Source: Bacillota bacterium
GTDB taxonomy: Bacteria; Bacillota; SHA-98; UBA4971
Length of the DNA stretch: 48,478 bases
Assembly: GCA_012516125.1 (NCBI GenBank)
Contig: JAAYXB010000015.1
Coordinates: 1-48,478 of the forward strand
Direction: 5' to 3'
How positions within the stretch are numbered: the first letter of the stretch is position 1; the number at the start of each line of letters is the position of its first letter. Positions 1 through 48,478 of this stretch are shown piece after piece. The position numbers and the translations under genes are program-made. Below the pieces are notes generated by a model. The model was not told the origin of the DNA. It did not search any database and saw only the letters and a list, made by a program, of their open reading frames with translations.

Positions 1-174
1 CCCCTCTTCCAGTAGTTGCCGGGTTGCCGGTGTTGCACTCGGGGACGGCGCCCCAAGCGGGGCGCGCTTCGCCAAAATCCGGCCTGTCCGGCCAGTGGCC
101 GGATTTTGACACCCCTCGTGCAATCACCGGCAACCCCTCCCAAAAGTCGGGAGCATTTTTGCACCCCCACTTAG
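1..174. repeat. Structured intergenic repeat, copy R1 (left end cut by window edge)
   Basis: This is nearly identical to the complete copy at 21937-22139 but lacks about the first 27 bases. The outer stem pairs GGGTTGCCGGTG (22-33) with CACCGGCAACCC (125-136). The inner stem pairs CAAAATCCGGCC (73-84) with GGCCGGATTTTG (97-108), a perfect 12-bp match. Smaller hairpins are CGCCCC/GGGGCG around 49-63, GGCG/CGCC at 60-72 and CTCCC/GGGAG at 137-152. It ends with GCACCCCCACTTAG, matching the terminal repeat of the complete copy with one change. It lies about 110 bases upstream of the TAXI gene. It could be a MITE-like element or a structured RNA; no protein is encoded. Confidence 0.9.
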
Positions 175-286
175 GCTGCGGACCCATTGGATTACTTTGA
201 AGGCCCAGGGGAGGAACATCGCCAGGTGCGTCGAATGATCACCTGAGCGATTTTGCGAAATCCCCATGCGTGAGGAGGCAAAGAAA

Positions 287-1246
287 ATGAGGAGAGTCGT
301 ATTGGCCGCTGTCACCGTGTGTCTCGTGCTTGCCGTCGCGTCCTCGTCGTTTGCTGCGGTGGCGCAGCTCGTCATGGCGACCGGGGGAACGGCGGGCACC
401 TACTATCCCCTGGGAGGGGCCATGGCGCAGCTCATCAACGGGAAAGTGAAGGACGTCAACATCACCGTCCAGAGTACAGGCGCCTCGATTGCGAACCTGA
501 GGATGATCCACAAGAAGGAAGTCGATCTTGCACTGGTGCAGACCGACACGGCGGACTACGCATGGAACGGAACGGAGTTCTTCGAGAAGGACGGAAAGCT
601 ACAGAGCTTCGGCGTGATAGCATCGCTTTACCCCGAGCTAATCCAGATCGTTGCATCCGCTGACTCCGGGATAAACTCCGTGGCCGACCTGAAGGGCAAG
701 AAAGTGTCGGTGGGCGCACCGGGCAGCGGCACCGAGGCGAACGCCAGGCAGATTCTCGAAGCTTACGGCCTCACTTACAAGGATCTCGGTCAGGTACAGT
801 ACCTGAGCTTTGCCGAGTCTGCGGAGGCGTTCAAGGACAAGCACATCGACGCGTTCTTCGTCACAGCGGGCATACCGAATGCCGGAATCCAGGACGTGGC
901 GACGCAGCACAAGATCAAGATCGTCGAGATCCCGGACGACATGTATAAGAAACTGCACGATAAGTACGGCTTCTACGGCCAGGCGGTCATCCCGGCCGGC
1001 ACGTACATCAACCAGACCAAAGACGCGAAAACCGTCGCCGTGCAGGCCGTGCTTATCGCCCGGTCGGACCTCGATGCAGGCCTCGTTTACGAGATGACCC
1101 GGGCGCTCTTCGAAAACCTGCCGGAGCTCGCTAAGGCCCACGCCAAGGGCAAGGAGATAAGCCTTGCCGGTGCTCTTACGGGCGTCAGCACTCCACTGCA
1201 TCCCGGAGCCGAGAAATACTTCAGGGAGAAAGGCGTCATAAAGTAA
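287..1246 (+). CDS. TAXI-family TRAP transporter solute-binding protein
   Basis: Extracytoplasmic receptor that would deliver a small acid, probably a dicarboxylate or amino acid, to the fused TRAP permease at 1799. It has 319 residues, the usual size. The N-terminus is a signal peptide: basic MRR, a hydrophobic core, and likely cleavage after SSSFA. The mature start carries the TAXI hallmark GGTAGTYYPLGG, and the central SVGAPGSGTE and DAFFVTAG segments also fit the family. The ATG at 287 is chosen over the in-frame ATG at 266 because GAGGAGG (272-278) sits nine bases before it. DUF1850 and permease genes follow directly, as in other TAXI operons. The substrate cannot be read from sequence; the neighbouring malic enzyme, fumarate reductase and 2-oxoacid genes suggest a C4/C5 acid. 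Confidence 0.93.
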   Translation: MRRVVLAAVTVCLVLAVASSSFAAVAQLVMATGGTAGTYYPLGGAMAQLINGKVKDVNITVQSTGASIANLRMIHKKEVDLALVQTDTADYAWNGTEFFEKDGKLQSFGVIASLYPELIQIVASADSGINSVADLKGKKVSVGAPGSGTEANARQILEAYGLTYKDLGQVQYLSFAESAEAFKDKHIDAFFVTAGIPNAGIQDVATQHKIKIVEIPDDMYKKLHDKYGFYGQAVIPAGTYINQTKDAKTVAVQAVLIARSDLDAGLVYEMTRALFENLPELAKAHAKGKEISLAGALTGVSTPLHPGAEKYFREKGVIK

Positions 1247-1250
1247 GCGG

Positions 1251-1814
1251 ATGAGCGGGTGCGTTCGGACCGGACATGGAGCGTGGCTCACCCGGCGCCA
1301 GGGCGGCGCGCTGGCCGCCCTGGCGTTGGCTGTTCTCGTAGCAGCGGCGGCAGCGCTCGTGCCCGCGTTCGAGGGTCTTGAGGTGAGAGAGTGGCGGACG
1401 GGAAGGCTGCTTTACTTCGCCCGGATGCCGGCTGGAAGCAGGTTCGAGGTGCAGTTCATCCATTCGGTGGAGCGAACGCCGGTCCGCGAGATTCTTGCGG
1501 CTGGCCCTGACCTCGTCATCTACCTTGTAGAGACGGTGTACGAGTCCTTCGGGGCGGGGCTGCCGACGACGGCCGACGAGGGCGCCCGGCTCGTCCTGGA
1601 GGACGGAAAGATACGGATTACCGGACTTCATCGGCGCATCGGGGAACTCGTTCTGTCTGTGAGCCCGGTGCCGGGGCATGCGCTCGTGGTTTCCGGCGAG
1701 ACGGTGACGCTCGCTGACCTGGCGAGGCCAGGGACGGCGCTCAGCGTGAAGGCGGTTCGCGCGCCTGTGCTGGCATTCTTGTTCAGGGGGAGATGCTGGT
1801 GGATGAGAAGATAG
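1251..1814 (+). CDS. DUF1850 protein, TAXI-TRAP accessory
   Basis: A 187-residue protein with one N-terminal hydrophobic segment (about residues 20-37) followed by a mostly beta domain. The FEVQFIHSVERTPVREI stretch, in which a hydrophobic strand leads into HSVE, is typical of DUF1850 proteins encoded beside TAXI transporters. Its biochemical role is unknown; it is probably a membrane-anchored extracytoplasmic partner of the transporter. The gene starts four bases after the receptor stop codon and its 3' end overlaps the permease start by about 16-22 bases, so the three genes are very likely co-translated. Confidence 0.82.
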   Translation: MSGCVRTGHGAWLTRRQGGALAALALAVLVAAAAALVPAFEGLEVREWRTGRLLYFARMPAGSRFEVQFIHSVERTPVREILAAGPDLVIYLVETVYESFGAGLPTTADEGARLVLEDGKIRITGLHRRIGELVLSVSPVPGHALVVSGETVTLADLARPGTALSVKAVRAPVLAFLFRGRCWWMRR

Positions 1815-3799
1815 AGAAGGTTCGGAAAGACAGCGCCCCGGGCTCAGCTGGAGTAGAGGGCGAGTCCGTGAGCCAGGCCGAAATCGAAGAGATCCTGATG
1901 AAATATGACAGGGAGTCCGCCTACCGGAGGATCCCCGGGGCATACTCTGTTGTCATCAGCGTCATCGCCATCGCGTTCTCCCTATTTCAGCTGTACACCG
2001 CGGCTTTCGGCGTGCTCCCGGCGCAGATACAGAGGGCTGTTCACCTAGGATTTGGGGTGCTGCTGGCGTACCTACTCTATCCCGCGTCGCGCAGGGGCAT
2101 TCGTAAGCTGGCGTGGTACGACGTGGTGCTGGCAGTGGTCGGCGCCTTCGTCATGAGCTATCTCGTCTGGAACTTCAAGGCGCTTTTGGTGCGCGCCGGA
2201 GCTTACACCACCGTTGACATAATCATCGGCACCATCGGCATCCTGCTCGTGCTCGAGGCCACAAGGCGCGTGGTAGGGATTCCCATCCTGGTGGTGGTGT
2301 GCTGTTTCCTTGCCTACGCGTATTTCGGGCGATACGTGCCAGGGTTCTTCCAGCATCGCGGCGCGTCCATTGAGAGGCTCGTCGGGCACATGTTCTTTAC
2401 CACCGAGGGGATGTTCGGCATCCCGCTCGGCGTGTCGTCCACGTTCATATTCCTATTCATTCTCTTCGGGGCGTTTCTCGAGAAGACGGGCATAGGGCAG
2501 TTCTTCATCGACATAGCTAACTCCATAGCCGGCCACGCCGCAGGCGGTCCGGCCAAGGTCGCGGTCATCACCAGCGCCTTCGAAGGAACCGTATCCGGTA
2601 GTTCTGTTGCGAACACCGTCGGTTCAGGGAGTTTCACCATCCCCATGATGAAGAAACTCGGCTACAGGCCCGAGTTCGCCGCGGCCGTCGAGGCCTCCGC
2701 TTCCACGGGCGGCCAGCTCATGCCCCCGATCATGGGCGCGGCGGCGTTCCTTATGGCGGAGTTCATAGGCGTGCCCTATCTACAGATTGTGAAGGCGGCG
2801 GTAATCCCCGCCATCCTCTATTTCACCGGCGTGTTCATCGTTGTGCATCTCGAGGCGAAGAAAACAGGGCTTCGTGGGCTGCCGCGGGAGAGAATGCCGA
2901 GGTTCTGGAGGATCATGCGCGAGCGCGGGCAGCTTTTCCTGCCGCTCGTGGCCATCATATACTTGCTGGTCGAAGGAAGCACTCCCATGAAGGCGGCCCT
3001 CTGGGGCCTCGTCGTCGCCGTGCTGGCAAGCTGTATCTCAAGATCCACCAGGATGAAGCCGCAGGACATCCTTGCCGCGCTGGAGCAGGGGGCGCGAAAC
3101 GCTCTTGGCGTAGTGATCGCCTGCGCTGCCGCAGGCATGATCGTGGGGACGGTGACGCTCACCGGCCTTGGGCTGAAACTGGCGAACGGCCTCATCCTGC
3201 TGGCGCGGGGGCAACTTTTGCCGACGCTCTTCTTCACCATGCTTACATCCCTGGTGCTCGGGATGGGGGCTCCCACGACAGCGAACTACGTCATCACGTC
3301 GACTATTGCAGCGCCTGCTCTCCTGAAGCTGGGCGTGCCTGTCATCGCGGCCCACATGTTTGCGTTCTACTTTGGCATAGTGGCGGACGTAACGCCCCCG
3401 GTCGCGCTCGCGGCGTTCGCCGGGTCTGGAATCGCAAAGTCCAACCCTCTTCGCACCGGCGTCGAATCGACGAAGCTCTCGATCGCAGCATTCCTGGTGC
3501 CGTACTTCTTTGTGTATTCACCCTCGCTTCTGTTACTTGGAGGCGCGCACGGGCTCGAGACGGCCAGGGTCGTCCTCGGCGCCGTGATAGGCATGATCGG
3601 CGTGGGAGCCGCCCTCGAGGGCTGGCTCGTAACCCGGACGAGGGTAATTGAAAGGCCGCTTTTGCTGGTGAGCGGGCTCATGCTCATCCACCCACACCTC
3701 ACCACTGACGTCGTCGGCCTGGCCTTGATAGTCGCCGTGTACCTCATACAAACGCTGCGGTTGCGGCGTGAAAGCCATGCGAGGGCAGTCTCTGGCTGA
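1799..3799 (+). CDS. TRAP transporter fused permease (4TM + 12TM)
   Basis: Sodium- or proton-coupled symporter subunit of the TAXI-TRAP system. It is a single polypeptide of about 666 residues containing the small (DctQ-like) and large (DctM-like) membrane domains, the usual TAXI arrangement. Many hydrophobic segments are visible from residue 45 to the C-terminus. Signature stretches of the large domain are GTVSGSSVANTVGSG, ASTGGQLMPPIMGAAAF and GMGAPTTANYV, which line the transport path in this family. The start is either ATG 1793 or GTG 1799. GTG 1799 is preferred because AGGGGG (1785-1790) sits at better spacing. The start lies inside the end of the DUF1850 gene, indicating translational coupling. 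Confidence 0.93.
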   Translation: MDEKIEKVRKDSAPGSAGVEGESVSQAEIEEILMKYDRESAYRRIPGAYSVVISVIAIAFSLFQLYTAAFGVLPAQIQRAVHLGFGVLLAYLLYPASRRGIRKLAWYDVVLAVVGAFVMSYLVWNFKALLVRAGAYTTVDIIIGTIGILLVLEATRRVVGIPILVVVCCFLAYAYFGRYVPGFFQHRGASIERLVGHMFFTTEGMFGIPLGVSSTFIFLFILFGAFLEKTGIGQFFIDIANSIAGHAAGGPAKVAVITSAFEGTVSGSSVANTVGSGSFTIPMMKKLGYRPEFAAAVEASASTGGQLMPPIMGAAAFLMAEFIGVPYLQIVKAAVIPAILYFTGVFIVVHLEAKKTGLRGLPRERMPRFWRIMRERGQLFLPLVAIIYLLVEGSTPMKAALWGLVVAVLASCISRSTRMKPQDILAALEQGARNALGVVIACAAAGMIVGTVTLTGLGLKLANGLILLARGQLLPTLFFTMLTSLVLGMGAPTTANYVITSTIAAPALLKLGVPVIAAHMFAFYFGIVADVTPPVALAAFAGSGIAKSNPLRTGVESTKLSIAAFLVPYFFVYSPSLLLLGGAHGLETARVVLGAVIGMIGVGAALEGWLVTRTRVIERPLLLVSGLMLIHPHLTTDVVGLALIVAVYLIQTLRLRRESHARAVSG

Positions 3800-3899
3800 A
3801 CGGTGAACGGGTGGGTGTGTCGAGGGTGAGCGACGGTCTGCCGACTTTGGGCGTGGGAAAGCACAAGAGGCCCGAATCCAAAGAAGCAGGGAAGGATTT

Positions 3900-4301
3900 G
3901 TGAACAATATGTCGAAGGAGAATCCCGTGACGCGGCGAACAATGTTCTTCGGCGGATACGCCAAGCTGCCCACCGGGATCACGGCAGAGGAATTATACAA
4001 GGTGGTGGGGGTGGGCCTGGAGATCGACCCCGCAACCGGCGAGATCGTGGACGCCGATTGTACCCTTGCCACGTCCACCGCCAAGAAGGTTTTTCGGCAG
4101 CTCGTCACCGGACGGAGAATTGACGCTGATATGGGAGCGATTGTGGCCGACCTGAGAGCGTACTATCATGGCGCTGCGCAGAAGGCGCTCATAACAGCTC
4201 TCAGGGCCATCCGCGAGAAATACCGGGCGACGTGTCTCAACCCGGCTAAGCGGCATCCGGGAGGGGACGGCGGCGCGACCGGCGAAGGAAACGAAGGCTG
4301 A
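3900..4301 (+). CDS. DUF3870 domain protein
   Basis: A small soluble protein (133 residues from GTG 3900) containing the DUF3870 pattern: FFGGYAKLPTGITAEELY near the N-terminus, an IDPATGEIVDADCTL centre and a YHGAAQKALITALRAI helix near the end. The family has no established function but recurs beside transporters and organic-acid genes in Bacillota. Three starts are possible: GTG 3900 (GGAAGGA just upstream), ATG 3909, and GTG 3927 (AAGGAG at 3915-3920). The conserved domain begins after all three. The last 15 or so residues are Gly-rich and probably disordered. It lies about 100 bases after the permease and could belong to the same transcript. Confidence 0.82.
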   Translation: MNNMSKENPVTRRTMFFGGYAKLPTGITAEELYKVVGVGLEIDPATGEIVDADCTLATSTAKKVFRQLVTGRRIDADMGAIVADLRAYYHGAAQKALITALRAIREKYRATCLNPAKRHPGGDGGATGEGNEG

Positions 4302-4434
4302 TGACACCTGAACACAACTGCCGGCAGGGACACACCTGCGATCGCCGCGGGCGTGGAAGTGCCGGCTGCCACCCTGGCCGCGGCGCGCGGGGGTACACCC
4401 CGGGCCGCAGAGCGGACATGGCCTGGCCTCAAGC

Positions 4435-4456
4435 GGTCCGATAGGCGTATCGGACC
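4435..4456 (+). promoter_or_regulatory. Perfect 9-bp inverted repeat upstream of malic enzyme
   Basis: GGTCCGATA (4435-4443) and TATCGGACC (4448-4456) pair perfectly around a four-base GGCG loop. No T-run follows, so it is a weak candidate for an intrinsic terminator. It could be an operator or an RNA hairpin in the leader of the malic enzyme gene. The rest of the 4302-4591 gap shows no convincing gene. It also holds a GGGGTCAGGTTTTACTTTTC stretch (about 4461-4480) that stands out as T-rich. Confidence 0.5.
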
Positions 4457-4591
4457 ATGTGGGGTCAGGTTTTACTTTTCTCCAGCTTTATGGGGCAGCC
4501 CGTGCCCTGCGGGCGGTGGTAGCCGGAGCAGCCGGGTGCGCCCCCGCGAGCGAGATCACCAACGATACGGGAGAAGGGGGTATCAGGAGGC

Positions 4592-5929
4592 GTGAGCCAG
4601 AAGGAAGACCTTGTTGCCAGGGCGAAGAAGCCTGCAGAAGACGCCATCAGGTTTCACCCGTTCTACCGGGGGAAAATCGAGACGACTCCCAAATGCGAGA
4701 TCCGTGACTTTCAGGACTTCGCTGTGTGGTACTCACCCGGTGTCGCAGCTCCCTGCAAGGAGATCGCTCAGAACAGAGAACTCGTTTACTCGTACACGAA
4801 CAAGTGGAACACCGTTGCTGTGGTATCCGACGGCACGAGGGTGCTCGGGCTGGGCGACATCGGGCCTGAAGCCGGCCTGCCTGTGATGGAGGGCAAAGCC
4901 CTGCTCTTCAAGTACCTGGGCGGGGTGGACGCCTTTCCGATCTGTCTCGCCACCAAAGACCCGGACGAGATAATCGCTGCGGTGAAATGGATCCAGCCAT
5001 CTTTCGGCGGGGTGAACCTCGAGGACATTGAGCAGCCCAAGTGCTTCTACGTGCTCGAGCGGCTCCGCGAGGAGGCCGAGATCCCCGTCTGGCATGACGA
5101 CCAGCAGGGGACCGCGGCCGTCACGGTGGCGGGCCTCGTGAACGCCCTCAAGCTGGTGGGCAAGGACATCGACAAAGTGAACATCGCCATGATCGGTGCC
5201 GGCGCTGCCAACATCCGCACGGCATGGCTCATAGTCGCGGCAGGCGCCGACCCTGGCAAGATAGTCATGTGCGATACGAAGGGCACTCTCCATAAAGGGC
5301 GCACCGAGCTCGCGAAGACCCACAAGGAGAAATGGGAGCTTGCGCAGCGGACCAACGAGCGGGGCATCGACGGCCAGATCCCCGACGCCATGCGGGGAGC
5401 CGACGTCGTGATAGCGCTCTCGAAGCCCGGTCCCGACGTAATACACCCCGAGTGGGTGCGGTCGATGGCGAAGGACCCCATCGTGTTCGCGTGCGCGAAT
5501 CCTGTGCCCGAGATATGGCCGTGGGACGCCGCGGAGGCCGGAGCGGCTGTGGTGGCAACGGGCCGCTCAGACTTCCCGAACCAGGTCAACAACTCCCTCG
5601 GCTTCCCCGCGATCTTCAGGGGCACCCTCGACGTCAGGGCGAAGACCATCACCGACGAGATGTGCCTTGCCGCTGCTCTCGAGCTGGCAAGATGCGCCGA
5701 AGACAGGGGTCTCTCCCGCGATTACATCATCCCCACCATGGAGGAGTGGGAGGTGTACCCGAGGGAAGCCGCGGCCGTCGGCACTAAGGCCATACAGCAG
5801 GGAGTGGCACGGCTCACCCTGACGTGGGATGAGCTGTACAAGAACGCGGAGGCCATGATCGCCCGGTCGCGGGAGACCACCAGACTGCTCATGGAGAACG
5901 GGATCATACCAAGGGCACCCAGGGGTTGA
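4592..5929 (+). CDS. NAD(P)-dependent malic enzyme (malate dehydrogenase, decarboxylating)
   Basis: Catalyses malate + NAD(P)+ to pyruvate + CO2 + NAD(P)H in the cytoplasm. It has 445 residues, somewhat longer than the compact 390-residue bacterial form. Recognisable motifs are VWYSPGVAAPC (catalytic Tyr region), LLFKYLGGVDAFPI (catalytic Lys), HDDQQGTAAV (metal-binding acids), the Rossmann motif GAGAANIRTA, and ANPVPEIWP and TGRSDFPNQVNN near the end. The GTG at 4592 is only one base from AGGAGG, so start placement is uncertain by a few codons, but the conserved domain is complete. It stands between the uptake system and the Hdr block and would link C4 acids to pyruvate in either direction. 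Cofactor preference is not decided. Confidence 0.95.
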   Translation: MSQKEDLVARAKKPAEDAIRFHPFYRGKIETTPKCEIRDFQDFAVWYSPGVAAPCKEIAQNRELVYSYTNKWNTVAVVSDGTRVLGLGDIGPEAGLPVMEGKALLFKYLGGVDAFPICLATKDPDEIIAAVKWIQPSFGGVNLEDIEQPKCFYVLERLREEAEIPVWHDDQQGTAAVTVAGLVNALKLVGKDIDKVNIAMIGAGAANIRTAWLIVAAGADPGKIVMCDTKGTLHKGRTELAKTHKEKWELAQRTNERGIDGQIPDAMRGADVVIALSKPGPDVIHPEWVRSMAKDPIVFACANPVPEIWPWDAAEAGAAVVATGRSDFPNQVNNSLGFPAIFRGTLDVRAKTITDEMCLAAALELARCAEDRGLSRDYIIPTMEEWEVYPREAAAVGTKAIQQGVARLTLTWDELYKNAEAMIARSRETTRLLMENGIIPRAPRG

Positions 5930-6025
5930 GCGGGACGCGTTGGACCTTTGGCGTTCGTCGGTTGGGGCGATCCACGCAGATGATCCGCCCGGTCTCGGTC
6001 GGGTTTGGCGAGGGAGCGATCGATC

Positions 6026-6424
6026 TTGAGGCTCACGCGAGATGTGGTGAGCAGCGAGAATAGACGTAAACTGCTGGACATCAGCGGCCAGGAGGTCACG
6101 TCGTGTTACCAGTGTGGCAAGTGCTCCGCGGGGTGCGCGATGGCTGCGATGATGGACCTTCTCCCGCACCAGGTGATAAGGCTTGTCCAGCTTGGGCAGG
6201 TTGAGGAGGCGCTTGCGTCCCGCACAATTTGGCTGTGCGCATCGTGCCTTGCGTGCAGCGCGCGCTGTCCGAGAGGCGTGAGCCTGCCGAACGTCATGGA
6301 GTCGCTGCGGGTGACGCTGCTGCGCCCGGGCGGACGGCACCTGGACCCTGTGCGCCTCCCGGCAGACGTGCTCGAGAACGCGCCGGAGCAGGTGCTCGTA
6401 GCCGGGCTCCGGAAGTACACGTGA
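6026..6424 (+). CDS. hdrC: HdrC-like 4Fe-4S protein (heterodisulfide reductase subunit C)
   Basis: Electron carrier linking HdrA to HdrB. A protein of about 132 residues with two 4Fe-4S motifs: CYQCGKCSAGC near residue 30 and CASCLACSARCP near residue 70. Both have the CxxCxxCxxxC(P) pattern, the first with the HdrC-typical SAGC ending. No membrane segment is present, so this is the soluble HdrC type. TTG 6026 is preferred over TTG 6005 because AGGGAG (6011-6016) sits nine bases before it. The gene opens an hdrCBA run; hdrB follows after an 80-base gap. The partner disulfide or acceptor cannot be read from sequence. Confidence 0.87.
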   Translation: MRLTRDVVSSENRRKLLDISGQEVTSCYQCGKCSAGCAMAAMMDLLPHQVIRLVQLGQVEEALASRTIWLCASCLACSARCPRGVSLPNVMESLRVTLLRPGGRHLDPVRLPADVLENAPEQVLVAGLRKYT

Positions 6425-6504
6425 TTGTGTGAGGCTTTTTCGATCCGGACGAGGAGAAAGGGAGGAGGGTTACCGCAAGCCCGCCGCCGGACGGCGAGGG
6501 CGGC

Positions 6505-7401
6505 TTGCGGCCGAGCGAGATGGGTTACCCGTATTTCCCTGGATGCACGCTTCGGGCGAAGGCCAGGGGCTTTGAGTCGTCAGCCCTTGCCTCAGCGCGC
6601 GTCCTTGGTATCCACCTTGAGGAGCTTCCGAACTGGCAGTGCTGCGGGGCCACGTTTCCGCTGCAGGTGGATAACTCCTTTCCACTCGTATCCCCCGCCC
6701 GAACCCTCGCGTCGGCGAGGAAAATGGGCGAGCGACTCGTGACCTTGTGTTCAGCCTGCTATAACGTGCTCAAGCGTACGAACCACGTGATGCGCACCGA
6801 GGCCGACCGCCGGGACAAGGTGAACGCTTTTATTGAAGAGGGCTACAGGGGGGATCTCGAGGTCGTGCACTTTCTCGAGGTGCTCCGCGACGACCTCGGG
6901 TTCGACGCGCTTGCCCGGAGCGCAAAAGTGCCCCTGAGCGGCCTCGCCGCGGCCCCTTATTACGGGTGCCTGCTCCTGCGGCCCGCGGACGAGCTTGCGT
7001 TCGACGACCCGGAAGCCCCTCACATCCTGGAGGACTTCCTCTCGGCCCTGGGCTGCAGGGTGGTTGACCATCCCTACAAGATAGAGTGTTGCGGGAGCTA
7101 CGTGGCGCTCGAGCCCGGCGAACTTGCCTCGGGCCCGAGCAGGATGGTGGTGGAGTCGGCGAGGGCAAGGGGCGCCCAGGTCATCATCACAAGTTGCCCC
7201 TTGTGCCAGTACAACCTCGACGTATCACAGCAGGGCGCCTGCGGCCGTAACGGGGCCGGGGTCCCGGTCATCTATTTCACGCAGCTTCTCGCGATTGCCC
7301 TCGGTCTCCCAGAGGACGTTCTGGGCTTCGAGGGCCACGTGATCTCTCCCGGGCCGCTCCTGCGGTCCGTCGGGGCCATGGGAAGTGAGGCTACGGCATG
7401 A
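6505..7401 (+). CDS. hdrB: HdrB-like CCG-domain protein (heterodisulfide reductase subunit B)
   Basis: Catalytic subunit type of heterodisulfide reductase. It carries two CCG domains that in structurally known HdrB bind non-cubane 4Fe-4S clusters. The first set is C14 (FPGCTLR), CCG near residue 48 (QCCGATFP) and CSAC near residue 85. The second is YYGC near residue 155, ECCGSY near 195 and CPLC near 232. All cysteines expected for both clusters appear present. Length, about 298, is normal. The start is TTG 6505 or ATG 6520; GGCGAGGG upstream favours TTG. The stop codon overlaps the hdrA start in ATGA. Because a fumarate reductase flavoprotein lies downstream, this HdrB may act with it rather than on a methanogen-type heterodisulfide. 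Confidence 0.9.
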   Translation: MRPSEMGYPYFPGCTLRAKARGFESSALASARVLGIHLEELPNWQCCGATFPLQVDNSFPLVSPARTLASARKMGERLVTLCSACYNVLKRTNHVMRTEADRRDKVNAFIEEGYRGDLEVVHFLEVLRDDLGFDALARSAKVPLSGLAAAPYYGCLLLRPADELAFDDPEAPHILEDFLSALGCRVVDHPYKIECCGSYVALEPGELASGPSRMVVESARARGAQVIITSCPLCQYNLDVSQQGACGRNGAGVPVIYFTQLLAIALGLPEDVLGFEGHVISPGPLLRSVGAMGSEATA

Positions 7402-9344
7402 GGACAGGCGTGTTCGTGTGCTGGTGCGGCCTGAACATCGGCGGAGTCGTGGACGTGCCGAGGGTGGTTCAGGAGATCTCGGGCTACCCGGGAGTTGCCC
7501 GCGCCGTGGACTACCGATACATGTGCTCCGACCCCGGCCAGCAGCTCATCAAGGACACCATCAGGGAAGAGCGGCTCGACAGCGTGGTCATCGCCGCGTG
7601 CTCACCGGGCATGCACGAGGCCACGTTCCAGAGCGTCGCGGAGAGCGCCGGGGTGAACCCTTATAGGTGCGAGATCGCGAACATCCGCGAGCAATGCAGC
7701 TGGCCCCACCAGAACGAGCCTGGCGAGGCCACGAGGAAGGCCATAGAGCTCGTTCGGGCTGCCGTCGAGAAGGTTCGAGGCGATGAGGCGCTTTCGGCCC
7801 TGTCCATCTCCGTGACGAGGCGCGCTCTTGTCATAGGGGCGGGGATCGCCGGCATGCAGGCCGCCCTTGATATCGCCGAGGCCGGGCACGAAGTCGTGCT
7901 GGTGGAGCGTCTTCCGCACATCGGCGGGCACATGGCCCAGCTTTCGGAGACGTTCCCGACCCTTGACTGCTCGCAGTGTATCCTCACGCCGAAGACGTCG
8001 GAAGTCGGCAGGCACCCCCGGATCAGGCTGCTCACGAACAGCGAGGTTGAGTCGGTTTCGGGGTATGTGGGTAATTTCACGGTGAGGATCCGCAGGAGAG
8101 CAACTTATGTAAACTGGGACCTCTGCACCGGCTGTGGCCTGTGCACCGAGAAATGCCCATCGAAGACGCCGTCCGCTTTCGAGCGAGGTCTTGCGAAGGA
8201 GCCTGCTATAACCATCGCGTTCCCGCAGGCGGTCCCGCACAAGCCCGTGATTCGTGCCGAGGCGTGCAGGCACTTCACGAGTGGCAGGTGCGGGGTATGC
8301 GAGAAGGTATGCCCGGTCGGAGCCATCGACTTCGAGCAGCAAGACTTGGTGCTCGAAGAGAAGGTTGGCGCCATCGTGGTTGCCACAGGCTACGATCTTC
8401 ACCCCAAGGCAAAGGTGGGCGAGTACGGATACGGGGTCTATCCCGACGTCATCGACGGCCTCGAGTTCGAGCGCCTCAACTCAGCATCCGGCCCAACGCA
8501 GGGCGAGATAAGACGTCCGTCCGACGGGAAGGTGCCCAAAGAGGTCGTGTTCATCCAGTGCGTGGGGTCCCGCGACCAGGAGAATGGGTATCCCTATTGC
8601 TCCAAGATCTGCTGCATGTATACGGCCAAGCACGCCCGCCTGTACAAGCACAAGGTGCCTGACGGTCAGCCGTACGTGTTCTACATGGACGTCCGCGCGG
8701 GCGGCAAGGGCTACGAGGAGTTCGTGCAGCAAGCCACGGATGAGGGCGTGCTTTACCTCCGGGGAAGGGTTGCCAGGGTGTTCCAGGACGGCGACAAGCT
8801 CGTCGTATTCGGTGTGGATACCCTCTCCGGCAAGAAGGTGGAGATCCACGCCGACATGGTGGTCCTTGCCACAGCTGTCGTGCCTGCGAGCGGCGCGAAA
8901 GAGCTTGCACGGGCCCTCAAGATGGCTACCGACCAGTACGGGTTCTTCTCCGAGGCCCATCCCAAGCTGCGTCCGGTGGAGAGTCTGACACGCGGGATCT
9001 ATATCGCCGGCTGCGCGCAGGCGCCGAAGGACATCCCCGACACGGTGACGCAAGCGGGGTCCGCAGCGGCGAAAGTGCTGGCCCTCTTCTCGGCCGAGCG
9101 CCTCTCTCACTCGCCGACGGTGGCTGCCGTAGACGAGGAGCTGTGCAGCGGGTGCGGAGTCTGTGTGGAGGCTTGCGCCTACGACGCCCGCACGCTCGAT
9201 GTGAGGCGGCGTGTGGCGGTGGTGAACGACGTCCTGTGCGAGGGGTGCGGCGCATGCGCCGTGGCGTGCCCGAACGGCGCCACGCGTCAGAAGAACATGG
9301 CAAGGTCCCAGGTGCTGTCGATGATCGACGCGGTGGTGGGGTAG
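7398..9344 (+). CDS. hdrA: HdrA, flavin-bifurcating iron-sulfur flavoprotein
   Basis: Central FAD protein of Hdr complexes, which in characterised examples splits electron pairs between a high- and a low-potential acceptor. It has 648 residues, full length. The N-terminal domain (VFVCWCG, then IREQCSWPH near residue 95) precedes the FAD-binding GAGIAGMQAALDIAEAGHE near residue 142. Next come the Cys motif LDCSQCILTPK near 192 and inserted ferredoxin motifs CTGCGLCTEKCP (about 240) and CGVCEKVCPVGAI (about 299). Two C-terminal 4Fe-4S motifs follow, CSGCGVCVEACAYDA and CEGCGACAVACPNGA. No in-frame UGA suggests selenocysteine. It is translationally coupled to hdrB. Confidence 0.95.
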   Translation: MRTGVFVCWCGLNIGGVVDVPRVVQEISGYPGVARAVDYRYMCSDPGQQLIKDTIREERLDSVVIAACSPGMHEATFQSVAESAGVNPYRCEIANIREQCSWPHQNEPGEATRKAIELVRAAVEKVRGDEALSALSISVTRRALVIGAGIAGMQAALDIAEAGHEVVLVERLPHIGGHMAQLSETFPTLDCSQCILTPKTSEVGRHPRIRLLTNSEVESVSGYVGNFTVRIRRRATYVNWDLCTGCGLCTEKCPSKTPSAFERGLAKEPAITIAFPQAVPHKPVIRAEACRHFTSGRCGVCEKVCPVGAIDFEQQDLVLEEKVGAIVVATGYDLHPKAKVGEYGYGVYPDVIDGLEFERLNSASGPTQGEIRRPSDGKVPKEVVFIQCVGSRDQENGYPYCSKICCMYTAKHARLYKHKVPDGQPYVFYMDVRAGGKGYEEFVQQATDEGVLYLRGRVARVFQDGDKLVVFGVDTLSGKKVEIHADMVVLATAVVPASGAKELARALKMATDQYGFFSEAHPKLRPVESLTRGIYIAGCAQAPKDIPDTVTQAGSAAAKVLALFSAERLSHSPTVAAVDEELCSGCGVCVEACAYDARTLDVRRRVAVVNDVLCEGCGACAVACPNGATRQKNMARSQVLSMIDAVVG

Positions 9345-9553
9345 GCTGAGCATGCGCAGGGGCATGCGCAGGAGCCAGGGGCTTTTCCGCGTTACTGCGG
9401 GGAGGATGGCCGCAGATTTCTGATCTCTGGCTTCGGTCCTCCGCTGCGGAACGGCGGGGCCGGATTCGCCGAACGGGGCAGCCGTCGTAGATTCGGCGAA
9501 AGCCGTGACGGCGATGGCGATCTAGCCAAGCGATCAAGTGAAAGTGATAAGGT
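9345..9553 (+). other. Short intergenic segment with hairpins between two hdrA genes
   Basis: This 209-base gap breaks an otherwise tight operon. It contains a direct repeat CATGCGCAGG at 9351-9360 and 9363-9372 and an inverted repeat TTCGCCGAA / TTCGGCGAA around 9466-9500. No convincing gene or T-run terminator is seen. It may be a processing or attenuation site, or a scar of gene duplication. Confidence 0.4.
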
Positions 9554-12500
9554 GTGAGCCTGACAATGGTGCCTGAAGCGCATTTGAAAAGGTCCGTGCT
9601 GGTCGCAGGCGGCGGCGTGGCCGGGATGCACGCTTCGCTTATCCTGGCCCACGCAGGCGTGCAGGTGTACCTGGTGGATTCGTCCCCCACAGTGGGCGGG
9701 CTGTGGAGCCTCCTTGACAAGACCTTCCCGACCCACAGCTGCGGGGTTTGCCACATGTCTCCGAGGAATCCGGCTTACTGTCCGGTGCTCGAGATCGAGA
9801 GACACCCCCGCATCGCGCTCATGGTGAATAGCAGCGTGACGGAGGTCTCCGGCGACATCGGCGACTTTCGCGTGCGCGTCACAACTCGCCCCGAGTTCGT
9901 GAGACGCGACCTCTGCGATGGCTGCGGCGAGTGTGAGAAAGTTTGTCCTGTTGAAGTAAGCGTGCCCTCTTACCTTGGGTTGGGCGGCCGCAGGGCGATC
10001 TACAGGCCTGGCCACCGCGCCGTGCCCGGCGGGTTTGTCCTGGACGAGGCGGCGTGCACGAGGTGCGGGAAGTGCGCCGAAGCCTGCCCGAGGGGTGCCA
10101 TAGACCTCCTCGCCGAAGACACGCGGACGGATCTCGAGGTAGGAGCCATCATTGTGTGCCCCGGGATGACCATGTGCGACCCCCGCGTGCGCCCTGAATA
10201 CTCGTACGATCCTTCGAAGAACGTCATCACCGGCCTCGAATTCGAAAGGATCGTGAGCGCTTCGGGTCCGACCGGGGGGCGGCTTCTCCGCCCAGGAGAC
10301 GGTGCGAGACCCGGCAGAATCGCGTTCATCCAGTGCGTCGGCTCGCGCGATAGGTCCAGAGCAAACCCGTACTGCTCCTCGGTTTGCTGCATGTACGCCA
10401 TCAAGGAGGCTATCATCGCGAAGACGCTTGTGCCCGACGCACGGGTCAAGGTCTTCTACATGGACGTGAGAGCCCTCGGAAAGGGCTACGAGGAATATTA
10501 CGCGCGCGCGAAATCCCTGGGCGTTGAGTTTGAGAGCTGCAGGGTATCGGGGATCGAGGAGAGGGACGGCGCTCTCGAGGTGTGCGCCGAGTCGGGTGGC
10601 ACGGTGAGGCGCAAGGGCTTCGACCTTGTAGTGCTCTCAAATGGCTTTGCGCCCAGCAGAAACCTTGGGGCGCTCAGTGTTGCGCTCGGCGTCGAGCGGG
10701 ACGAGTTCGGGTTCATAAAGCTGCTTTCTCAGGGACGGTCGCGGGTGAAGACCTCCCGTCCCGGTATCTACGTATGTGGCGGAGCCTCGGGGCCGCAGGA
10801 CATCCCCACCGCGATCATGTGGTCGGGGGCGTGTGCGCTCCAGGCGCTCCGGGCGGTGGGCCCGGAGGCGGACGGGGATGAATGGCCCGCGCTTCAGGTA
10901 GACGCGGGAGGATCCGCCGCCCAGCCGCACGAGCACGAGGATGTTGCTCGGGGGTCTTCGGCTGCGTTTTCGGGGCCGGCACCGACGCCGGCACCGAGAC
11001 CGACACCGACACCGGCACCGGCAGCCGGGCAAGAGGAGCCGAGGATCGGGGTGTTCGTATGCAGGTGTGAATCATCCATGGGCAGTCTTGATCCTGCCGC
11101 CCTTGCCGAGGCTGTATGCGCGAAGACCATGGACGACGTGGTTATCGTAGGGGAAGTCCCCGCCATGTGCAGGCGGGAAGGCCTTGTGGCCCTCGCCCGG
11201 GAGGTGGCATCCTACAGAATCAACCGCGTGGTTGCCGCCGCGTGCTCGCCCAGGGACGTCCAGGGCCTCATCGAGGCGGGGCTATCGCAGGTCGGCGTGG
11301 CACGCGGGATGCTCGAGATCGCGAACGTGCGTGAGCAGTGCGGCTGGGTCCACGACGATCCTATGGAGGCCACGCGAAAGGCCTGCGACCTTGTGGCGAT
11401 GGCCGTCGCGGGCGTCCGTCTCGCGAGGCCGCTTGCGGAGCACGCGAGGGCCATTCCGGCGGGGGCGGTGGTCATCGGCGGAGGCCCGGCCGGGATGGAG
11501 GCCGCAGCTTCCCTTGCCGACCTCGGCCACGACGTCCACCTCGTGGAAAGGGACGGCGTCCTCGGGGGCAGGGCGCGGTATCTCGCCCGCACGCTCGATG
11601 GGACGGACGTTCACGAGGTCCTGAGGAAGCTCGAGGAGCGCGTCCGCAGAGACAGCCACATCACCATCCATACCTCATCGCGTGTCGCATCTGTCAGCAG
11701 GAAGGACGGGGGCTTCCGCCTCTCCATCGTCCGCGACCATAGCGGCGCTGATCACAGCGGCGCTGACGGCTCCCCAGGCGATCCTGGGCCGGCCTGCGGT
11801 GGCGGTGAGAGGGTGGAGATCGACTGCGGAGCGGTGGTCGTGGCGACAGGTGGAGTTGAGGCGTCCGGTCCCGCGTACCTTGCGTCGCCGGATGGGGTGC
11901 GTATTCTGACCCAGACGGAGCTTGAGGCGCGCCTTTGGCCGTCGTGCGATATCCCCGCGGGCGTGCAAAACGTGGTCATGATACAATGCGCCGGATCGCG
12001 CGACGAGGCAAGGCCTTACTGCAGTCAGGTCTGCTGCTCCCATGCCATCAAGAACGCCATCAGGCTGAAGGCCGAGCGCCCGGATATCGAGGTTTACGTG
12101 CTGCACCACGACATTCGCGTGCCTGGGTTATCCGAGGTCTTCTACGAGCGGGCGCGCGAGATGGGCGTGGTGTTTGTGAGGCACCCTGACAACGCCCGGC
12201 CCAGGGTGGTTGAGGATGACCACAGCCTGGGCGGCGGGAGGCTCGCGGTCGAGGTCCGCGACGAGGTCCTCGGAGAAACCATCGTTGTTCCGGCGGACCT
12301 CGTGGTACTGTCCACAGGGGCGGAGGGCGCCGCCGACCGCGAGCTTGCGATGGCTCTCGGGGTGCCCGTTGACAACCACGGCTTCTTCACCGAGGCCAAC
12401 GCGAAGGTCCAGCCTACGGACTTTCTCGCGCCGGGAGTCTACGTTTGCGGGCTTGCGAGGGCGCCGGGGTTCCTGACGGATGCGCTCATCTCGGCGCAGG

Positions 12501-12784
12501 CCGCCGCGGCGCGCGCGGGCGTGTATCTTGCCGCAAAGGAAGCGCGCGCCACTACGAACGTCTCTTACGTCCGCGCAAGGCGTTGCGCGGGCTGCGGCGT
12601 CTGCGTGGACGTGTGTTCCTACGGCGCGCGGTCCATTGACGAGGAGACGAAGCTGGCGGTCGTGGACGAATACCTTTGTCGGGGCTGCGGGGCATGTCAG
12701 GCGGCGTGTCCCTCGGGCGCGGCCTCGCATGCCGGGTTCGAGCCGGAGCGCATTACGTCCGCGCTGGATGTGGCGCTCGGGTGA
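9554..12784 (+). CDS. Tandem HdrA-HdrA fusion flavoprotein
   Basis: A 1076-residue protein made of two HdrA-like halves joined by a Pro/Thr/Ala linker (about residues 475-495). The N-half (1-470) starts directly at the FAD motif GGGVAGMHASL. It keeps a Cys motif (HSCGVCHMSPRNPAYC) and two inserted ferredoxin motifs (CDGCGECEKVCP, CTRCGKCAEACP), but lacks the usual HdrA N-terminal domain and C-terminal ferredoxin. The C-half has that N-terminal domain (IGVFVCRCE, VREQCGWVH), FAD motif GGGPAGMEAAASL near 641, and C-terminal ferredoxins CAGCGVCVDVCSYGA and CRGCGACQAACPSGA. It lacks the inserted ferredoxin and the LDCSQC-type cysteines. The halves are thus complementary. Two flavins in one chain beside a separate HdrA suggest an extended electron-splitting or relay unit. 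The GTG 9554 start has a weak upstream AAGGTG. Confidence 0.93.
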   Translation: MSLTMVPEAHLKRSVLVAGGGVAGMHASLILAHAGVQVYLVDSSPTVGGLWSLLDKTFPTHSCGVCHMSPRNPAYCPVLEIERHPRIALMVNSSVTEVSGDIGDFRVRVTTRPEFVRRDLCDGCGECEKVCPVEVSVPSYLGLGGRRAIYRPGHRAVPGGFVLDEAACTRCGKCAEACPRGAIDLLAEDTRTDLEVGAIIVCPGMTMCDPRVRPEYSYDPSKNVITGLEFERIVSASGPTGGRLLRPGDGARPGRIAFIQCVGSRDRSRANPYCSSVCCMYAIKEAIIAKTLVPDARVKVFYMDVRALGKGYEEYYARAKSLGVEFESCRVSGIEERDGALEVCAESGGTVRRKGFDLVVLSNGFAPSRNLGALSVALGVERDEFGFIKLLSQGRSRVKTSRPGIYVCGGASGPQDIPTAIMWSGACALQALRAVGPEADGDEWPALQVDAGGSAAQPHEHEDVARGSSAAFSGPAPTPAPRPTPTPAPAAGQEEPRIGVFVCRCESSMGSLDPAALAEAVCAKTMDDVVIVGEVPAMCRREGLVALAREVASYRINRVVAAACSPRDVQGLIEAGLSQVGVARGMLEIANVREQCGWVHDDPMEATRKACDLVAMAVAGVRLARPLAEHARAIPAGAVVIGGGPAGMEAAASLADLGHDVHLVERDGVLGGRARYLARTLDGTDVHEVLRKLEERVRRDSHITIHTSSRVASVSRKDGGFRLSIVRDHSGADHSGADGSPGDPGPACGGGERVEIDCGAVVVATGGVEASGPAYLASPDGVRILTQTELEARLWPSCDIPAGVQNVVMIQCAGSRDEARPYCSQVCCSHAIKNAIRLKAERPDIEVYVLHHDIRVPGLSEVFYERAREMGVVFVRHPDNARPRVVEDDHSLGGGRLAVEVRDEVLGETIVVPADLVVLSTGAEGAADRELAMALGVPVDNHGFFTEANAKVQPTDFLAPGVYVCGLARAPGFLTDALISAQAAAARAGVYLAAKEARATTNVSYVRARRCAGCGVCVDVCSYGARSIDEETKLAVVDEYLCRGCGACQAACPSGAASHAGFEPERITSALDVALG

Positions 12785-12822
12785 TCCGGCGCCGCTGATG
12801 CGCCGAGGAAAGGGGAGCGGTT

Positions 12823-13254
12823 ATGGGATCTGGCGAAGAGTTCGAACCGAAGATCGTCGCGTTCCTGTGCAACTGGTGCACTTACACAGGCGCGGACCTC
12901 GCAGGGGTGTCGAGGATACAGTACCCGCCGAACGTGCGGCCCATTCGAGTCATGTGCTCGGGATCGGTTGACCCGATGTATATCCTGAAGGCGCTCCTGG
13001 ACGGCGCCGACGGCGTCCTCGTTGGCGGGTGCCATCCCGGCGACTGCCACTACGTGAGCGGGAACTACAAGGCCAGGCGGCGCCTGGCGGTTCTCTCGGC
13101 GATCCTGGACGAGTTCGGGATCGATAGCCGCCGGGTCTGGTTCAGCTTCATCAGCGCAAGCGAGGGCGCGCTCTTCGCAAAGACCGTGGGCGATATGACG
13201 GCCGCCTTGAAGGCGCTCGGGCCCAATCCCGCACGGGCGCTGTGGATCGCGTAG
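12823..13254 (+). CDS. mvhD: MvhD-like [2Fe-2S] electron-transfer protein
   Basis: A small iron-sulfur protein that in methanogens links a hydrogenase or formate dehydrogenase to HdrA. It has 143 residues. The cysteine set FLCNWC, RVMCSG and GGCHPGDCHY matches the MvhD family. The start ATG 12823 is preceded by AGGAAAGGGGAG. It lies 38 bases after the HdrA fusion. No NiFe hydrogenase genes are in the window, so the upstream electron donor here is unknown. The following FrhB/FdhB-like protein is the nearest candidate partner. Confidence 0.92.
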   Translation: MGSGEEFEPKIVAFLCNWCTYTGADLAGVSRIQYPPNVRPIRVMCSGSVDPMYILKALLDGADGVLVGGCHPGDCHYVSGNYKARRRLAVLSAILDEFGIDSRRVWFSFISASEGALFAKTVGDMTAALKALGPNPARALWIA

Positions 13255-13289
13255 CGCAGCCCTGACATGTGCAGCATCGAGGTGTGGCC

Positions 13290-14372
13290 ATGAAAGACCT
13301 TCTGATCGCGGTGGGACAAGAGGGGAAAGAGAAGGCGCTATCGAGGTTCCTCGCGAGGCTGCTGGAGACCGGGGCCGTAGACGGGCTTGTGGTCGCGGCC
13401 GAGGCGGCGCCGGGCGTGATAACGCACGTTCTCGCGAAAGACCCGCGCCTCGTGGAGCGGGCCGCCCGGCCGCTTGCGCCCGTCATGCCCTCGAGCGCGG
13501 CGCAGGTGGTGTCGGAGGTGGTGCGCAGGCGGCCTTCGGGCAAGGTTGCGGCGGTCCTCCGGCCGTGCGAGGGCCGGGCCCTCGTCGAGCTCATGAAGCT
13601 GAAGCAGGCGGCGCCCGAGAACGTCGTCGCCATCGGCATCGACTGCGCGGGCACGTACGACCCTGTGGCCTATAGAGATGCAGGCGGGAACGCCGACGGC
13701 CTCGAGCCGAGGGAGGCGTGTCGCGTGTGCCTGAACCCGGCTCCGCTCGAGGACGCGCTACCCGGCATCACGCTTGGGTTCATCGGGCTGGACGATTCTG
13801 AGGGCATCTTCGTGTCCGTTCATGACCGGCTCGACCCGGCTGTGGCCGCGGTGGTGGACGAACTCGGCCTCGCAAGCGGCGAGGGTGCCGGGCGAAAGCG
13901 TAGCAAAGCCGTGCAGGCGCTTGTCCAGGAACGGCAAGGGGCCTACGACGCTTTCCTCAGTATTGCCGGCATCTCCGGCATCGAGGCCTTCGCGCGAGAG
14001 CTTGCGGCGTGCACAGGTTGCCACAACTGCCGCGTTGCGTGTCCGGTATGCTACTGCAAGGAGTGCGTCTTCGACACCGATACGTTTGAGTATGAGACAG
14101 GCCAGTTCCTGCGGAAGGCGGGGAGGAAGGGGGCGCTCAAGATGCCCTCTGAGACGGTCCTCTACCACCTTACCAGGATGAACCACATGTCACTTTCGTG
14201 CGTGGGGTGCGGACAGTGCGAGCAGGCTTGCCCCGCCGACCTGCCGCTCTTCCGGCTGTTCGCGATGGCTTCCAGGCGCACGCAGGAGATCTTCGGGTAC
14301 GTTCCTGGCAGGAGCCTGGCCGAGGAACTGCCTTTCACGACGTTCAGGGAGCAGGAGCTTGAGCCCAGGTAG
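13290..14372 (+). CDS. FrhB/FdhB-like 4Fe-4S protein (coenzyme F420 hydrogenase/formate dehydrogenase beta type)
   Basis: Likely an electron input or relay subunit for the Hdr complex. It has about 360 residues. The N-terminal half resembles the FrhB/FdhB nucleotide/flavin domain (VLRPCEGRALVELMKLKQ, VVAIGIDCAGTYD). The C-terminal half has two 4Fe-4S motifs, CTGCHNCRVACPVCYCKEC and CVGCGQCEQACPAD. ATG 13290 is chosen because GAGGTG (13279-13284) precedes it; the in-frame ATG 13269 has no good site. In related clusters such proteins feed electrons from formate, F420H2 or NAD(P)H into HdrA-MvhD. No catalytic formate dehydrogenase is here. No obvious NADH motif is seen, so the donor is open. Confidence 0.85.
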   Translation: MKDLLIAVGQEGKEKALSRFLARLLETGAVDGLVVAAEAAPGVITHVLAKDPRLVERAARPLAPVMPSSAAQVVSEVVRRRPSGKVAAVLRPCEGRALVELMKLKQAAPENVVAIGIDCAGTYDPVAYRDAGGNADGLEPREACRVCLNPAPLEDALPGITLGFIGLDDSEGIFVSVHDRLDPAVAAVVDELGLASGEGAGRKRSKAVQALVQERQGAYDAFLSIAGISGIEAFARELAACTGCHNCRVACPVCYCKECVFDTDTFEYETGQFLRKAGRKGALKMPSETVLYHLTRMNHMSLSCVGCGQCEQACPADLPLFRLFAMASRRTQEIFGYVPGRSLAEELPFTTFREQELEPR

Positions 14373-14404
14373 CCCCGGGGCGGCACTGGCAGGAGGTGAT
14401 CCGC

Positions 14405-15085
14405 ATGGCACAGGAGATGGTCAGGGTTTTCATCATGGGGAAGGCGTACGAGGTGCCGAAGGGGCTCACCATCATGAAAGCGATGGAGTACGCCGGCTAC
14501 CAGTTCATCCGCGGCTGCGGGTGTCGCGGGGGCTTTTGCGGCGCGTGCGGCACTGTGTACCGCATGCCCGGCGACTACAGGGTAAAGGTCGGCCTTGCCT
14601 GCCAGACGATAGTCGAGGACGGGATGTATCTCACCCAGATACCTGTTTTCCCGGCGAACAAGGCCACCTACAACATCGAGGAGATGCGCCCGACCCTGGG
14701 TGATCTCGTGAAAATGTACCCCGAGCTTTCAAGGTGCCTCGGCTGTAACACCTGTACGAAGGTCTGCCCGCAGGAGCTGGACGTCATGAACTACATGGCA
14801 GCGGCCATGCGGGGCGACATCGCGCGCACGGCTGACATGTCCTTCGATTGCCTGATGTGCGGCCTGTGCGCGGCCCGCTGTCCGGCGGAAACTGTGCAGT
14901 ACAACATTGCGATCCTCGCCCGAAGGCTGTACGCGAGGCATATCGCGCCGAGGGCGCAGCACCTTGCCACCAGAGTCCAGGAGATCCTCGACGGCAAGTT
15001 CGACCAGCCCCTCGACGAAATGACCAGGCTGGACCGGGCCGAGCTCGAAAGGCTTTACAACGAGCGCGACATCGAGCCGGAGTAG
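14405..15085 (+). CDS. Fumarate reductase/succinate dehydrogenase-like iron-sulfur subunit
   Basis: Electron-transfer subunit of about 226 residues. The N-terminal plant-type [2Fe-2S] domain has CGCRGGFCGAC near residue 40 and the fourth cysteine in GLACQT. The C-terminal domain has two 4Fe-4S motifs, CLGCNTCTKVCP and CLMCGLCAARCP. This is the SdhB/FrdB layout, with tandem CxxCxxCxxxCP motifs instead of the usual [3Fe-4S] site. The ATG 14405 is set by a near-perfect AGGAGGTGAT at 14391-14400. The flavoprotein gene follows after 15 bases. No cytochrome b or membrane anchor gene is nearby, so the enzyme should be soluble and may pass electrons to HdrB/HdrC. It resembles a split version of thiol:fumarate reductase subunit B. 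Confidence 0.88.
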   Translation: MAQEMVRVFIMGKAYEVPKGLTIMKAMEYAGYQFIRGCGCRGGFCGACGTVYRMPGDYRVKVGLACQTIVEDGMYLTQIPVFPANKATYNIEEMRPTLGDLVKMYPELSRCLGCNTCTKVCPQELDVMNYMAAAMRGDIARTADMSFDCLMCGLCAARCPAETVQYNIAILARRLYARHIAPRAQHLATRVQEILDGKFDQPLDEMTRLDRAELERLYNERDIEPE

Positions 15086-15100
15086 GAGGGATAGATAGAG

Positions 15101-16732
15101 GTGGCTTACACTCCGCAGATGATAGAGTCGATCCGCCTCGTTGAAGCATCGCGAGAGAGGCGATACACGGAGAAGCACCCGAGGCTGAGCCCCGCGGAGA
15201 AGCAGGACCTTCTCCGGAGGTTCCACCCGGACTTCCGTCCGGACACCATGCGCCCGGTGAAGGTGGGGCCGTCGCGCGGATCGATGATGCCCCATGAGCT
15301 CGTGGACATCCTCGAGGCCAGGAGCAGGCTGGACCCGGACACCTTTCCCCTCGACAGGATCGACTACGATGTGGACGTGCTGGTGGTGGGGGGCGGCGGG
15401 GCCGGGTCGTCGGCGTCGCTGATGGCCCACGCTGCGGGCGCGAACGTCCTTCAGGTCACCAAGCTCAGGCTGGGCGATGCAAACACCATGATGGCCCAGG
15501 GCGGCATCCAGGCGGCCGACAAGCCCAACGACTCCCCGATGATCCATTACCTCGATGTCATCGGTGGCGGCGGGTTCGTGAACAAGCCCGACCTCGTGAG
15601 GGCGCTTGTCCATGATGCGCCTCTCGTGATAAAGTGGCTGGAGGACCTCGGGTGCATGTTCGACAAAGAGCCCGACGGCACCATGATCACCCAGCACGGG
15701 GGCGGCACGTCGCGGAAGCGCATGCATGCCGCGCGCGATTACTCCGGGGCTGAGATCATGCGCACGCTCCGGGACGAGGTGCGGAACAGGCAGATCCCTG
15801 TCATCGAATTCTCGCCCGCAGTGGAGCTTCTGTCCGATGGCGAGGGGCGGTGCACGGGGGCTGTTCTTATGAACCTCGAGACGAAAGACTTTTTCGTTGT
15901 GCGGGCGAAGACCGTCATCCTGGCGACAGGCGGGTTCGGAAGGCTTCACGTCGCGAGGTTCCCGACTACGAACCACTACGGCGCCACCGCAGACGGCCTT
16001 GTCATGGCTTACCGTATCGGAGCAAACCTCATCTTCCTCGACGCGACGCAGTTCCACCCGACGGGCGCCGCGTACCCCGAGCAGATCGTCGGCCTTCTCA
16101 TCACCGAGAAGGTTCGCGGCCTGGGCGCACAGCTTGTGAATGTCCACGGTGAGCAGTTCGTATTCCCGCTCGAGACCAGAGATGCCGTCTCCAGCGCCAT
16201 CCTGCGCGAGTGCCATGAGCGGGGTACGGGCGTGATCACCGAGACGGGACAGCACGGGGTGTGGCTCGACTCGCCCATGATAGAGCACATCCACGGCGAG
16301 GGCACGATCCAGAGGGCGCTTCCGGCCATGTTCCGCCAGTATAAGCGCTTCGGGATCGACATGCGGAAGGAGCCGATCCTGGTGTACCCGACGCTCCACT
16401 ACCAGAACGGCGGCGTGGAGATATCGGACGACACGAGCACCTGCATCGAGAACCTGTTCGTGGCCGGGGAGACCTCCGGGGGTGTTCACGGGCGCAACCG
16501 TCTCATGGGGAACTCCCTCCTCGACGTGGTGGTCTTCGGCAGGCGGGCGGGGGTGGCTGCGGCCGAGCGGGCTCGGAGCGTGAAGCCCGGGAGGCTCACG
16601 CTCGAGCACGTGAGGCGCTATCACAAGGAGCTTGACGAAGCGGGCATCGGGATGGGCAGGGTGTCGCCGATGATTCTGCCGTCCTACGCCCGTCACGAAG
16701 CGAGGCCCGGCGCCAACTCTGTGGTATTATAG
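15101..16732 (+). CDS. Fumarate reductase/succinate dehydrogenase-type flavoprotein
   Basis: FAD-containing catalytic subunit, 543 residues. The FAD motif GGGGAGSSASL is near residue 93, MAQGGIQAA near 130, and the substrate-site stretches HPTGAAYPE, KVRGLGAQLVN (catalytic Arg region) and HYQNGGVEI (active-site His) follow in order. The C-terminal FAD contact is GRNRLMGNSLLDVVVFG. Two features are unusual: an N-terminal extension of about 85 residues before the Rossmann fold, and an early end that removes most of the helical C-terminal domain. GTG 15101 is preceded by AGGAGGG at ten bases. The residues support fumarate/succinate chemistry, but related flavoproteins use other substrates, so specificity is inferred. 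Confidence 0.88.
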   Translation: MAYTPQMIESIRLVEASRERRYTEKHPRLSPAEKQDLLRRFHPDFRPDTMRPVKVGPSRGSMMPHELVDILEARSRLDPDTFPLDRIDYDVDVLVVGGGGAGSSASLMAHAAGANVLQVTKLRLGDANTMMAQGGIQAADKPNDSPMIHYLDVIGGGGFVNKPDLVRALVHDAPLVIKWLEDLGCMFDKEPDGTMITQHGGGTSRKRMHAARDYSGAEIMRTLRDEVRNRQIPVIEFSPAVELLSDGEGRCTGAVLMNLETKDFFVVRAKTVILATGGFGRLHVARFPTTNHYGATADGLVMAYRIGANLIFLDATQFHPTGAAYPEQIVGLLITEKVRGLGAQLVNVHGEQFVFPLETRDAVSSAILRECHERGTGVITETGQHGVWLDSPMIEHIHGEGTIQRALPAMFRQYKRFGIDMRKEPILVYPTLHYQNGGVEISDDTSTCIENLFVAGETSGGVHGRNRLMGNSLLDVVVFGRRAGVAAAERARSVKPGRLTLEHVRRYHKELDEAGIGMGRVSPMILPSYARHEARPGANSVVL

Positions 16733-16831
16733 TGTGGCGGGAAAGACCTGCGGGCCGGGGAACTGCAAAGTCGTCCGAATCGCTCTTGGAGCACAAAACC
16801 TGCGCATCGCGCAAAGAGGGGGCGGGTGAGG

Positions 16832-17116
16832 ATGCCTGGAAGCATTGAGGCGGGGCCGGCGGTTGAGGGCCGGCCGGCGGAGGTCCCGGTGGAGATCAAC
16901 CAGAAATGGTGCAAGGGGTGCGACATCTGCGTCGCCTTCTGTCCGAAAGAGGTCCTCGCAAGACCCGAGGGGGGGAAGGCGCAGGTTGCGCACCCCGAAA
17001 AGTGTACACGATGCGGGCTTTGTGAGATCATGTGTCCTGACCTGGCGATCGTGGTAGTACCGGCGGCCCGCAAGGGGACCTCTTCCCGGGGGCAGGGAGG
17101 TGCTGCTGATGCTTAG
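16832..17116 (+). CDS. korD: 2-oxoacid:ferredoxin oxidoreductase delta subunit (ferredoxin)
   Basis: Two-cluster ferredoxin subunit of the 2-oxoglutarate synthase complex, about 94 residues. It has motifs CKGCDICVAFCPKEVL and CTRCGLCEIMCPD, each CxxCxxCxxxCP. ATG 16832 is chosen over GTG 16826 because AGAGGGGG (16815-16822) precedes it by nine bases. Its stop overlaps the korA start by eight bases. The gene order delta-alpha-beta-gamma is common for this enzyme. Confidence 0.93.
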   Translation: MPGSIEAGPAVEGRPAEVPVEINQKWCKGCDICVAFCPKEVLARPEGGKAQVAHPEKCTRCGLCEIMCPDLAIVVVPAARKGTSSRGQGGAADA

Positions 17117-18245
17117 CAAGGCCGGCACGAGGCTCATGCAGGGAAACGAGGCTTGCGCGGAAGGCGCTATAGCTGCGGGCCTGCGATTCTTCGCAGGCTA
17201 CCCCATAACGCCCTCCACCGAGATAGCGGAGGAGCTTGCGCTCCTCCTTCCGAAGGTCGGCGGGAAGTTCATCCAGATGGAGGATGAGATCGCCAGCATA
17301 TCCGCGATCATAGGGGCATCGCTTGCGGGGGCGAAGTCCATGACCGCCACGAGCGGGCCAGGGTTCTCGCTGAAGCAGGAGGGGATCGGGTTCGCTTCGT
17401 ATACTGAGGTGCCGTGCGTTATCGTGAACGTCCAGCGGGTGGGACCGAGCACCGGTGTGCCGACGGCGCCTGCGCAGGGTGATGTGATGCAGGCGCGCTG
17501 GGGGACCCACGGCGACCACCCCATTATCGTCCTCTGTCCGTCCTCGGTCGCGGAGACGTTCACGCTCATAATCGAGGCGTTCAACATCTCAGAGCGCTGG
17601 CGGATACCGGTGATCTTCCTCATGGACGAGGTCGTTGCCCACATGCGCGAGAAGGTCGTGGTGCCGGATGTAAGCCAGATCAAACTGGTTGAGCGGCCGC
17701 GGCCTCAAGTGGCCCCGGACCAGTATCTGCCTTACGCTGCGGGCGAAGACCTTGTGCCCCCCATGGCCGACTTCGGCTCGGGATACCGCTATCATGTCAC
17801 GGGGCTTACGCACGACCAGACAGGGTTCCCCACCACAAAGGCCCCCGAGGTGGGTGCTCTCGCCCGGCGCCTGGACGCCAAGATGAAAAGGGCGGCGCCG
17901 CACGTCACGTTCGTGGATGAGCTTCTTGTGGACGATGCTGAGGTTGCGATCTTCGCATACGGCGTAACGGCAAGGGCGGCAGCGAAGGCTGTCCGCGACG
18001 CGCGGGCGCAGGGTCTCAAGGCGGGGCTCATAAAAGCGAAGACGCTCTGGCCGTTCCCCAGCGAGCACGTGCGCAGGGTGGCCGAGCGGGCGCGCGCCAT
18101 AGTCGTCCCGGAGATGAACATGGGGCAGCTCGTGCTGGAAGTCGAAAGGGCCTCCGCGGGCCGGGCGAAGGTCGCGGGCCTTTCGCGGGTGGATGCGGAG
18201 CCCATCACGCCGGATGAGATCCTGGCAAGACTGCGGGAGGTGTGA
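17109..18245 (+). CDS. korA: 2-oxoacid:ferredoxin oxidoreductase alpha subunit
   Basis: Alpha subunit of the thiamine-diphosphate enzyme that interconverts 2-oxoglutarate and succinyl-CoA + CO2 with ferredoxin. It has about 378 residues. The N-terminus QGNEACAEGAIAAGLRFFAG with YPITPSTEI is the family signature. TSGPGFSLKQEGIGFA and VQRVGPSTGVPT follow, and the C-terminal half is the transketolase C-like domain (KTLWPFPSEHV). ATG 17109 is preceded by GGGAGGTG. Succinyl-CoA synthetase immediately downstream supports 2-oxoglutarate as substrate rather than pyruvate or branched oxoacids. Confidence 0.95.
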   Translation: MLSKAGTRLMQGNEACAEGAIAAGLRFFAGYPITPSTEIAEELALLLPKVGGKFIQMEDEIASISAIIGASLAGAKSMTATSGPGFSLKQEGIGFASYTEVPCVIVNVQRVGPSTGVPTAPAQGDVMQARWGTHGDHPIIVLCPSSVAETFTLIIEAFNISERWRIPVIFLMDEVVAHMREKVVVPDVSQIKLVERPRPQVAPDQYLPYAAGEDLVPPMADFGSGYRYHVTGLTHDQTGFPTTKAPEVGALARRLDAKMKRAAPHVTFVDELLVDDAEVAIFAYGVTARAAAKAVRDARAQGLKAGLIKAKTLWPFPSEHVRRVAERARAIVVPEMNMGQLVLEVERASAGRAKVAGLSRVDAEPITPDEILARLREV

Positions 18246-18253
18246 CGAGAGCG

Positions 18254-19087
18254 ATGGCGATGCCTGTAACTCACTACCTGCGGACGAGCAAGATGCCTCA
18301 CATATGGTGCGCAGGGTGCGGGCATGGGATAGTGCTTGGCGCCGTGCTGCGGGCCATAGACTCGCTGGGCCTCGATAAGGACGAGGTGTGCGTGGTCTCG
18401 GGGATAGGGTGCGCCTCGCGGGCACCGGGTTATCTCGACTTCAACACGCTCCATACAACCCACGGCAGGGCCATCGCCTTTGCCACCGGGATCAAGATGG
18501 CGAAACCCGAGCTGAAAGTGATCGTGCTCACCGGGGACGGTGACGCCGCCGCGATAGGCGGGAACCATCTCATACACGCGGCGCGCCGCAACATCGGCAT
18601 CACCACCGTGTGCTTCAACAACAGCATCTACGGGATGACGAGCGGCCAGTACTCTCCCATGACCCCGACGGGAAGTTTAGCGAGCACGGCGCCGTATGGG
18701 AATATCGAGGAGCCCTTCGACCTGTGCGACCTGGTTTACGCGGCCGGGGCGAGCTACGTTGCCCGCGGTACCGCTTATCACGCTCTGCTCCTGTCAAAGC
18801 TCATCGCAAAGGCCATAGCCACCGAAGGGTTCTCGTTCGTGGAGGCCATCACGCAGTGCCCGACTTACTACGGAAGGCGCAACAACATGAGGTCCGCCGT
18901 GGACATGCTGAAGTGGCAGAAGGAGCACGCCGTGCCCGTGGCTGCCGCGGCGAAAATGTCCGCGGAGGAACTCGTGGGCAAGTTCAGGATAGGCGAGCTT
19001 GGCACGAGGACCAGGCCCGAGTATACCCGGCGGTACGCTGCTGTCATTGAGACGGCGCAGAAAGAGGAGGCTGAGCAGGATGCGTAA
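18254..19087 (+). CDS. korB: 2-oxoacid:ferredoxin oxidoreductase beta subunit
   Basis: Thiamine diphosphate-binding subunit, about 277 residues. It has WCAGCGHGIVLGA near residue 18 and IGCASRAPGYLDFNTLHTTH, typical of 2-oxoglutarate/2-oxoacid beta subunits. The TPP/Mg motif GDGDAAAIGGNH lies near residue 95, with NNSIYGMTSGQYSP after it. ATG 18254 is chosen since GGGAGGTG (18236-18243) precedes it by ten bases. The end overlaps korC by eight bases, consistent with coupled translation of complex subunits. Confidence 0.95.
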   Translation: MAMPVTHYLRTSKMPHIWCAGCGHGIVLGAVLRAIDSLGLDKDEVCVVSGIGCASRAPGYLDFNTLHTTHGRAIAFATGIKMAKPELKVIVLTGDGDAAAIGGNHLIHAARRNIGITTVCFNNSIYGMTSGQYSPMTPTGSLASTAPYGNIEEPFDLCDLVYAAGASYVARGTAYHALLLSKLIAKAIATEGFSFVEAITQCPTYYGRRNNMRSAVDMLKWQKEHAVPVAAAAKMSAEELVGKFRIGELGTRTRPEYTRRYAAVIETAQKEEAEQDA

Positions 19088-19628
19088 GGAGGTCCGGCTC
19101 TCAGGGAGCGGGGGGCAGGGGCTGATCCTCGCGGGCATCATCCTCGCAGAGGCCGTCATCCACGACGGCCATGAGGTGGTCCAGACGCAGTCGTACGGGC
19201 CGGAGGCGCGAGGCGGGGCGAGCCGCGCCGAGGTCATCATCGCCGACGAGGCCATCGACTACCCTAAAGTGGGCACACCCGACGTCGTCCTCGTGATGTC
19301 TCAGGAAGCGTGCAACAAGTATGCGCGCCAGGTGAAGCCCGGCGGGATGGTCGTGGTAGACGAGACGAACGTGAAGACAGTCCCAGATGTAGAAGAGGCG
19401 CGCGTGGTGCGCCTTCCTATCACAGACATCGCAAGGCACGAGGCAGGCCGGCAGGTGACTGCGAACATGGTGGCCCTCGGCGCGCTTGTGGGGATTGCGG
19501 GCCTTGCGACGCCGGAGGCGGCCGAGCGGGCTGTGAGAGAGCGAGTCCCGAAGGGAACGGAGGACCTGAACCTGAAGGCGTTCAGGCTGGGGATGAAGCG
19601 GGCGAGGGAGGCTTTGGGTGCGACATGA
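19080..19628 (+). CDS. korC: 2-oxoacid:ferredoxin oxidoreductase gamma subunit
   Basis: Gamma subunit that contributes to CoA and cluster positioning, 182 residues, normal length. It starts MRKEVRLSGSGGQGLILAG, the classic gamma-subunit opening, and continues with QSYGPEARGGASRAEVI. ATG 19080 follows GCAGGA and lies inside the korB end. The stop overlaps the sucC start in ATGA, so kor and suc genes form one coupled operon. Confidence 0.95.
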   Translation: MRKEVRLSGSGGQGLILAGIILAEAVIHDGHEVVQTQSYGPEARGGASRAEVIIADEAIDYPKVGTPDVVLVMSQEACNKYARQVKPGGMVVVDETNVKTVPDVEEARVVRLPITDIARHEAGRQVTANMVALGALVGIAGLATPEAAERAVRERVPKGTEDLNLKAFRLGMKRAREALGAT

Positions 19629-20767
19629 AACTCCATGAATACCAGGCGAAGGAGATAATGAGACGCTACGGGGTCCGAACCCCGCGCGGCGAGGTCGCGT
19701 GCACCGCCGACGAGGCAGGCGAGATCGCAGCGAGGCTGGGATGCGCGGTCGCCGTGAAGGCCCAGGTCCATGTGGGGGGCAGAGGCAAGGCCGGCGGCAT
19801 TGCGGTTGCGACCACGCCGGACGAGGCCAGGTGTCAAGCGTCGCGCATTCTCGGGATGAACATCAAGGGCCTCACAGTGACGAGGGTGCTCGTGGAAGAG
19901 GCCGTTAAGGCCGCAAGGGAGTATTATGCCGGAATCACCATAGACCGCGCCCGTCGCTCCATCGTAGTGATGGCGAGCAGCGAAGGCGGGGTGGACATCG
20001 AGGAGGTGGCCGCGCGGGCGCCCGAGAAGATCGCTCGGGCCTGGGTGAGCCCTCGGGAGGGCTTCGAGCCGTGGCAGGCAAGGTCGCTTGCGCTCGCCGC
20101 AGGATTCGATAGGAAGGCGGTGGGCGCGGCGGGGACGTATATCGCGAGCCTCTTCCGACTGTTTGTGCGCGAGGACGCGTCGCTTGCGGAGATCAACCCG
20201 CTCATGTTGTCCGAGGGCGGCCATGTGATCGCTGCGGATGCCAAGATCACCATCGACGACAACGCCATTGTGCGCCACCCCGAGTATCAGGCCCTTGCGG
20301 AGGAGGATAGCGAGGATCCGCTCGAGCGCGAGGCTCACAGGCGGGGCCTCACTTATGTCAAGCTGGACGGCGACATCGGCGTCATCGGGAACGGAGCCGG
20401 GCTTGTCATGGCAACGCTCGACGCTATCAGCGCTGAGGGCGGCCGTGCCGCGAACTTCCTGGATATCGGCGGCGGCGCCAGGGCTGATGTGGTAAGAAAC
20501 GCGCTTGAACTCATCCTGATGGACGGCCGCGTGAAAGCCATCCTTATCAACGTCTTCGGCGGCATCACCAGGTGCGATGAGGTGGCCTCCGGTCTTCTCG
20601 CCGCGGCCGAGTCGGTGGGCGTGCGCGTGCCCATGGTCGTGAGGCTTGCGGGCACCAGGGAGGAGGAAGGCAGGGCGCTCCTGCGCGAGACTTCTGTAGT
20701 GGCGGCCGAGGGCATGGCGGATGCTGCGAGGCAGGCCGTGGCGCTTGCAGCGGGAGGGGTGCACTGA
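19625..20767 (+). CDS. sucC: Succinyl-CoA synthetase beta subunit (ADP/GDP-forming)
   Basis: ATP-grasp subunit that binds nucleotide and succinate; 380 residues, as expected. It begins [31 protein letters not shown] binds nucleotide, EINPLM binds metal, and the C-terminal ligase domain has [22 protein letters not shown] and [15 protein letters not shown] 19625 overlaps the korC stop; the TGA/ATG junction with sucD is equally tight. Coupled to Kor, the pair either makes nucleotide triphosphate from succinyl-CoA or activates succinate for reductive carboxylation. Confidence 0.96.
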
Positions 20768-21642
20768 TGGGCATCTTCATAGGTGACGACACGAGGCTTG
20801 TGGTTCAGGGCATCACCGGCAGAGAGGGTCGGTTTCACGCCGGCCGCATGAGGGAATACGGCACGAACGTGGTTGCAGGAGTCACCCCGGGGCGAGGCGG
20901 TGCCGACGTTGATGGTATTCCCGTCTTTGACACCGTGGCAGAGGCCGTGCGAGAAACGGGCGCCAACGCTTCGTGCGTGTTTGTGCCAGCCTCTGCGGCG
21001 GCCGACGCTGCAGCCGAGGCGCTCGCTGCAGGGATCGAGATCGTCGTGTGCATCACGGAGGGGATCCCGACGCTCGACGTGATGAACATGCTGGATGCAG
21101 CAAAGGCACGGGGATGGAAGGGGCGGGTCATCGGGCCCAACTGCCCGGGCCTTGTGACATGCGGCAAGGCCCTTGTAGGCATCATGCCCGGGCGTATCTT
21201 TACTCCCGGCCCCGTGGGCCTTGTGTCGAGGAGCGGGACCCTCACCTACGAGGTGGTGAACCTTCTCAGCGCGAGAGGGATCGGCCAATCCACCTGCGTT
21301 GGTGTTGGGGGGGATCCGATAATCGGAACGAACTTTGTCGACTGCCTGGCAGAGTTCGAAGACGACCCCGACACCAGGGCCGTCGTGCTCATCGGAGAGA
21401 TCGGAGGGCAGGACGAGGAGGACGCTGCGGCCTTTATCCGTGAGAACATGACCAAACCGGTCATCGCCTTTGTGTCGGGGCGGACCGCTCCGCCGGGCAA
21501 ACGAATGGGTCACGCCGGCGCCATAGTCTCGGGCAACATGGGAACCGCTGAGTCGAAGATGAAGGCGTTCCGCGAAGCGGGCGTGCCTGTCGCGGACAGC
21601 ATAGGCGAGATCATGAGACTCGTAATGGACGCGCTGAAGTAG
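20767..21642 (+). CDS. sucD: Succinyl-CoA synthetase alpha subunit
   Basis: CoA-binding and phosphohistidine subunit, 291 residues. The Rossmann part has [17 protein letters not shown], and IGPNCPGLV and [10 protein letters not shown] follow. The active-site histidine is His249 in [18 protein letters not shown]. It starts on the last base of the sucC stop and is the last gene of the long + strand block; a strong GC hairpin at 21707-21739 follows. Confidence 0.96.
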
Positions 21643-21706
21643 CTTGCATGCGAGGCGGCCGATGGGCCTTGGCGAGAAAGCGATGGGCGCAGCACAAAGG
21701 ATGGTA

Positions 21707-21739
21707 CAGGGGTGGGGCCTGATGCGGCGCCCACCCCTG
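21707..21739. terminator. GC-rich hairpin between convergent genes
   Basis: CAGGGGTGGG (21707-21716) and CCCACCCCTG (21730-21739) form a perfect 10-bp stem with a 13-base loop. It lies between sucD (+, ends 21642) and the small membrane protein gene (-, ends 21771), so it can serve both strands. There is no strong T-run, so terminator function is likely but not certain. Confidence 0.6.
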
Positions 21740-21770
21740 CTATGCCATGATGTGACACGGCCACTGCGTG

Positions 21771-21881
21771 TTAGCTCTGGTTCGCCTGCCACGGGATGAA
21801 GAAGCAAAGGAAGAATATCGCTATGATGACGATTATGGAAATGATTATTATCCACATCAGCGTAAAGGACTCCTGGGTCAT
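21771..21881 (-). CDS. Small single-helix membrane protein A (36 residues)
   Basis: A short ORF on the minus strand with an excellent ribosome site: AAAGGAGG about eight bases before ATG at 21881. The product begins MTQESF, has one long hydrophobic helix (WIIIISIIVIIAIFFLCFF) and ends IPWQANQS. It shares the MTQE start, WIII core and late Pro-Trp with small protein B at 23916, and the two ribosome sites are also alike. It is therefore probably a real paralogue. Function is unknown. Small one-helix proteins are common in sporulating Bacillota envelopes, but nothing here proves that role. Its upstream side is occupied by repeat R2. Confidence 0.72.
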   Translation of the reverse strand: MTQESFTLMWIIIISIIVIIAIFFLCFFIPWQANQS

Positions 21882-21936
21882 CTACGATACCTCCTTTCAA
21901 AGTAGGCCGCATCGCCCTGCCGGGTCCTGGATGGCT

Positions 21937-22139
21937 AGCTAAGTGAGGGTGCGTTAATTCTCGCCACTCTTCCAGTAGTTGCCGGGTTGCCGGTGTTGCA
22001 CTCGGGGACGGCGCCCCAAGCGGGGCGCGCTTCGCCAAAATCCGGCCCGTCTGGCCAGTGGCCGGATTTTGACACCCCTCGTGCAATCACCGGCAACTTC
22101 TCCCAAAAGTCGGGAGCATTTCTGCACCCTCACTTAGCT
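21937..22139. repeat. Structured intergenic repeat, copy R2 (complete, with terminal inverted repeats)
   Basis: This copy shows the full element of about 203 bp. The 16-base ends AGCTAAGTGAGGGTGC (21937-21952) and GCACCCTCACTTAGCT (22124-22139) are perfect inverted repeats. Inside are an outer stem GTTGCCGGTGTTGCAC (21986-22001) with GTGCAATCACCGGCAAC (22081-22097), and a 12-bp stem CAAAATCCGGCC (22036-22047) with GGCCGGATTTTG (22060-22071). A CTCCC/GGGAG hairpin lies near 22099-22115. No ORF is present and no clear target duplication is seen. The right end contains the stop codon of the minus-strand gene 22134-22871. Confidence 0.92.
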
Positions 22140-22871
22140 GGAAGCTGGTGCTTGGTCCGGGTCGACATCCTCCAGGAAGTGTGTGAGCATGCTTGCTACG
22201 AACCTCTGGAACTGCGGCGTTTTTGCGAGGTCAAGAAGGAGCGGAAAGGACACGCCGTGGGACGGCGGTGCCCCTGATCCCTGGACACCCGCACTTTGCT
22301 CGAGCGACGCTTTGACCATGGCACTGATCTGCGAAAGCGCTCCCGCGGCCTCGTCGGCCAGCTTGAGCGAAGACTGAATCTTGTCTAGAGTGTTGTTCAC
22401 TGTTCCATCAGCGATAGCCCCGCGAAGCGCCAGCTTCGCGCGGGAGAGCAGGTTCGGACGCGATGCCGACGTGCCGGGTCCCTGCGAGGCGTGGCTTTGT
22501 CCGCTCTCATCGTGTGTGGGTCCATCGTGCTCGACGGGTGGAGCATCCACGCCCGGCACCTGAGCGGCAACCGGATTGCCATGGGTGCGGGAAACCCGCT
22601 CACGCGTGAGATCCTTGCTCTGGCCGCCGGACCTCGTAAGGCTGGCCGGGGCCCCGCTGCGGCCTTTCTCGACTGCAGGGGTTGTTTCCGCCGGGCCGTT
22701 TCCAGGCCGGGCGATTTCCATTGCGTCGACCCTTGACGACATCCTATCGTAGGACTCCTCGAGACGTTTGAGGCTTCGTTCCAGCCGCTGCAACACCTGG
22801 TTCTGTTGGGCCACCGCCTCCTGTAGCGTCTGTATCTCTCGACGGGAATCCCTGTTATCCTGAACCTCCAT
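22134..22871 (-). CDS. Coiled-coil protein of unknown function
   Basis: A 245-residue soluble protein. Residues about 10-50 form a heptad-rich coiled coil (ETLQEAVAQQ-like repeats, LQRLERSLKRLEESYDRM). Residues 55-140 are a low-complexity, Gly/Pro/Ser-rich linker. The C-terminal part is helical (LALRGAIADGTVNNTLDKIQ and AKTPQFQRFVASMLTHFLED). No signal peptide or known motif is recognised. The start ATG at 22871 has only a weak GGGGTGG site. A TATAAT on the minus strand at 22929-22934 is a possible -10. The TAA stop lies inside the terminal repeat of R2, so the insertion may have set or shortened the C-terminus. Confidence 0.7.
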   Translation of the reverse strand: MEVQDNRDSRREIQTLQEAVAQQNQVLQRLERSLKRLEESYDRMSSRVDAMEIARPGNGPAETTPAVEKGRSGAPASLTRSGGQSKDLTRERVSRTHGNPVAAQVPGVDAPPVEHDGPTHDESGQSHASQGPGTSASRPNLLSRAKLALRGAIADGTVNNTLDKIQSSLKLADEAAGALSQISAMVKASLEQSAGVQGSGAPPSHGVSFPLLLDLAKTPQFQRFVASMLTHFLEDVDPDQAPASS

Positions 22872-23119
22872 GGAAAACCACCCCGCTGCCTATCTGTGCC
22901 CCTCGAATCTCGTATCGGTCGGCACTACATTATATGACCCTCGGGCGAGACTGTGCGGGGCCTACACTTGTCGTAATATGTGTGGGCTGGCTCCCGGTGT
23001 CCGCGTTTCACCAAAACCTGCCCTTCCGAATACGATCTATCGGGGCAGGGTGCCGCCCCTGCACGAATACTTCGGTGTACGCGGGAGGCCGCGGACCGGG
23101 AAGGTGGGACATAACGCGC

Positions 23120-23482
23120 ATGGCGAACGAGATCGAGGGAATCTCGTCGAGAATCCGCGAGAGTCTGCAGCAAAACGAGGGAGCGTCGCTCGCAGGGATC
23201 CTGCGTGATGCGGGCATCTCTCCTGAGAATCAGGAGCGGGTCAAAGGTCTTCTAGGCGGGCTTGGGTATTCGGACGCTCAGCTCTTTGACCCTGTCGAAC
23301 TTACGAAGATCGCACATAACCTCCTGTCGTCTATGCCGGAGGAGACCCGGCGCCAGTTTCTTGACGCGGTTCTCCAGGCGGTTGCCGACATGAGCCCGGG
23401 AGGCGTGCCTGTGGAGATCAGAGACGCCCTGTCATCCCGCCCGGGAGAGGTTAACACGAGCGTCTCACCGGGTGAGAGCTAA
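23120..23482 (+). CDS. Hypothetical helical protein, 120 residues
   Basis: Not recognised. It is a small acidic soluble protein starting MANEIEGISSRIRESLQQ and containing several amphipathic helices (LAGILRDAGI, VKGLLGGLGY, VELTKIAHNLLSSMPEETR). The last 20 residues look disordered. The ATG at 23120 is preceded by GAAGGTGG at twelve bases; upstream in-frame starts (from 22934) give an implausible Cys/Arg-rich extension. It is divergent from the coiled-coil gene with a gap of about 250 bases. Codon use matches the neighbours. It could act with the coiled-coil protein or the small membrane proteins, but that is only proximity. Confidence 0.65.
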   Translation: MANEIEGISSRIRESLQQNEGASLAGILRDAGISPENQERVKGLLGGLGYSDAQLFDPVELTKIAHNLLSSMPEETRRQFLDAVLQAVADMSPGGVPVEIRDALSSRPGEVNTSVSPGES

Positions 23483-23915
23483 GCAGGGATCCGGGTACTC
23501 TTGCCCGGACGACCGTGGCCCTCCAGGCGGTGACCATGGGATGCTCTTCGCCCGACCCCGGGAAGTAGAGACTATTCAACAGCCGAGGCGGTCCACGGGG
23601 TCACGGCAGAATGGGCAGTGGACGCTCGGAGGAGCAAAGTAAAACACCCTCCCATATTATATTATCGAGGCAGGCGTCGTCCGAAGGGATGGCTTGTAGC
23701 CGAAGAGGCCGTGTGATAGAGGTAAGGTAAGTCCTCGAGGCACCCCCGCGCACGGAAATAAGTGGAGCAACAAGGTCTGATAACGTCAAGGCCTGCACGC
23801 GGGGGGCAGGGTAGCGGGAGTGTCCGGTGGTCCGCCCGTACGGTCGAGCGGTTTGGAGTCATCTGTCGCCAGACGGCGTCAGGTCTCATGACAGATGAGG
23901 AAAGGAGGTCGTCGT
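23483..23915 (+). other. 433-base gap before small membrane proteins
   Basis: No convincing ORF is found on either strand. Near the start is a hairpin CCGGG/CCCGG (23491-23507) that could end the preceding transcript. A CATATTATATTAT tract at 23654-23666 is the only AT-rich stretch. It resembles a -10 box, and loosely the CATA-type -10 of mother-cell sporulation sigma factors, without a clear -35. The remainder is GC-rich and unassigned. Confidence 0.35.
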
Positions 23916-24023
23916 ATGACCCAGGAAACCCACTTCTGGTGGATAATCATACTGCTCTTCGTCTTGCTCGTCCCGATATTCCTGATCATCTTCCCGATCT
24001 TCCCGTGGAGCAAGAGCGCGTAG
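23916..24023 (+). CDS. Small single-helix membrane protein B (35 residues)
   Basis: A short ORF with a very strong ribosome site (AAAGGAGGTC, 23901-23910) before ATG 23916. The product begins MTQETHF, continues with the hydrophobic WWIIILLFVLLVPIF, and ends in a second hydrophobic run and PWSKSA. It shares WWIIILLFVLL exactly with protein C 48 bases downstream and MTQE...PW with protein A at 21771. Three copies, each with a good ribosome site, argue strongly that these are real genes. Function is unknown; membrane location is inferred from composition. Confidence 0.78.
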   Translation: MTQETHFWWIIILLFVLLVPIFLIIFPIFPWSKSA

Positions 24024-24070
24024 TGCGTCCGGCGGGTGGGTGAAGTCGGGGAAACGGGGAGGAGCAAAAC

Positions 24071-24184
24071 GTGGTACAGCAACTCGAACACTGGTGGATC
24101 ATCATACTCCTGTTCGTTCTGTTGCTGCCGCAGCTCGTCGCGTTCTCCACGGCGCTTGCCGCAGGCTACGCCTGGAGAGCATGA
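24071..24184 (+). CDS. Small single-helix membrane protein C (37 residues)
   Basis: Paralogue of protein B. It starts at GTG 24071 after GGGGAGGAG and begins MVQQLEHWW. It keeps the identical hydrophobic core WWIIILLFVLL, then a Pro-Gln break and an alanine-rich helix ending AGYAWRA. It lies 47 bases after protein B, presumably in the same transcript, and is followed by a long hairpin and the subtilisin-like protease gene. No known family is recognised. Confidence 0.75.
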   Translation: MVQQLEHWWIIILLFVLLLPQLVAFSTALAAGYAWRA

Positions 24185-24201
24185 CCTGGCTTGCAACTCA
24201 C

Positions 24202-24277
24202 AGCCTCCTCGCACGAAGGGCCTTCGGCCTTCATGGCCGGGGCCCTTCTGCGTGAGGCTGCGGCGCCGCGGAGCCTC
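24202..24277 (+). promoter_or_regulatory. Two overlapping, mutually exclusive hairpins upstream of the S8 protease
   Basis: Hairpin 1 runs 24202-24259. AGCCTC pairs with GAGGCT, CGCA with TGCG and GAAGGGCC with GGCCCTTC, about 18 pairs with small bulges. The same GAGGCT (24254-24259) can instead pair with a second AGCCTC at 24272-24277 around the palindrome GCGGCGCCGC. The AGCCTCCTC sequence is directly repeated at 24202 and 24272. No T-run follows. The layout resembles an attenuator or RNA switch between the small membrane genes and the protease, but function is inferred only from base pairing. Confidence 0.55.
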
Positions 24278-24351
24278 CTCACTCACCGACCCCTCTCTTT
24301 AGGAATATCATTTAACGTCATCGAAGTCTGCCATGAAGGAGGACCAGGCAC

Positions 24352-25533
24352 ATGCTCCCGAGTTATGCCGTCTACCTTATGGCACTTGCTGCTCTAGCGC
24401 GCAAATCGCGCCAGGGAGTCAGCGGAGCCGGGTCCCGGCCGGTCCGAAAGATAATCTTGTTCGAACCCGGCGTGGCCCCTGACAGGGTCCGTTCCATCGT
24501 GGAGGAATGCGGGGGGAAGCTCCGGAAATCGCTGCCCATCGTGAACGGTGCGGCATGCGTGTTTCCCGAAGAAGCGACGGTCATGAGCCTTCTATCGCGC
24601 GCCGGGGAGGTGGCGTGGGTCGAGGACGACTTCATCATTCCGATCGCGGGTGCCTGCTTTTTCGCTCCCAGGCCGCGCCCGCGGCCGCCCAAGCAGACGG
24701 TGCCGTGGGGGATCGCGAGGGTGCGGGCTCCGGAGGCATGGGGAAACGCCGCGGGAAGGGGCGTGCGGGTGGCCGTGCTTGATACAGGCATCGACATGAG
24801 CCACCCTGACCTCAAAGCGAACATCGAGGGCGGGTTCGACTGTATCAACGAGACTGCCGACGTAGTGGACGACAACGGCCACGGCACCCACGTGGCTGGC
24901 ACCATCGCAGCCCTCGACAACGACTTCGGGGTAGTGGGAGTTGCACCCGAGGCGAGGCTGTACGCTGTGAAAGCCTTCGACTCAAGAGGCCAGGGGCAGG
25001 TCTCCGACATCGTGCAGGGTGTGGAGTGGTGCATGACGAACCGCGTGCAGATTATCAACATGAGCTTCGGGACCGCCGATTCCAGCAAGGCTCTCACCAT
25101 GGCAATCGAGAAGGCGGCCCAGGCGGGCACTGTCATGGTTGCCGCGGCTGGCAACGATGGCAGACGCGACAGTGTGCTCTACCCTGCCCGCGACCCCAAC
25201 GTCATTGCTGTGACAGCGTCCACACGCGACGACCGTATAGCTTCGTTCAGCAATTCGGGCGAGCAGGTCGCTGTCGCCGCTCCGGGGGAAGACATCTATT
25301 CGACTTACAGGGACGGTGGTTACAAGAGTCTGACCGGCACATCGATGGCCTGTCCTCACGTTACGGGAGTCGCCGCATTGCTCCTCTCAGTCTCGCCCGG
25401 CCTCACCAGGGATGATGTGCGACAGATCGTGTGCGGGACAGCAACGAAGCTGTCGGGGTTTTCCCCGGACCAGCAGGGGTCGGGCGTTGTGAACGCCGGG
25501 GCGGCTGTTGCGCGTGTGCGGCTGTCCGCGTAA
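24352..25533 (+). CDS. Subtilisin-like serine protease (peptidase S8)
   Basis: A 393-residue protease with an I9-type propeptide/inhibitor region (about residues 30-100, RKIILFEPGVAPDRVRSIVE to VAWVEDDF) and a complete S8 domain. The catalytic triad is Asp144 (DTGID), His177 (HGTHVAG) and Ser331 (GTSMACPH), with the oxyanion Asn in AAAGNDG. The N-terminus (YAVYLMALAALA) is weakly hydrophobic and not a clear signal peptide, so it could be cytoplasmic or use a poor signal. The start ATG is set by AAGGAGGA (24334-24341). A trypsin-fold protease follows after 61 bases. Substrate is unknown; the neighbouring small membrane proteins are possible partners. Confidence 0.93.
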   Translation: MLPSYAVYLMALAALARKSRQGVSGAGSRPVRKIILFEPGVAPDRVRSIVEECGGKLRKSLPIVNGAACVFPEEATVMSLLSRAGEVAWVEDDFIIPIAGACFFAPRPRPRPPKQTVPWGIARVRAPEAWGNAAGRGVRVAVLDTGIDMSHPDLKANIEGGFDCINETADVVDDNGHGTHVAGTIAALDNDFGVVGVAPEARLYAVKAFDSRGQGQVSDIVQGVEWCMTNRVQIINMSFGTADSSKALTMAIEKAAQAGTVMVAAAGNDGRRDSVLYPARDPNVIAVTASTRDDRIASFSNSGEQVAVAAPGEDIYSTYRDGGYKSLTGTSMACPHVTGVAALLLSVSPGLTRDDVRQIVCGTATKLSGFSPDQQGSGVVNAGAAVARVRLSA

Positions 25534-25594
25534 GAAGGCCGGGCCTGGGTTTTCGTGTCCGGGTGCATCCCGATGCGTGACGAGGTGATCTAGT

Positions 25595-26677
25595 ATGGCC
25601 GAAGTCTCCCGTGTCCTTGAGGACGCGACGTGGAGGCTGATGGGCCTCCCGAACGTGGTGGGCGTGGGGCGCGGGTACAAGGCTACGGGCGGCGTCCGTG
25701 GCTCCACTGAGTGTATCGTGGTGCTGGTGAAAAAGAAGTTCCCGAGAGGAGTCCTCGAGACTCAGGCGCAAGTTCCCGCCGAGGTGCGCGGGGTCCCCAC
25801 CGATGTGGTGGAGGTCGGGGAGATACGATTCCTCGGGACGGGAACGGAAAGCATGGGCGACACAGCAGCCGACACGGCAGGTTCCACCGAGCGGACTCGC
25901 AGGCAGGAGCGGATGCGGCCGGCCCGGCCAGGCGCGAGCATCGGGCACTACCAGATCACGGCAGGCACGTTCGGCGCGGTCGTGTGGGACAGGAGGACCG
26001 GGGAGCCCCTCATCCTGTCCTGTAACCACGTGCTTGCCAACGCCACTTCGGGCCGCGACGGCAGAGCAACGGTGGGCGACCCCATCGTCCAGCCTGGTGC
26101 TGCCGACGGGGGGACCGTCGAGCGCGACCAGATCGCCGTCCTGGACCGGTTCGTTCCCATCCAGATGTCGGGAAGGGTGCCCGCTTGCATGGCTTCTAGG
26201 GTTGCAGAGAGGGCCGTTAACAGCTGGTTGCGGGCCACCGGGGCGCCGGCTCGGGTGGAGATAGTCACGACATACATTCCCTTCGCTGTGAACACCGTGG
26301 ACGCGGCGCTTGCCCGTCCACTGCATCCGGGATCCATCGAATCGCCTGTGCTCGAACTCGGCGAATTGCAGGGAATAACCGAGCCCGAGCTCGGCATGTC
26401 GGTGAAGAAGAGCGGGCGGACCACCGGGGTGACAACCGGCGAGATAACCTCGGTCGATACGACCGTGAGTGTGGTATACTCGGGCAACGTCACTGCGACT
26501 TTCCGGGACCAGATAATGACCGGGTCCATGGCAGACGGGGGCGACTCCGGGTCGGTTCTCGTAGACGAGAATGTGCGCGCGGTGGGCCTCCTGTTCGCCG
26601 GCTCCGACAAGTCAACGATTTACAACAAGATAACGAACGTGGTGGAGGCGCTCGGCGTCACTTTCGAGCGTCCCTGA
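25595..26677 (+). CDS. Trypsin-fold serine protease-like protein
   Basis: A 360-residue protein with chymotrypsin-like landmarks. His145 lies in LSCNHVLA, an Asp candidate is in NTVDAALARP (about residue 240), and Ser318 is in GGDSGSVLV. The N-terminal 85 residues include a conserved-looking LPNVVGVGRGYK and CIVVLVKKKFP segment, seen in several unclassified bacterial S1-like proteins. A disordered Thr/Arg-rich stretch (about 85-115) follows. No signal peptide is visible. ATG 25595 is preceded by GAGGTGAT at six bases. It is adjacent to the S8 protease and probably co-transcribed. Whether it is an active protease or a processing partner is not decided, but the triad appears intact. Confidence 0.82.
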   Translation: MAEVSRVLEDATWRLMGLPNVVGVGRGYKATGGVRGSTECIVVLVKKKFPRGVLETQAQVPAEVRGVPTDVVEVGEIRFLGTGTESMGDTAADTAGSTERTRRQERMRPARPGASIGHYQITAGTFGAVVWDRRTGEPLILSCNHVLANATSGRDGRATVGDPIVQPGAADGGTVERDQIAVLDRFVPIQMSGRVPACMASRVAERAVNSWLRATGAPARVEIVTTYIPFAVNTVDAALARPLHPGSIESPVLELGELQGITEPELGMSVKKSGRTTGVTTGEITSVDTTVSVVYSGNVTATFRDQIMTGSMADGGDSGSVLVDENVRAVGLLFAGSDKSTIYNKITNVVEALGVTFERP

Positions 26678-26868
26678 TGTGGACCGCGGTGAAGGTGCGG
26701 TGAGAACGGCGATGTGGACGGCAAAGCGGATACCCGCCGGAGTGGGAGAAAGGGCCAAAACGCGCGGGGGCGGCTAACAAAGCAGGAAAACGACGTCAAA
26801 CGACGAAAAGTCACAAGGTGAGATAGGACGAATGTTGGGCACGCACCGGTCCCGGAGGTGAGCAGACG

Positions 26869-27456
26869 GTGAAGGCGGTTGCCATTGCTGTGTTGAGCTA
26901 CGTCATAGGATCGATCCCTTTCTCCTACTTGGCCGCAAGGGCGTTTAAGAGAATCGACCTGAGGAAAGTGGGGTCGAGGAACGTCGGCACGACCAACGTG
27001 GTGAAATCCGCAGGCCTCATCCCCGGGCTTCTCGCTGCAATAGGCGACTGCGGCAAGGGGATCGTGGCCGTGCTCATCGCGAGAGCCACCGCACCTGAGT
27101 TGTCCTGGGCGACCTTTGCAGCAGGCCTGCTTGCGGTCGTCGGCCACAACTGGCCGATCTGGCTCGGGTTCCACGGAGGGGGAGGCCTCGCGACGTGCAT
27201 CGGGACCTTGCTCGTGCTGTCGGCGGCCTCCGTGTTCTACCTGCTCGCGCTGTGGGGTGCCTCGTATGTGCTCACCAGGCACAAGTATGCGAGTTCCGTG
27301 TTCGGCTGTGTCTCGCTGCCTGTGTTCCTCGGAATATACGAGCAGTCGTGGGCGTACTTTACCTTTGGGCTGGGCATGGGCGTCCTGCTCGGAGCAAAGC
27401 AGGTGATAGCCTGGTTGAGATACGGAAGGAAGCCGGACAGCATCGCCGCATGCTGA
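26869..27456 (+). CDS. plsY: Glycerol-3-phosphate acyltransferase, PlsY type
   Basis: An integral membrane enzyme that transfers an acyl group from acyl-phosphate to glycerol-3-phosphate, starting phospholipid synthesis. It has 195 residues with about five hydrophobic segments. Characteristic loops are IGSIPFSYL, GSRNVGTTN (phosphate binding) and VGHNWPIWLGFHGGGGLAT (active site). The usual FKGGKGVA loop is replaced here by FHGGGGLA, lacking the Lys, so activity or substrate may differ from standard PlsY. GTG 26869 is preceded by GGAGGTGA. It is not obviously in an operon with its neighbours. Confidence 0.85.
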   Translation: MKAVAIAVLSYVIGSIPFSYLAARAFKRIDLRKVGSRNVGTTNVVKSAGLIPGLLAAIGDCGKGIVAVLIARATAPELSWATFAAGLLAVVGHNWPIWLGFHGGGGLATCIGTLLVLSAASVFYLLALWGASYVLTRHKYASSVFGCVSLPVFLGIYEQSWAYFTFGLGMGVLLGAKQVIAWLRYGRKPDSIAAC

Positions 27457-27581
27457 CGTCCACGCCGGGCCGGCTGGCCTACCTCTCTGCGGGCCGTGCG
27501 TGGCGGTAAACCCGGGAGCGACGCGGGATATGGTTTTGGTCGCGGCCGCTCCCGCTAAATTTGCCCGGAAGGGGGAGTAAG

Positions 27582-28709
27582 GTGGCAAGCAAGGTATACT
27601 TCACGAACATACGCACCAAGAGCGGCCTTTCCCTGCTGGACAAGGTCAGCCTGCTGTTTGACGCGGCGGGCTTCTCGAAGCTTCTCGAAAAGGACGACCT
27701 CGTGGCCATCAAACTGCACGTGGGCGAGCCGGGCAACCTCGCATACATCCCGCCGCCACTTGTGAGGAAGGTCGTCGACAAGGTGAAAGCCGCGGGCGCA
27801 CGGCCGTTCCTCACCGACTCAAACACGCTTTACGTGGGCAAACGGTCGAACGCCGTGGACCACACCATATCCGCGCTGGAAAACGGCTTCACATACGCGA
27901 CTGTGGGGGCGCCCTTCATCGTGGCCGACGGTCTGACAGGGCACGAGCATATGAAGGTGCCCGTCGAGGGCGTGCGTCTCAAAGAAGTCCGCGTAGGGGC
28001 AGCCATCGCCCAGGCGGATGCCATGATAGCCCTGTCGCATTTCAAGGGCCATGAGGCCACGGGCTTCGGCGGAGCCATCAAGAACGTGGGCATGGGCTCT
28101 GCGAGCCGCAGCGGCAAGCAGGAACAGCACTCGGGGCTCAGGCCGGCAGTGCGCCCGGAGAGATGCACCGGATGTGGGAGGTGCGTCAGGTGGTGCCCCA
28201 CCGGGGCGCTTTCGGTCGGCGGGGACGGGAAGGCCCGCATAGACCCGGAGCGGTGCATCGGCTGTGCCGAGTGCACCATAACGTGCAACAACAGGGCTAT
28301 CAAGGTGCAGTGGGAGGAAGGCCAGGAGGGCAGCCTCCAGGAGAAGATGGCCGAGTATGCGCTGGGGGTCGTGAAGACGAAGGAGGGCAAGTGCGGCTTC
28401 ATGAACTTCGTGATGAACGTCTCTCCCCAGTGCGACTGTTACGCCTGGAACGACGCCCCCATCGTGCCGAACATCGGCATCCTGGCGTCGCAGGACCCCG
28501 TCACCATCGATGCCGCCTCGGCCGACCTGGTGAACCAGGCCCTCGCCCTCCCGGGGTCGGCCATTGCCCACCTCGCCCATGCCGATTCTCATGCGGACAA
28601 GCTCGCGGCCCTCTATCCGGAGGTGGACTGGACTGTGCAGCTAAAGCACGCCGAGCGGATCGGGCTTGGGACGCGCGACTATACGCTCGTGAGTGTAGGT
28701 GTGGTTTAG
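27582..28709 (+). CDS. DUF362 protein with two 4Fe-4S clusters
   Basis: About 375 residues. DUF362 parts flank a ferredoxin insert: VAIKLHVGEPGN and DSNTLYVGKRSN near the N-terminus, and ALSHFKGHEATGFGGAIKNVGMG in the middle. The ferredoxin motifs CTGCGRCVRWCPTGAL and CIGCAECTITCNNRAI lie near residues 195 and 225. The C-terminal half includes VSPQCDCYAWNDAPIVPNIGI. The family is common in anaerobes and presumed to be redox-active, but its reaction is not established. GTG 27582 is chosen because GGAAGGGGGAG precedes it. It is a lone gene between plsY and the maltokinase-like gene. Confidence 0.9.
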   Translation: MASKVYFTNIRTKSGLSLLDKVSLLFDAAGFSKLLEKDDLVAIKLHVGEPGNLAYIPPPLVRKVVDKVKAAGARPFLTDSNTLYVGKRSNAVDHTISALENGFTYATVGAPFIVADGLTGHEHMKVPVEGVRLKEVRVGAAIAQADAMIALSHFKGHEATGFGGAIKNVGMGSASRSGKQEQHSGLRPAVRPERCTGCGRCVRWCPTGALSVGGDGKARIDPERCIGCAECTITCNNRAIKVQWEEGQEGSLQEKMAEYALGVVKTKEGKCGFMNFVMNVSPQCDCYAWNDAPIVPNIGILASQDPVTIDAASADLVNQALALPGSAIAHLAHADSHADKLAALYPEVDWTVQLKHAERIGLGTRDYTLVSVGVV

Positions 28710-28727
28710 TCCCGGGCCGGTCCGGGC

Positions 28728-28756
28728 CGGTCCGGGCCGGGCGGGCCCGGACCGGA
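28728..28756 (+). terminator. GC-rich hairpin with 10-bp tandem repeat after DUF362 gene
   Basis: CCGGTCCGGGCC (28728-28739) pairs perfectly with GGCCCGGACCGG (28745-28756) around a five-base loop. The left arm belongs to a short tandem repeat of GGGCCGGTCC that begins near 28715. It lies 18 bases after the DUF362 stop and is a plausible terminator without a T-run. The rest of the gap to the maltokinase-like gene holds only the doubtful 30-residue ORF listed separately. Confidence 0.55.
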
Positions 28757-28910
28757 ACGGGGAACACTATAGGTGCCCAAGAGGTGCCCACGCTCGAGGT
28801 CGCGGGCTCGCGGGCTGCGTACGCGCGGGGCGCCGGTGTACTCAGGCCAACACGCCATGTGCACAGCCGATGCTACGACTCCGAACTGGGTTACCTATAG
28901 GTGAGAGTAA

Positions 28911-29003
28911 ATGACAGTCGAGGAGACTGTTGAACTTCTCCAGCGACTGCCGGTTTGGCCGAGCATTGCGACGGTTTTGGGCGATTCAACCGGGCTGGGT
29001 TGA
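28911..29003 (+). CDS. Possible 30-residue leader peptide
   Basis: A short ORF starting ATG 28911, just after AGGTGAGAG (28899-28907). The product begins MTVEETVELLQRLPVWPS and ends DSTGLG. Composition is protein-like but the spacing is short and no paralogue is seen in the window. It lies 66 bases before the likely start of the maltokinase-like gene and could be a leader peptide, a small protein, or chance. Confidence 0.28.
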   Translation: MTVEETVELLQRLPVWPSIATVLGDSTGLG

Positions 29004-29069
29004 AACGAGATCTCCTCCGTATTGTGGCAGGACGCGGCGGAACAGCATGGCGGCATGGAGGACGAGAGA

Positions 29070-30716
29070 GTGCCAGATGTGTACGTCACAGAGCGCGATT
29101 TCCGCGATGTCGTGGCCGACTTCTACATCGTTGTAGCGCGGGCCGCCCCTGAGTGGCTTGCGGGCGCGAGGTGGCTCCAGCGGAAAGACGTCCCCATCAG
29201 CGAGGTCAAGGTCCGGGATCTTGCGACGCTGGCGCGGGAGGACGCCATGCTATGCGTCCTCGCAGTGCTTGAGGTTGTCTTTCGCCTGCAGGACGGGGCG
29301 ACAGGGGAGCGTTCAGACCTGTATAACGTGCCCCTGGTTGTTGCGGTGGAGGGCGCGCAGATCGAGGGCCAGCCGCTCGCCCGGATAAAGGGTCCCGGGT
29401 ATCAGGCGCTGGTGCATGACGCCACTCACACCACCATGTTTGCCAGGGCGGCGCTGGGCGGCGTCAGGAGGGAGGCCGTGGTGGCTGCCGGGGAGGGGAC
29501 GTTCGAGTTCCGCGGCGTCGGCGCTCGTGTGCCGGGTGTGGCGCGTGTGGCGACGAGGCTGCCGGACACCTCCACGAATACACTCGTGACAGTCGATTCC
29601 GCGCAGGTTATCAAGGTGTACCGCAGGATGGTCCGGGGCACGTCCCCGGACCTCGAGATGAGCGTGAGCCTGACAAGGGTGGGCTTTCGCCACATGCCCG
29701 CCGCGACCGGCTACGCGGTGTACCGCACGCGCGATGGGGCCTCCTTCCCGGTCCTCCTTGTGCAGCAATTCGTGCCGAACCAGGGCGAAGCATGGCGGAC
29801 GTCCTTTGCTGACGCCTCGGCCTTCGTTCGCGGCAGGGAAGCAGCGGAACGGGCAGGCCGCGAGGAAGCGCGCGAGGCCCGTCTCGGCGAGATCACGGCC
29901 GAGCTCCACTGTGCTTCCGCCGGTATCGACGACGACGCGTTTCGTCCCGAGGGCTTCGGCCCCGGAGATGTCCTCGCCCTTGAGGAAAGCCTCATCGCGT
30001 CGGTGGGCGAGTCCATGGAGGCTCTCCAGCGGGCCGAGGAACGTTACGACCCGCCGCATGCCCAGAGGATCCGCGACGTCGCAGGACGCGGCGAGGACCT
30101 CATCGCACTTGTGAGGCGCGCCTGTCGCGGCCTGGCATCCTCCCGCGACCTGGGCAAGAAGATCCGCATCCACGGCGACCTGCACCTCGGCCAGTTCCTG
30201 AGGGTCGCCAGGGAGGCCGGGGGTGGCGCCGAGGACTTCGTCATGATCGACTTCGAGGGGGAGCCTCTGCGTCCTGCCGAGGAGAGGAGGCGGAGAGCCA
30301 GCCCCTTGCGTGATGTGGCGGGGATGCAAAGGTCGTTCGACTACGTCGCCTACTCGGCGGCTTTCGCCCTGCGCGAGGAGGGCGTGGAGTGCGACGGTGG
30401 CGGGAAACCTGCCGCGGCAGCCGGCGTCGCGGCCGGGGAGATCTCGGACGACCCGTGCGAGAGGGCGAGGGTCTGGGGCCGACGAGCGGGGAGGGCCTTC
30501 CTGGCGGGCTACCTTCAGAAGGCGCGGCGCGACGGCCGAGGCCTCGTGCCAGGGGATGACAGGGACTTCGGGCTCCTGCTCACGTGTTTCAAGCTGGAAA
30601 AGGCCCTCTACGAGGTGAGATACGAGCTTGGGAACCGTCCCACATGGGTGGAGATCCCGCTTGCGGGGGTGCTGGATTGCATGGAGGAACTGCGCGGCCT
30701 TGTGGGTTTGCCGTGA
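29070..30716 (+). CDS. Maltokinase-like protein (trehalose/glycogen GlgE pathway)
   Basis: About 548 residues. The C-terminal half has the aminoglycoside-phosphotransferase-like kinase motifs of maltokinase: IHGDLHLGQFL (catalytic Asp, near residue 370) and MIDFEGEPLRP (metal-binding Asp394). SPLRDVAGMQRSFDYVAY and a final ALYEVRYELGNRPTWVEIPL helix follow, both very characteristic of Mak1/Pep2. GTG 29070 is chosen because GGAGGA (29057-29062) precedes it; in-frame TTG 29022 and ATG 29055 lack good sites. The product would be maltose-1-phosphate. A GT4 glycogen synthase follows, as in alpha-glucan gene pairs, but treS and glgE are not in the window. Confidence 0.88.
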   Translation: MPDVYVTERDFRDVVADFYIVVARAAPEWLAGARWLQRKDVPISEVKVRDLATLAREDAMLCVLAVLEVVFRLQDGATGERSDLYNVPLVVAVEGAQIEGQPLARIKGPGYQALVHDATHTTMFARAALGGVRREAVVAAGEGTFEFRGVGARVPGVARVATRLPDTSTNTLVTVDSAQVIKVYRRMVRGTSPDLEMSVSLTRVGFRHMPAATGYAVYRTRDGASFPVLLVQQFVPNQGEAWRTSFADASAFVRGREAAERAGREEAREARLGEITAELHCASAGIDDDAFRPEGFGPGDVLALEESLIASVGESMEALQRAEERYDPPHAQRIRDVAGRGEDLIALVRRACRGLASSRDLGKKIRIHGDLHLGQFLRVAREAGGGAEDFVMIDFEGEPLRPAEERRRRASPLRDVAGMQRSFDYVAYSAAFALREEGVECDGGGKPAAAAGVAAGEISDDPCERARVWGRRAGRAFLAGYLQKARRDGRGLVPGDDRDFGLLLTCFKLEKALYEVRYELGNRPTWVEIPLAGVLDCMEELRGLVGLP

Positions 30717-30803
30717 CATAGACACACCCCAGGCCGCTTTGCCGCGTACAGGATTTGCGTGCACACGATTTGCGTACGGGTAATTGGGAGGCCGGTGGAC
30801 GCG

Positions 30804-31967
30804 ATGGAGAAGCGACTATCTGTGACGTTGATGACCAACGAGTATCCGCCGAACGTGTACGGTGGCGCGGGAGTCCATGTGGACTATCTATCCCGGGCGC
30901 TCGCGAAGATGATGGAAGTGGAGGTCAGGTGCTTCGGGGACGAACGTTCCGGGCCGGAAGGCATAACAGTGCGGGCCTACGGGCCCTGGGAGCTCATGAC
31001 AAGGGGCGGCGACCAGCGCCTTGCGAAAGCGCTTTCGCCGCTCTCGACGGACCTCGCGATGGTTAAGGACCCGGTGACATCCGATGTGGTCCACTGCCAC
31101 ACCTGGTATACGTTCATGGCCGGGTTCTACGCGAAGGAGCTTTACGGGAAGCCGCTCGTCACCACCATCCACAGCCTCGAACCGCTTCGCCCGTGGAAGG
31201 AGGAGCAGCTTGGCCCGGCGTACAGGCTGAGCCGATGGATGGAGCGCACCGGCGTGCTTGCGTCCGACAGGGTCGTGGCGGTTTCGAAGGGGATGAAAGC
31301 CGACATTCTCAAGTGCTATACAATCCCCGAGGACCGCATCCGGGTCATCCACAACGGCATCGACCTCGACGAGTACAGACCCGTCTACGCGAACGACGCG
31401 CGCCGCGAATACGGCATTGGCAACAACTATGTGCTCTTCGTGGGGAGAATGAGCAGGCAGAAGGGGATAGTCCACCTTCTGGACGCCGTCCCGTATCTGC
31501 CGGAGGACGTGCAGGTGGTGCTTTGCGCAGGCGCGCCTGACACCGAGGAAATCGAGCGCGAGGTGGTGGAGCGGGCCGCCGGGAAGCCCAATGTCGTGCT
31601 CATCCGCGAGATGGTGCCGAAGCGCAAGCTCATCGAGCTTTACTCGAGCGCCCGCGTGTTCTGCTGCCCATCTATCTATGAGCCGTTCGGCATAATCAAC
31701 CTTGAGGCCATGGCGTGCGAGACCCCTGTAGTGGCGTCGGCGGTGGGCGGCATACTTGAGGTTGTGGTGGACGGCGAGTCCGGGTTCCTCGTAGAGCCAG
31801 GCAACCCCGAGGCGCTCGCCCGGGCCATCAACACCTTGCTCCAGAACCCCGATCTCGCCCGGTCCTTCGGCAAGGCCGGACGCAGGCGCGTCGAGGCGCA
31901 CTTCAGCTGGGACTCAATCGCCCGCCAGACGAAAGATCTCTACGCTGAGCTGGTTCCATCGGGCTAG
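30804..31967 (+). CDS. Glycogen synthase / maltose-1-phosphate synthase-type GT4 glycosyltransferase
   Basis: About 387 residues with the GT-B fold of the short, actinobacterial-type glycogen synthase (GlgA/GlgM). The N-terminal loop LMTNEYPPNVYGGAGVHV binds acceptor and nucleotide sugar. VIHNGIDLDEY, VGRMSRQKGI and the C-terminal EPFGIINLEAMACETPVV (donor-binding E-x7-E) follow. In actinobacteria this type uses ADP-glucose to make maltose-1-phosphate or alpha-glucan. ATG 30804 has GGGAGG at eleven bases; GTG 30795 and GTG 30759 are alternatives. The gene pairs with the upstream maltokinase, so the two likely supply an alpha-glucan store. Confidence 0.9.
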   Translation: MEKRLSVTLMTNEYPPNVYGGAGVHVDYLSRALAKMMEVEVRCFGDERSGPEGITVRAYGPWELMTRGGDQRLAKALSPLSTDLAMVKDPVTSDVVHCHTWYTFMAGFYAKELYGKPLVTTIHSLEPLRPWKEEQLGPAYRLSRWMERTGVLASDRVVAVSKGMKADILKCYTIPEDRIRVIHNGIDLDEYRPVYANDARREYGIGNNYVLFVGRMSRQKGIVHLLDAVPYLPEDVQVVLCAGAPDTEEIEREVVERAAGKPNVVLIREMVPKRKLIELYSSARVFCCPSIYEPFGIINLEAMACETPVVASAVGGILEVVVDGESGFLVEPGNPEALARAINTLLQNPDLARSFGKAGRRRVEAHFSWDSIARQTKDLYAELVPSG

Positions 31968-32040
31968 AACGGTGCTCCGAAATGCTCGCCGTGGGCAGGT
32001 GCCGCCATCTGCAGGCCGGAAATTGCCAGCTCGGAGACGC

Positions 32041-32102
32041 AGTGACGGGCGGGCCGCGCCTCGCCAGAGTCCGGCCCATTTGGCCAGTGGACGGATTCTC
32101 AC
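32041..32102. repeat. Structured intergenic repeat, copy R3 (decayed fragment)
   Basis: A degenerate piece matching the middle of R1/R2. It retains the inner hairpin as AGAGTCCG (32067-32074) with CGGATTCT (32092-32099), where one A-T pair of the consensus has become G-C and another G-T, so pairing is kept. The outer stem and ends are lost or unrecognisable. It lies between convergent genes, glgA-type (+) and amidase (-), where it may also help terminate transcription. Confidence 0.7.
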
Positions 32103-32139
32103 GGGTAACGGAGACTTGCCATGATATTTCCGTTTCCGG

Positions 32140-34179
32140 CTAAAGCTTCGGCCCCGTTTCAGTCCCCGTTTCGGCCGGAGCCGCAGGCTTGATTCCAGAC
32201 TCAGTAGCAGTTCCAGTCACAGTTCCAGTCCCGGGCCTAGCTCCAGCCTCAGCCCCGGCCCCAGCTCCAGCTCCAGCCTCGGCTCCATCTCCAGCCTCGG
32301 CTTCAGCTCCAACCTCAGCTTCGGCCCCAGACCCGGTCGCGGGTTTGATCTCAGCCTCAGCCTCAGTCTCAGCCTCAGTCTCAGTCTCAGTCTCAGTCTC
32401 GGTCGCAGCCCCGGCAGTGGCCTTGGCGTTGCCACCTCTCGGTGCCTGGGGCTCTGTTCCCGCCCGTTCGGCCTCGGCCTCCAGGCGCCATTCGAAGTAG
32501 CTCCAAATGCCCCTTACGATGCCCCGCGCAGCTCTGTCCCGGAAGGCAGGGTCGATGAGGAGCAGTTCCTCGGCAAGGTTCGACATGAATACGACCTCGA
32601 CGAGGCACGAAGGCATCTTCGCCTCTCGAATGATGTAAAGATCTGGCCTCTCTCGTACTCCCCGGTCCGGAAGGCCGATCTCCTTCACTAGGCCTGCTTG
32701 CACATGCTCCGCCAGCCGGCGGCTCATCGGCACGTTCGAGCAGAACAGCGTCTCCGTGCCTGACGGTCCGTCGGTCCTGCCTGCGTTCGCGTGCACGCTG
32801 ACGAAGGCGTCGGCCCGCGCGTCGGCGGCAACCTTCACCCGCTCCGGTAGGAACACGCTCACGTCGTCGGTGCGCGTGAGGACGGCCTTAGCCCCCGCTT
32901 CGCTCAGCATGGCGGCGACGCGCTTCGAGATGTCCAGGGTCACGGCCTTTTCCTGTAACCCCGTCGAGCCGATGGCCCCGGGGTCGCTGCCGCCGTGCCC
33001 GGGGTCCACCGCTATTGTCTTCTTGTAGAGCGGCGACCGCGTAACTTCCACGGCGGTCTCGCTCTCGCTGCACGAGCCGTCGGGCCCCGGTCCTCTGGGC
33101 GCTTCGGAATGGCCGACGTAGTACGGGAGGTCCACGACAACCCTGACCGTCATCGGCCCGAATTGGGCGAGGCGTATCCTGTTGACGGTGCCGTCGCCCA
33201 CTTCGATCGTGCAGTCAGGCGAATCGAGGACGGAGTCCTCAAAGTCCATGACGAGCCTGTGTGGTTCAGTAAGACGCGTGACCTTCACCTGCGGCAGGCC
33301 GGTGGATTTCACGCTCACGCGCGTGGACTTGAGGCGCGTCGTGAACGCTGCGCCCAGGATGCGGTGACCGAAATCCACTACCACCTCGCCTGGCCTGTCC
33401 GACGACGTGAACACCGAGTAGGTCGTCTCCCTGGCAAGGTCCACGACCACCCGCACGGTGTCCGGCGAGTGCTGGCTCGCCCGGATCTGCCGCGCTATTG
33501 CGTGGGACACGGGCATTGGCGCGGGATTGCCAACCAGGACGGCCCCGGGGAGGTCCACGACGATCCTCGGGGGATCGATGAGGATGGAGGTTTTGTACTT
33601 GAGCTTGCCTGTGCCTCTGATGACCGCCTCGGCACGGCCGTCCACCTCATGGAACTCCATCCCGGTCACACGCTGGGGAAACACAATAACGATTTCGTGG
33701 GGGTTCTCTTCAGGCTGGCTTATCGTGTATGCCGAGTCCTGGCAAAGGTCGATGACGAGCCGCACCACGCTGGGGTTAAACTGGGCGATCCTCACCTTGT
33801 CGATGATGCCGTCGCCGACCAGGACGGGCTCGGGGCGCGACGGGAGCACGGCTCCCTCGATGTCAACGACGAGTCGCGACGGGTCTTTCAGGACGAAGGA
33901 CTTCCAGGCAGCCCTTCCCGGGCCTGCCAGCGACACTGTGACCGTCCCGCGTCCTTCGACCTCGGCATAGTTCACCGCAAGGACGCGCGCCGGCCTTTCC
34001 TCGCCGCCGGTGGGCGTCGCCGCAGGCGCGCCCGCACGCGCACGCGCGGGGAACGCGACGAACCCTACTACAAGGAGCATGATTGGGAGTAGCCAGGCTT
34101 TGCCGTGGCCTGCAGGTCTCAACTTTCTACCTCCAACCGTTCGACTGCTACCAGGTTCTCTTTCGACTTCGTTCAACAA
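32140..34179 (-). CDS. N-acetylmuramoyl-L-alanine amidase with AMIN domains and acidic repeat tail
   Basis: Secreted cell wall hydrolase, 679 residues, that cleaves the amide bond between MurNAc and the stem peptide. A hydrophobic segment (about residues 28-46) is the signal or anchor. Three AMIN-type beta domains (about 60-370, recurring RLVVDIEG, RIVVDLPG, RLVMDFED) probably bind envelope polysaccharide. The Amidase_3 domain starts at DPGHGGSDPGAIG (Asp392); the zinc-site landmarks are that His, Glu in TGLQEK, His in VHAN and Glu in VEVVFMSN. After about residue 567 comes a low-complexity tail of Glu, Thr, Ala and Gly encoded by hexanucleotide repeats. TTG start with GAGGAAA upstream. It is divergent from the LysM gene. 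Confidence 0.92.
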   Translation of the reverse strand: MLNEVEREPGSSRTVGGRKLRPAGHGKAWLLPIMLLVVGFVAFPARARAGAPAATPTGGEERPARVLAVNYAEVEGRGTVTVSLAGPGRAAWKSFVLKDPSRLVVDIEGAVLPSRPEPVLVGDGIIDKVRIAQFNPSVVRLVIDLCQDSAYTISQPEENPHEIVIVFPQRVTGMEFHEVDGRAEAVIRGTGKLKYKTSILIDPPRIVVDLPGAVLVGNPAPMPVSHAIARQIRASQHSPDTVRVVVDLARETTYSVFTSSDRPGEVVVDFGHRILGAAFTTRLKSTRVSVKSTGLPQVKVTRLTEPHRLVMDFEDSVLDSPDCTIEVGDGTVNRIRLAQFGPMTVRVVVDLPYYVGHSEAPRGPGPDGSCSESETAVEVTRSPLYKKTIAVDPGHGGSDPGAIGSTGLQEKAVTLDISKRVAAMLSEAGAKAVLTRTDDVSVFLPERVKVAADARADAFVSVHANAGRTDGPSGTETLFCSNVPMSRRLAEHVQAGLVKEIGLPDRGVRERPDLYIIREAKMPSCLVEVVFMSNLAEELLLIDPAFRDRAARGIVRGIWSYFEWRLEAEAERAGTEPQAPRGGNAKATAGAATETETETETEAETEAEAEIKPATGSGAEAEVGAEAEAGDGAEAGAGAGAGAEAGARPGTGTVTGTATESGIKPAAPAETGTETGPKL
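32350..32403. repeat. CTCAGY hexanucleotide microsatellite inside amidase gene
   Basis: Eight uninterrupted CTCAGC/CTCAGT units followed by one CTCGGT on the plus strand, encoding alternating Glu and Thr/Ala on the minus strand. More degenerate copies of the same hexamer continue from about 32170 to 32330. The unit is a multiple of three, so slippage would change tail length without a frameshift. Confidence 0.85.
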
Positions 34180-34513
34180 TTTCCTCTTCTGCTATGTGGA
34201 TGCCTGCTCTGAGTGAAGGTTCACGAGACTGCCGATGCTTCCTAAGATTATGTCAGCATGTCAACGCACCCCGTTTGAACCGCCAAAGTCGCCTCGTCTT
34301 CTCGTCTCTTCACGGCTTCACCGCTTCACCTCTTTGGCCCATCGTTTCATCGTCTCTTCACCTCTTCGTCCCTTGAGCTCGTCGTCTCGTCACCTTGGCG
34401 CCTCGGGGCGACGCGCAGCCACGGCCCTGCTGCGGGAATATCGAGTAGGTCGTCGCAATATGATGTAGCGAACACGTACAGGCACCGAAAACTGCCAGGA
34501 GGTGTGCGAGACG
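34180..34513. other. Divergent intergenic region with pyrimidine-rich tract
   Basis: This 334-base spacer separates the amidase (-) and LysM (+) genes. From about 34275 to 34400 the plus strand is strongly pyrimidine-rich with imperfect repeats of TCGTCTCTTCAC and TTCACCTCTT. On the minus strand TTGACA (complement of 34259-34264) could be a -35 for the amidase, but no good -10 lies at standard spacing. No ORF is convincing. Confidence 0.4.
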
Positions 34514-34915
34514 ATGATAGTCTACACAGTTCGACGGGGAGACACCCTGTGGGACATCTGCCAGCGATTTGGCGGCACCTTCGAGACGACGGTGAGGCTT
34601 AACAACCTTGCCCACCCGGATCACATTTATCCAGGGCTTGAGCTTACCATCGAGACGCCCGACACGGTTGGCAAGACGTTTTGCGTGGTGCAGAACGGCG
34701 AGACCTTGTGGGACATCGCTCAGCGACACAAGGTCGCCATGGAGGCTCTCGTCGCCCAGAACGGGCTCCAGCACCCGGACGAAATCTACCCCGGAAAGTT
34801 GATCCTGGTCGCGGAGGGGCCAAAGCCTGACAAGCCAGATAAGCCCGACAAGCCCGAGAACGAGCAACCAGAGGATGACGAACTCAAGGAAGCCAAGCCC
34901 TCGACGGAGTCCTGA
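34514..34915 (+). CDS. Two-LysM-domain protein
   Basis: A 133-residue protein with two LysM peptidoglycan-binding domains. The first is VYTVRRGDTLWDICQRFG to IYPGLELTI (about 3-48). The second is FCVVQNGETLWDIAQRHK to IYPGKLILV (about 54-99). A charged PDKPDKPDKPE tail rich in Lys, Glu and Pro follows. There is no signal peptide, so it is either cytoplasmic/forespore-associated or exported another way. ATG 34514 is preceded by AGGAGGTG (34497-34504). It is divergently placed to the amidase and may act on the same wall or spore cortex material. Confidence 0.92.
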   Translation: MIVYTVRRGDTLWDICQRFGGTFETTVRLNNLAHPDHIYPGLELTIETPDTVGKTFCVVQNGETLWDIAQRHKVAMEALVAQNGLQHPDEIYPGKLILVAEGPKPDKPDKPDKPENEQPEDDELKEAKPSTES

Positions 34916-35174
34916 TGGTACCCTGTCAGACGCCAAATGACACCCAGTCGGCAGGGAGCCGGAGCCCTGATGTGGGTCCGCGCACCCGCTCCGACGGATG
35001 ACACGCGGACGACGGCTGACATCGGAATGGAGGGACTCGCGGCGTTGACCGGCGTGAAACCGCTGGGCATCCCTCACAGCAACCGATCGCCAGGTTCATA
35101 CGCGCACTCCGCCTAGATGTGCATCCGCACTCTACGCTGTATGCTTCTTCACTTCCCCTGGACGTGCCGGTAAT

Positions 35175-35588
35175 ATGATGTGTGAGGTGAGCAGGTTGGA
35201 CGGGGGTTTCGAGCATACCGGCAGTCGCATCAGGAGACTTCGCCGCATGAGACGGATCACGCAGGAGGAGCTCGGAGAACTCACCGGTCTGCACGTCAGC
35301 TACATCGGACAGCTCGAACGGGGTCAGAGGACCCCGTCTATCAAGACCCTCGACGCAATCGCAAGAGCACTCCAGGTCGACCCGGCGCTTCTGGTGAAGT
35401 CTGTCGGGGACGATGAATCCCCTGTCGAAGACCTCCTGGCCCTCGTCGCCGGGGCATCGCCCGAGCAGGTGCAGCTCATCACCAGGATAGCGGAAACCGT
35501 GCTTTCGTCCGGCTACCGAGTCGAGAACCGCCAGAGAGATACCAAGGCGGAACCCCCGTCAGACGCCCCGGACAAGTCGTCAAAGTGA
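35175..35588 (+). CDS. XRE-family helix-turn-helix regulator
   Basis: Up to 137 residues. The HTH_3 domain covers about residues 17-72: GSRIRRLRRMRRITQEELGE, then the recognition part LHVSYIGQLERGQRTPS and IKTLDAIARALQVDP. The C-terminal part has a short helix (PEQVQLITRIAETVL) and a polar tail. The start could be ATG 35175, ATG 35178 or TTG 35196, the last preceded by GAGGTGAGCAGG. It resembles small SinR-like DNA-binding regulators. Target genes are unknown. Repeat R4 lies directly downstream. Confidence 0.88.
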   Translation: MMCEVSRLDGGFEHTGSRIRRLRRMRRITQEELGELTGLHVSYIGQLERGQRTPSIKTLDAIARALQVDPALLVKSVGDDESPVEDLLALVAGASPEQVQLITRIAETVLSSGYRVENRQRDTKAEPPSDAPDKSSK

Positions 35589-35965
35589 CCGGCACAAAGC
35601 AATCCCTGAGTGAGGGTTCGTTAGTTCCTCCCCGTTTGCCACCATGTGGTGGGTTGCCGGTGTTGAACTGTCTCTTTGAGTCACCGGCAACTCTCCCCAA
35701 GAGTTGGGAGCATTTCCGCACTCTCACATAGCACCCATCCCGGGATGTCGACCGCATCATGGCCGCCCTGTTTCCGGGCTGACGCAGCGAGAGTCCTTGG
35801 CTTCGACTACCCACGTAACCTGCCAGGCTGGGCGGGAAGATGGACGCCAAATCGCCACCGTGCGCCGCCATCCTGGTCGATTTCCTGCCACCCCGAGCCT
35901 CTACCGCCCCGCCGCTGCCCCGCATGGCAGAACAGCAATGCCTCACCAACATGGTGCGCGCCGGT
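35589..35965 (+). other. Gap between XRE regulator and murI
   Basis: This 440-base spacer (to 36029) holds repeat R4 at 35606-35731 and the murI promoter and inverted repeat at 35966-36008, listed separately. Between them (35732-35965) I see no gene or clear signal. Confidence 0.5.
35606..35731. repeat. Structured intergenic repeat, copy R4 (short form)
   Basis: A 126-base shortened relative of R2. The ends CTGAGTGAGGGTTCG and CGCACTCTCACATAG are imperfect inverted repeats. The outer stem GTTGCCGGTG / CACCGGCAAC and the terminal CTCCCCAA / TTGGGAG hairpin are kept, but the whole inner segment with the CAAAATCCGG stem is missing. It shows that outer and inner parts can be lost independently. 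Confidence 0.82.
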
Positions 35966-36008
35966 GTTGCGATGATGGTTGCGGCATGCATATAATAAGC
36001 ATCGCAAC
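35966..36008 (+). promoter_or_regulatory. murI promoter within an inverted repeat
   Basis: A sigma-A-like promoter: TTGCGA (35967-35972), 18-base spacer, perfect TATAAT (35991-35996). It is bracketed by a perfect inverted repeat GTTGCGATG (35966-35974) and CATCGCAAC (36000-36008). One arm covers the -35 and the other the likely transcription start, so a dimeric repressor binding there would block the promoter. The murI start is 22 bases beyond. Confidence 0.65.
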
Positions 36009-36029
36009 ATTGTGTGGGAGGCGACTCCC

Positions 36030-36872
36030 GTGGACGGAAGGCCGATAGGGATATTTGACTCCGGGGTGGGAGGGCTCACCGTGGTGCGCGAAGTATGGCG
36101 CCGACTTCCGAACGAGCGCATCCTGTACTTCGGTGACACCGCGAGGGTGCCCTATGGTGGAAGGCCCGCCTTCGAGATCGAGGGCTTTGCGAGGCAGATC
36201 ATCTCTTACCTTCAGAGGCGCGGGGCCAAGTTCGTCATCGTTGCATGTAACACGACCTCCGCTCTCGCTCTGGACAGGGTCGAGCGTGAGTTCCACCTGC
36301 CGCTCGTGGGGATGTTGCGGCCCGGTGCCCGCGCTGCGGCGAAAGCGACGCGCACCGGCAGGATCGGGGTCATCGCGACCGAAGGGACGGCGCGCAGCGG
36401 CGCCTACGAGCGGGCGATAAAGGACCTGAGGCCCGGGGCGGAAGTGCTCTCCAAGGGGTGCCCGCTGCTGGTCCCGTTTATCGAAGCCGGCCGGGCTCAC
36501 TCGCCCGAAGCTATGGACGCTCTTCGGAACTACCTTGCCCCCCTCCTGGAGCGGGACATCGATACGCTCGTGCTCGGGTGCACTCACTACCCGTTCCTTG
36601 AGGACGAGATCAGGCAGATCCTAGGCCCAGACGTCGCCATCGTGGACCCTGCCGGAGAGACTGTGGAAGTCGCGTCGGCGCTTCTTCATAACCTCGACCT
36701 TGCAAGCCCCGCCAGGACGGGACCTGACGAGTTCACGGTCAGCGGCGACCCTGCAGGATTTGCGCGCGTGGCGGAGAAACTACTGGGGAGCCGATTGCCG
36801 CGGGTAGCCAGGGTCGACCTGCAGGCGAGCATGGCTTCACCCGGCCAATGCTATCGGGAGCAACACCTTTAG
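36030..36872 (+). CDS. murI: Glutamate racemase
   Basis: Makes D-glutamate for peptidoglycan. About 280 residues. It opens with GRPIGIFDSGVGGLTVVREV, and the two catalytic cysteines are Cys73 (VACNTTSA) and Cys184 (VLGCTHYPFL). PYG in RVPYGGRP is also typical. GTG 36030 is chosen because GGGAGG (36016-36021) precedes it by eight bases and the family sequence starts there; an in-frame ATG at 35979 would add a non-conserved leader within the promoter. Repetitive GT-rich DNA follows, then rph. Confidence 0.95.
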   Translation: MDGRPIGIFDSGVGGLTVVREVWRRLPNERILYFGDTARVPYGGRPAFEIEGFARQIISYLQRRGAKFVIVACNTTSALALDRVEREFHLPLVGMLRPGARAAAKATRTGRIGVIATEGTARSGAYERAIKDLRPGAEVLSKGCPLLVPFIEAGRAHSPEAMDALRNYLAPLLERDIDTLVLGCTHYPFLEDEIRQILGPDVAIVDPAGETVEVASALLHNLDLASPARTGPDEFTVSGDPAGFARVAEKLLGSRLPRVARVDLQASMASPGQCYREQHL

Positions 36873-36884
36873 GGCACCGCCGCG

Positions 36885-37030
36885 GCGGAGGTGGCACGCT
36901 GGTGGCACGCCACCCGGTGGCGGCAAGTGCCAGGTGCTGGTGCCGGGGGGAGGTCAGGTGCCAGGTGGGAGATGCCTGGTACAAGTGGCAGGTGCGTGGT
37001 GGCGGGTGCCTGGTGCCAGATGGCAATCGG
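36885..37030. repeat. Degenerate GGTGCCAGGTG-type minisatellite
   Basis: The spacer between murI and rph is made of imperfect copies of GTGGCA, GTGCCAGGTG and GGTGGC, with GGGGGGAGG runs. The strand is strongly G/T biased and could form G-rich secondary structure. No ORF is supported. Confidence 0.6.
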
Positions 37031-37109
37031 CTGGGGGCAGGGCCAGAACGCACGGGGCAGGGCGAAGGAAGCGTGAATGAGAACGAAGGCCGAAGGAGGA
37101 GGTCGTGAC

Positions 37110-37883
37110 GTGCCGAGGCAAGACGGCAGAGCCAACGATGAGATCCGTCCGGTCAAGATCACGAGGGGATACATGAAGTATGCTGAAGGCTCGGTGCTCA
37201 TAGAGGTCGGCGACACGCGGGTCGTGTGCACGGCCACTCTCGAGGATCGGGTGCCGCAGTTCTTGAAGGGGCAGGGCAAGGGCTGGGTCACTGCCGAATA
37301 CGGAATGCTGCCCAGGGCCACCAGCGAACGGAACCCGCGGGAGGCGACGAAGGGCAAGTCGGGCAGGACCTACGAGATCCAGAGGCTGATAGGGCGGGCG
37401 CTACGGGCCGTCGTGGACCTCGAGGCCATCGGCGAGCGCACCGTGTGGATCGACTGCGACGTGATTCAGGCGGACGGCGGCACGCGCACCGCCGCCGTCA
37501 CCGGTTCCTTCGTTGCTCTCGTGGAGGCGCTTTCGCTTCTGTCGTCCGGCGGCAACGCCGCCTGCGGCGAGGCCGGCACCGCCGAGCCGCTGCCCGGCCC
37601 CCTCCCCGTAAGGGATTTCATCGCTGCCACAAGCGTCGGCATCGTTGACGGCGAGCTTGTGATCGACCTCTCCTTCGACGAGGACTCCCGTGCAAGCGTC
37701 GACATGAACGTCGTGATGACAGGGGGCGGCAAGCTGGTGGAGATCCAGGGGACCGCCGAGGGCAGCCCGTTCTCCAGGGCGGACCTGGACAGGATGCTGA
37801 GGCTCGCGAGGAGCGGCATTGACAGGCTCATCGCCATCCAGCGAGAGGTCCTCGGCGACCTTGCGGCAAGGGTGGGCAACTGA
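37110..37883 (+). CDS. rph: Ribonuclease PH
   Basis: Phosphate-dependent 3'-5' exoribonuclease that trims tRNA 3' ends; about 257 residues. Conserved segments are [66 protein letters not shown] and [10 protein letters not shown] near the end. The GTG 37110 start is supported by AGGAGGAGG (37097-37105); ATG 37077 would add eleven residues. The stop is one base before the rdgB start, and rph-rdgB pairing is common in Bacillota. Confidence 0.96.
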
Positions 37884-37884
37884 C

Positions 37885-38550
37885 GTGCCCCGGCTTGTGC
37901 TTGCCACGAGGAACCCTGGCAAGGTTGCGGAGATGCGCGACATTCTGCGGGCAAGCGGGCTCGGTGTCGTGGAGGTCCTCTCGTGCGCAGATTTCCCCGG
38001 GCTTGGCGACGTGGAGGAGGACGGGGAGACGTTCGAGGAGAACGCGACGAAGAAGGCTCTCGCCGTGGCAAAGGCCACGGGCGAGGTGGCGCTCGCCGAC
38101 GACTCCGGGCTTGAAGTCGACGCCCTTGGAGGCGCCCCGGGGGTGCGGTCGGCGAGGTTCGCCGGGGAGGCGCTCCCGCGCGGGGCCTCGCGCGATAGGG
38201 CCAACTGCGAGAAACTGCTCTCGCTCCTTGCAGGCGTGCCGGGTCCGGAGCGGACTGCGCGCTTCCGGTGCGCTGTAGCCGTGGCGGCCCCCGGGGGTCG
38301 GGTGCAAACCGCGGAGGGCAGGTGCGAAGGCCGCGTAATCTTCGCACCCCGGGGCTCTGGTGGATTCGGGTACGACCCCGTGTTTGTCCCCGATGGCTAT
38401 GACGAGACTTTCGCGGAGCTTGGCCCCGGGGTGAAGAACGCCATCAGCCACAGAGCGAAGGCCCTGACGGCGGCCATCCCGGCTATCCGCGACCTGCTCG
38501 GCCTGGGCGCCGAGGGGATGGCCCGGCAGAAGCCTGGAGACGTGAGCTGA
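37885..38550 (+). CDS. rdgB: XTP/dITP diphosphatase (non-canonical purine NTPase)
   Basis: House-cleaning pyrophosphatase of the HAM1/RdgB family that removes dITP and XTP; about 221 residues. Motifs are LVLATRNPGKVAEM at the N-terminus, ALADDSGLEVDALGGAPGV and RFAGE in the centre, and GGFGYDPVFVPDGY and NAISHRAKAL at the end. GTG 37885 follows the rph stop by one base with AAGGGTGGG upstream. Confidence 0.96.
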   Translation: MPRLVLATRNPGKVAEMRDILRASGLGVVEVLSCADFPGLGDVEEDGETFEENATKKALAVAKATGEVALADDSGLEVDALGGAPGVRSARFAGEALPRGASRDRANCEKLLSLLAGVPGPERTARFRCAVAVAAPGGRVQTAEGRCEGRVIFAPRGSGGFGYDPVFVPDGYDETFAELGPGVKNAISHRAKALTAAIPAIRDLLGLGAEGMARQKPGDVS

Positions 38551-38648
38551 GGCTCGGCCCGGCTCCCATGGCGAGGCCCGATGGCGAGACGTTCGGAGCG
38601 AGATCCGGAGGCCGGGAGGTCCAGGGGGTTCGGGGGTCCGGCCCGCCT

Positions 38649-38677
38649 TTGACTTTCGGCGGTGTTTGCTGTAGAAT
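38649..38677 (+). promoter_or_regulatory. Promoter of tRNA-Pro
   Basis: TTGACT (38649-38654), exactly 17 bases, then TAGAAT (38672-38677). It lies 36 bases before the tRNA 5' end, a normal distance for a primary tRNA transcript. Confidence 0.78.
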
Positions 38678-38713
38678 GTGAACTTGAAAAGGGTATCATG
38701 TGTATGTTGAACT

Positions 38714-38791
<78 letters not shown>

Positions 38792-38978
38792 TCTTTTCTC
38801 GGCACCTCTCTTCCCGCCAGTATGATGCATCCCCGGGTGTACCTTATCCTTAATATTGCTCCCTTTTATGGTTGACCAGCGGACGGAAAGTTCCCCGAGC
38901 CGCCCGGCAGGGGAAACCACTCGGGCGCAGAATTACCCGTAGGGGGAGTTTCCTAATACTTGCACAGGAGGGGTGCTG

Positions 38979-40520
38979 ATGTCTTCGTTTCCACTGCGTT
39001 CCAGGAGGATTCTGGGCATCGGGATGCTCGCGTTCGTCCTTTCCGCGATATGCGTTCTGCCCGCGGTGGCTGCGCCTTCCGCGAGCGGCCGCATCGTCAT
39101 CCTGTACACCAACGACGTCCACGGGAGGCTTGAAGCCTTCAAGCCGTCCGGCGCGAACGAGCCCGTCGGCGGCATGACCCGGCTGGCAACTCTCGTGGAG
39201 GACATCGTCGCAAGAGAGGGCAAGAACGTCCTCATCCTCAACGCCGGGGACTCCATTCACGGCACGAACATCGTGAACCTCTTCAACGGCAAGTCCATGG
39301 TCGAAGTCATGGAGGCAGTCGGCGTCGAGGCCATGGCCGTGGGCAACCACGAGTTCAACTACGGCCAGCCGGTGCTCCTTGAGAGGGCGGAGGAAGCTGA
39401 CTTCCCGTTCCTGTCAGCTAACACTATCAAGGTGAACGATGGACGGGCGCTTCTTCCCGGGGTCCTCATCCTGACTGTCGGTGGTGTCCGCGTCGGCATC
39501 TTCGGTCTGTCCCCGCTCGACACCTACACGTCCACCCATCCGAAGAACGTCGTGGGCCTCGAGTTCATGGACCCTATCAGGGTGGCAAGTTGGATGGTGC
39601 CGTTCCTGCGCGAGCAGGAGAAGGTCGACCTCGTGATTGCTCTCACGCACATCGGATATGAAGACGACAGAAGGCTCGCCGCCGCGGTGCCGAGCATCGA
39701 CGTTATCGTGGGCGGGCATAGCCACACGAGGCTCGAGAAGCCCGAAAAGGTTGGCAACACCATCATAGTCTCGGCCGGCGAGTACGCGAAGGACCTGGGA
39801 AGGCTCGACATTACCGTTGAGGATGGCAAAGTCACCGCATTCTCCGGCGAGCTTGTCCCCGTGGCTGCGGACGTGCCTGACAACGCCACGGTGGGAGGCA
39901 TCGTCGCCACCTATAAAAAGCAACTCGAGGAAAAGCTCTCGGTGGTCGTGGGCGAGTCCCTGGTGACGCTCGACGGCGAGCGCGCGAACGTGCGCACGCG
40001 CGAGACCAACCTCGGCAACCTCATCGCCGACATGATGCGCGAGGCCGGGCAAGCTGACATTGCCCTCACGAACGGTGGCGGCATCCGGGCATCCATAGAC
40101 AAGGGTCCCATCACCGTCGGTGAAATCTTCACGACGCTGCCGTTCGACAACACCCTCGTGGTGCTCGAGGTCAGCGGGGCCGACGTCAAGGCCGCATTGG
40201 AGCGGTCTGTGAGCGCTTACCCCAAGGAGCTTGGCGCGTTCTTGCAGGTCTCGGGCCTTAAGTTCGAGTTCGACCCGTCCAGGGCGGCGGGCGAGCGCGT
40301 GACTGCCGTGACGATCGGAGGCGCTCCCCTCGATCCGAACAAGCTCTATAAGGTCGCTACCAACGACTTCATGGCTGCCGGCGGAGACGGCTACGACATG
40401 CTGAAAGGCGCGAAGGTGATGTTCTCCTCCGGCGAACTCCTGCGCGACGTGATGGCCAGCTACATAAAGAACGCGGGCAAGGTCGCGCCGGAGGTCGAGG
40501 GAAGGATCGTTGTCAAGTAG
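38979..40520 (+). CDS. Secreted 5'-nucleotidase / 2',3'-cyclic phosphodiesterase family protein
   Basis: Metallophosphoesterase that releases phosphate from nucleotides outside the membrane. About 513 residues. The signal peptide covers about 1-32 (hydrophobic LGIGMLAFVLSAICVLPAV, cleavage near AVAA). The two-metal catalytic domain has YTNDVHGRLE, NAGDSIHGT, VGNHEFNYG and VGGHSHT. The C-terminal 5'-nucleotidase domain has ETNLGNLIADMM, LTNGGGIRASI and a final NDFMAAGGDGYDML substrate loop. ATG 38979 is set by AGGAGG (38966-38971). The 190-base leader between the tRNA and this gene contains a GC hairpin (TTCCCC/GGGGAA) but no recognised riboswitch. Confidence 0.95.
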   Translation: MSSFPLRSRRILGIGMLAFVLSAICVLPAVAAPSASGRIVILYTNDVHGRLEAFKPSGANEPVGGMTRLATLVEDIVAREGKNVLILNAGDSIHGTNIVNLFNGKSMVEVMEAVGVEAMAVGNHEFNYGQPVLLERAEEADFPFLSANTIKVNDGRALLPGVLILTVGGVRVGIFGLSPLDTYTSTHPKNVVGLEFMDPIRVASWMVPFLREQEKVDLVIALTHIGYEDDRRLAAAVPSIDVIVGGHSHTRLEKPEKVGNTIIVSAGEYAKDLGRLDITVEDGKVTAFSGELVPVAADVPDNATVGGIVATYKKQLEEKLSVVVGESLVTLDGERANVRTRETNLGNLIADMMREAGQADIALTNGGGIRASIDKGPITVGEIFTTLPFDNTLVVLEVSGADVKAALERSVSAYPKELGAFLQVSGLKFEFDPSRAAGERVTAVTIGGAPLDPNKLYKVATNDFMAAGGDGYDMLKGAKVMFSSGELLRDVMASYIKNAGKVAPEVEGRIVVK

Positions 40521-40941
40521 CGTGTGCAAGTAACGCTGTGTGCAAGTAACGCACGGACGTAGAGGAGACCAGGTCCAGGTCCCCAGCCCCGACCTCAACC
40601 GAAAGCCAGGTTAGGGCCGGGGCTGGGGCTGAGGATCCCCGGAAGTTACGCTGGTTGTTACGAATCGTCGCGGGCTGGGTTTTGCCGGGGAGTCCCGATT
40701 GGGGACGTGCCTGTGTCCCATTGCCAGGTCCACCCTGACGCAAGGGGGTGGAGTCGGCGGCTCTCGGATTACTTGCCCACGGCGGGGGACCGTCCGCAGG
40801 TGGGCGTGCTTACCTGCAAGTGGGGGCCGAAGTGCAACACCGGCAGTGCCAGGTAGACAGGCAGAGCGGCAGTGACCTCTGAACCTGCGTTTGAGGCTGC
40901 GGTGCTTGCCGCACGACAGGAGAGGGGAGAAGCGGAGCGAC
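40521..40941 (+). other. 421-base gap with direct repeat and several hairpins
   Basis: Contains a 15-base direct repeat GTGTGCAAGTAACGC at 40522-40536 and 40538-40552. A perfect 11-bp hairpin follows, CCCCAGCCCCG (40581-40591) with CGGGGCTGGGG (40618-40628), a plausible terminator for the nucleotidase gene. Two overlapping stems lie near 40775-40817: GCCCAC (40775) with GTGGGC (40800), and GCAGGT (40796) with ACCTGC (40812). They share bases and so exclude each other. No convincing ORF is present. Confidence 0.5.
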
Positions 40942-42273
40942 ATGGGCGATGAGGTCCGGAGGCTGTTCCCCGAGGGGTTCCTGTGGGGCGCCGCGACATC
41001 GTCCCACCAAGTCGAGGGGAATAACGTGAACAACGACTGGTGGGACTGGGAGCAGTTGCCTGGCAAGATCGCGCACGGCGATAAGTCGGGCGACGCGTGT
41101 GACCAGTACAACAGGTACCGGCAGGACTTCGCGATGGCGCGCGACCTCGGGCACAACGCCCACCGGCTGTCGCTGGAGTGGAGCAGGATAGAGCCGGCCG
41201 GGGGCCGCTTCGACCGGGGCGCCATCGAGCATTACCGCGACGTCCTGGGCACGTTGAAGTCTTTCGGCATGGCGACCATGGTGACCCTGCACCACTTCAC
41301 GAACCCCAGATGGCTCGCGGCGAAGGGCGGCTGGGCGCGACCGGAGGTCGTGGGGCTATTCGAGAGATATTCCCGCCATGTGGCGGAACAGCTGGGAGAC
41401 CTCGTGGATCTCTGGGTTACCATCAACGAGCCGATGGTGTACGCCACGCACGGCTTTCTCTTCGGCCTGTGGCCGCCTGAGAAGAAGTCCATCGTGCTTG
41501 CGTTTCGCGTGGCGAAGAACCTTGCGAAAGCCCACAGTTGTGCATACCATGCCATCCACGAGGTGCTCGGGGCACGGGGCCGGCGCCCCATGGTGGGCAT
41601 CGCCAAGAACATGATGGTCTTCGACCCGAAGAACCCCGCAAGCAGGCTCGACAGGATGGTTGCAGAGAAGCTCGACCGCGTATTCAACTGGTCCTTCCTG
41701 GACGGCCTGGCCACCGGGGTCATGGCATTTCCTGTGGTATTGCGGGAGACTGACCCGAAGGTCGCGAAAACCCAGGACTTCATTGGCGTCAACTACTACT
41801 CGCGCACCCTGGCCGCGTTTTGCCTGCGGAAGCCGCAGATGCTCTTCATGGACGTGTCAGTGAAGGAGGATGCGGAAAAAAACAGCCTCGGGTGGGAGGT
41901 CTACCCGGAGGGCATATACCGCATCCTCATGAGCGTGAAGGAGTATGGGCTTCCCGTGTACATTACCGAGAACGGGATCGCGACCACCGATGACAGGCAG
42001 CGGGAACGCTTCATCGTCGCGCACCTTCGCGAGGTGGCCCGGGCCATCGCCGACGGGGCGGACGTGCGCGGGTATTTCCACTGGTCGCTCATAGACAACT
42101 TTGAGTGGAAAGAGGGGTTTACGCCAAGGTTCGGGCTTGTGGCAGTGGACTACAAGACCCAGGCGAGGACCATCCGCCCGAGCGCAAGGCTCTATTCCGA
42201 GGTTATACGGACTGGCTTGTTGCCGCAGGACCACCTCGCAACAACCGGCGAGGTGGCGGGACCTCGCTGCTAG
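40942..42273 (+). CDS. GH1 beta-glycosidase (probable beta-glucosidase)
   Basis: Cytoplasmic retaining glycosidase of about 443 residues. The N-terminal signature is FPEGFLWGAATSSHQVEGNN. Acid/base Glu163 lies in TINEPMVYATHG and the nucleophile Glu343 in YITENGIATTD. HYHW-type YFHWSLIDNFEWKEGFTPRFGL closes the active site. ATG 40942 has GGAG five bases upstream; in-frame ATG 40891 lacks a site and adds unrelated residues. Specificity within beta-glucosides, galactosides or fucosides cannot be fixed. It lies just upstream of the GH57 gene but that gene has its own promoter. Confidence 0.95.
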   Translation: MGDEVRRLFPEGFLWGAATSSHQVEGNNVNNDWWDWEQLPGKIAHGDKSGDACDQYNRYRQDFAMARDLGHNAHRLSLEWSRIEPAGGRFDRGAIEHYRDVLGTLKSFGMATMVTLHHFTNPRWLAAKGGWARPEVVGLFERYSRHVAEQLGDLVDLWVTINEPMVYATHGFLFGLWPPEKKSIVLAFRVAKNLAKAHSCAYHAIHEVLGARGRRPMVGIAKNMMVFDPKNPASRLDRMVAEKLDRVFNWSFLDGLATGVMAFPVVLRETDPKVAKTQDFIGVNYYSRTLAAFCLRKPQMLFMDVSVKEDAEKNSLGWEVYPEGIYRILMSVKEYGLPVYITENGIATTDDRQRERFIVAHLREVARAIADGADVRGYFHWSLIDNFEWKEGFTPRFGLVAVDYKTQARTIRPSARLYSEVIRTGLLPQDHLATTGEVAGPRC

Positions 42274-42380
42274 TTGCGGGGCATGGATGCGTTGCTACCT
42301 CCGCGGGCTCGTGTAGTGCGGCCCGTCATGGTTGTGGAGGTCTTCTTTGGTTGTTGTCTCCAGACTAGGGGAATTATTAC

Positions 42381-42410
42381 TTGACAAGGTGCAGCTGGCA
42401 CAGGTATAAT
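42381..42410 (+). promoter_or_regulatory. Near-consensus sigma-A promoter of the GH57 gene
   Basis: TTGACA (42381-42386), an 18-base spacer and TATAAT (42405-42410), both boxes perfect. It is the strongest promoter seen in the window. The expected start of transcription is near 42417, giving a leader of about 138 bases before the GTG start. Confidence 0.85.
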
Positions 42411-42422
42411 TTTACTGGGAAG

Positions 42423-42436
42423 CTACAACGTTATAG
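42423..42436 (+). promoter_or_regulatory. Palindromic operator candidate just after the GH57 promoter
   Basis: CTACAACGTTATAG is a 14-base imperfect palindrome (six of seven pairs match) centred on AACGTT, the type of site bound by LacI-family sugar regulators such as MalR. It sits at about +7 to +20 relative to the predicted transcription start, where a bound repressor would block transcription. No LacI-type gene is in the window. Confidence 0.5.
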
Positions 42437-42554
42437 CGCGTGCAATGTGGTTGGCCGGTTCCAGCTGAGCTTAGATATGCGAATCGGGAAGACGCGCGCG
42501 CCCGAAGGGGTGCGCACATCTCAAGAGACGTCAAAAGAGGGAGGTTGAACCTTC

Positions 42555-45500
42555 GTGAGACAGCACCGGATGCTGGTAGCCGCAATCATACTGGCGTTCG
42601 TCGCGGGTGTGCTTGGGTACTTTCCCGGCCAGGCGTTGGGCGCGGAGGAACCACTCTACGTGGCCCTCATCTGGCACAACCACCAGCCCTTCTACAAGAA
42701 CCCCGCGACCGGCAAGTACATGTTACCCTGGGTAAGGATGCACGCGGTCAAGGACTACTACGATATGGCTTCCGTCCTCAAGGATTACCCCAATGTTCAT
42801 TGTACGTTCAACCTGGTTCCATCTCTCATCTTCCAGCTCGACGAATGCGCTGCAGGCGCGAAGGATATCTGGCAGATCGTCAGCGAAAAACCCGCGTCGG
42901 AGCTTACCCGCGACGACAAGGAGTTTCTCCTGAGGAGGTTCTTCGACGCCAACTGGGACAGGATCATCAAGAAGCACCCGCGTTACTGGCAGCTACTGCA
43001 AAAGCGCGGGGAAACGGTGAGCGACGCGAGCATCGCGCGCGCCATCGACGCCTTTACGGAGCAAGACTACAGGGATCTCCAGGTCTGGTTCAACCTCGCG
43101 TGGCTTGATCCGGACCTCAAGGAGAACGACCCCCTGATGAAGGCGCTTGTTGGGAAAGGCCAGGGGTTCACGGAGGAAGACAAGCGCCGCGTGCTCGCAA
43201 AGCACGTTCAGATCATGAAGGAAATCATTCCGCTGTACCGCTTCATGCAGGACTCCGGCCAAATAGAGGTCACTACTACACCGTTTTACCACCCCATCAT
43301 GCCCCTCCTGTACAACGTGGATCTTGCCCACGTAGCCAGCCCGAAGCTAGACCTGCCCGCCCAGGCGTTCGCACATCCCGAGGACGTTGATGCGCAACTC
43401 GGGAAAGCTGTGAGCTTCTATGAGGGCCATTTCGGGCGCAAGCCGCGCGGCCTGTGGCCCTCTGAGCAGGCCGTCGGGCAGGATATAGTGGGACTCGTCC
43501 ACGATGCGGGTTTCCAGTGGATGGTGTCGAGCGAGGGGGTGCTTGCCCGGTCTCTCGGCGTGAGCCTCCGCGACGGCTCGGGGAACGTCACCAGGCCTGA
43601 CCTCCTCTATAAGCCTTACATAGTCGAGGAGGATGGGAAGGCCGTTACCATCCTTTTCCGGGACATCGTGCTCTCGGACAAGATAGGATTTAGTTACTCC
43701 GGGATGAACGGCACTGCAGCCGCTCTTGACCTCATGAACTACCTGCGCAAGGTCAGGCGGGACCTTGCAGGGGTGCCCGGGCCGCACGTGGTGACGATAG
43801 CGCTCGACGGCGAAAATTGCTGGGAGTACTACGAGAACGACGGGAAGGAGTTCTTGCACTCCCTCTACAAGATGCTGAACACCGATCCCAACTTCAAGGC
43901 CGTGACGGTTGAGGAATACCTGAAGGCTCATCCGGCGAAGGACAGGATCCCGAGACTACACACGGGGTCATGGATTTCCGACAACCTGGAGACCTGGATA
44001 GGTGAGGCCGAGGAGAACAGGGCGTGGGACTACCTGGCGAGAGCGCGCCATGTCCTTGCTAAGTATACGTCCGAGAATGCCGCGAACGAGGCAGCGCAGC
44101 GCGGCATCGCGCTTGCGTGGGATGAACTCTACGCGGCCGAGGGCAGCGATTGGTTTTGGTGGTACGGTGACGACCAGGACTCCGGAAATGACGCCGGGTT
44201 CGACGAACTCTTCAGGACCCACCTCCAGAACGTATACTCCTACATCGGGCAGCCCGTTCCAGCCTACCTCTATATGCCGATAATTCCGAAGGAGCCGGCC
44301 AAGCCCGATGTCAAGATGAAGGGCTTTGCGAAGGTCACCCCTGACGGCAAGATCGACCCGGGCGAGTGGGCGCCGGCAGCCATGTACTTCAAGACCGCGG
44401 CCGCCCCGATGCCGTCCGGCGAAGGCGAGATGATCCTCAGAGCGCTCTGGGTGGGGGTGGACGCGGATAACCTCTACCTGCGTTTCGACGTGAAAGGCGG
44501 GCTTGACGACTTCTTCGGGAAGGACGTCTTACTTGCGGCTTATCTCTCGAACCCGAGGCGTGCGGAGGCGAATAGCGTCCCGAGGTCGAGCGGCCACGGG
44601 CGTGCCGCGACGGTGCTTGGGTTTGCGCCCGGCACGGAGGTGCTCGTCGATTTCAAGAAGCTTGGTGGCCCGGGTCCCGCGAAAGCGCGCCTTGCGTTCG
44701 CCGGTGGCGACGAGACGTGGGTTGACGTAAAGGAGCTTCCGGGCGCGGGCGCCGACCGTACCGTCGAGATCAAGATCGCGTTCGCCGAAATCGGGTTGAA
44801 GCCCGGGGATTCCGCGAGCCTGGCAGTAGTGGCGTCCAGGGACGGCAGGAACGTGGATATGCTGCCGGTTGAGGGGCCTGCCGAGGTCAAGGTGCCCGAG
44901 GTCATCGTCGGCAAGACTCTGTTCAAATGGGACGACCCGACCGGCGACGACCACGGCCCGGGCACGTACACCTATCCACTGAACGCCGTCTTCAAGCCGG
45001 GCGTGTTCGACATGCTGTCGTTTGAAGTCCTCGAGGTCCAGGACGACATCGTGTTCCAGGTGAGGATAGCCGGGGACATCACGAACCCCTGGAACTCGCC
45101 TGTGGGGGTGTCGCTCCAGACCATCGACATATACATCGACACCGACCACAAGACCGGGTCAGGAAAAACCGAGGCGCTTGGCGGAAGGCACGTAACCTTC
45201 TTCCCCGAGTCGGCATGGGAGTATGCGATCTGGGTTGAAGGCTGGAACCAAAAGGTATTCACAGCCGACGGCAAAGAGGTCCAGGCTGACATTAGAGTGA
45301 GCCAGGATCCGGTCAACAAGGTCATCTCCATTCGGATCCCGAAGGCGGCTCTGGGCGACCCGCAGCCGGGATGGGGCTATCAGGTGTTTCTCCTGAGCCA
45401 GGAGGGCTACCCCTCACCGGGGAGCCTGCGGGTGCGCGAGGTGCTGTCCACGGCGCAGGAATGGCGGCTGGGTGGAGGCCATGACTCTGAGATAGACCCG

Positions 45501-45614
45501 AACGTCATCGACCTGCTGGCTCCCGCGGGGACGACCCAGGAGGAGATCCTTGGGGCTTACGACGTGACCACGGGTAAGCTCGCGGAAGTGCCGATGGTAT
45601 ACGGCGGCAAGTGA
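42555..45614 (+). CDS. Secreted GH57 amylase/amylopullulanase with C-terminal glucodextranase-like module
   Basis: A 1019-residue extracytoplasmic alpha-glucanase. The signal peptide (about 1-29) ends near ALGA. The GH57 domain shows its conserved regions: HNHQP (near 40), the nucleophile Glu304 in GLWPSEQAVG, and Asp418 in IALDGENCWEYY. From about 590 a DOMON-like beta domain (GKIDPGEWAPAAMYFK, DNLYLRFDVKG) follows, then from about 785 a module like the C-terminal domain of glucodextranase (LFKWDDPTGDDHGPGTYTYP, GWGYQVFLLSQEGYP). GTG 42555 is preceded by GGGAGG. With the starch-binding protein downstream it should degrade starch, glycogen or pullulan outside the inner membrane. No sortase or SLH anchor is seen. 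Confidence 0.93.
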   Translation: MRQHRMLVAAIILAFVAGVLGYFPGQALGAEEPLYVALIWHNHQPFYKNPATGKYMLPWVRMHAVKDYYDMASVLKDYPNVHCTFNLVPSLIFQLDECAAGAKDIWQIVSEKPASELTRDDKEFLLRRFFDANWDRIIKKHPRYWQLLQKRGETVSDASIARAIDAFTEQDYRDLQVWFNLAWLDPDLKENDPLMKALVGKGQGFTEEDKRRVLAKHVQIMKEIIPLYRFMQDSGQIEVTTTPFYHPIMPLLYNVDLAHVASPKLDLPAQAFAHPEDVDAQLGKAVSFYEGHFGRKPRGLWPSEQAVGQDIVGLVHDAGFQWMVSSEGVLARSLGVSLRDGSGNVTRPDLLYKPYIVEEDGKAVTILFRDIVLSDKIGFSYSGMNGTAAALDLMNYLRKVRRDLAGVPGPHVVTIALDGENCWEYYENDGKEFLHSLYKMLNTDPNFKAVTVEEYLKAHPAKDRIPRLHTGSWISDNLETWIGEAEENRAWDYLARARHVLAKYTSENAANEAAQRGIALAWDELYAAEGSDWFWWYGDDQDSGNDAGFDELFRTHLQNVYSYIGQPVPAYLYMPIIPKEPAKPDVKMKGFAKVTPDGKIDPGEWAPAAMYFKTAAAPMPSGEGEMILRALWVGVDADNLYLRFDVKGGLDDFFGKDVLLAAYLSNPRRAEANSVPRSSGHGRAATVLGFAPGTEVLVDFKKLGGPGPAKARLAFAGGDETWVDVKELPGAGADRTVEIKIAFAEIGLKPGDSASLAVVASRDGRNVDMLPVEGPAEVKVPEVIVGKTLFKWDDPTGDDHGPGTYTYPLNAVFKPGVFDMLSFEVLEVQDDIVFQVRIAGDITNPWNSPVGVSLQTIDIYIDTDHKTGSGKTEALGGRHVTFFPESAWEYAIWVEGWNQKVFTADGKEVQADIRVSQDPVNKVISIRIPKAALGDPQPGWGYQVFLLSQEGYPSPGSLRVREVLSTAQEWRLGGGHDSEIDPNVIDLLAPAGTTQEEILGAYDVTTGKLAEVPMVYGGK

Positions 45615-45920
45615 CGGATTGCGCAGCCGGGTGGCTCCCGCACGCCGGGCCCGCCGGCGCAATCCTTCGAAATCGGGTTGCACGAAGGAGGTGGTACAAG
45701 GAGTTGGTACGGCGGAAAAGTGGAGAGAGTGGCGCGCGTTTGCGAGCTGCCTGGTGGTGGGCCAGGATACGGGTCCGGCGGTGTGATGAGAGGGTCTGTG
45801 TCTTCAGGTGTTTACTGGCTCAAGTCTCCGACGACCTGAACGTGACGGGCGCCGCGAAGAGGGGCGGTGCCCACGCCGCGGTGCCGCGGCGGAAGGAATC
45901 ATGAAAGGACGGGAGAGACC
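45615..45920 (+). other. Spacer between GH57 and the CBM48 protein
   Basis: About 306 bases. No strong hairpin with T-run and no clear promoter are seen. An in-frame start for the next gene at 45867 is possible, but the signal peptide begins at 45921. The two genes may be co-transcribed. Confidence 0.4.
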
Positions 45921-48077
45921 ATGTCGAAGAAGCTACTCATGTGCGTCATGGCAGCTGCACTTGTCCTCCTGGCCCTGCCGGCGTACGCGGAGGACAAGAT
46001 CCCCGTTGCTTTCACGTTCAAGCCGCCGATCCCGGCTACGAGCGTGAGCGTTGCGGGCAGTTTCAACGGGTGGAGCACGACCGCCAATCCCATGAGCGAC
46101 CCGGAGGGCGACGGGATCTGGACCACAGTGATAGAGCTTGCCCCGGGGACTTATCAGTACAAGTTCGTCGTTAACGGCAACAACTGGTATGAGGATCCAT
46201 ACTCCGCTGATTACGCGCCCGACGGGTTCGGCGGGAAAAACTCCGTAATCTATGTAGGCGTTGCAAAGCCCGACGCGGCGGCAGCGGGCGGCCTCAAGTT
46301 CGACGGCTGGTTCGAGAGCAAGATCGAGCGCGTGGGCGATGCCACGCCCAATAACTATAACGATGTATACCTCAAGTTCAGCGGCACCATGAGGCCGGGG
46401 CTCGAGACGTTTACCGAGATCCATGGATGGAAGACCCTGAACCTCGGGTCGCTGAACGGCTGGAAAGGCTTCCTCCCGCTGCCGGTTGACGGCATCGAGG
46501 TAAACCAAGCCGTTTTCACCCTGAGCCTGGCGGATGGGCTTGCAGCCAAGCTTTACTACAAAGGGCACGCGGGCAACACCAAAGACCCCATGGTCTTTAT
46601 CAAGTCCGACGGTGACGAGGACAAGATCTGGGACCGCAAAGCGGTGGAGCTTGTCTACTCGAAGGCGCCGGTTGACGGCAGAATCGGGGTTGCGTCCCTG
46701 GCGGACAAGAACACGACCATGGTGTACGGCGAGGTCCAGGGCGAGGTATGGCCGGGCCTTGCGCTGGGCGGGCTGTTCAGCTACGAAACCTGGCCGACGG
46801 ACCAGCGGGATGACGGTGAGGACCACAGGACGAACCTCGGCGCCTATGCCATAGCCAAGATAGACGAGTACACCACCGTGCGTGGCGAGGTGATCCAGAC
46901 CAGGGGCACCAAGATCGTATCCGACAGCACCGTGCCGGTCGAGGTGGAGTTCGTCTACCCCAAGGAACGCGAGTCGAGTGGCGCGACAACGGTCTATGTC
47001 GTAGGTGAATTCAACGGCTGGGACCCGAACAAGGGCATCCCAATGACAAAGGACGGCGATGGCAACTGGCGGGCGACAATCGAGTTGCTTGAGGGCGAGT
47101 ACGAGTACAAGTTTTGGTACCCTGATCCTGAAGGAAAACCCGAGTGGGGCCATTGGATGGGGACCGGTGATGGCGGAGACAACTTCGTAAGGCATGTCGG
47201 CGGTTCCGAAGCGTCCCTCCAGGACTTCTACTTCACCGAGCCCGTTGAGCATCAAGTGTACATACGGGGTTCCTGGGATTGGGACTATGGGGTGGAGAAA
47301 GACTACCCGCTTGTCAAGGATCCGGCGACCGGCTACTGGAAGTACACTCGCCTTCTGGACCCCGGCCGGTACGAGTACGTCTTCCACTACAACGACGGGT
47401 CGTCGGAGCACTGGTGTGGACAAGGCGGCAGCAACATCACAGTTGTGGCAGGCGCCGGTGGGCGCGAGGCCGACTACACGGCCCTTGCCTACCTCGCTGA
47501 ACTCGAGTACGCGAAGGATCCCCTCGGCGCGAAAATCGGCGTGAAGGGCGCTCAGGCGGGCTTCGACGCGCCGCGCGGCCTCGTGGGCACCGACTACCGG
47601 ACGATATACGCTGACACCTGGTACAAGATTACAGACAAGACCAAGCTCTTGCTCTATGCTGCATATTCTACGAACGGCGCGGGCGACTCCGGAACGGGGA
47701 CGACCACCGTAAAGCCTGGATTCGACATCACCGCGCCTGCTCCCGGGGTCGAGTACGTGAAGGGTCACTATGAGATCAACAGGGGCAAGAACGAGGTCGA
47801 TACCGGCTACCTCGAGACCAAGTACAACACGCTAAAGCTGTGCTTCGAGTACAAGAACAACGACCCCGACGCGGACAGCGTGAAGGTAACTGCAGAGAAC
47901 GACTTCCCGCTGGACATCTGGGGCAAGGCCGAATACTACAAGGTGCTCGAGGGCGGCAGCGACAACCTCTACGTCGAGGTCACGAAGAAGCTGGCCTTTT
48001 GCGATGAGATCAAGGTAGGCGTGTCGTACAACACGTCCGATCGTAAACTCGTCCTGAAGCTGACCATCGATTTCTAA
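45921..48077 (+). CDS. Secreted multi-CBM48 protein with predicted outer-membrane beta-barrel
   Basis: A protein of about 718 residues. The signal peptide (1-23) ends AYA. Three glycogen/starch-binding CBM48-like modules are visible: residues about 24-118 (VAGSFNGWST, PGTYQYKFVVNG), 337-440 (VVGEFNGWDPNKG, EGEYEYKFWYP) and 443-510 (IRGSWDWDYG, PGRYEYVFHYN). Between and after them (about 124-330 and 513-718) are many amphipathic beta strands of alternating hydrophobic residues separated by polar turns. The chain ends KLVLKLTIDF; a C-terminal Phe strand is typical of outer-membrane barrels. It likely captures alpha-glucan at the cell surface for the GH57 enzyme and may form a pore. It is unlike the SusC/D system and not matched by me to a named family. 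ATG 45921 follows GGGAGAG. Confidence 0.78.
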   Translation: MSKKLLMCVMAAALVLLALPAYAEDKIPVAFTFKPPIPATSVSVAGSFNGWSTTANPMSDPEGDGIWTTVIELAPGTYQYKFVVNGNNWYEDPYSADYAPDGFGGKNSVIYVGVAKPDAAAAGGLKFDGWFESKIERVGDATPNNYNDVYLKFSGTMRPGLETFTEIHGWKTLNLGSLNGWKGFLPLPVDGIEVNQAVFTLSLADGLAAKLYYKGHAGNTKDPMVFIKSDGDEDKIWDRKAVELVYSKAPVDGRIGVASLADKNTTMVYGEVQGEVWPGLALGGLFSYETWPTDQRDDGEDHRTNLGAYAIAKIDEYTTVRGEVIQTRGTKIVSDSTVPVEVEFVYPKERESSGATTVYVVGEFNGWDPNKGIPMTKDGDGNWRATIELLEGEYEYKFWYPDPEGKPEWGHWMGTGDGGDNFVRHVGGSEASLQDFYFTEPVEHQVYIRGSWDWDYGVEKDYPLVKDPATGYWKYTRLLDPGRYEYVFHYNDGSSEHWCGQGGSNITVVAGAGGREADYTALAYLAELEYAKDPLGAKIGVKGAQAGFDAPRGLVGTDYRTIYADTWYKITDKTKLLLYAAYSTNGAGDSGTGTTTVKPGFDITAPAPGVEYVKGHYEINRGKNEVDTGYLETKYNTLKLCFEYKNNDPDADSVKVTAENDFPLDIWGKAEYYKVLEGGSDNLYVEVTKKLAFCDEIKVGVSYNTSDRKLVLKLTIDF

Positions 48078-48097
48078 GTCGAGCGTCACGAATCACT

Positions 48098-48241
48098 GCC
48101 ACTTTTCCAGAGTCTGGGCTGCTCGCGGTTGCCGGTGCTCGGCTCAGGGGACGGCGCCCCAAGCGGGGCACCTTGACGAAGTTCCGCCCGCAGACAGATG
48201 GCGGAATTCCGACACCCCGTCGTGCGGGCACCGGCAACCCG
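48098..48241. repeat. Structured intergenic repeat, copy R5 (diverged)
   Basis: A diverged copy. The outer stem GGTTGCCGGTGC (48127-48138) with GCACCGGCAACC (48228-48239) and the GGGGACGGCGCCCCAAGCGGGGC block are kept. The inner stem has a different sequence, GTTCCGCC (48181-48188) with GGCGGAAT (48200-48207), yet still pairs over eight positions. This supports selection on, or inheritance of, the fold rather than only the sequence. Confidence 0.8.
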
Positions 48242-48388
48242 AAACCCCCTGGGAAACCGGTGTTGACTTCTGAACTCACACTTGTGGATGACCGAGCTCG
48301 TAGTCACAGGCTGCAGGCGCACCGCGTCAACGCACTGAGTAGATCGCCACAAGTAATCGCCGGTTTCAGAGAGCACACGTGCCGTGCA

Positions 48389-48478
48389 GGGTTGCCGGTG
48401 TTGCACTCGGGGACGGCGCCCCAAGCGGGGCGCGCTTCGCCAAAATCCGGCCCGTCTGGCTAGGCAGCCGGATTTTGA
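48389..48478. repeat. Structured intergenic repeat, copy R6 (right end cut by window edge)
   Basis: Begins at GGGTTGCCGGTGTTGCAC and is nearly identical to R1/R2 up to the window end at GGATTTTGA. The inner stem is CAAAATCCGG with CCGGATTTTG (ten pairs); the loop differs from R1 and R2, so this is a separate copy and not a circular overlap. Confidence 0.88.

Follow-up and report, generated by a model that had tools for sequence, protein, structure and literature searches.

An operon linking heterodisulfide reductase-type proteins to a soluble fumarate reductase-like pair in a Bacillota bacterium

Hydrogenobacter thermophilus FrdABCDE is a soluble, NADH-dependent, multi-subunit fumarate reductase found in a reductive tricarboxylic acid (TCA) context. 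A fumarate reductase combined with Hdr proteins was put forward for Pseudoclostridium thermosuccinogenes in 2019, reportedly in a preprint by Koendjbiharie and van Kranenburg. PMC7282089, which cites that proposal, presents the Flx-Hdr-fumarate reductase of the “succinate operon” as a proposed bifurcating system. The available parts of PMC6046458, PMC10579422, PMC10439189, and PMC8691401 contained no description of an Hdr-linked fumarate reductase, and a narrowly phrased literature search, made in a collection without bioRxiv preprints and with few subscription journals, returned no paper. In PMC12350162, the FdhB/ElpB arms presented serve formate dehydrogenase or F420H2. The window analyzed here, a 48,478-nucleotide stretch of a Bacillota bacterium (contig JAAYXB010000015.1, assembly GCA_012516125.1), contained the following features.

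266..3799, + strand, TAXI-family TRAP transporter, solute-binding protein and fused permease (TIGR02122 and TIGR02123 over cut-off; syntenic in relatives)
4592..5929, + strand, malic enzyme (PF00390/PF03949)
6005..6424, + strand, HdrC-like protein with two 4Fe-4S motifs (family models, motifs)
6505..7401, + strand, HdrB-like protein with two CCG (noncubane cluster) motifs (family models, motifs)
7398..9344, + strand, HdrA of the full four-domain type (whole-length match to solved HdrA, E 3e-199; cysteines)
9554..12784, + strand, HdrA-HdrA fusion (comparison with solved HdrA, motifs of both halves)
12823..13254, + strand, MvhD (FlpD) (PF02662, E 5e-53)
13269..14372, + strand, FdhB/ElpB/FlxC-family input arm with Fe-S motifs (PDB FdhB/ElpB by sequence and fold)
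14396..15085, + strand, FrdB-like protein, 2Fe-2S and two 4Fe-4S, without HdrB domain (family models, motifs)
15101..16732, + strand, FrdA-like flavoprotein (FAD_binding_2 match, alignment of residues)
16826..19628, + strand, KorD, KorA, KorB, and KorC, 2-oxoacid:ferredoxin oxidoreductase (KorA over the PRK08659 cut-off; other three, family matches below cut-off)
19595..21642, + strand, SucC and SucD, succinyl-CoA synthetase (PRK00696 and PRK05678 over cut-off)

An earlier note, made from the sequence alone, had read eight of these genes as a single Hdr-Frd block, and all eight were indeed present, consecutive, and on the + strand (6005 to 16732), with spacings of −4 to 209 bp between neighbors. 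The HdrC start given there, 6026, is in frame, but the frame is already open from a TTG at 6005. The unit extended past the limits set by that note, with KorD-A-B-C and SucC-D downstream, to 21642 (KorC and SucC starts as placed by us). The TAXI-TRAP transporter and malic enzyme genes lay on the 5′ side, the latter 75 bp upstream of hdrC, and a 187-aa open reading frame at the TRAP small-subunit position (within 266..3799) had no family match. The best models, together with SucCD, suggest that the substrate of KorDABC is probably 2-oxoglutarate. KorDABC and SucCD would suit 2-oxoglutarate oxidation equally well.

Of the 13 family genomes searched, 12 showed the same gene order (three of the 12 loci were interrupted by contig ends), and the block is therefore not an assembly artifact; the remaining genome, G006, lacked orthologues of both FrdA and the HdrA-HdrA protein. 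Subunits were 48 to 86% identical between the two genera carrying the block, and malic enzyme was found at the same place in loci of one genus (g1) and was absent there from the loci seen in the other (g2). The expectation that Frd-like and Hdr genes co-occur elsewhere also held. Among distinct loci flanked by 8 kb or more on each side, Hdr-type genes (HdrA, HdrB, HdrC, MvhD, or an FdhB/FlxC arm) were near FrdA orthologues at 39 of 51 loci versus 3 of 22 for FrdA paralogues (20 loci chosen from the hit list of a 398-genome FrdA search and two from the host genome); the loci are mutually related, so the Fisher value of 8.6e-7 overstates their independence. The best 80 of 584 FrdA relatives, with identities of at least 58%, included orthologues from Lachnospiraceae, other gut Clostridia, Chloroflexota, and a Desulfofundulus, and possibly also from archaea.

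The 12 well-flanked FrdA-clade loci (of 51) without any Hdr-type gene indicate that FrdBA of this clade can apparently work without Hdr; at two of them (L081 and L086), weak HdrC-like matches of 33 to 34% lay nearby, below the stricter test. These loci, and 7 of 110 loci at which only HdrB/HdrC were linked to FrdA, would fit shared regulation of FrdBA and Hdr without a single complex, with Hdr reducing another disulfide or acceptor. Such an arrangement is very improbable, as FrdBA had Hdr genes next to it in three or more gene orders and with two inlet types, and as the highest score of the HdrB-like protein was with SdhE, which in 8-methylmenaquinol:fumarate reductase is the HdrB-like subunit that partners FrdAB (slightly above its HdrB model score, both below cut-off). 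Synteny, the several gene orders, and the spread over phyla agree with the FrdA catalytic residues and Hdr cofactor motifs described below in supporting the linkage of FrdA/FrdB to Hdr.

The FrdB-like protein was 229 aa long and contained no CCG motif, HdrB being a separate protein. The FrdA-like flavoprotein had an N-terminal extension of about 85 residues and no C-terminal PF02910 match. It reached no fumarate reductase or TfrA model at cut-off (best, TfrA, with 349 of 718 bits), and its predicted structure (mean pLDDT, 74.7) showed no more than a loose match (TM about 0.56) to the FrdA/SdhA core, so that no argument here draws on its details. L-Aspartate oxidase was among its solved relatives and fit the residue profile almost as well; because of this relative and the lack of a model at cut-off, fumarate/succinate is given here as the putative substrate. 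L-Aspartate oxidase as a better name was ruled out by the FrdB partner and by an identity gap: in the 398-genome search, in which at most three candidates were scored per genome, the clade comprised 40 hits of at least 56% identity in 39 genomes, and the remaining hits among the matches listed were at most 43% identical. Equivalents of FrdA H232, E245, R248, R287, H355, and R390 were kept in all 22 sequences, and that of T244 was kept in 21 of 22; such residues serve substrate binding and the proton shuttle in FrdA. The position of the covalent-FAD histidine (His44 in Escherichia coli) was Asn in 22 of 22 sequences, from which a noncovalent FAD is predicted. In E. coli FrdA, a noncovalently bound FAD still allows fumarate reduction but no longer succinate oxidation. 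A selenocysteine in the FrdA of locus L074 was ruled out, the TGA being the terminal stop.

No membrane anchor gene was found, as the earlier reading had it: the Hdr and Frd subunits were without clustered membrane helices, and the genome search returned no Sdh_cyt anchor. A membrane quinol:fumarate reductase (complex II) was ruled out on this ground and by the Asn at the His44 position. UbiA-family proteins, which may or may not belong to a quinone pathway, were present in the host genome.

Both their motifs and a comparison with solved structures showed HdrA, HdrB, MvhD, and the FdhB-like arm to be intact. The first half of the HdrA-HdrA fusion contained the Cys197 equivalent and an inserted ferredoxin, and the second half contained the N-terminal domain and C-terminal ferredoxins; this complementarity agrees with that of heterodimeric HdrA in the available text of PMC9012536. 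Only half of the former label “FrhB/FdhB-like” was retained for the arm, which reached no FrhB Pfam model and resembled FdhB/ElpB of methanogen Hdr complexes by sequence and fold (TM 0.75 to 7bkb_E and 8rvu_E), cluster cysteines included. Eleven C-terminal cysteines together with C100, C126, C151, and C154 were conserved without exception in the 26 family members compared. Fold matches of the arm included the chlorophyll reductase HCAR, which is ferredoxin-dependent. This match would be consistent with a straight, energy-wasting chain to fumarate, without bifurcation, in which the Hdr/FdhB arm oxidizes ferredoxin from Kor or elsewhere; so would an operon without an NADH head in a host in which neither F420 synthesis nor NiFe hydrogenase was found. 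The three FAD-binding motifs and two inserted ferredoxin domains kept in HdrA and the HdrA-HdrA fusion exceed what such a chain would need, and we regard it as distinctly unlikely.

No FlxA-type (PF00175) or Fer4_22-dominated FlxB-type protein was found among the Hdr/Frd genes of the window, nor was an FlxA/FlxB NADH head found by tblastn in the syntenic family loci. FlxA never occurred together with an FdhB-type arm (at least 35%, a threshold against FlxC-type arms picked after the distribution was seen) or an HdrA-HdrA inlet (0 of 110 loci); FlxAB and HdrA-HdrA plus FdhB arm are mutually exclusive inlets in these loci.

Donors were partly narrowed by genome content. CofH of F420 synthesis was over cut-off in none of 20 carrier genomes, the host included (eight were reached through loci, their completeness not being stated), which ruled out F420H2 as donor and F420 as hydride partner. 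Weak CofH matches occurred in 9 of the 20 (best, 60 of 374 bits), the best in the host being HydE. The donors that the earlier note had named (NADH, formate, and H2) hold up only in part: the operon had no FlxA-type head, and H2 via MvhAG was ruled out, no NiFe hydrogenase being found in the host genome search. An FeFe hydrogenase is likely present, judging from HydE over cut-off, without a link to the operon. A cognate FdhA that would feed in electrons from formate is unlikely because the only Fdh-alpha found was outside the operon, fused to NuoG/NuoE-type domains, and near RnfC. Neither the formate dehydrogenase role nor the F420H2 role of FdhB/ElpB arms fits the operon.

On balance, we moderately favor the view that the product of the operon is a fumarate reductase of the cytosol that needs no quinone and is powered by a flavin-based, Hdr-type bifurcation core, the complex, the bifurcation, its direction, and the coupling to Kor all being putative. 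Electrons near the NAD(P)H potential would enter through the FdhB-family arm and pass via MvhD to the flavins of HdrA and HdrA-HdrA. One branch would reach ferredoxin by way of an inserted ferredoxin domain, and the other would lead through HdrC, the noncubane clusters of HdrB, and FrdB to the FAD of FrdA, where fumarate would be reduced to succinate; fumarate reduction through HdrCB-FrdBA would thus drive ferredoxin reduction at HdrA. Succinate could then be converted to succinyl-CoA by SucCD and carboxylated to 2-oxoglutarate by KorDABC with the reduced ferredoxin formed by the Hdr core, two reduced ferredoxins being made per fumarate and two spent per 2-oxoglutarate. Alternatively, an Rnf complex may reoxidize the ferredoxin and conserve energy. 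Fumarase and RnfC were found in the host genome. With NADH as donor, bifurcation would yield −33 to −49 kJ per fumarate (from standard potentials).

From each 2-oxoglutarate, the co-operonic Kor and SucCD would equally yield two reduced ferredoxins and one succinate, and Hdr complexes are reversible in principle, so the system could run as a succinate dehydrogenase, confurcating succinate and Kor-derived ferredoxin with NAD(P)+ or some other carrier of mid potential as the acceptor. This direction is unlikely: it would cost about +30 kJ under standard conditions, the noncovalent FAD predicted in 22 of 22 sequences is the state that abolishes succinate oxidation in E. coli FrdA, and the host genome search found no canonical citrate synthase for a standard oxidative cycle (the search covered the canonical type). 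The FAD signature, the standard potentials, and the citrate synthase result together favor fumarate reduction. What stands of the cytosolic complex of the earlier note, which had allowed either direction, is the genetic linkage between a soluble pair of FrdA and FrdB and a bifurcation core of the Hdr type, with fumarate reduction as the favored direction.

A bolder and rather unlikely extension of the fumarate-reducing reading is a reductive TCA module that balances itself. Fed through an FdhB-type inlet independent of F420, bifurcation would supply precisely the two reduced ferredoxins required by the co-operonic Kor, perhaps handed over directly in one supercomplex. Fumarate would be taken to 2-oxoglutarate with electrons of mid potential, and neither quinones nor ion pumping would be involved. 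If fumarate reduction does power the Hdr core, fumarate would stand beside heterodisulfide as a high-potential acceptor for this type of bifurcation in organisms that have no membrane-bound fumarate reductase, and given the spread of FrdA orthologues, the energy balance of succinate formation could change for both guts and sediments. With two inlets that exclude each other, the Hdr core resembles a plug-in platform, and the question arises of which substrate the FdhB-type arm oxidizes where F420 is absent.

Several described systems share parts of this architecture. The likeness to H. thermophilus FrdABCDE (soluble, multi-subunit, reductive TCA) is one of description rather than of sequence comparison. 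Methanogen TfrAB likewise combines an FrdA-type flavoprotein with a noncubane-cluster subunit in soluble form, but the window contains no TfrB-type fusion of FrdB with an HdrB-type CCG domain: its HdrB is separate, its FrdB lacks the HdrB half, and HdrA and MvhD are present. HdrABC, MvhD, the FdhB/ElpB-type arm, and the cluster motifs are shared with methanogen Fdh-Hdr and Elp-Hdr (PDB 7bkb and 8rvu), from which the window differs in having FrdBA instead of heterodisulfide chemistry, an operon without FdhA/ElpA, and a host in which no F420 synthesis was found. In fused or tandem heterodimeric HdrA (ANME HdrA3/4 and Moorella MetFV-Hdr; available text of PMC9012536), Cys197 and the N-terminal domain are likewise divided between the two halves; compared with ANME HdrA3/4, the halves in the window are in reverse order, a separate complete HdrA is also present, and the partner is FrdBA.

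The closest system is the Flx-Hdr-Frd of P. thermosuccinogenes, which, as described in the available text of PMC7282089, likewise joins Hdr proteins to a fumarate reductase and was proposed as bifurcating. Gut Clostridia loci found here carried the same gene set (HdrB, HdrC, HdrA, MvhD, FlxAB, FrdB, and FrdA), with FrdA 59 to 64% identical to that of the window. HdrA, HdrB, HdrC, and MvhD with FrdBA of this clade are present in the window, clade membership being judged against these Flx-type loci rather than P. thermosuccinogenes sequences. The window differs from the Flx type in its links to Kor, SucCD, malic enzyme, and TRAP, whereas the Flx type is linked to fumarase. The idea of an Hdr-linked fumarate reductase is thus already published; the inlet differs, with a fused pseudo-heterodimeric HdrA and an FdhB/ElpB-type arm in place of the FlxAB NADH head.

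Eight consecutive plus-strand genes predicted to encode HdrC through FrdA, as described in the earlier note, were all present at 6005-16732. The features of the operon and its upstream flank were as follows.

6005-6424, +, HdrC
6505-7401, +, HdrB
7398-9344, +, HdrA
9554-12784, +, HdrA-HdrA fusion
12823-13254, +, MvhD
13269-14372, +, FdhB-like protein
14396-15085, +, FrdB
15101-16732, +, FrdA
after FrdA, up to 21642, +, KorD, KorA, KorB, KorC, SucC, and SucD (KorC and SucC starts placed in this analysis)
upstream of HdrC, TAXI-TRAP transporter and malic enzyme

Given those two starts, gene junctions overlapped from KorD-KorA onward. The source genome is a draft (3.24 Mb, 98.5% complete, 4.15% contaminated), of which the window is one entire contig (48,478 bp). 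Family names rest on model matches; the named Hdr, TfrA, and FrdA models matched below curated cut-offs, which were exceeded by the KorA, SucC, SucD, TAXI, and fused-permease genes. No grouped membrane helices were predicted in any Hdr or Frd subunit of the operon, and a genome search recovered no Sdh_cyt anchor, which agrees with the anchorless arrangement proposed earlier. The genes at 24352-48077 were for the most part carbohydrate related, and nothing evident connects them with the operon (mycosin-like subtilase, DUF362 ferredoxin protein, maltokinase-like, glycogen synthase, tRNA-Pro, N-acetylmuramoyl-L-alanine amidase-like, Asp/Glu racemase-like, RNase PH-like, 5'-nucleotidase-like, GH1 beta-glucosidase-like, GH57/glucodextranase-like, and CBM48/AMPK1-CBM proteins).

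Searches of 398 phylum genomes yielded 40 nearly full-length hits in 39 genomes at 56 to 100% identity to the window FrdA; the remaining matches listed reached at most 43%. From a named-genome scan that returned 584 FrdA relatives, the best 80 were kept (58 to 98% identity); these came mainly from Clostridia, among them Blautia, Dorea, and further gut lineages, and from Chloroflexota; Desulfofundulus and Ammonifex were also represented, as were a few metagenome bins with the labels archaeal, Atribacteria, Cloacimonadota, Fibrobacterota, Treponema, or Desulfovibrio, for which misbinning is possible. Across 110 FrdA-clade loci (three of them duplicates), an FlxA NADH head was found at 48 and an FdhB-type arm (at least 35% identity) at 23, of which 19 also carried HdrA-HdrA and the other 4 had short upstream flanks. 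HdrB/HdrC only and other HdrA arrangements were each found at 7 loci, and 25 had no Hdr gene (13 of these with <8 kb on one side). None of the 110 loci carried both inlets. Restricting the count to distinct loci flanked by 8 kb or more on each side left 51, of which 39 had an Hdr-type gene and 12 did not; such a gene was present in 3 of 22 control regions around FrdA paralogues (20 in other genomes, 2 in the source genome). The FrdA-Hdr gene linkage, part of the previously proposed Hdr-linked fumarate reductase, is real and well supported. In an FrdA tree built by a quick method with SH-aLRT supports only, one Bacillota clade (23 rows, support 99) included 12 FdhB-type, 6 HdrBC-only, and 3 Flx-type rows; because the tree requires at least two changes between FdhB-type and Flx-type inlets, the inlet looks exchangeable.

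Other arrangements were also observed. At L076, L078, L079, L080, L097, L098, and L104, HdrC and HdrB adjoined FrdBA with no HdrA seen; six followed the order HdrC-HdrB-FrdB-FrdA, L104 (a short contig) had HdrB-HdrC downstream, and a TAXI-TRAP transporter lay within 9.5 kb at three of the seven. These loci look like a minimal TFR-like enzyme. At L084, L088, L089, L108, L117, L120 (a short contig), and L159, from Syntrophomonadaceae, Dethiobacter, and relatives, malic enzyme was immediately 5' of FrdBA, and the available sequence contained no Hdr gene. The source genome held two further FrdA/TfrA-like flavoproteins without Hdr neighbors, at L026 (14719-16557, +; near PreA-like, cis-3-hydroxyproline dehydratase-like, and TAXI-TRAP genes) and L027 (7917-9755, -; adjoining sugar ABC transporter genes).

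Within the host family, the gene order recurred in both genera and in 12 of 13 genomes searched, with all genes from HdrC to FrdA in 9 and cut short by a contig end in 3; the remaining genome (G006) had no orthologues. Between the genera, FrdB (83 to 86% identity), MvhD (80 to 82%), and FrdA (79 to 81%) were the best kept Hdr/Frd subunits, and the FdhB-like arm (53 to 56%) and HdrA-HdrA (48 to 53%, over most of its length) least. Among the family loci compared, upstream malic enzyme was restricted to one genus (g1).

Positions equivalent to E. coli FrdA H232, E245, R248, R287, H355, and R390 were invariant in an alignment of 22 clade members, and T244 was kept in 21; the position of the covalent-FAD histidine 44 was Asn in all 22. 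In E. coli FrdA, a noncovalent FAD leaves fumarate reduction intact but abolishes succinate oxidation, so this substitution favors, by analogy, the reductive direction in the window FrdA. All 22 members carried an N-terminal extension (about 85 residues; 15101-15364 in the window) that was not covered by most matches to solved relatives, the listed ones starting at profile position 74 or later; PF02910 (C-terminal domain) had no match in the window FrdA. FrdB had motifs for one 2Fe-2S and two 4Fe-4S clusters but lacked an HdrB part.

Computed from standard potentials, the reaction of 2 NADH, fumarate, and 2 oxidized ferredoxins releases 33 to 49 kJ per fumarate, and the reverse costs about 30 kJ even with 2-oxoglutarate-level electrons. 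Bifurcation, another part of the earlier claim, appears likely. Fumarase (C43) and RnfC (C26) were identified, and the genome search revealed no canonical citrate synthase, a combination that suits either a reductive branch that would run from fumarate through succinate and succinyl-CoA to 2-oxoglutarate or fumarate disposal in which Rnf would harvest ferredoxin. An oxidative cycle, for instance through Re-citrate synthase, is possible, since the search covered canonical citrate synthase only.

HdrA (648 amino acids) matched solved HdrA over its whole length, and HdrB contained both noncubane-cluster motifs, scoring slightly higher against SdhE (180 bits) than HdrB (154 bits), both below cut-off. 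The first half of HdrA-HdrA had the Cys197 equivalent and inserted ferredoxin and lacked N-terminal and C-terminal cluster domains; the second had both cluster domains without Cys197 or the inserted ferredoxin. Longer HdrA fusions (about 1,490 to 1,560 amino acids, versus 1,076 in the window) occurred at or near Frd loci L115, L128, L165, L074, and L102, the last without an FdhB-type arm.

Sequence comparison matched the FdhB-like protein (367 amino acids) to FdhB and ElpB from the Hdr complexes of methanogens (E = 2e-20 to 4e-28). Its structural model, with a mean pLDDT of 84.2, had a TM score of 0.75 to 7bkb_E and 8rvu_E; FrhB, next by E value, scored 0.46, and the P. furiosus SHI B chain 0.55. 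The FlxC-type arm of Flx locus L130 matched the same solved FdhB chains, and FlxC-type arms were 22 to 27% identical to the window arm. F420 is very unlikely as donor, because none of 20 carrier genomes had a CofH match over the cut-off, versus 3 of 14 for the control; the source genome's best weak match was HydE. A genome search found no NiFe hydrogenase, and the only Fdh-alpha found was a NuoG/NuoE-fused enzyme near RnfC (L186 on C26, 419-6580; with a MobA-like protein, FdhD, and RnfC after it). A second Hdr supercluster (L025 on C48, 906-17849) encoded an HdrA-type protein with MvhD, then MetV, MetF, GcvH, HdrC, HdrB, HdrA, and MvhD, and further HdrA-HdrA, MvhD, an FlxC-type arm, and FlxB- and FlxA-type proteins; its FlxAB is a candidate that could in principle serve both Hdr complexes.

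In a literature search largely short of full text, no mention was met of an FdhB/HdrA-HdrA inlet in bacteria lacking F420, of the mutual exclusivity of this inlet and FlxAB, or of one-operon coupling with Kor and SucCD. As a concept, an Hdr-linked fumarate reductase that bifurcates is already in the literature; PMC7282089 covers the P. thermosuccinogenes "succinate operon" and cites a 2019 preprint. The C48 supercluster resembles the MetVF-Hdr cluster reported for Moorella and has a glycine-cleavage H protein gene inside. In the Elp-Hdr structure (PMC12350162), the ElpB FAD accepts hydride from F420H2 and electrons pass through clusters to the 2Fe-2S of the MvhD homologue and then to the bifurcating FAD. 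Complementary halves are known from HdrA proteins, fused or in tandem, of ANME archaea and Moorella (PMC9012536), and the window HdrA-HdrA shares this pattern, its halves standing in the opposite order to those of ANME HdrA3/4.
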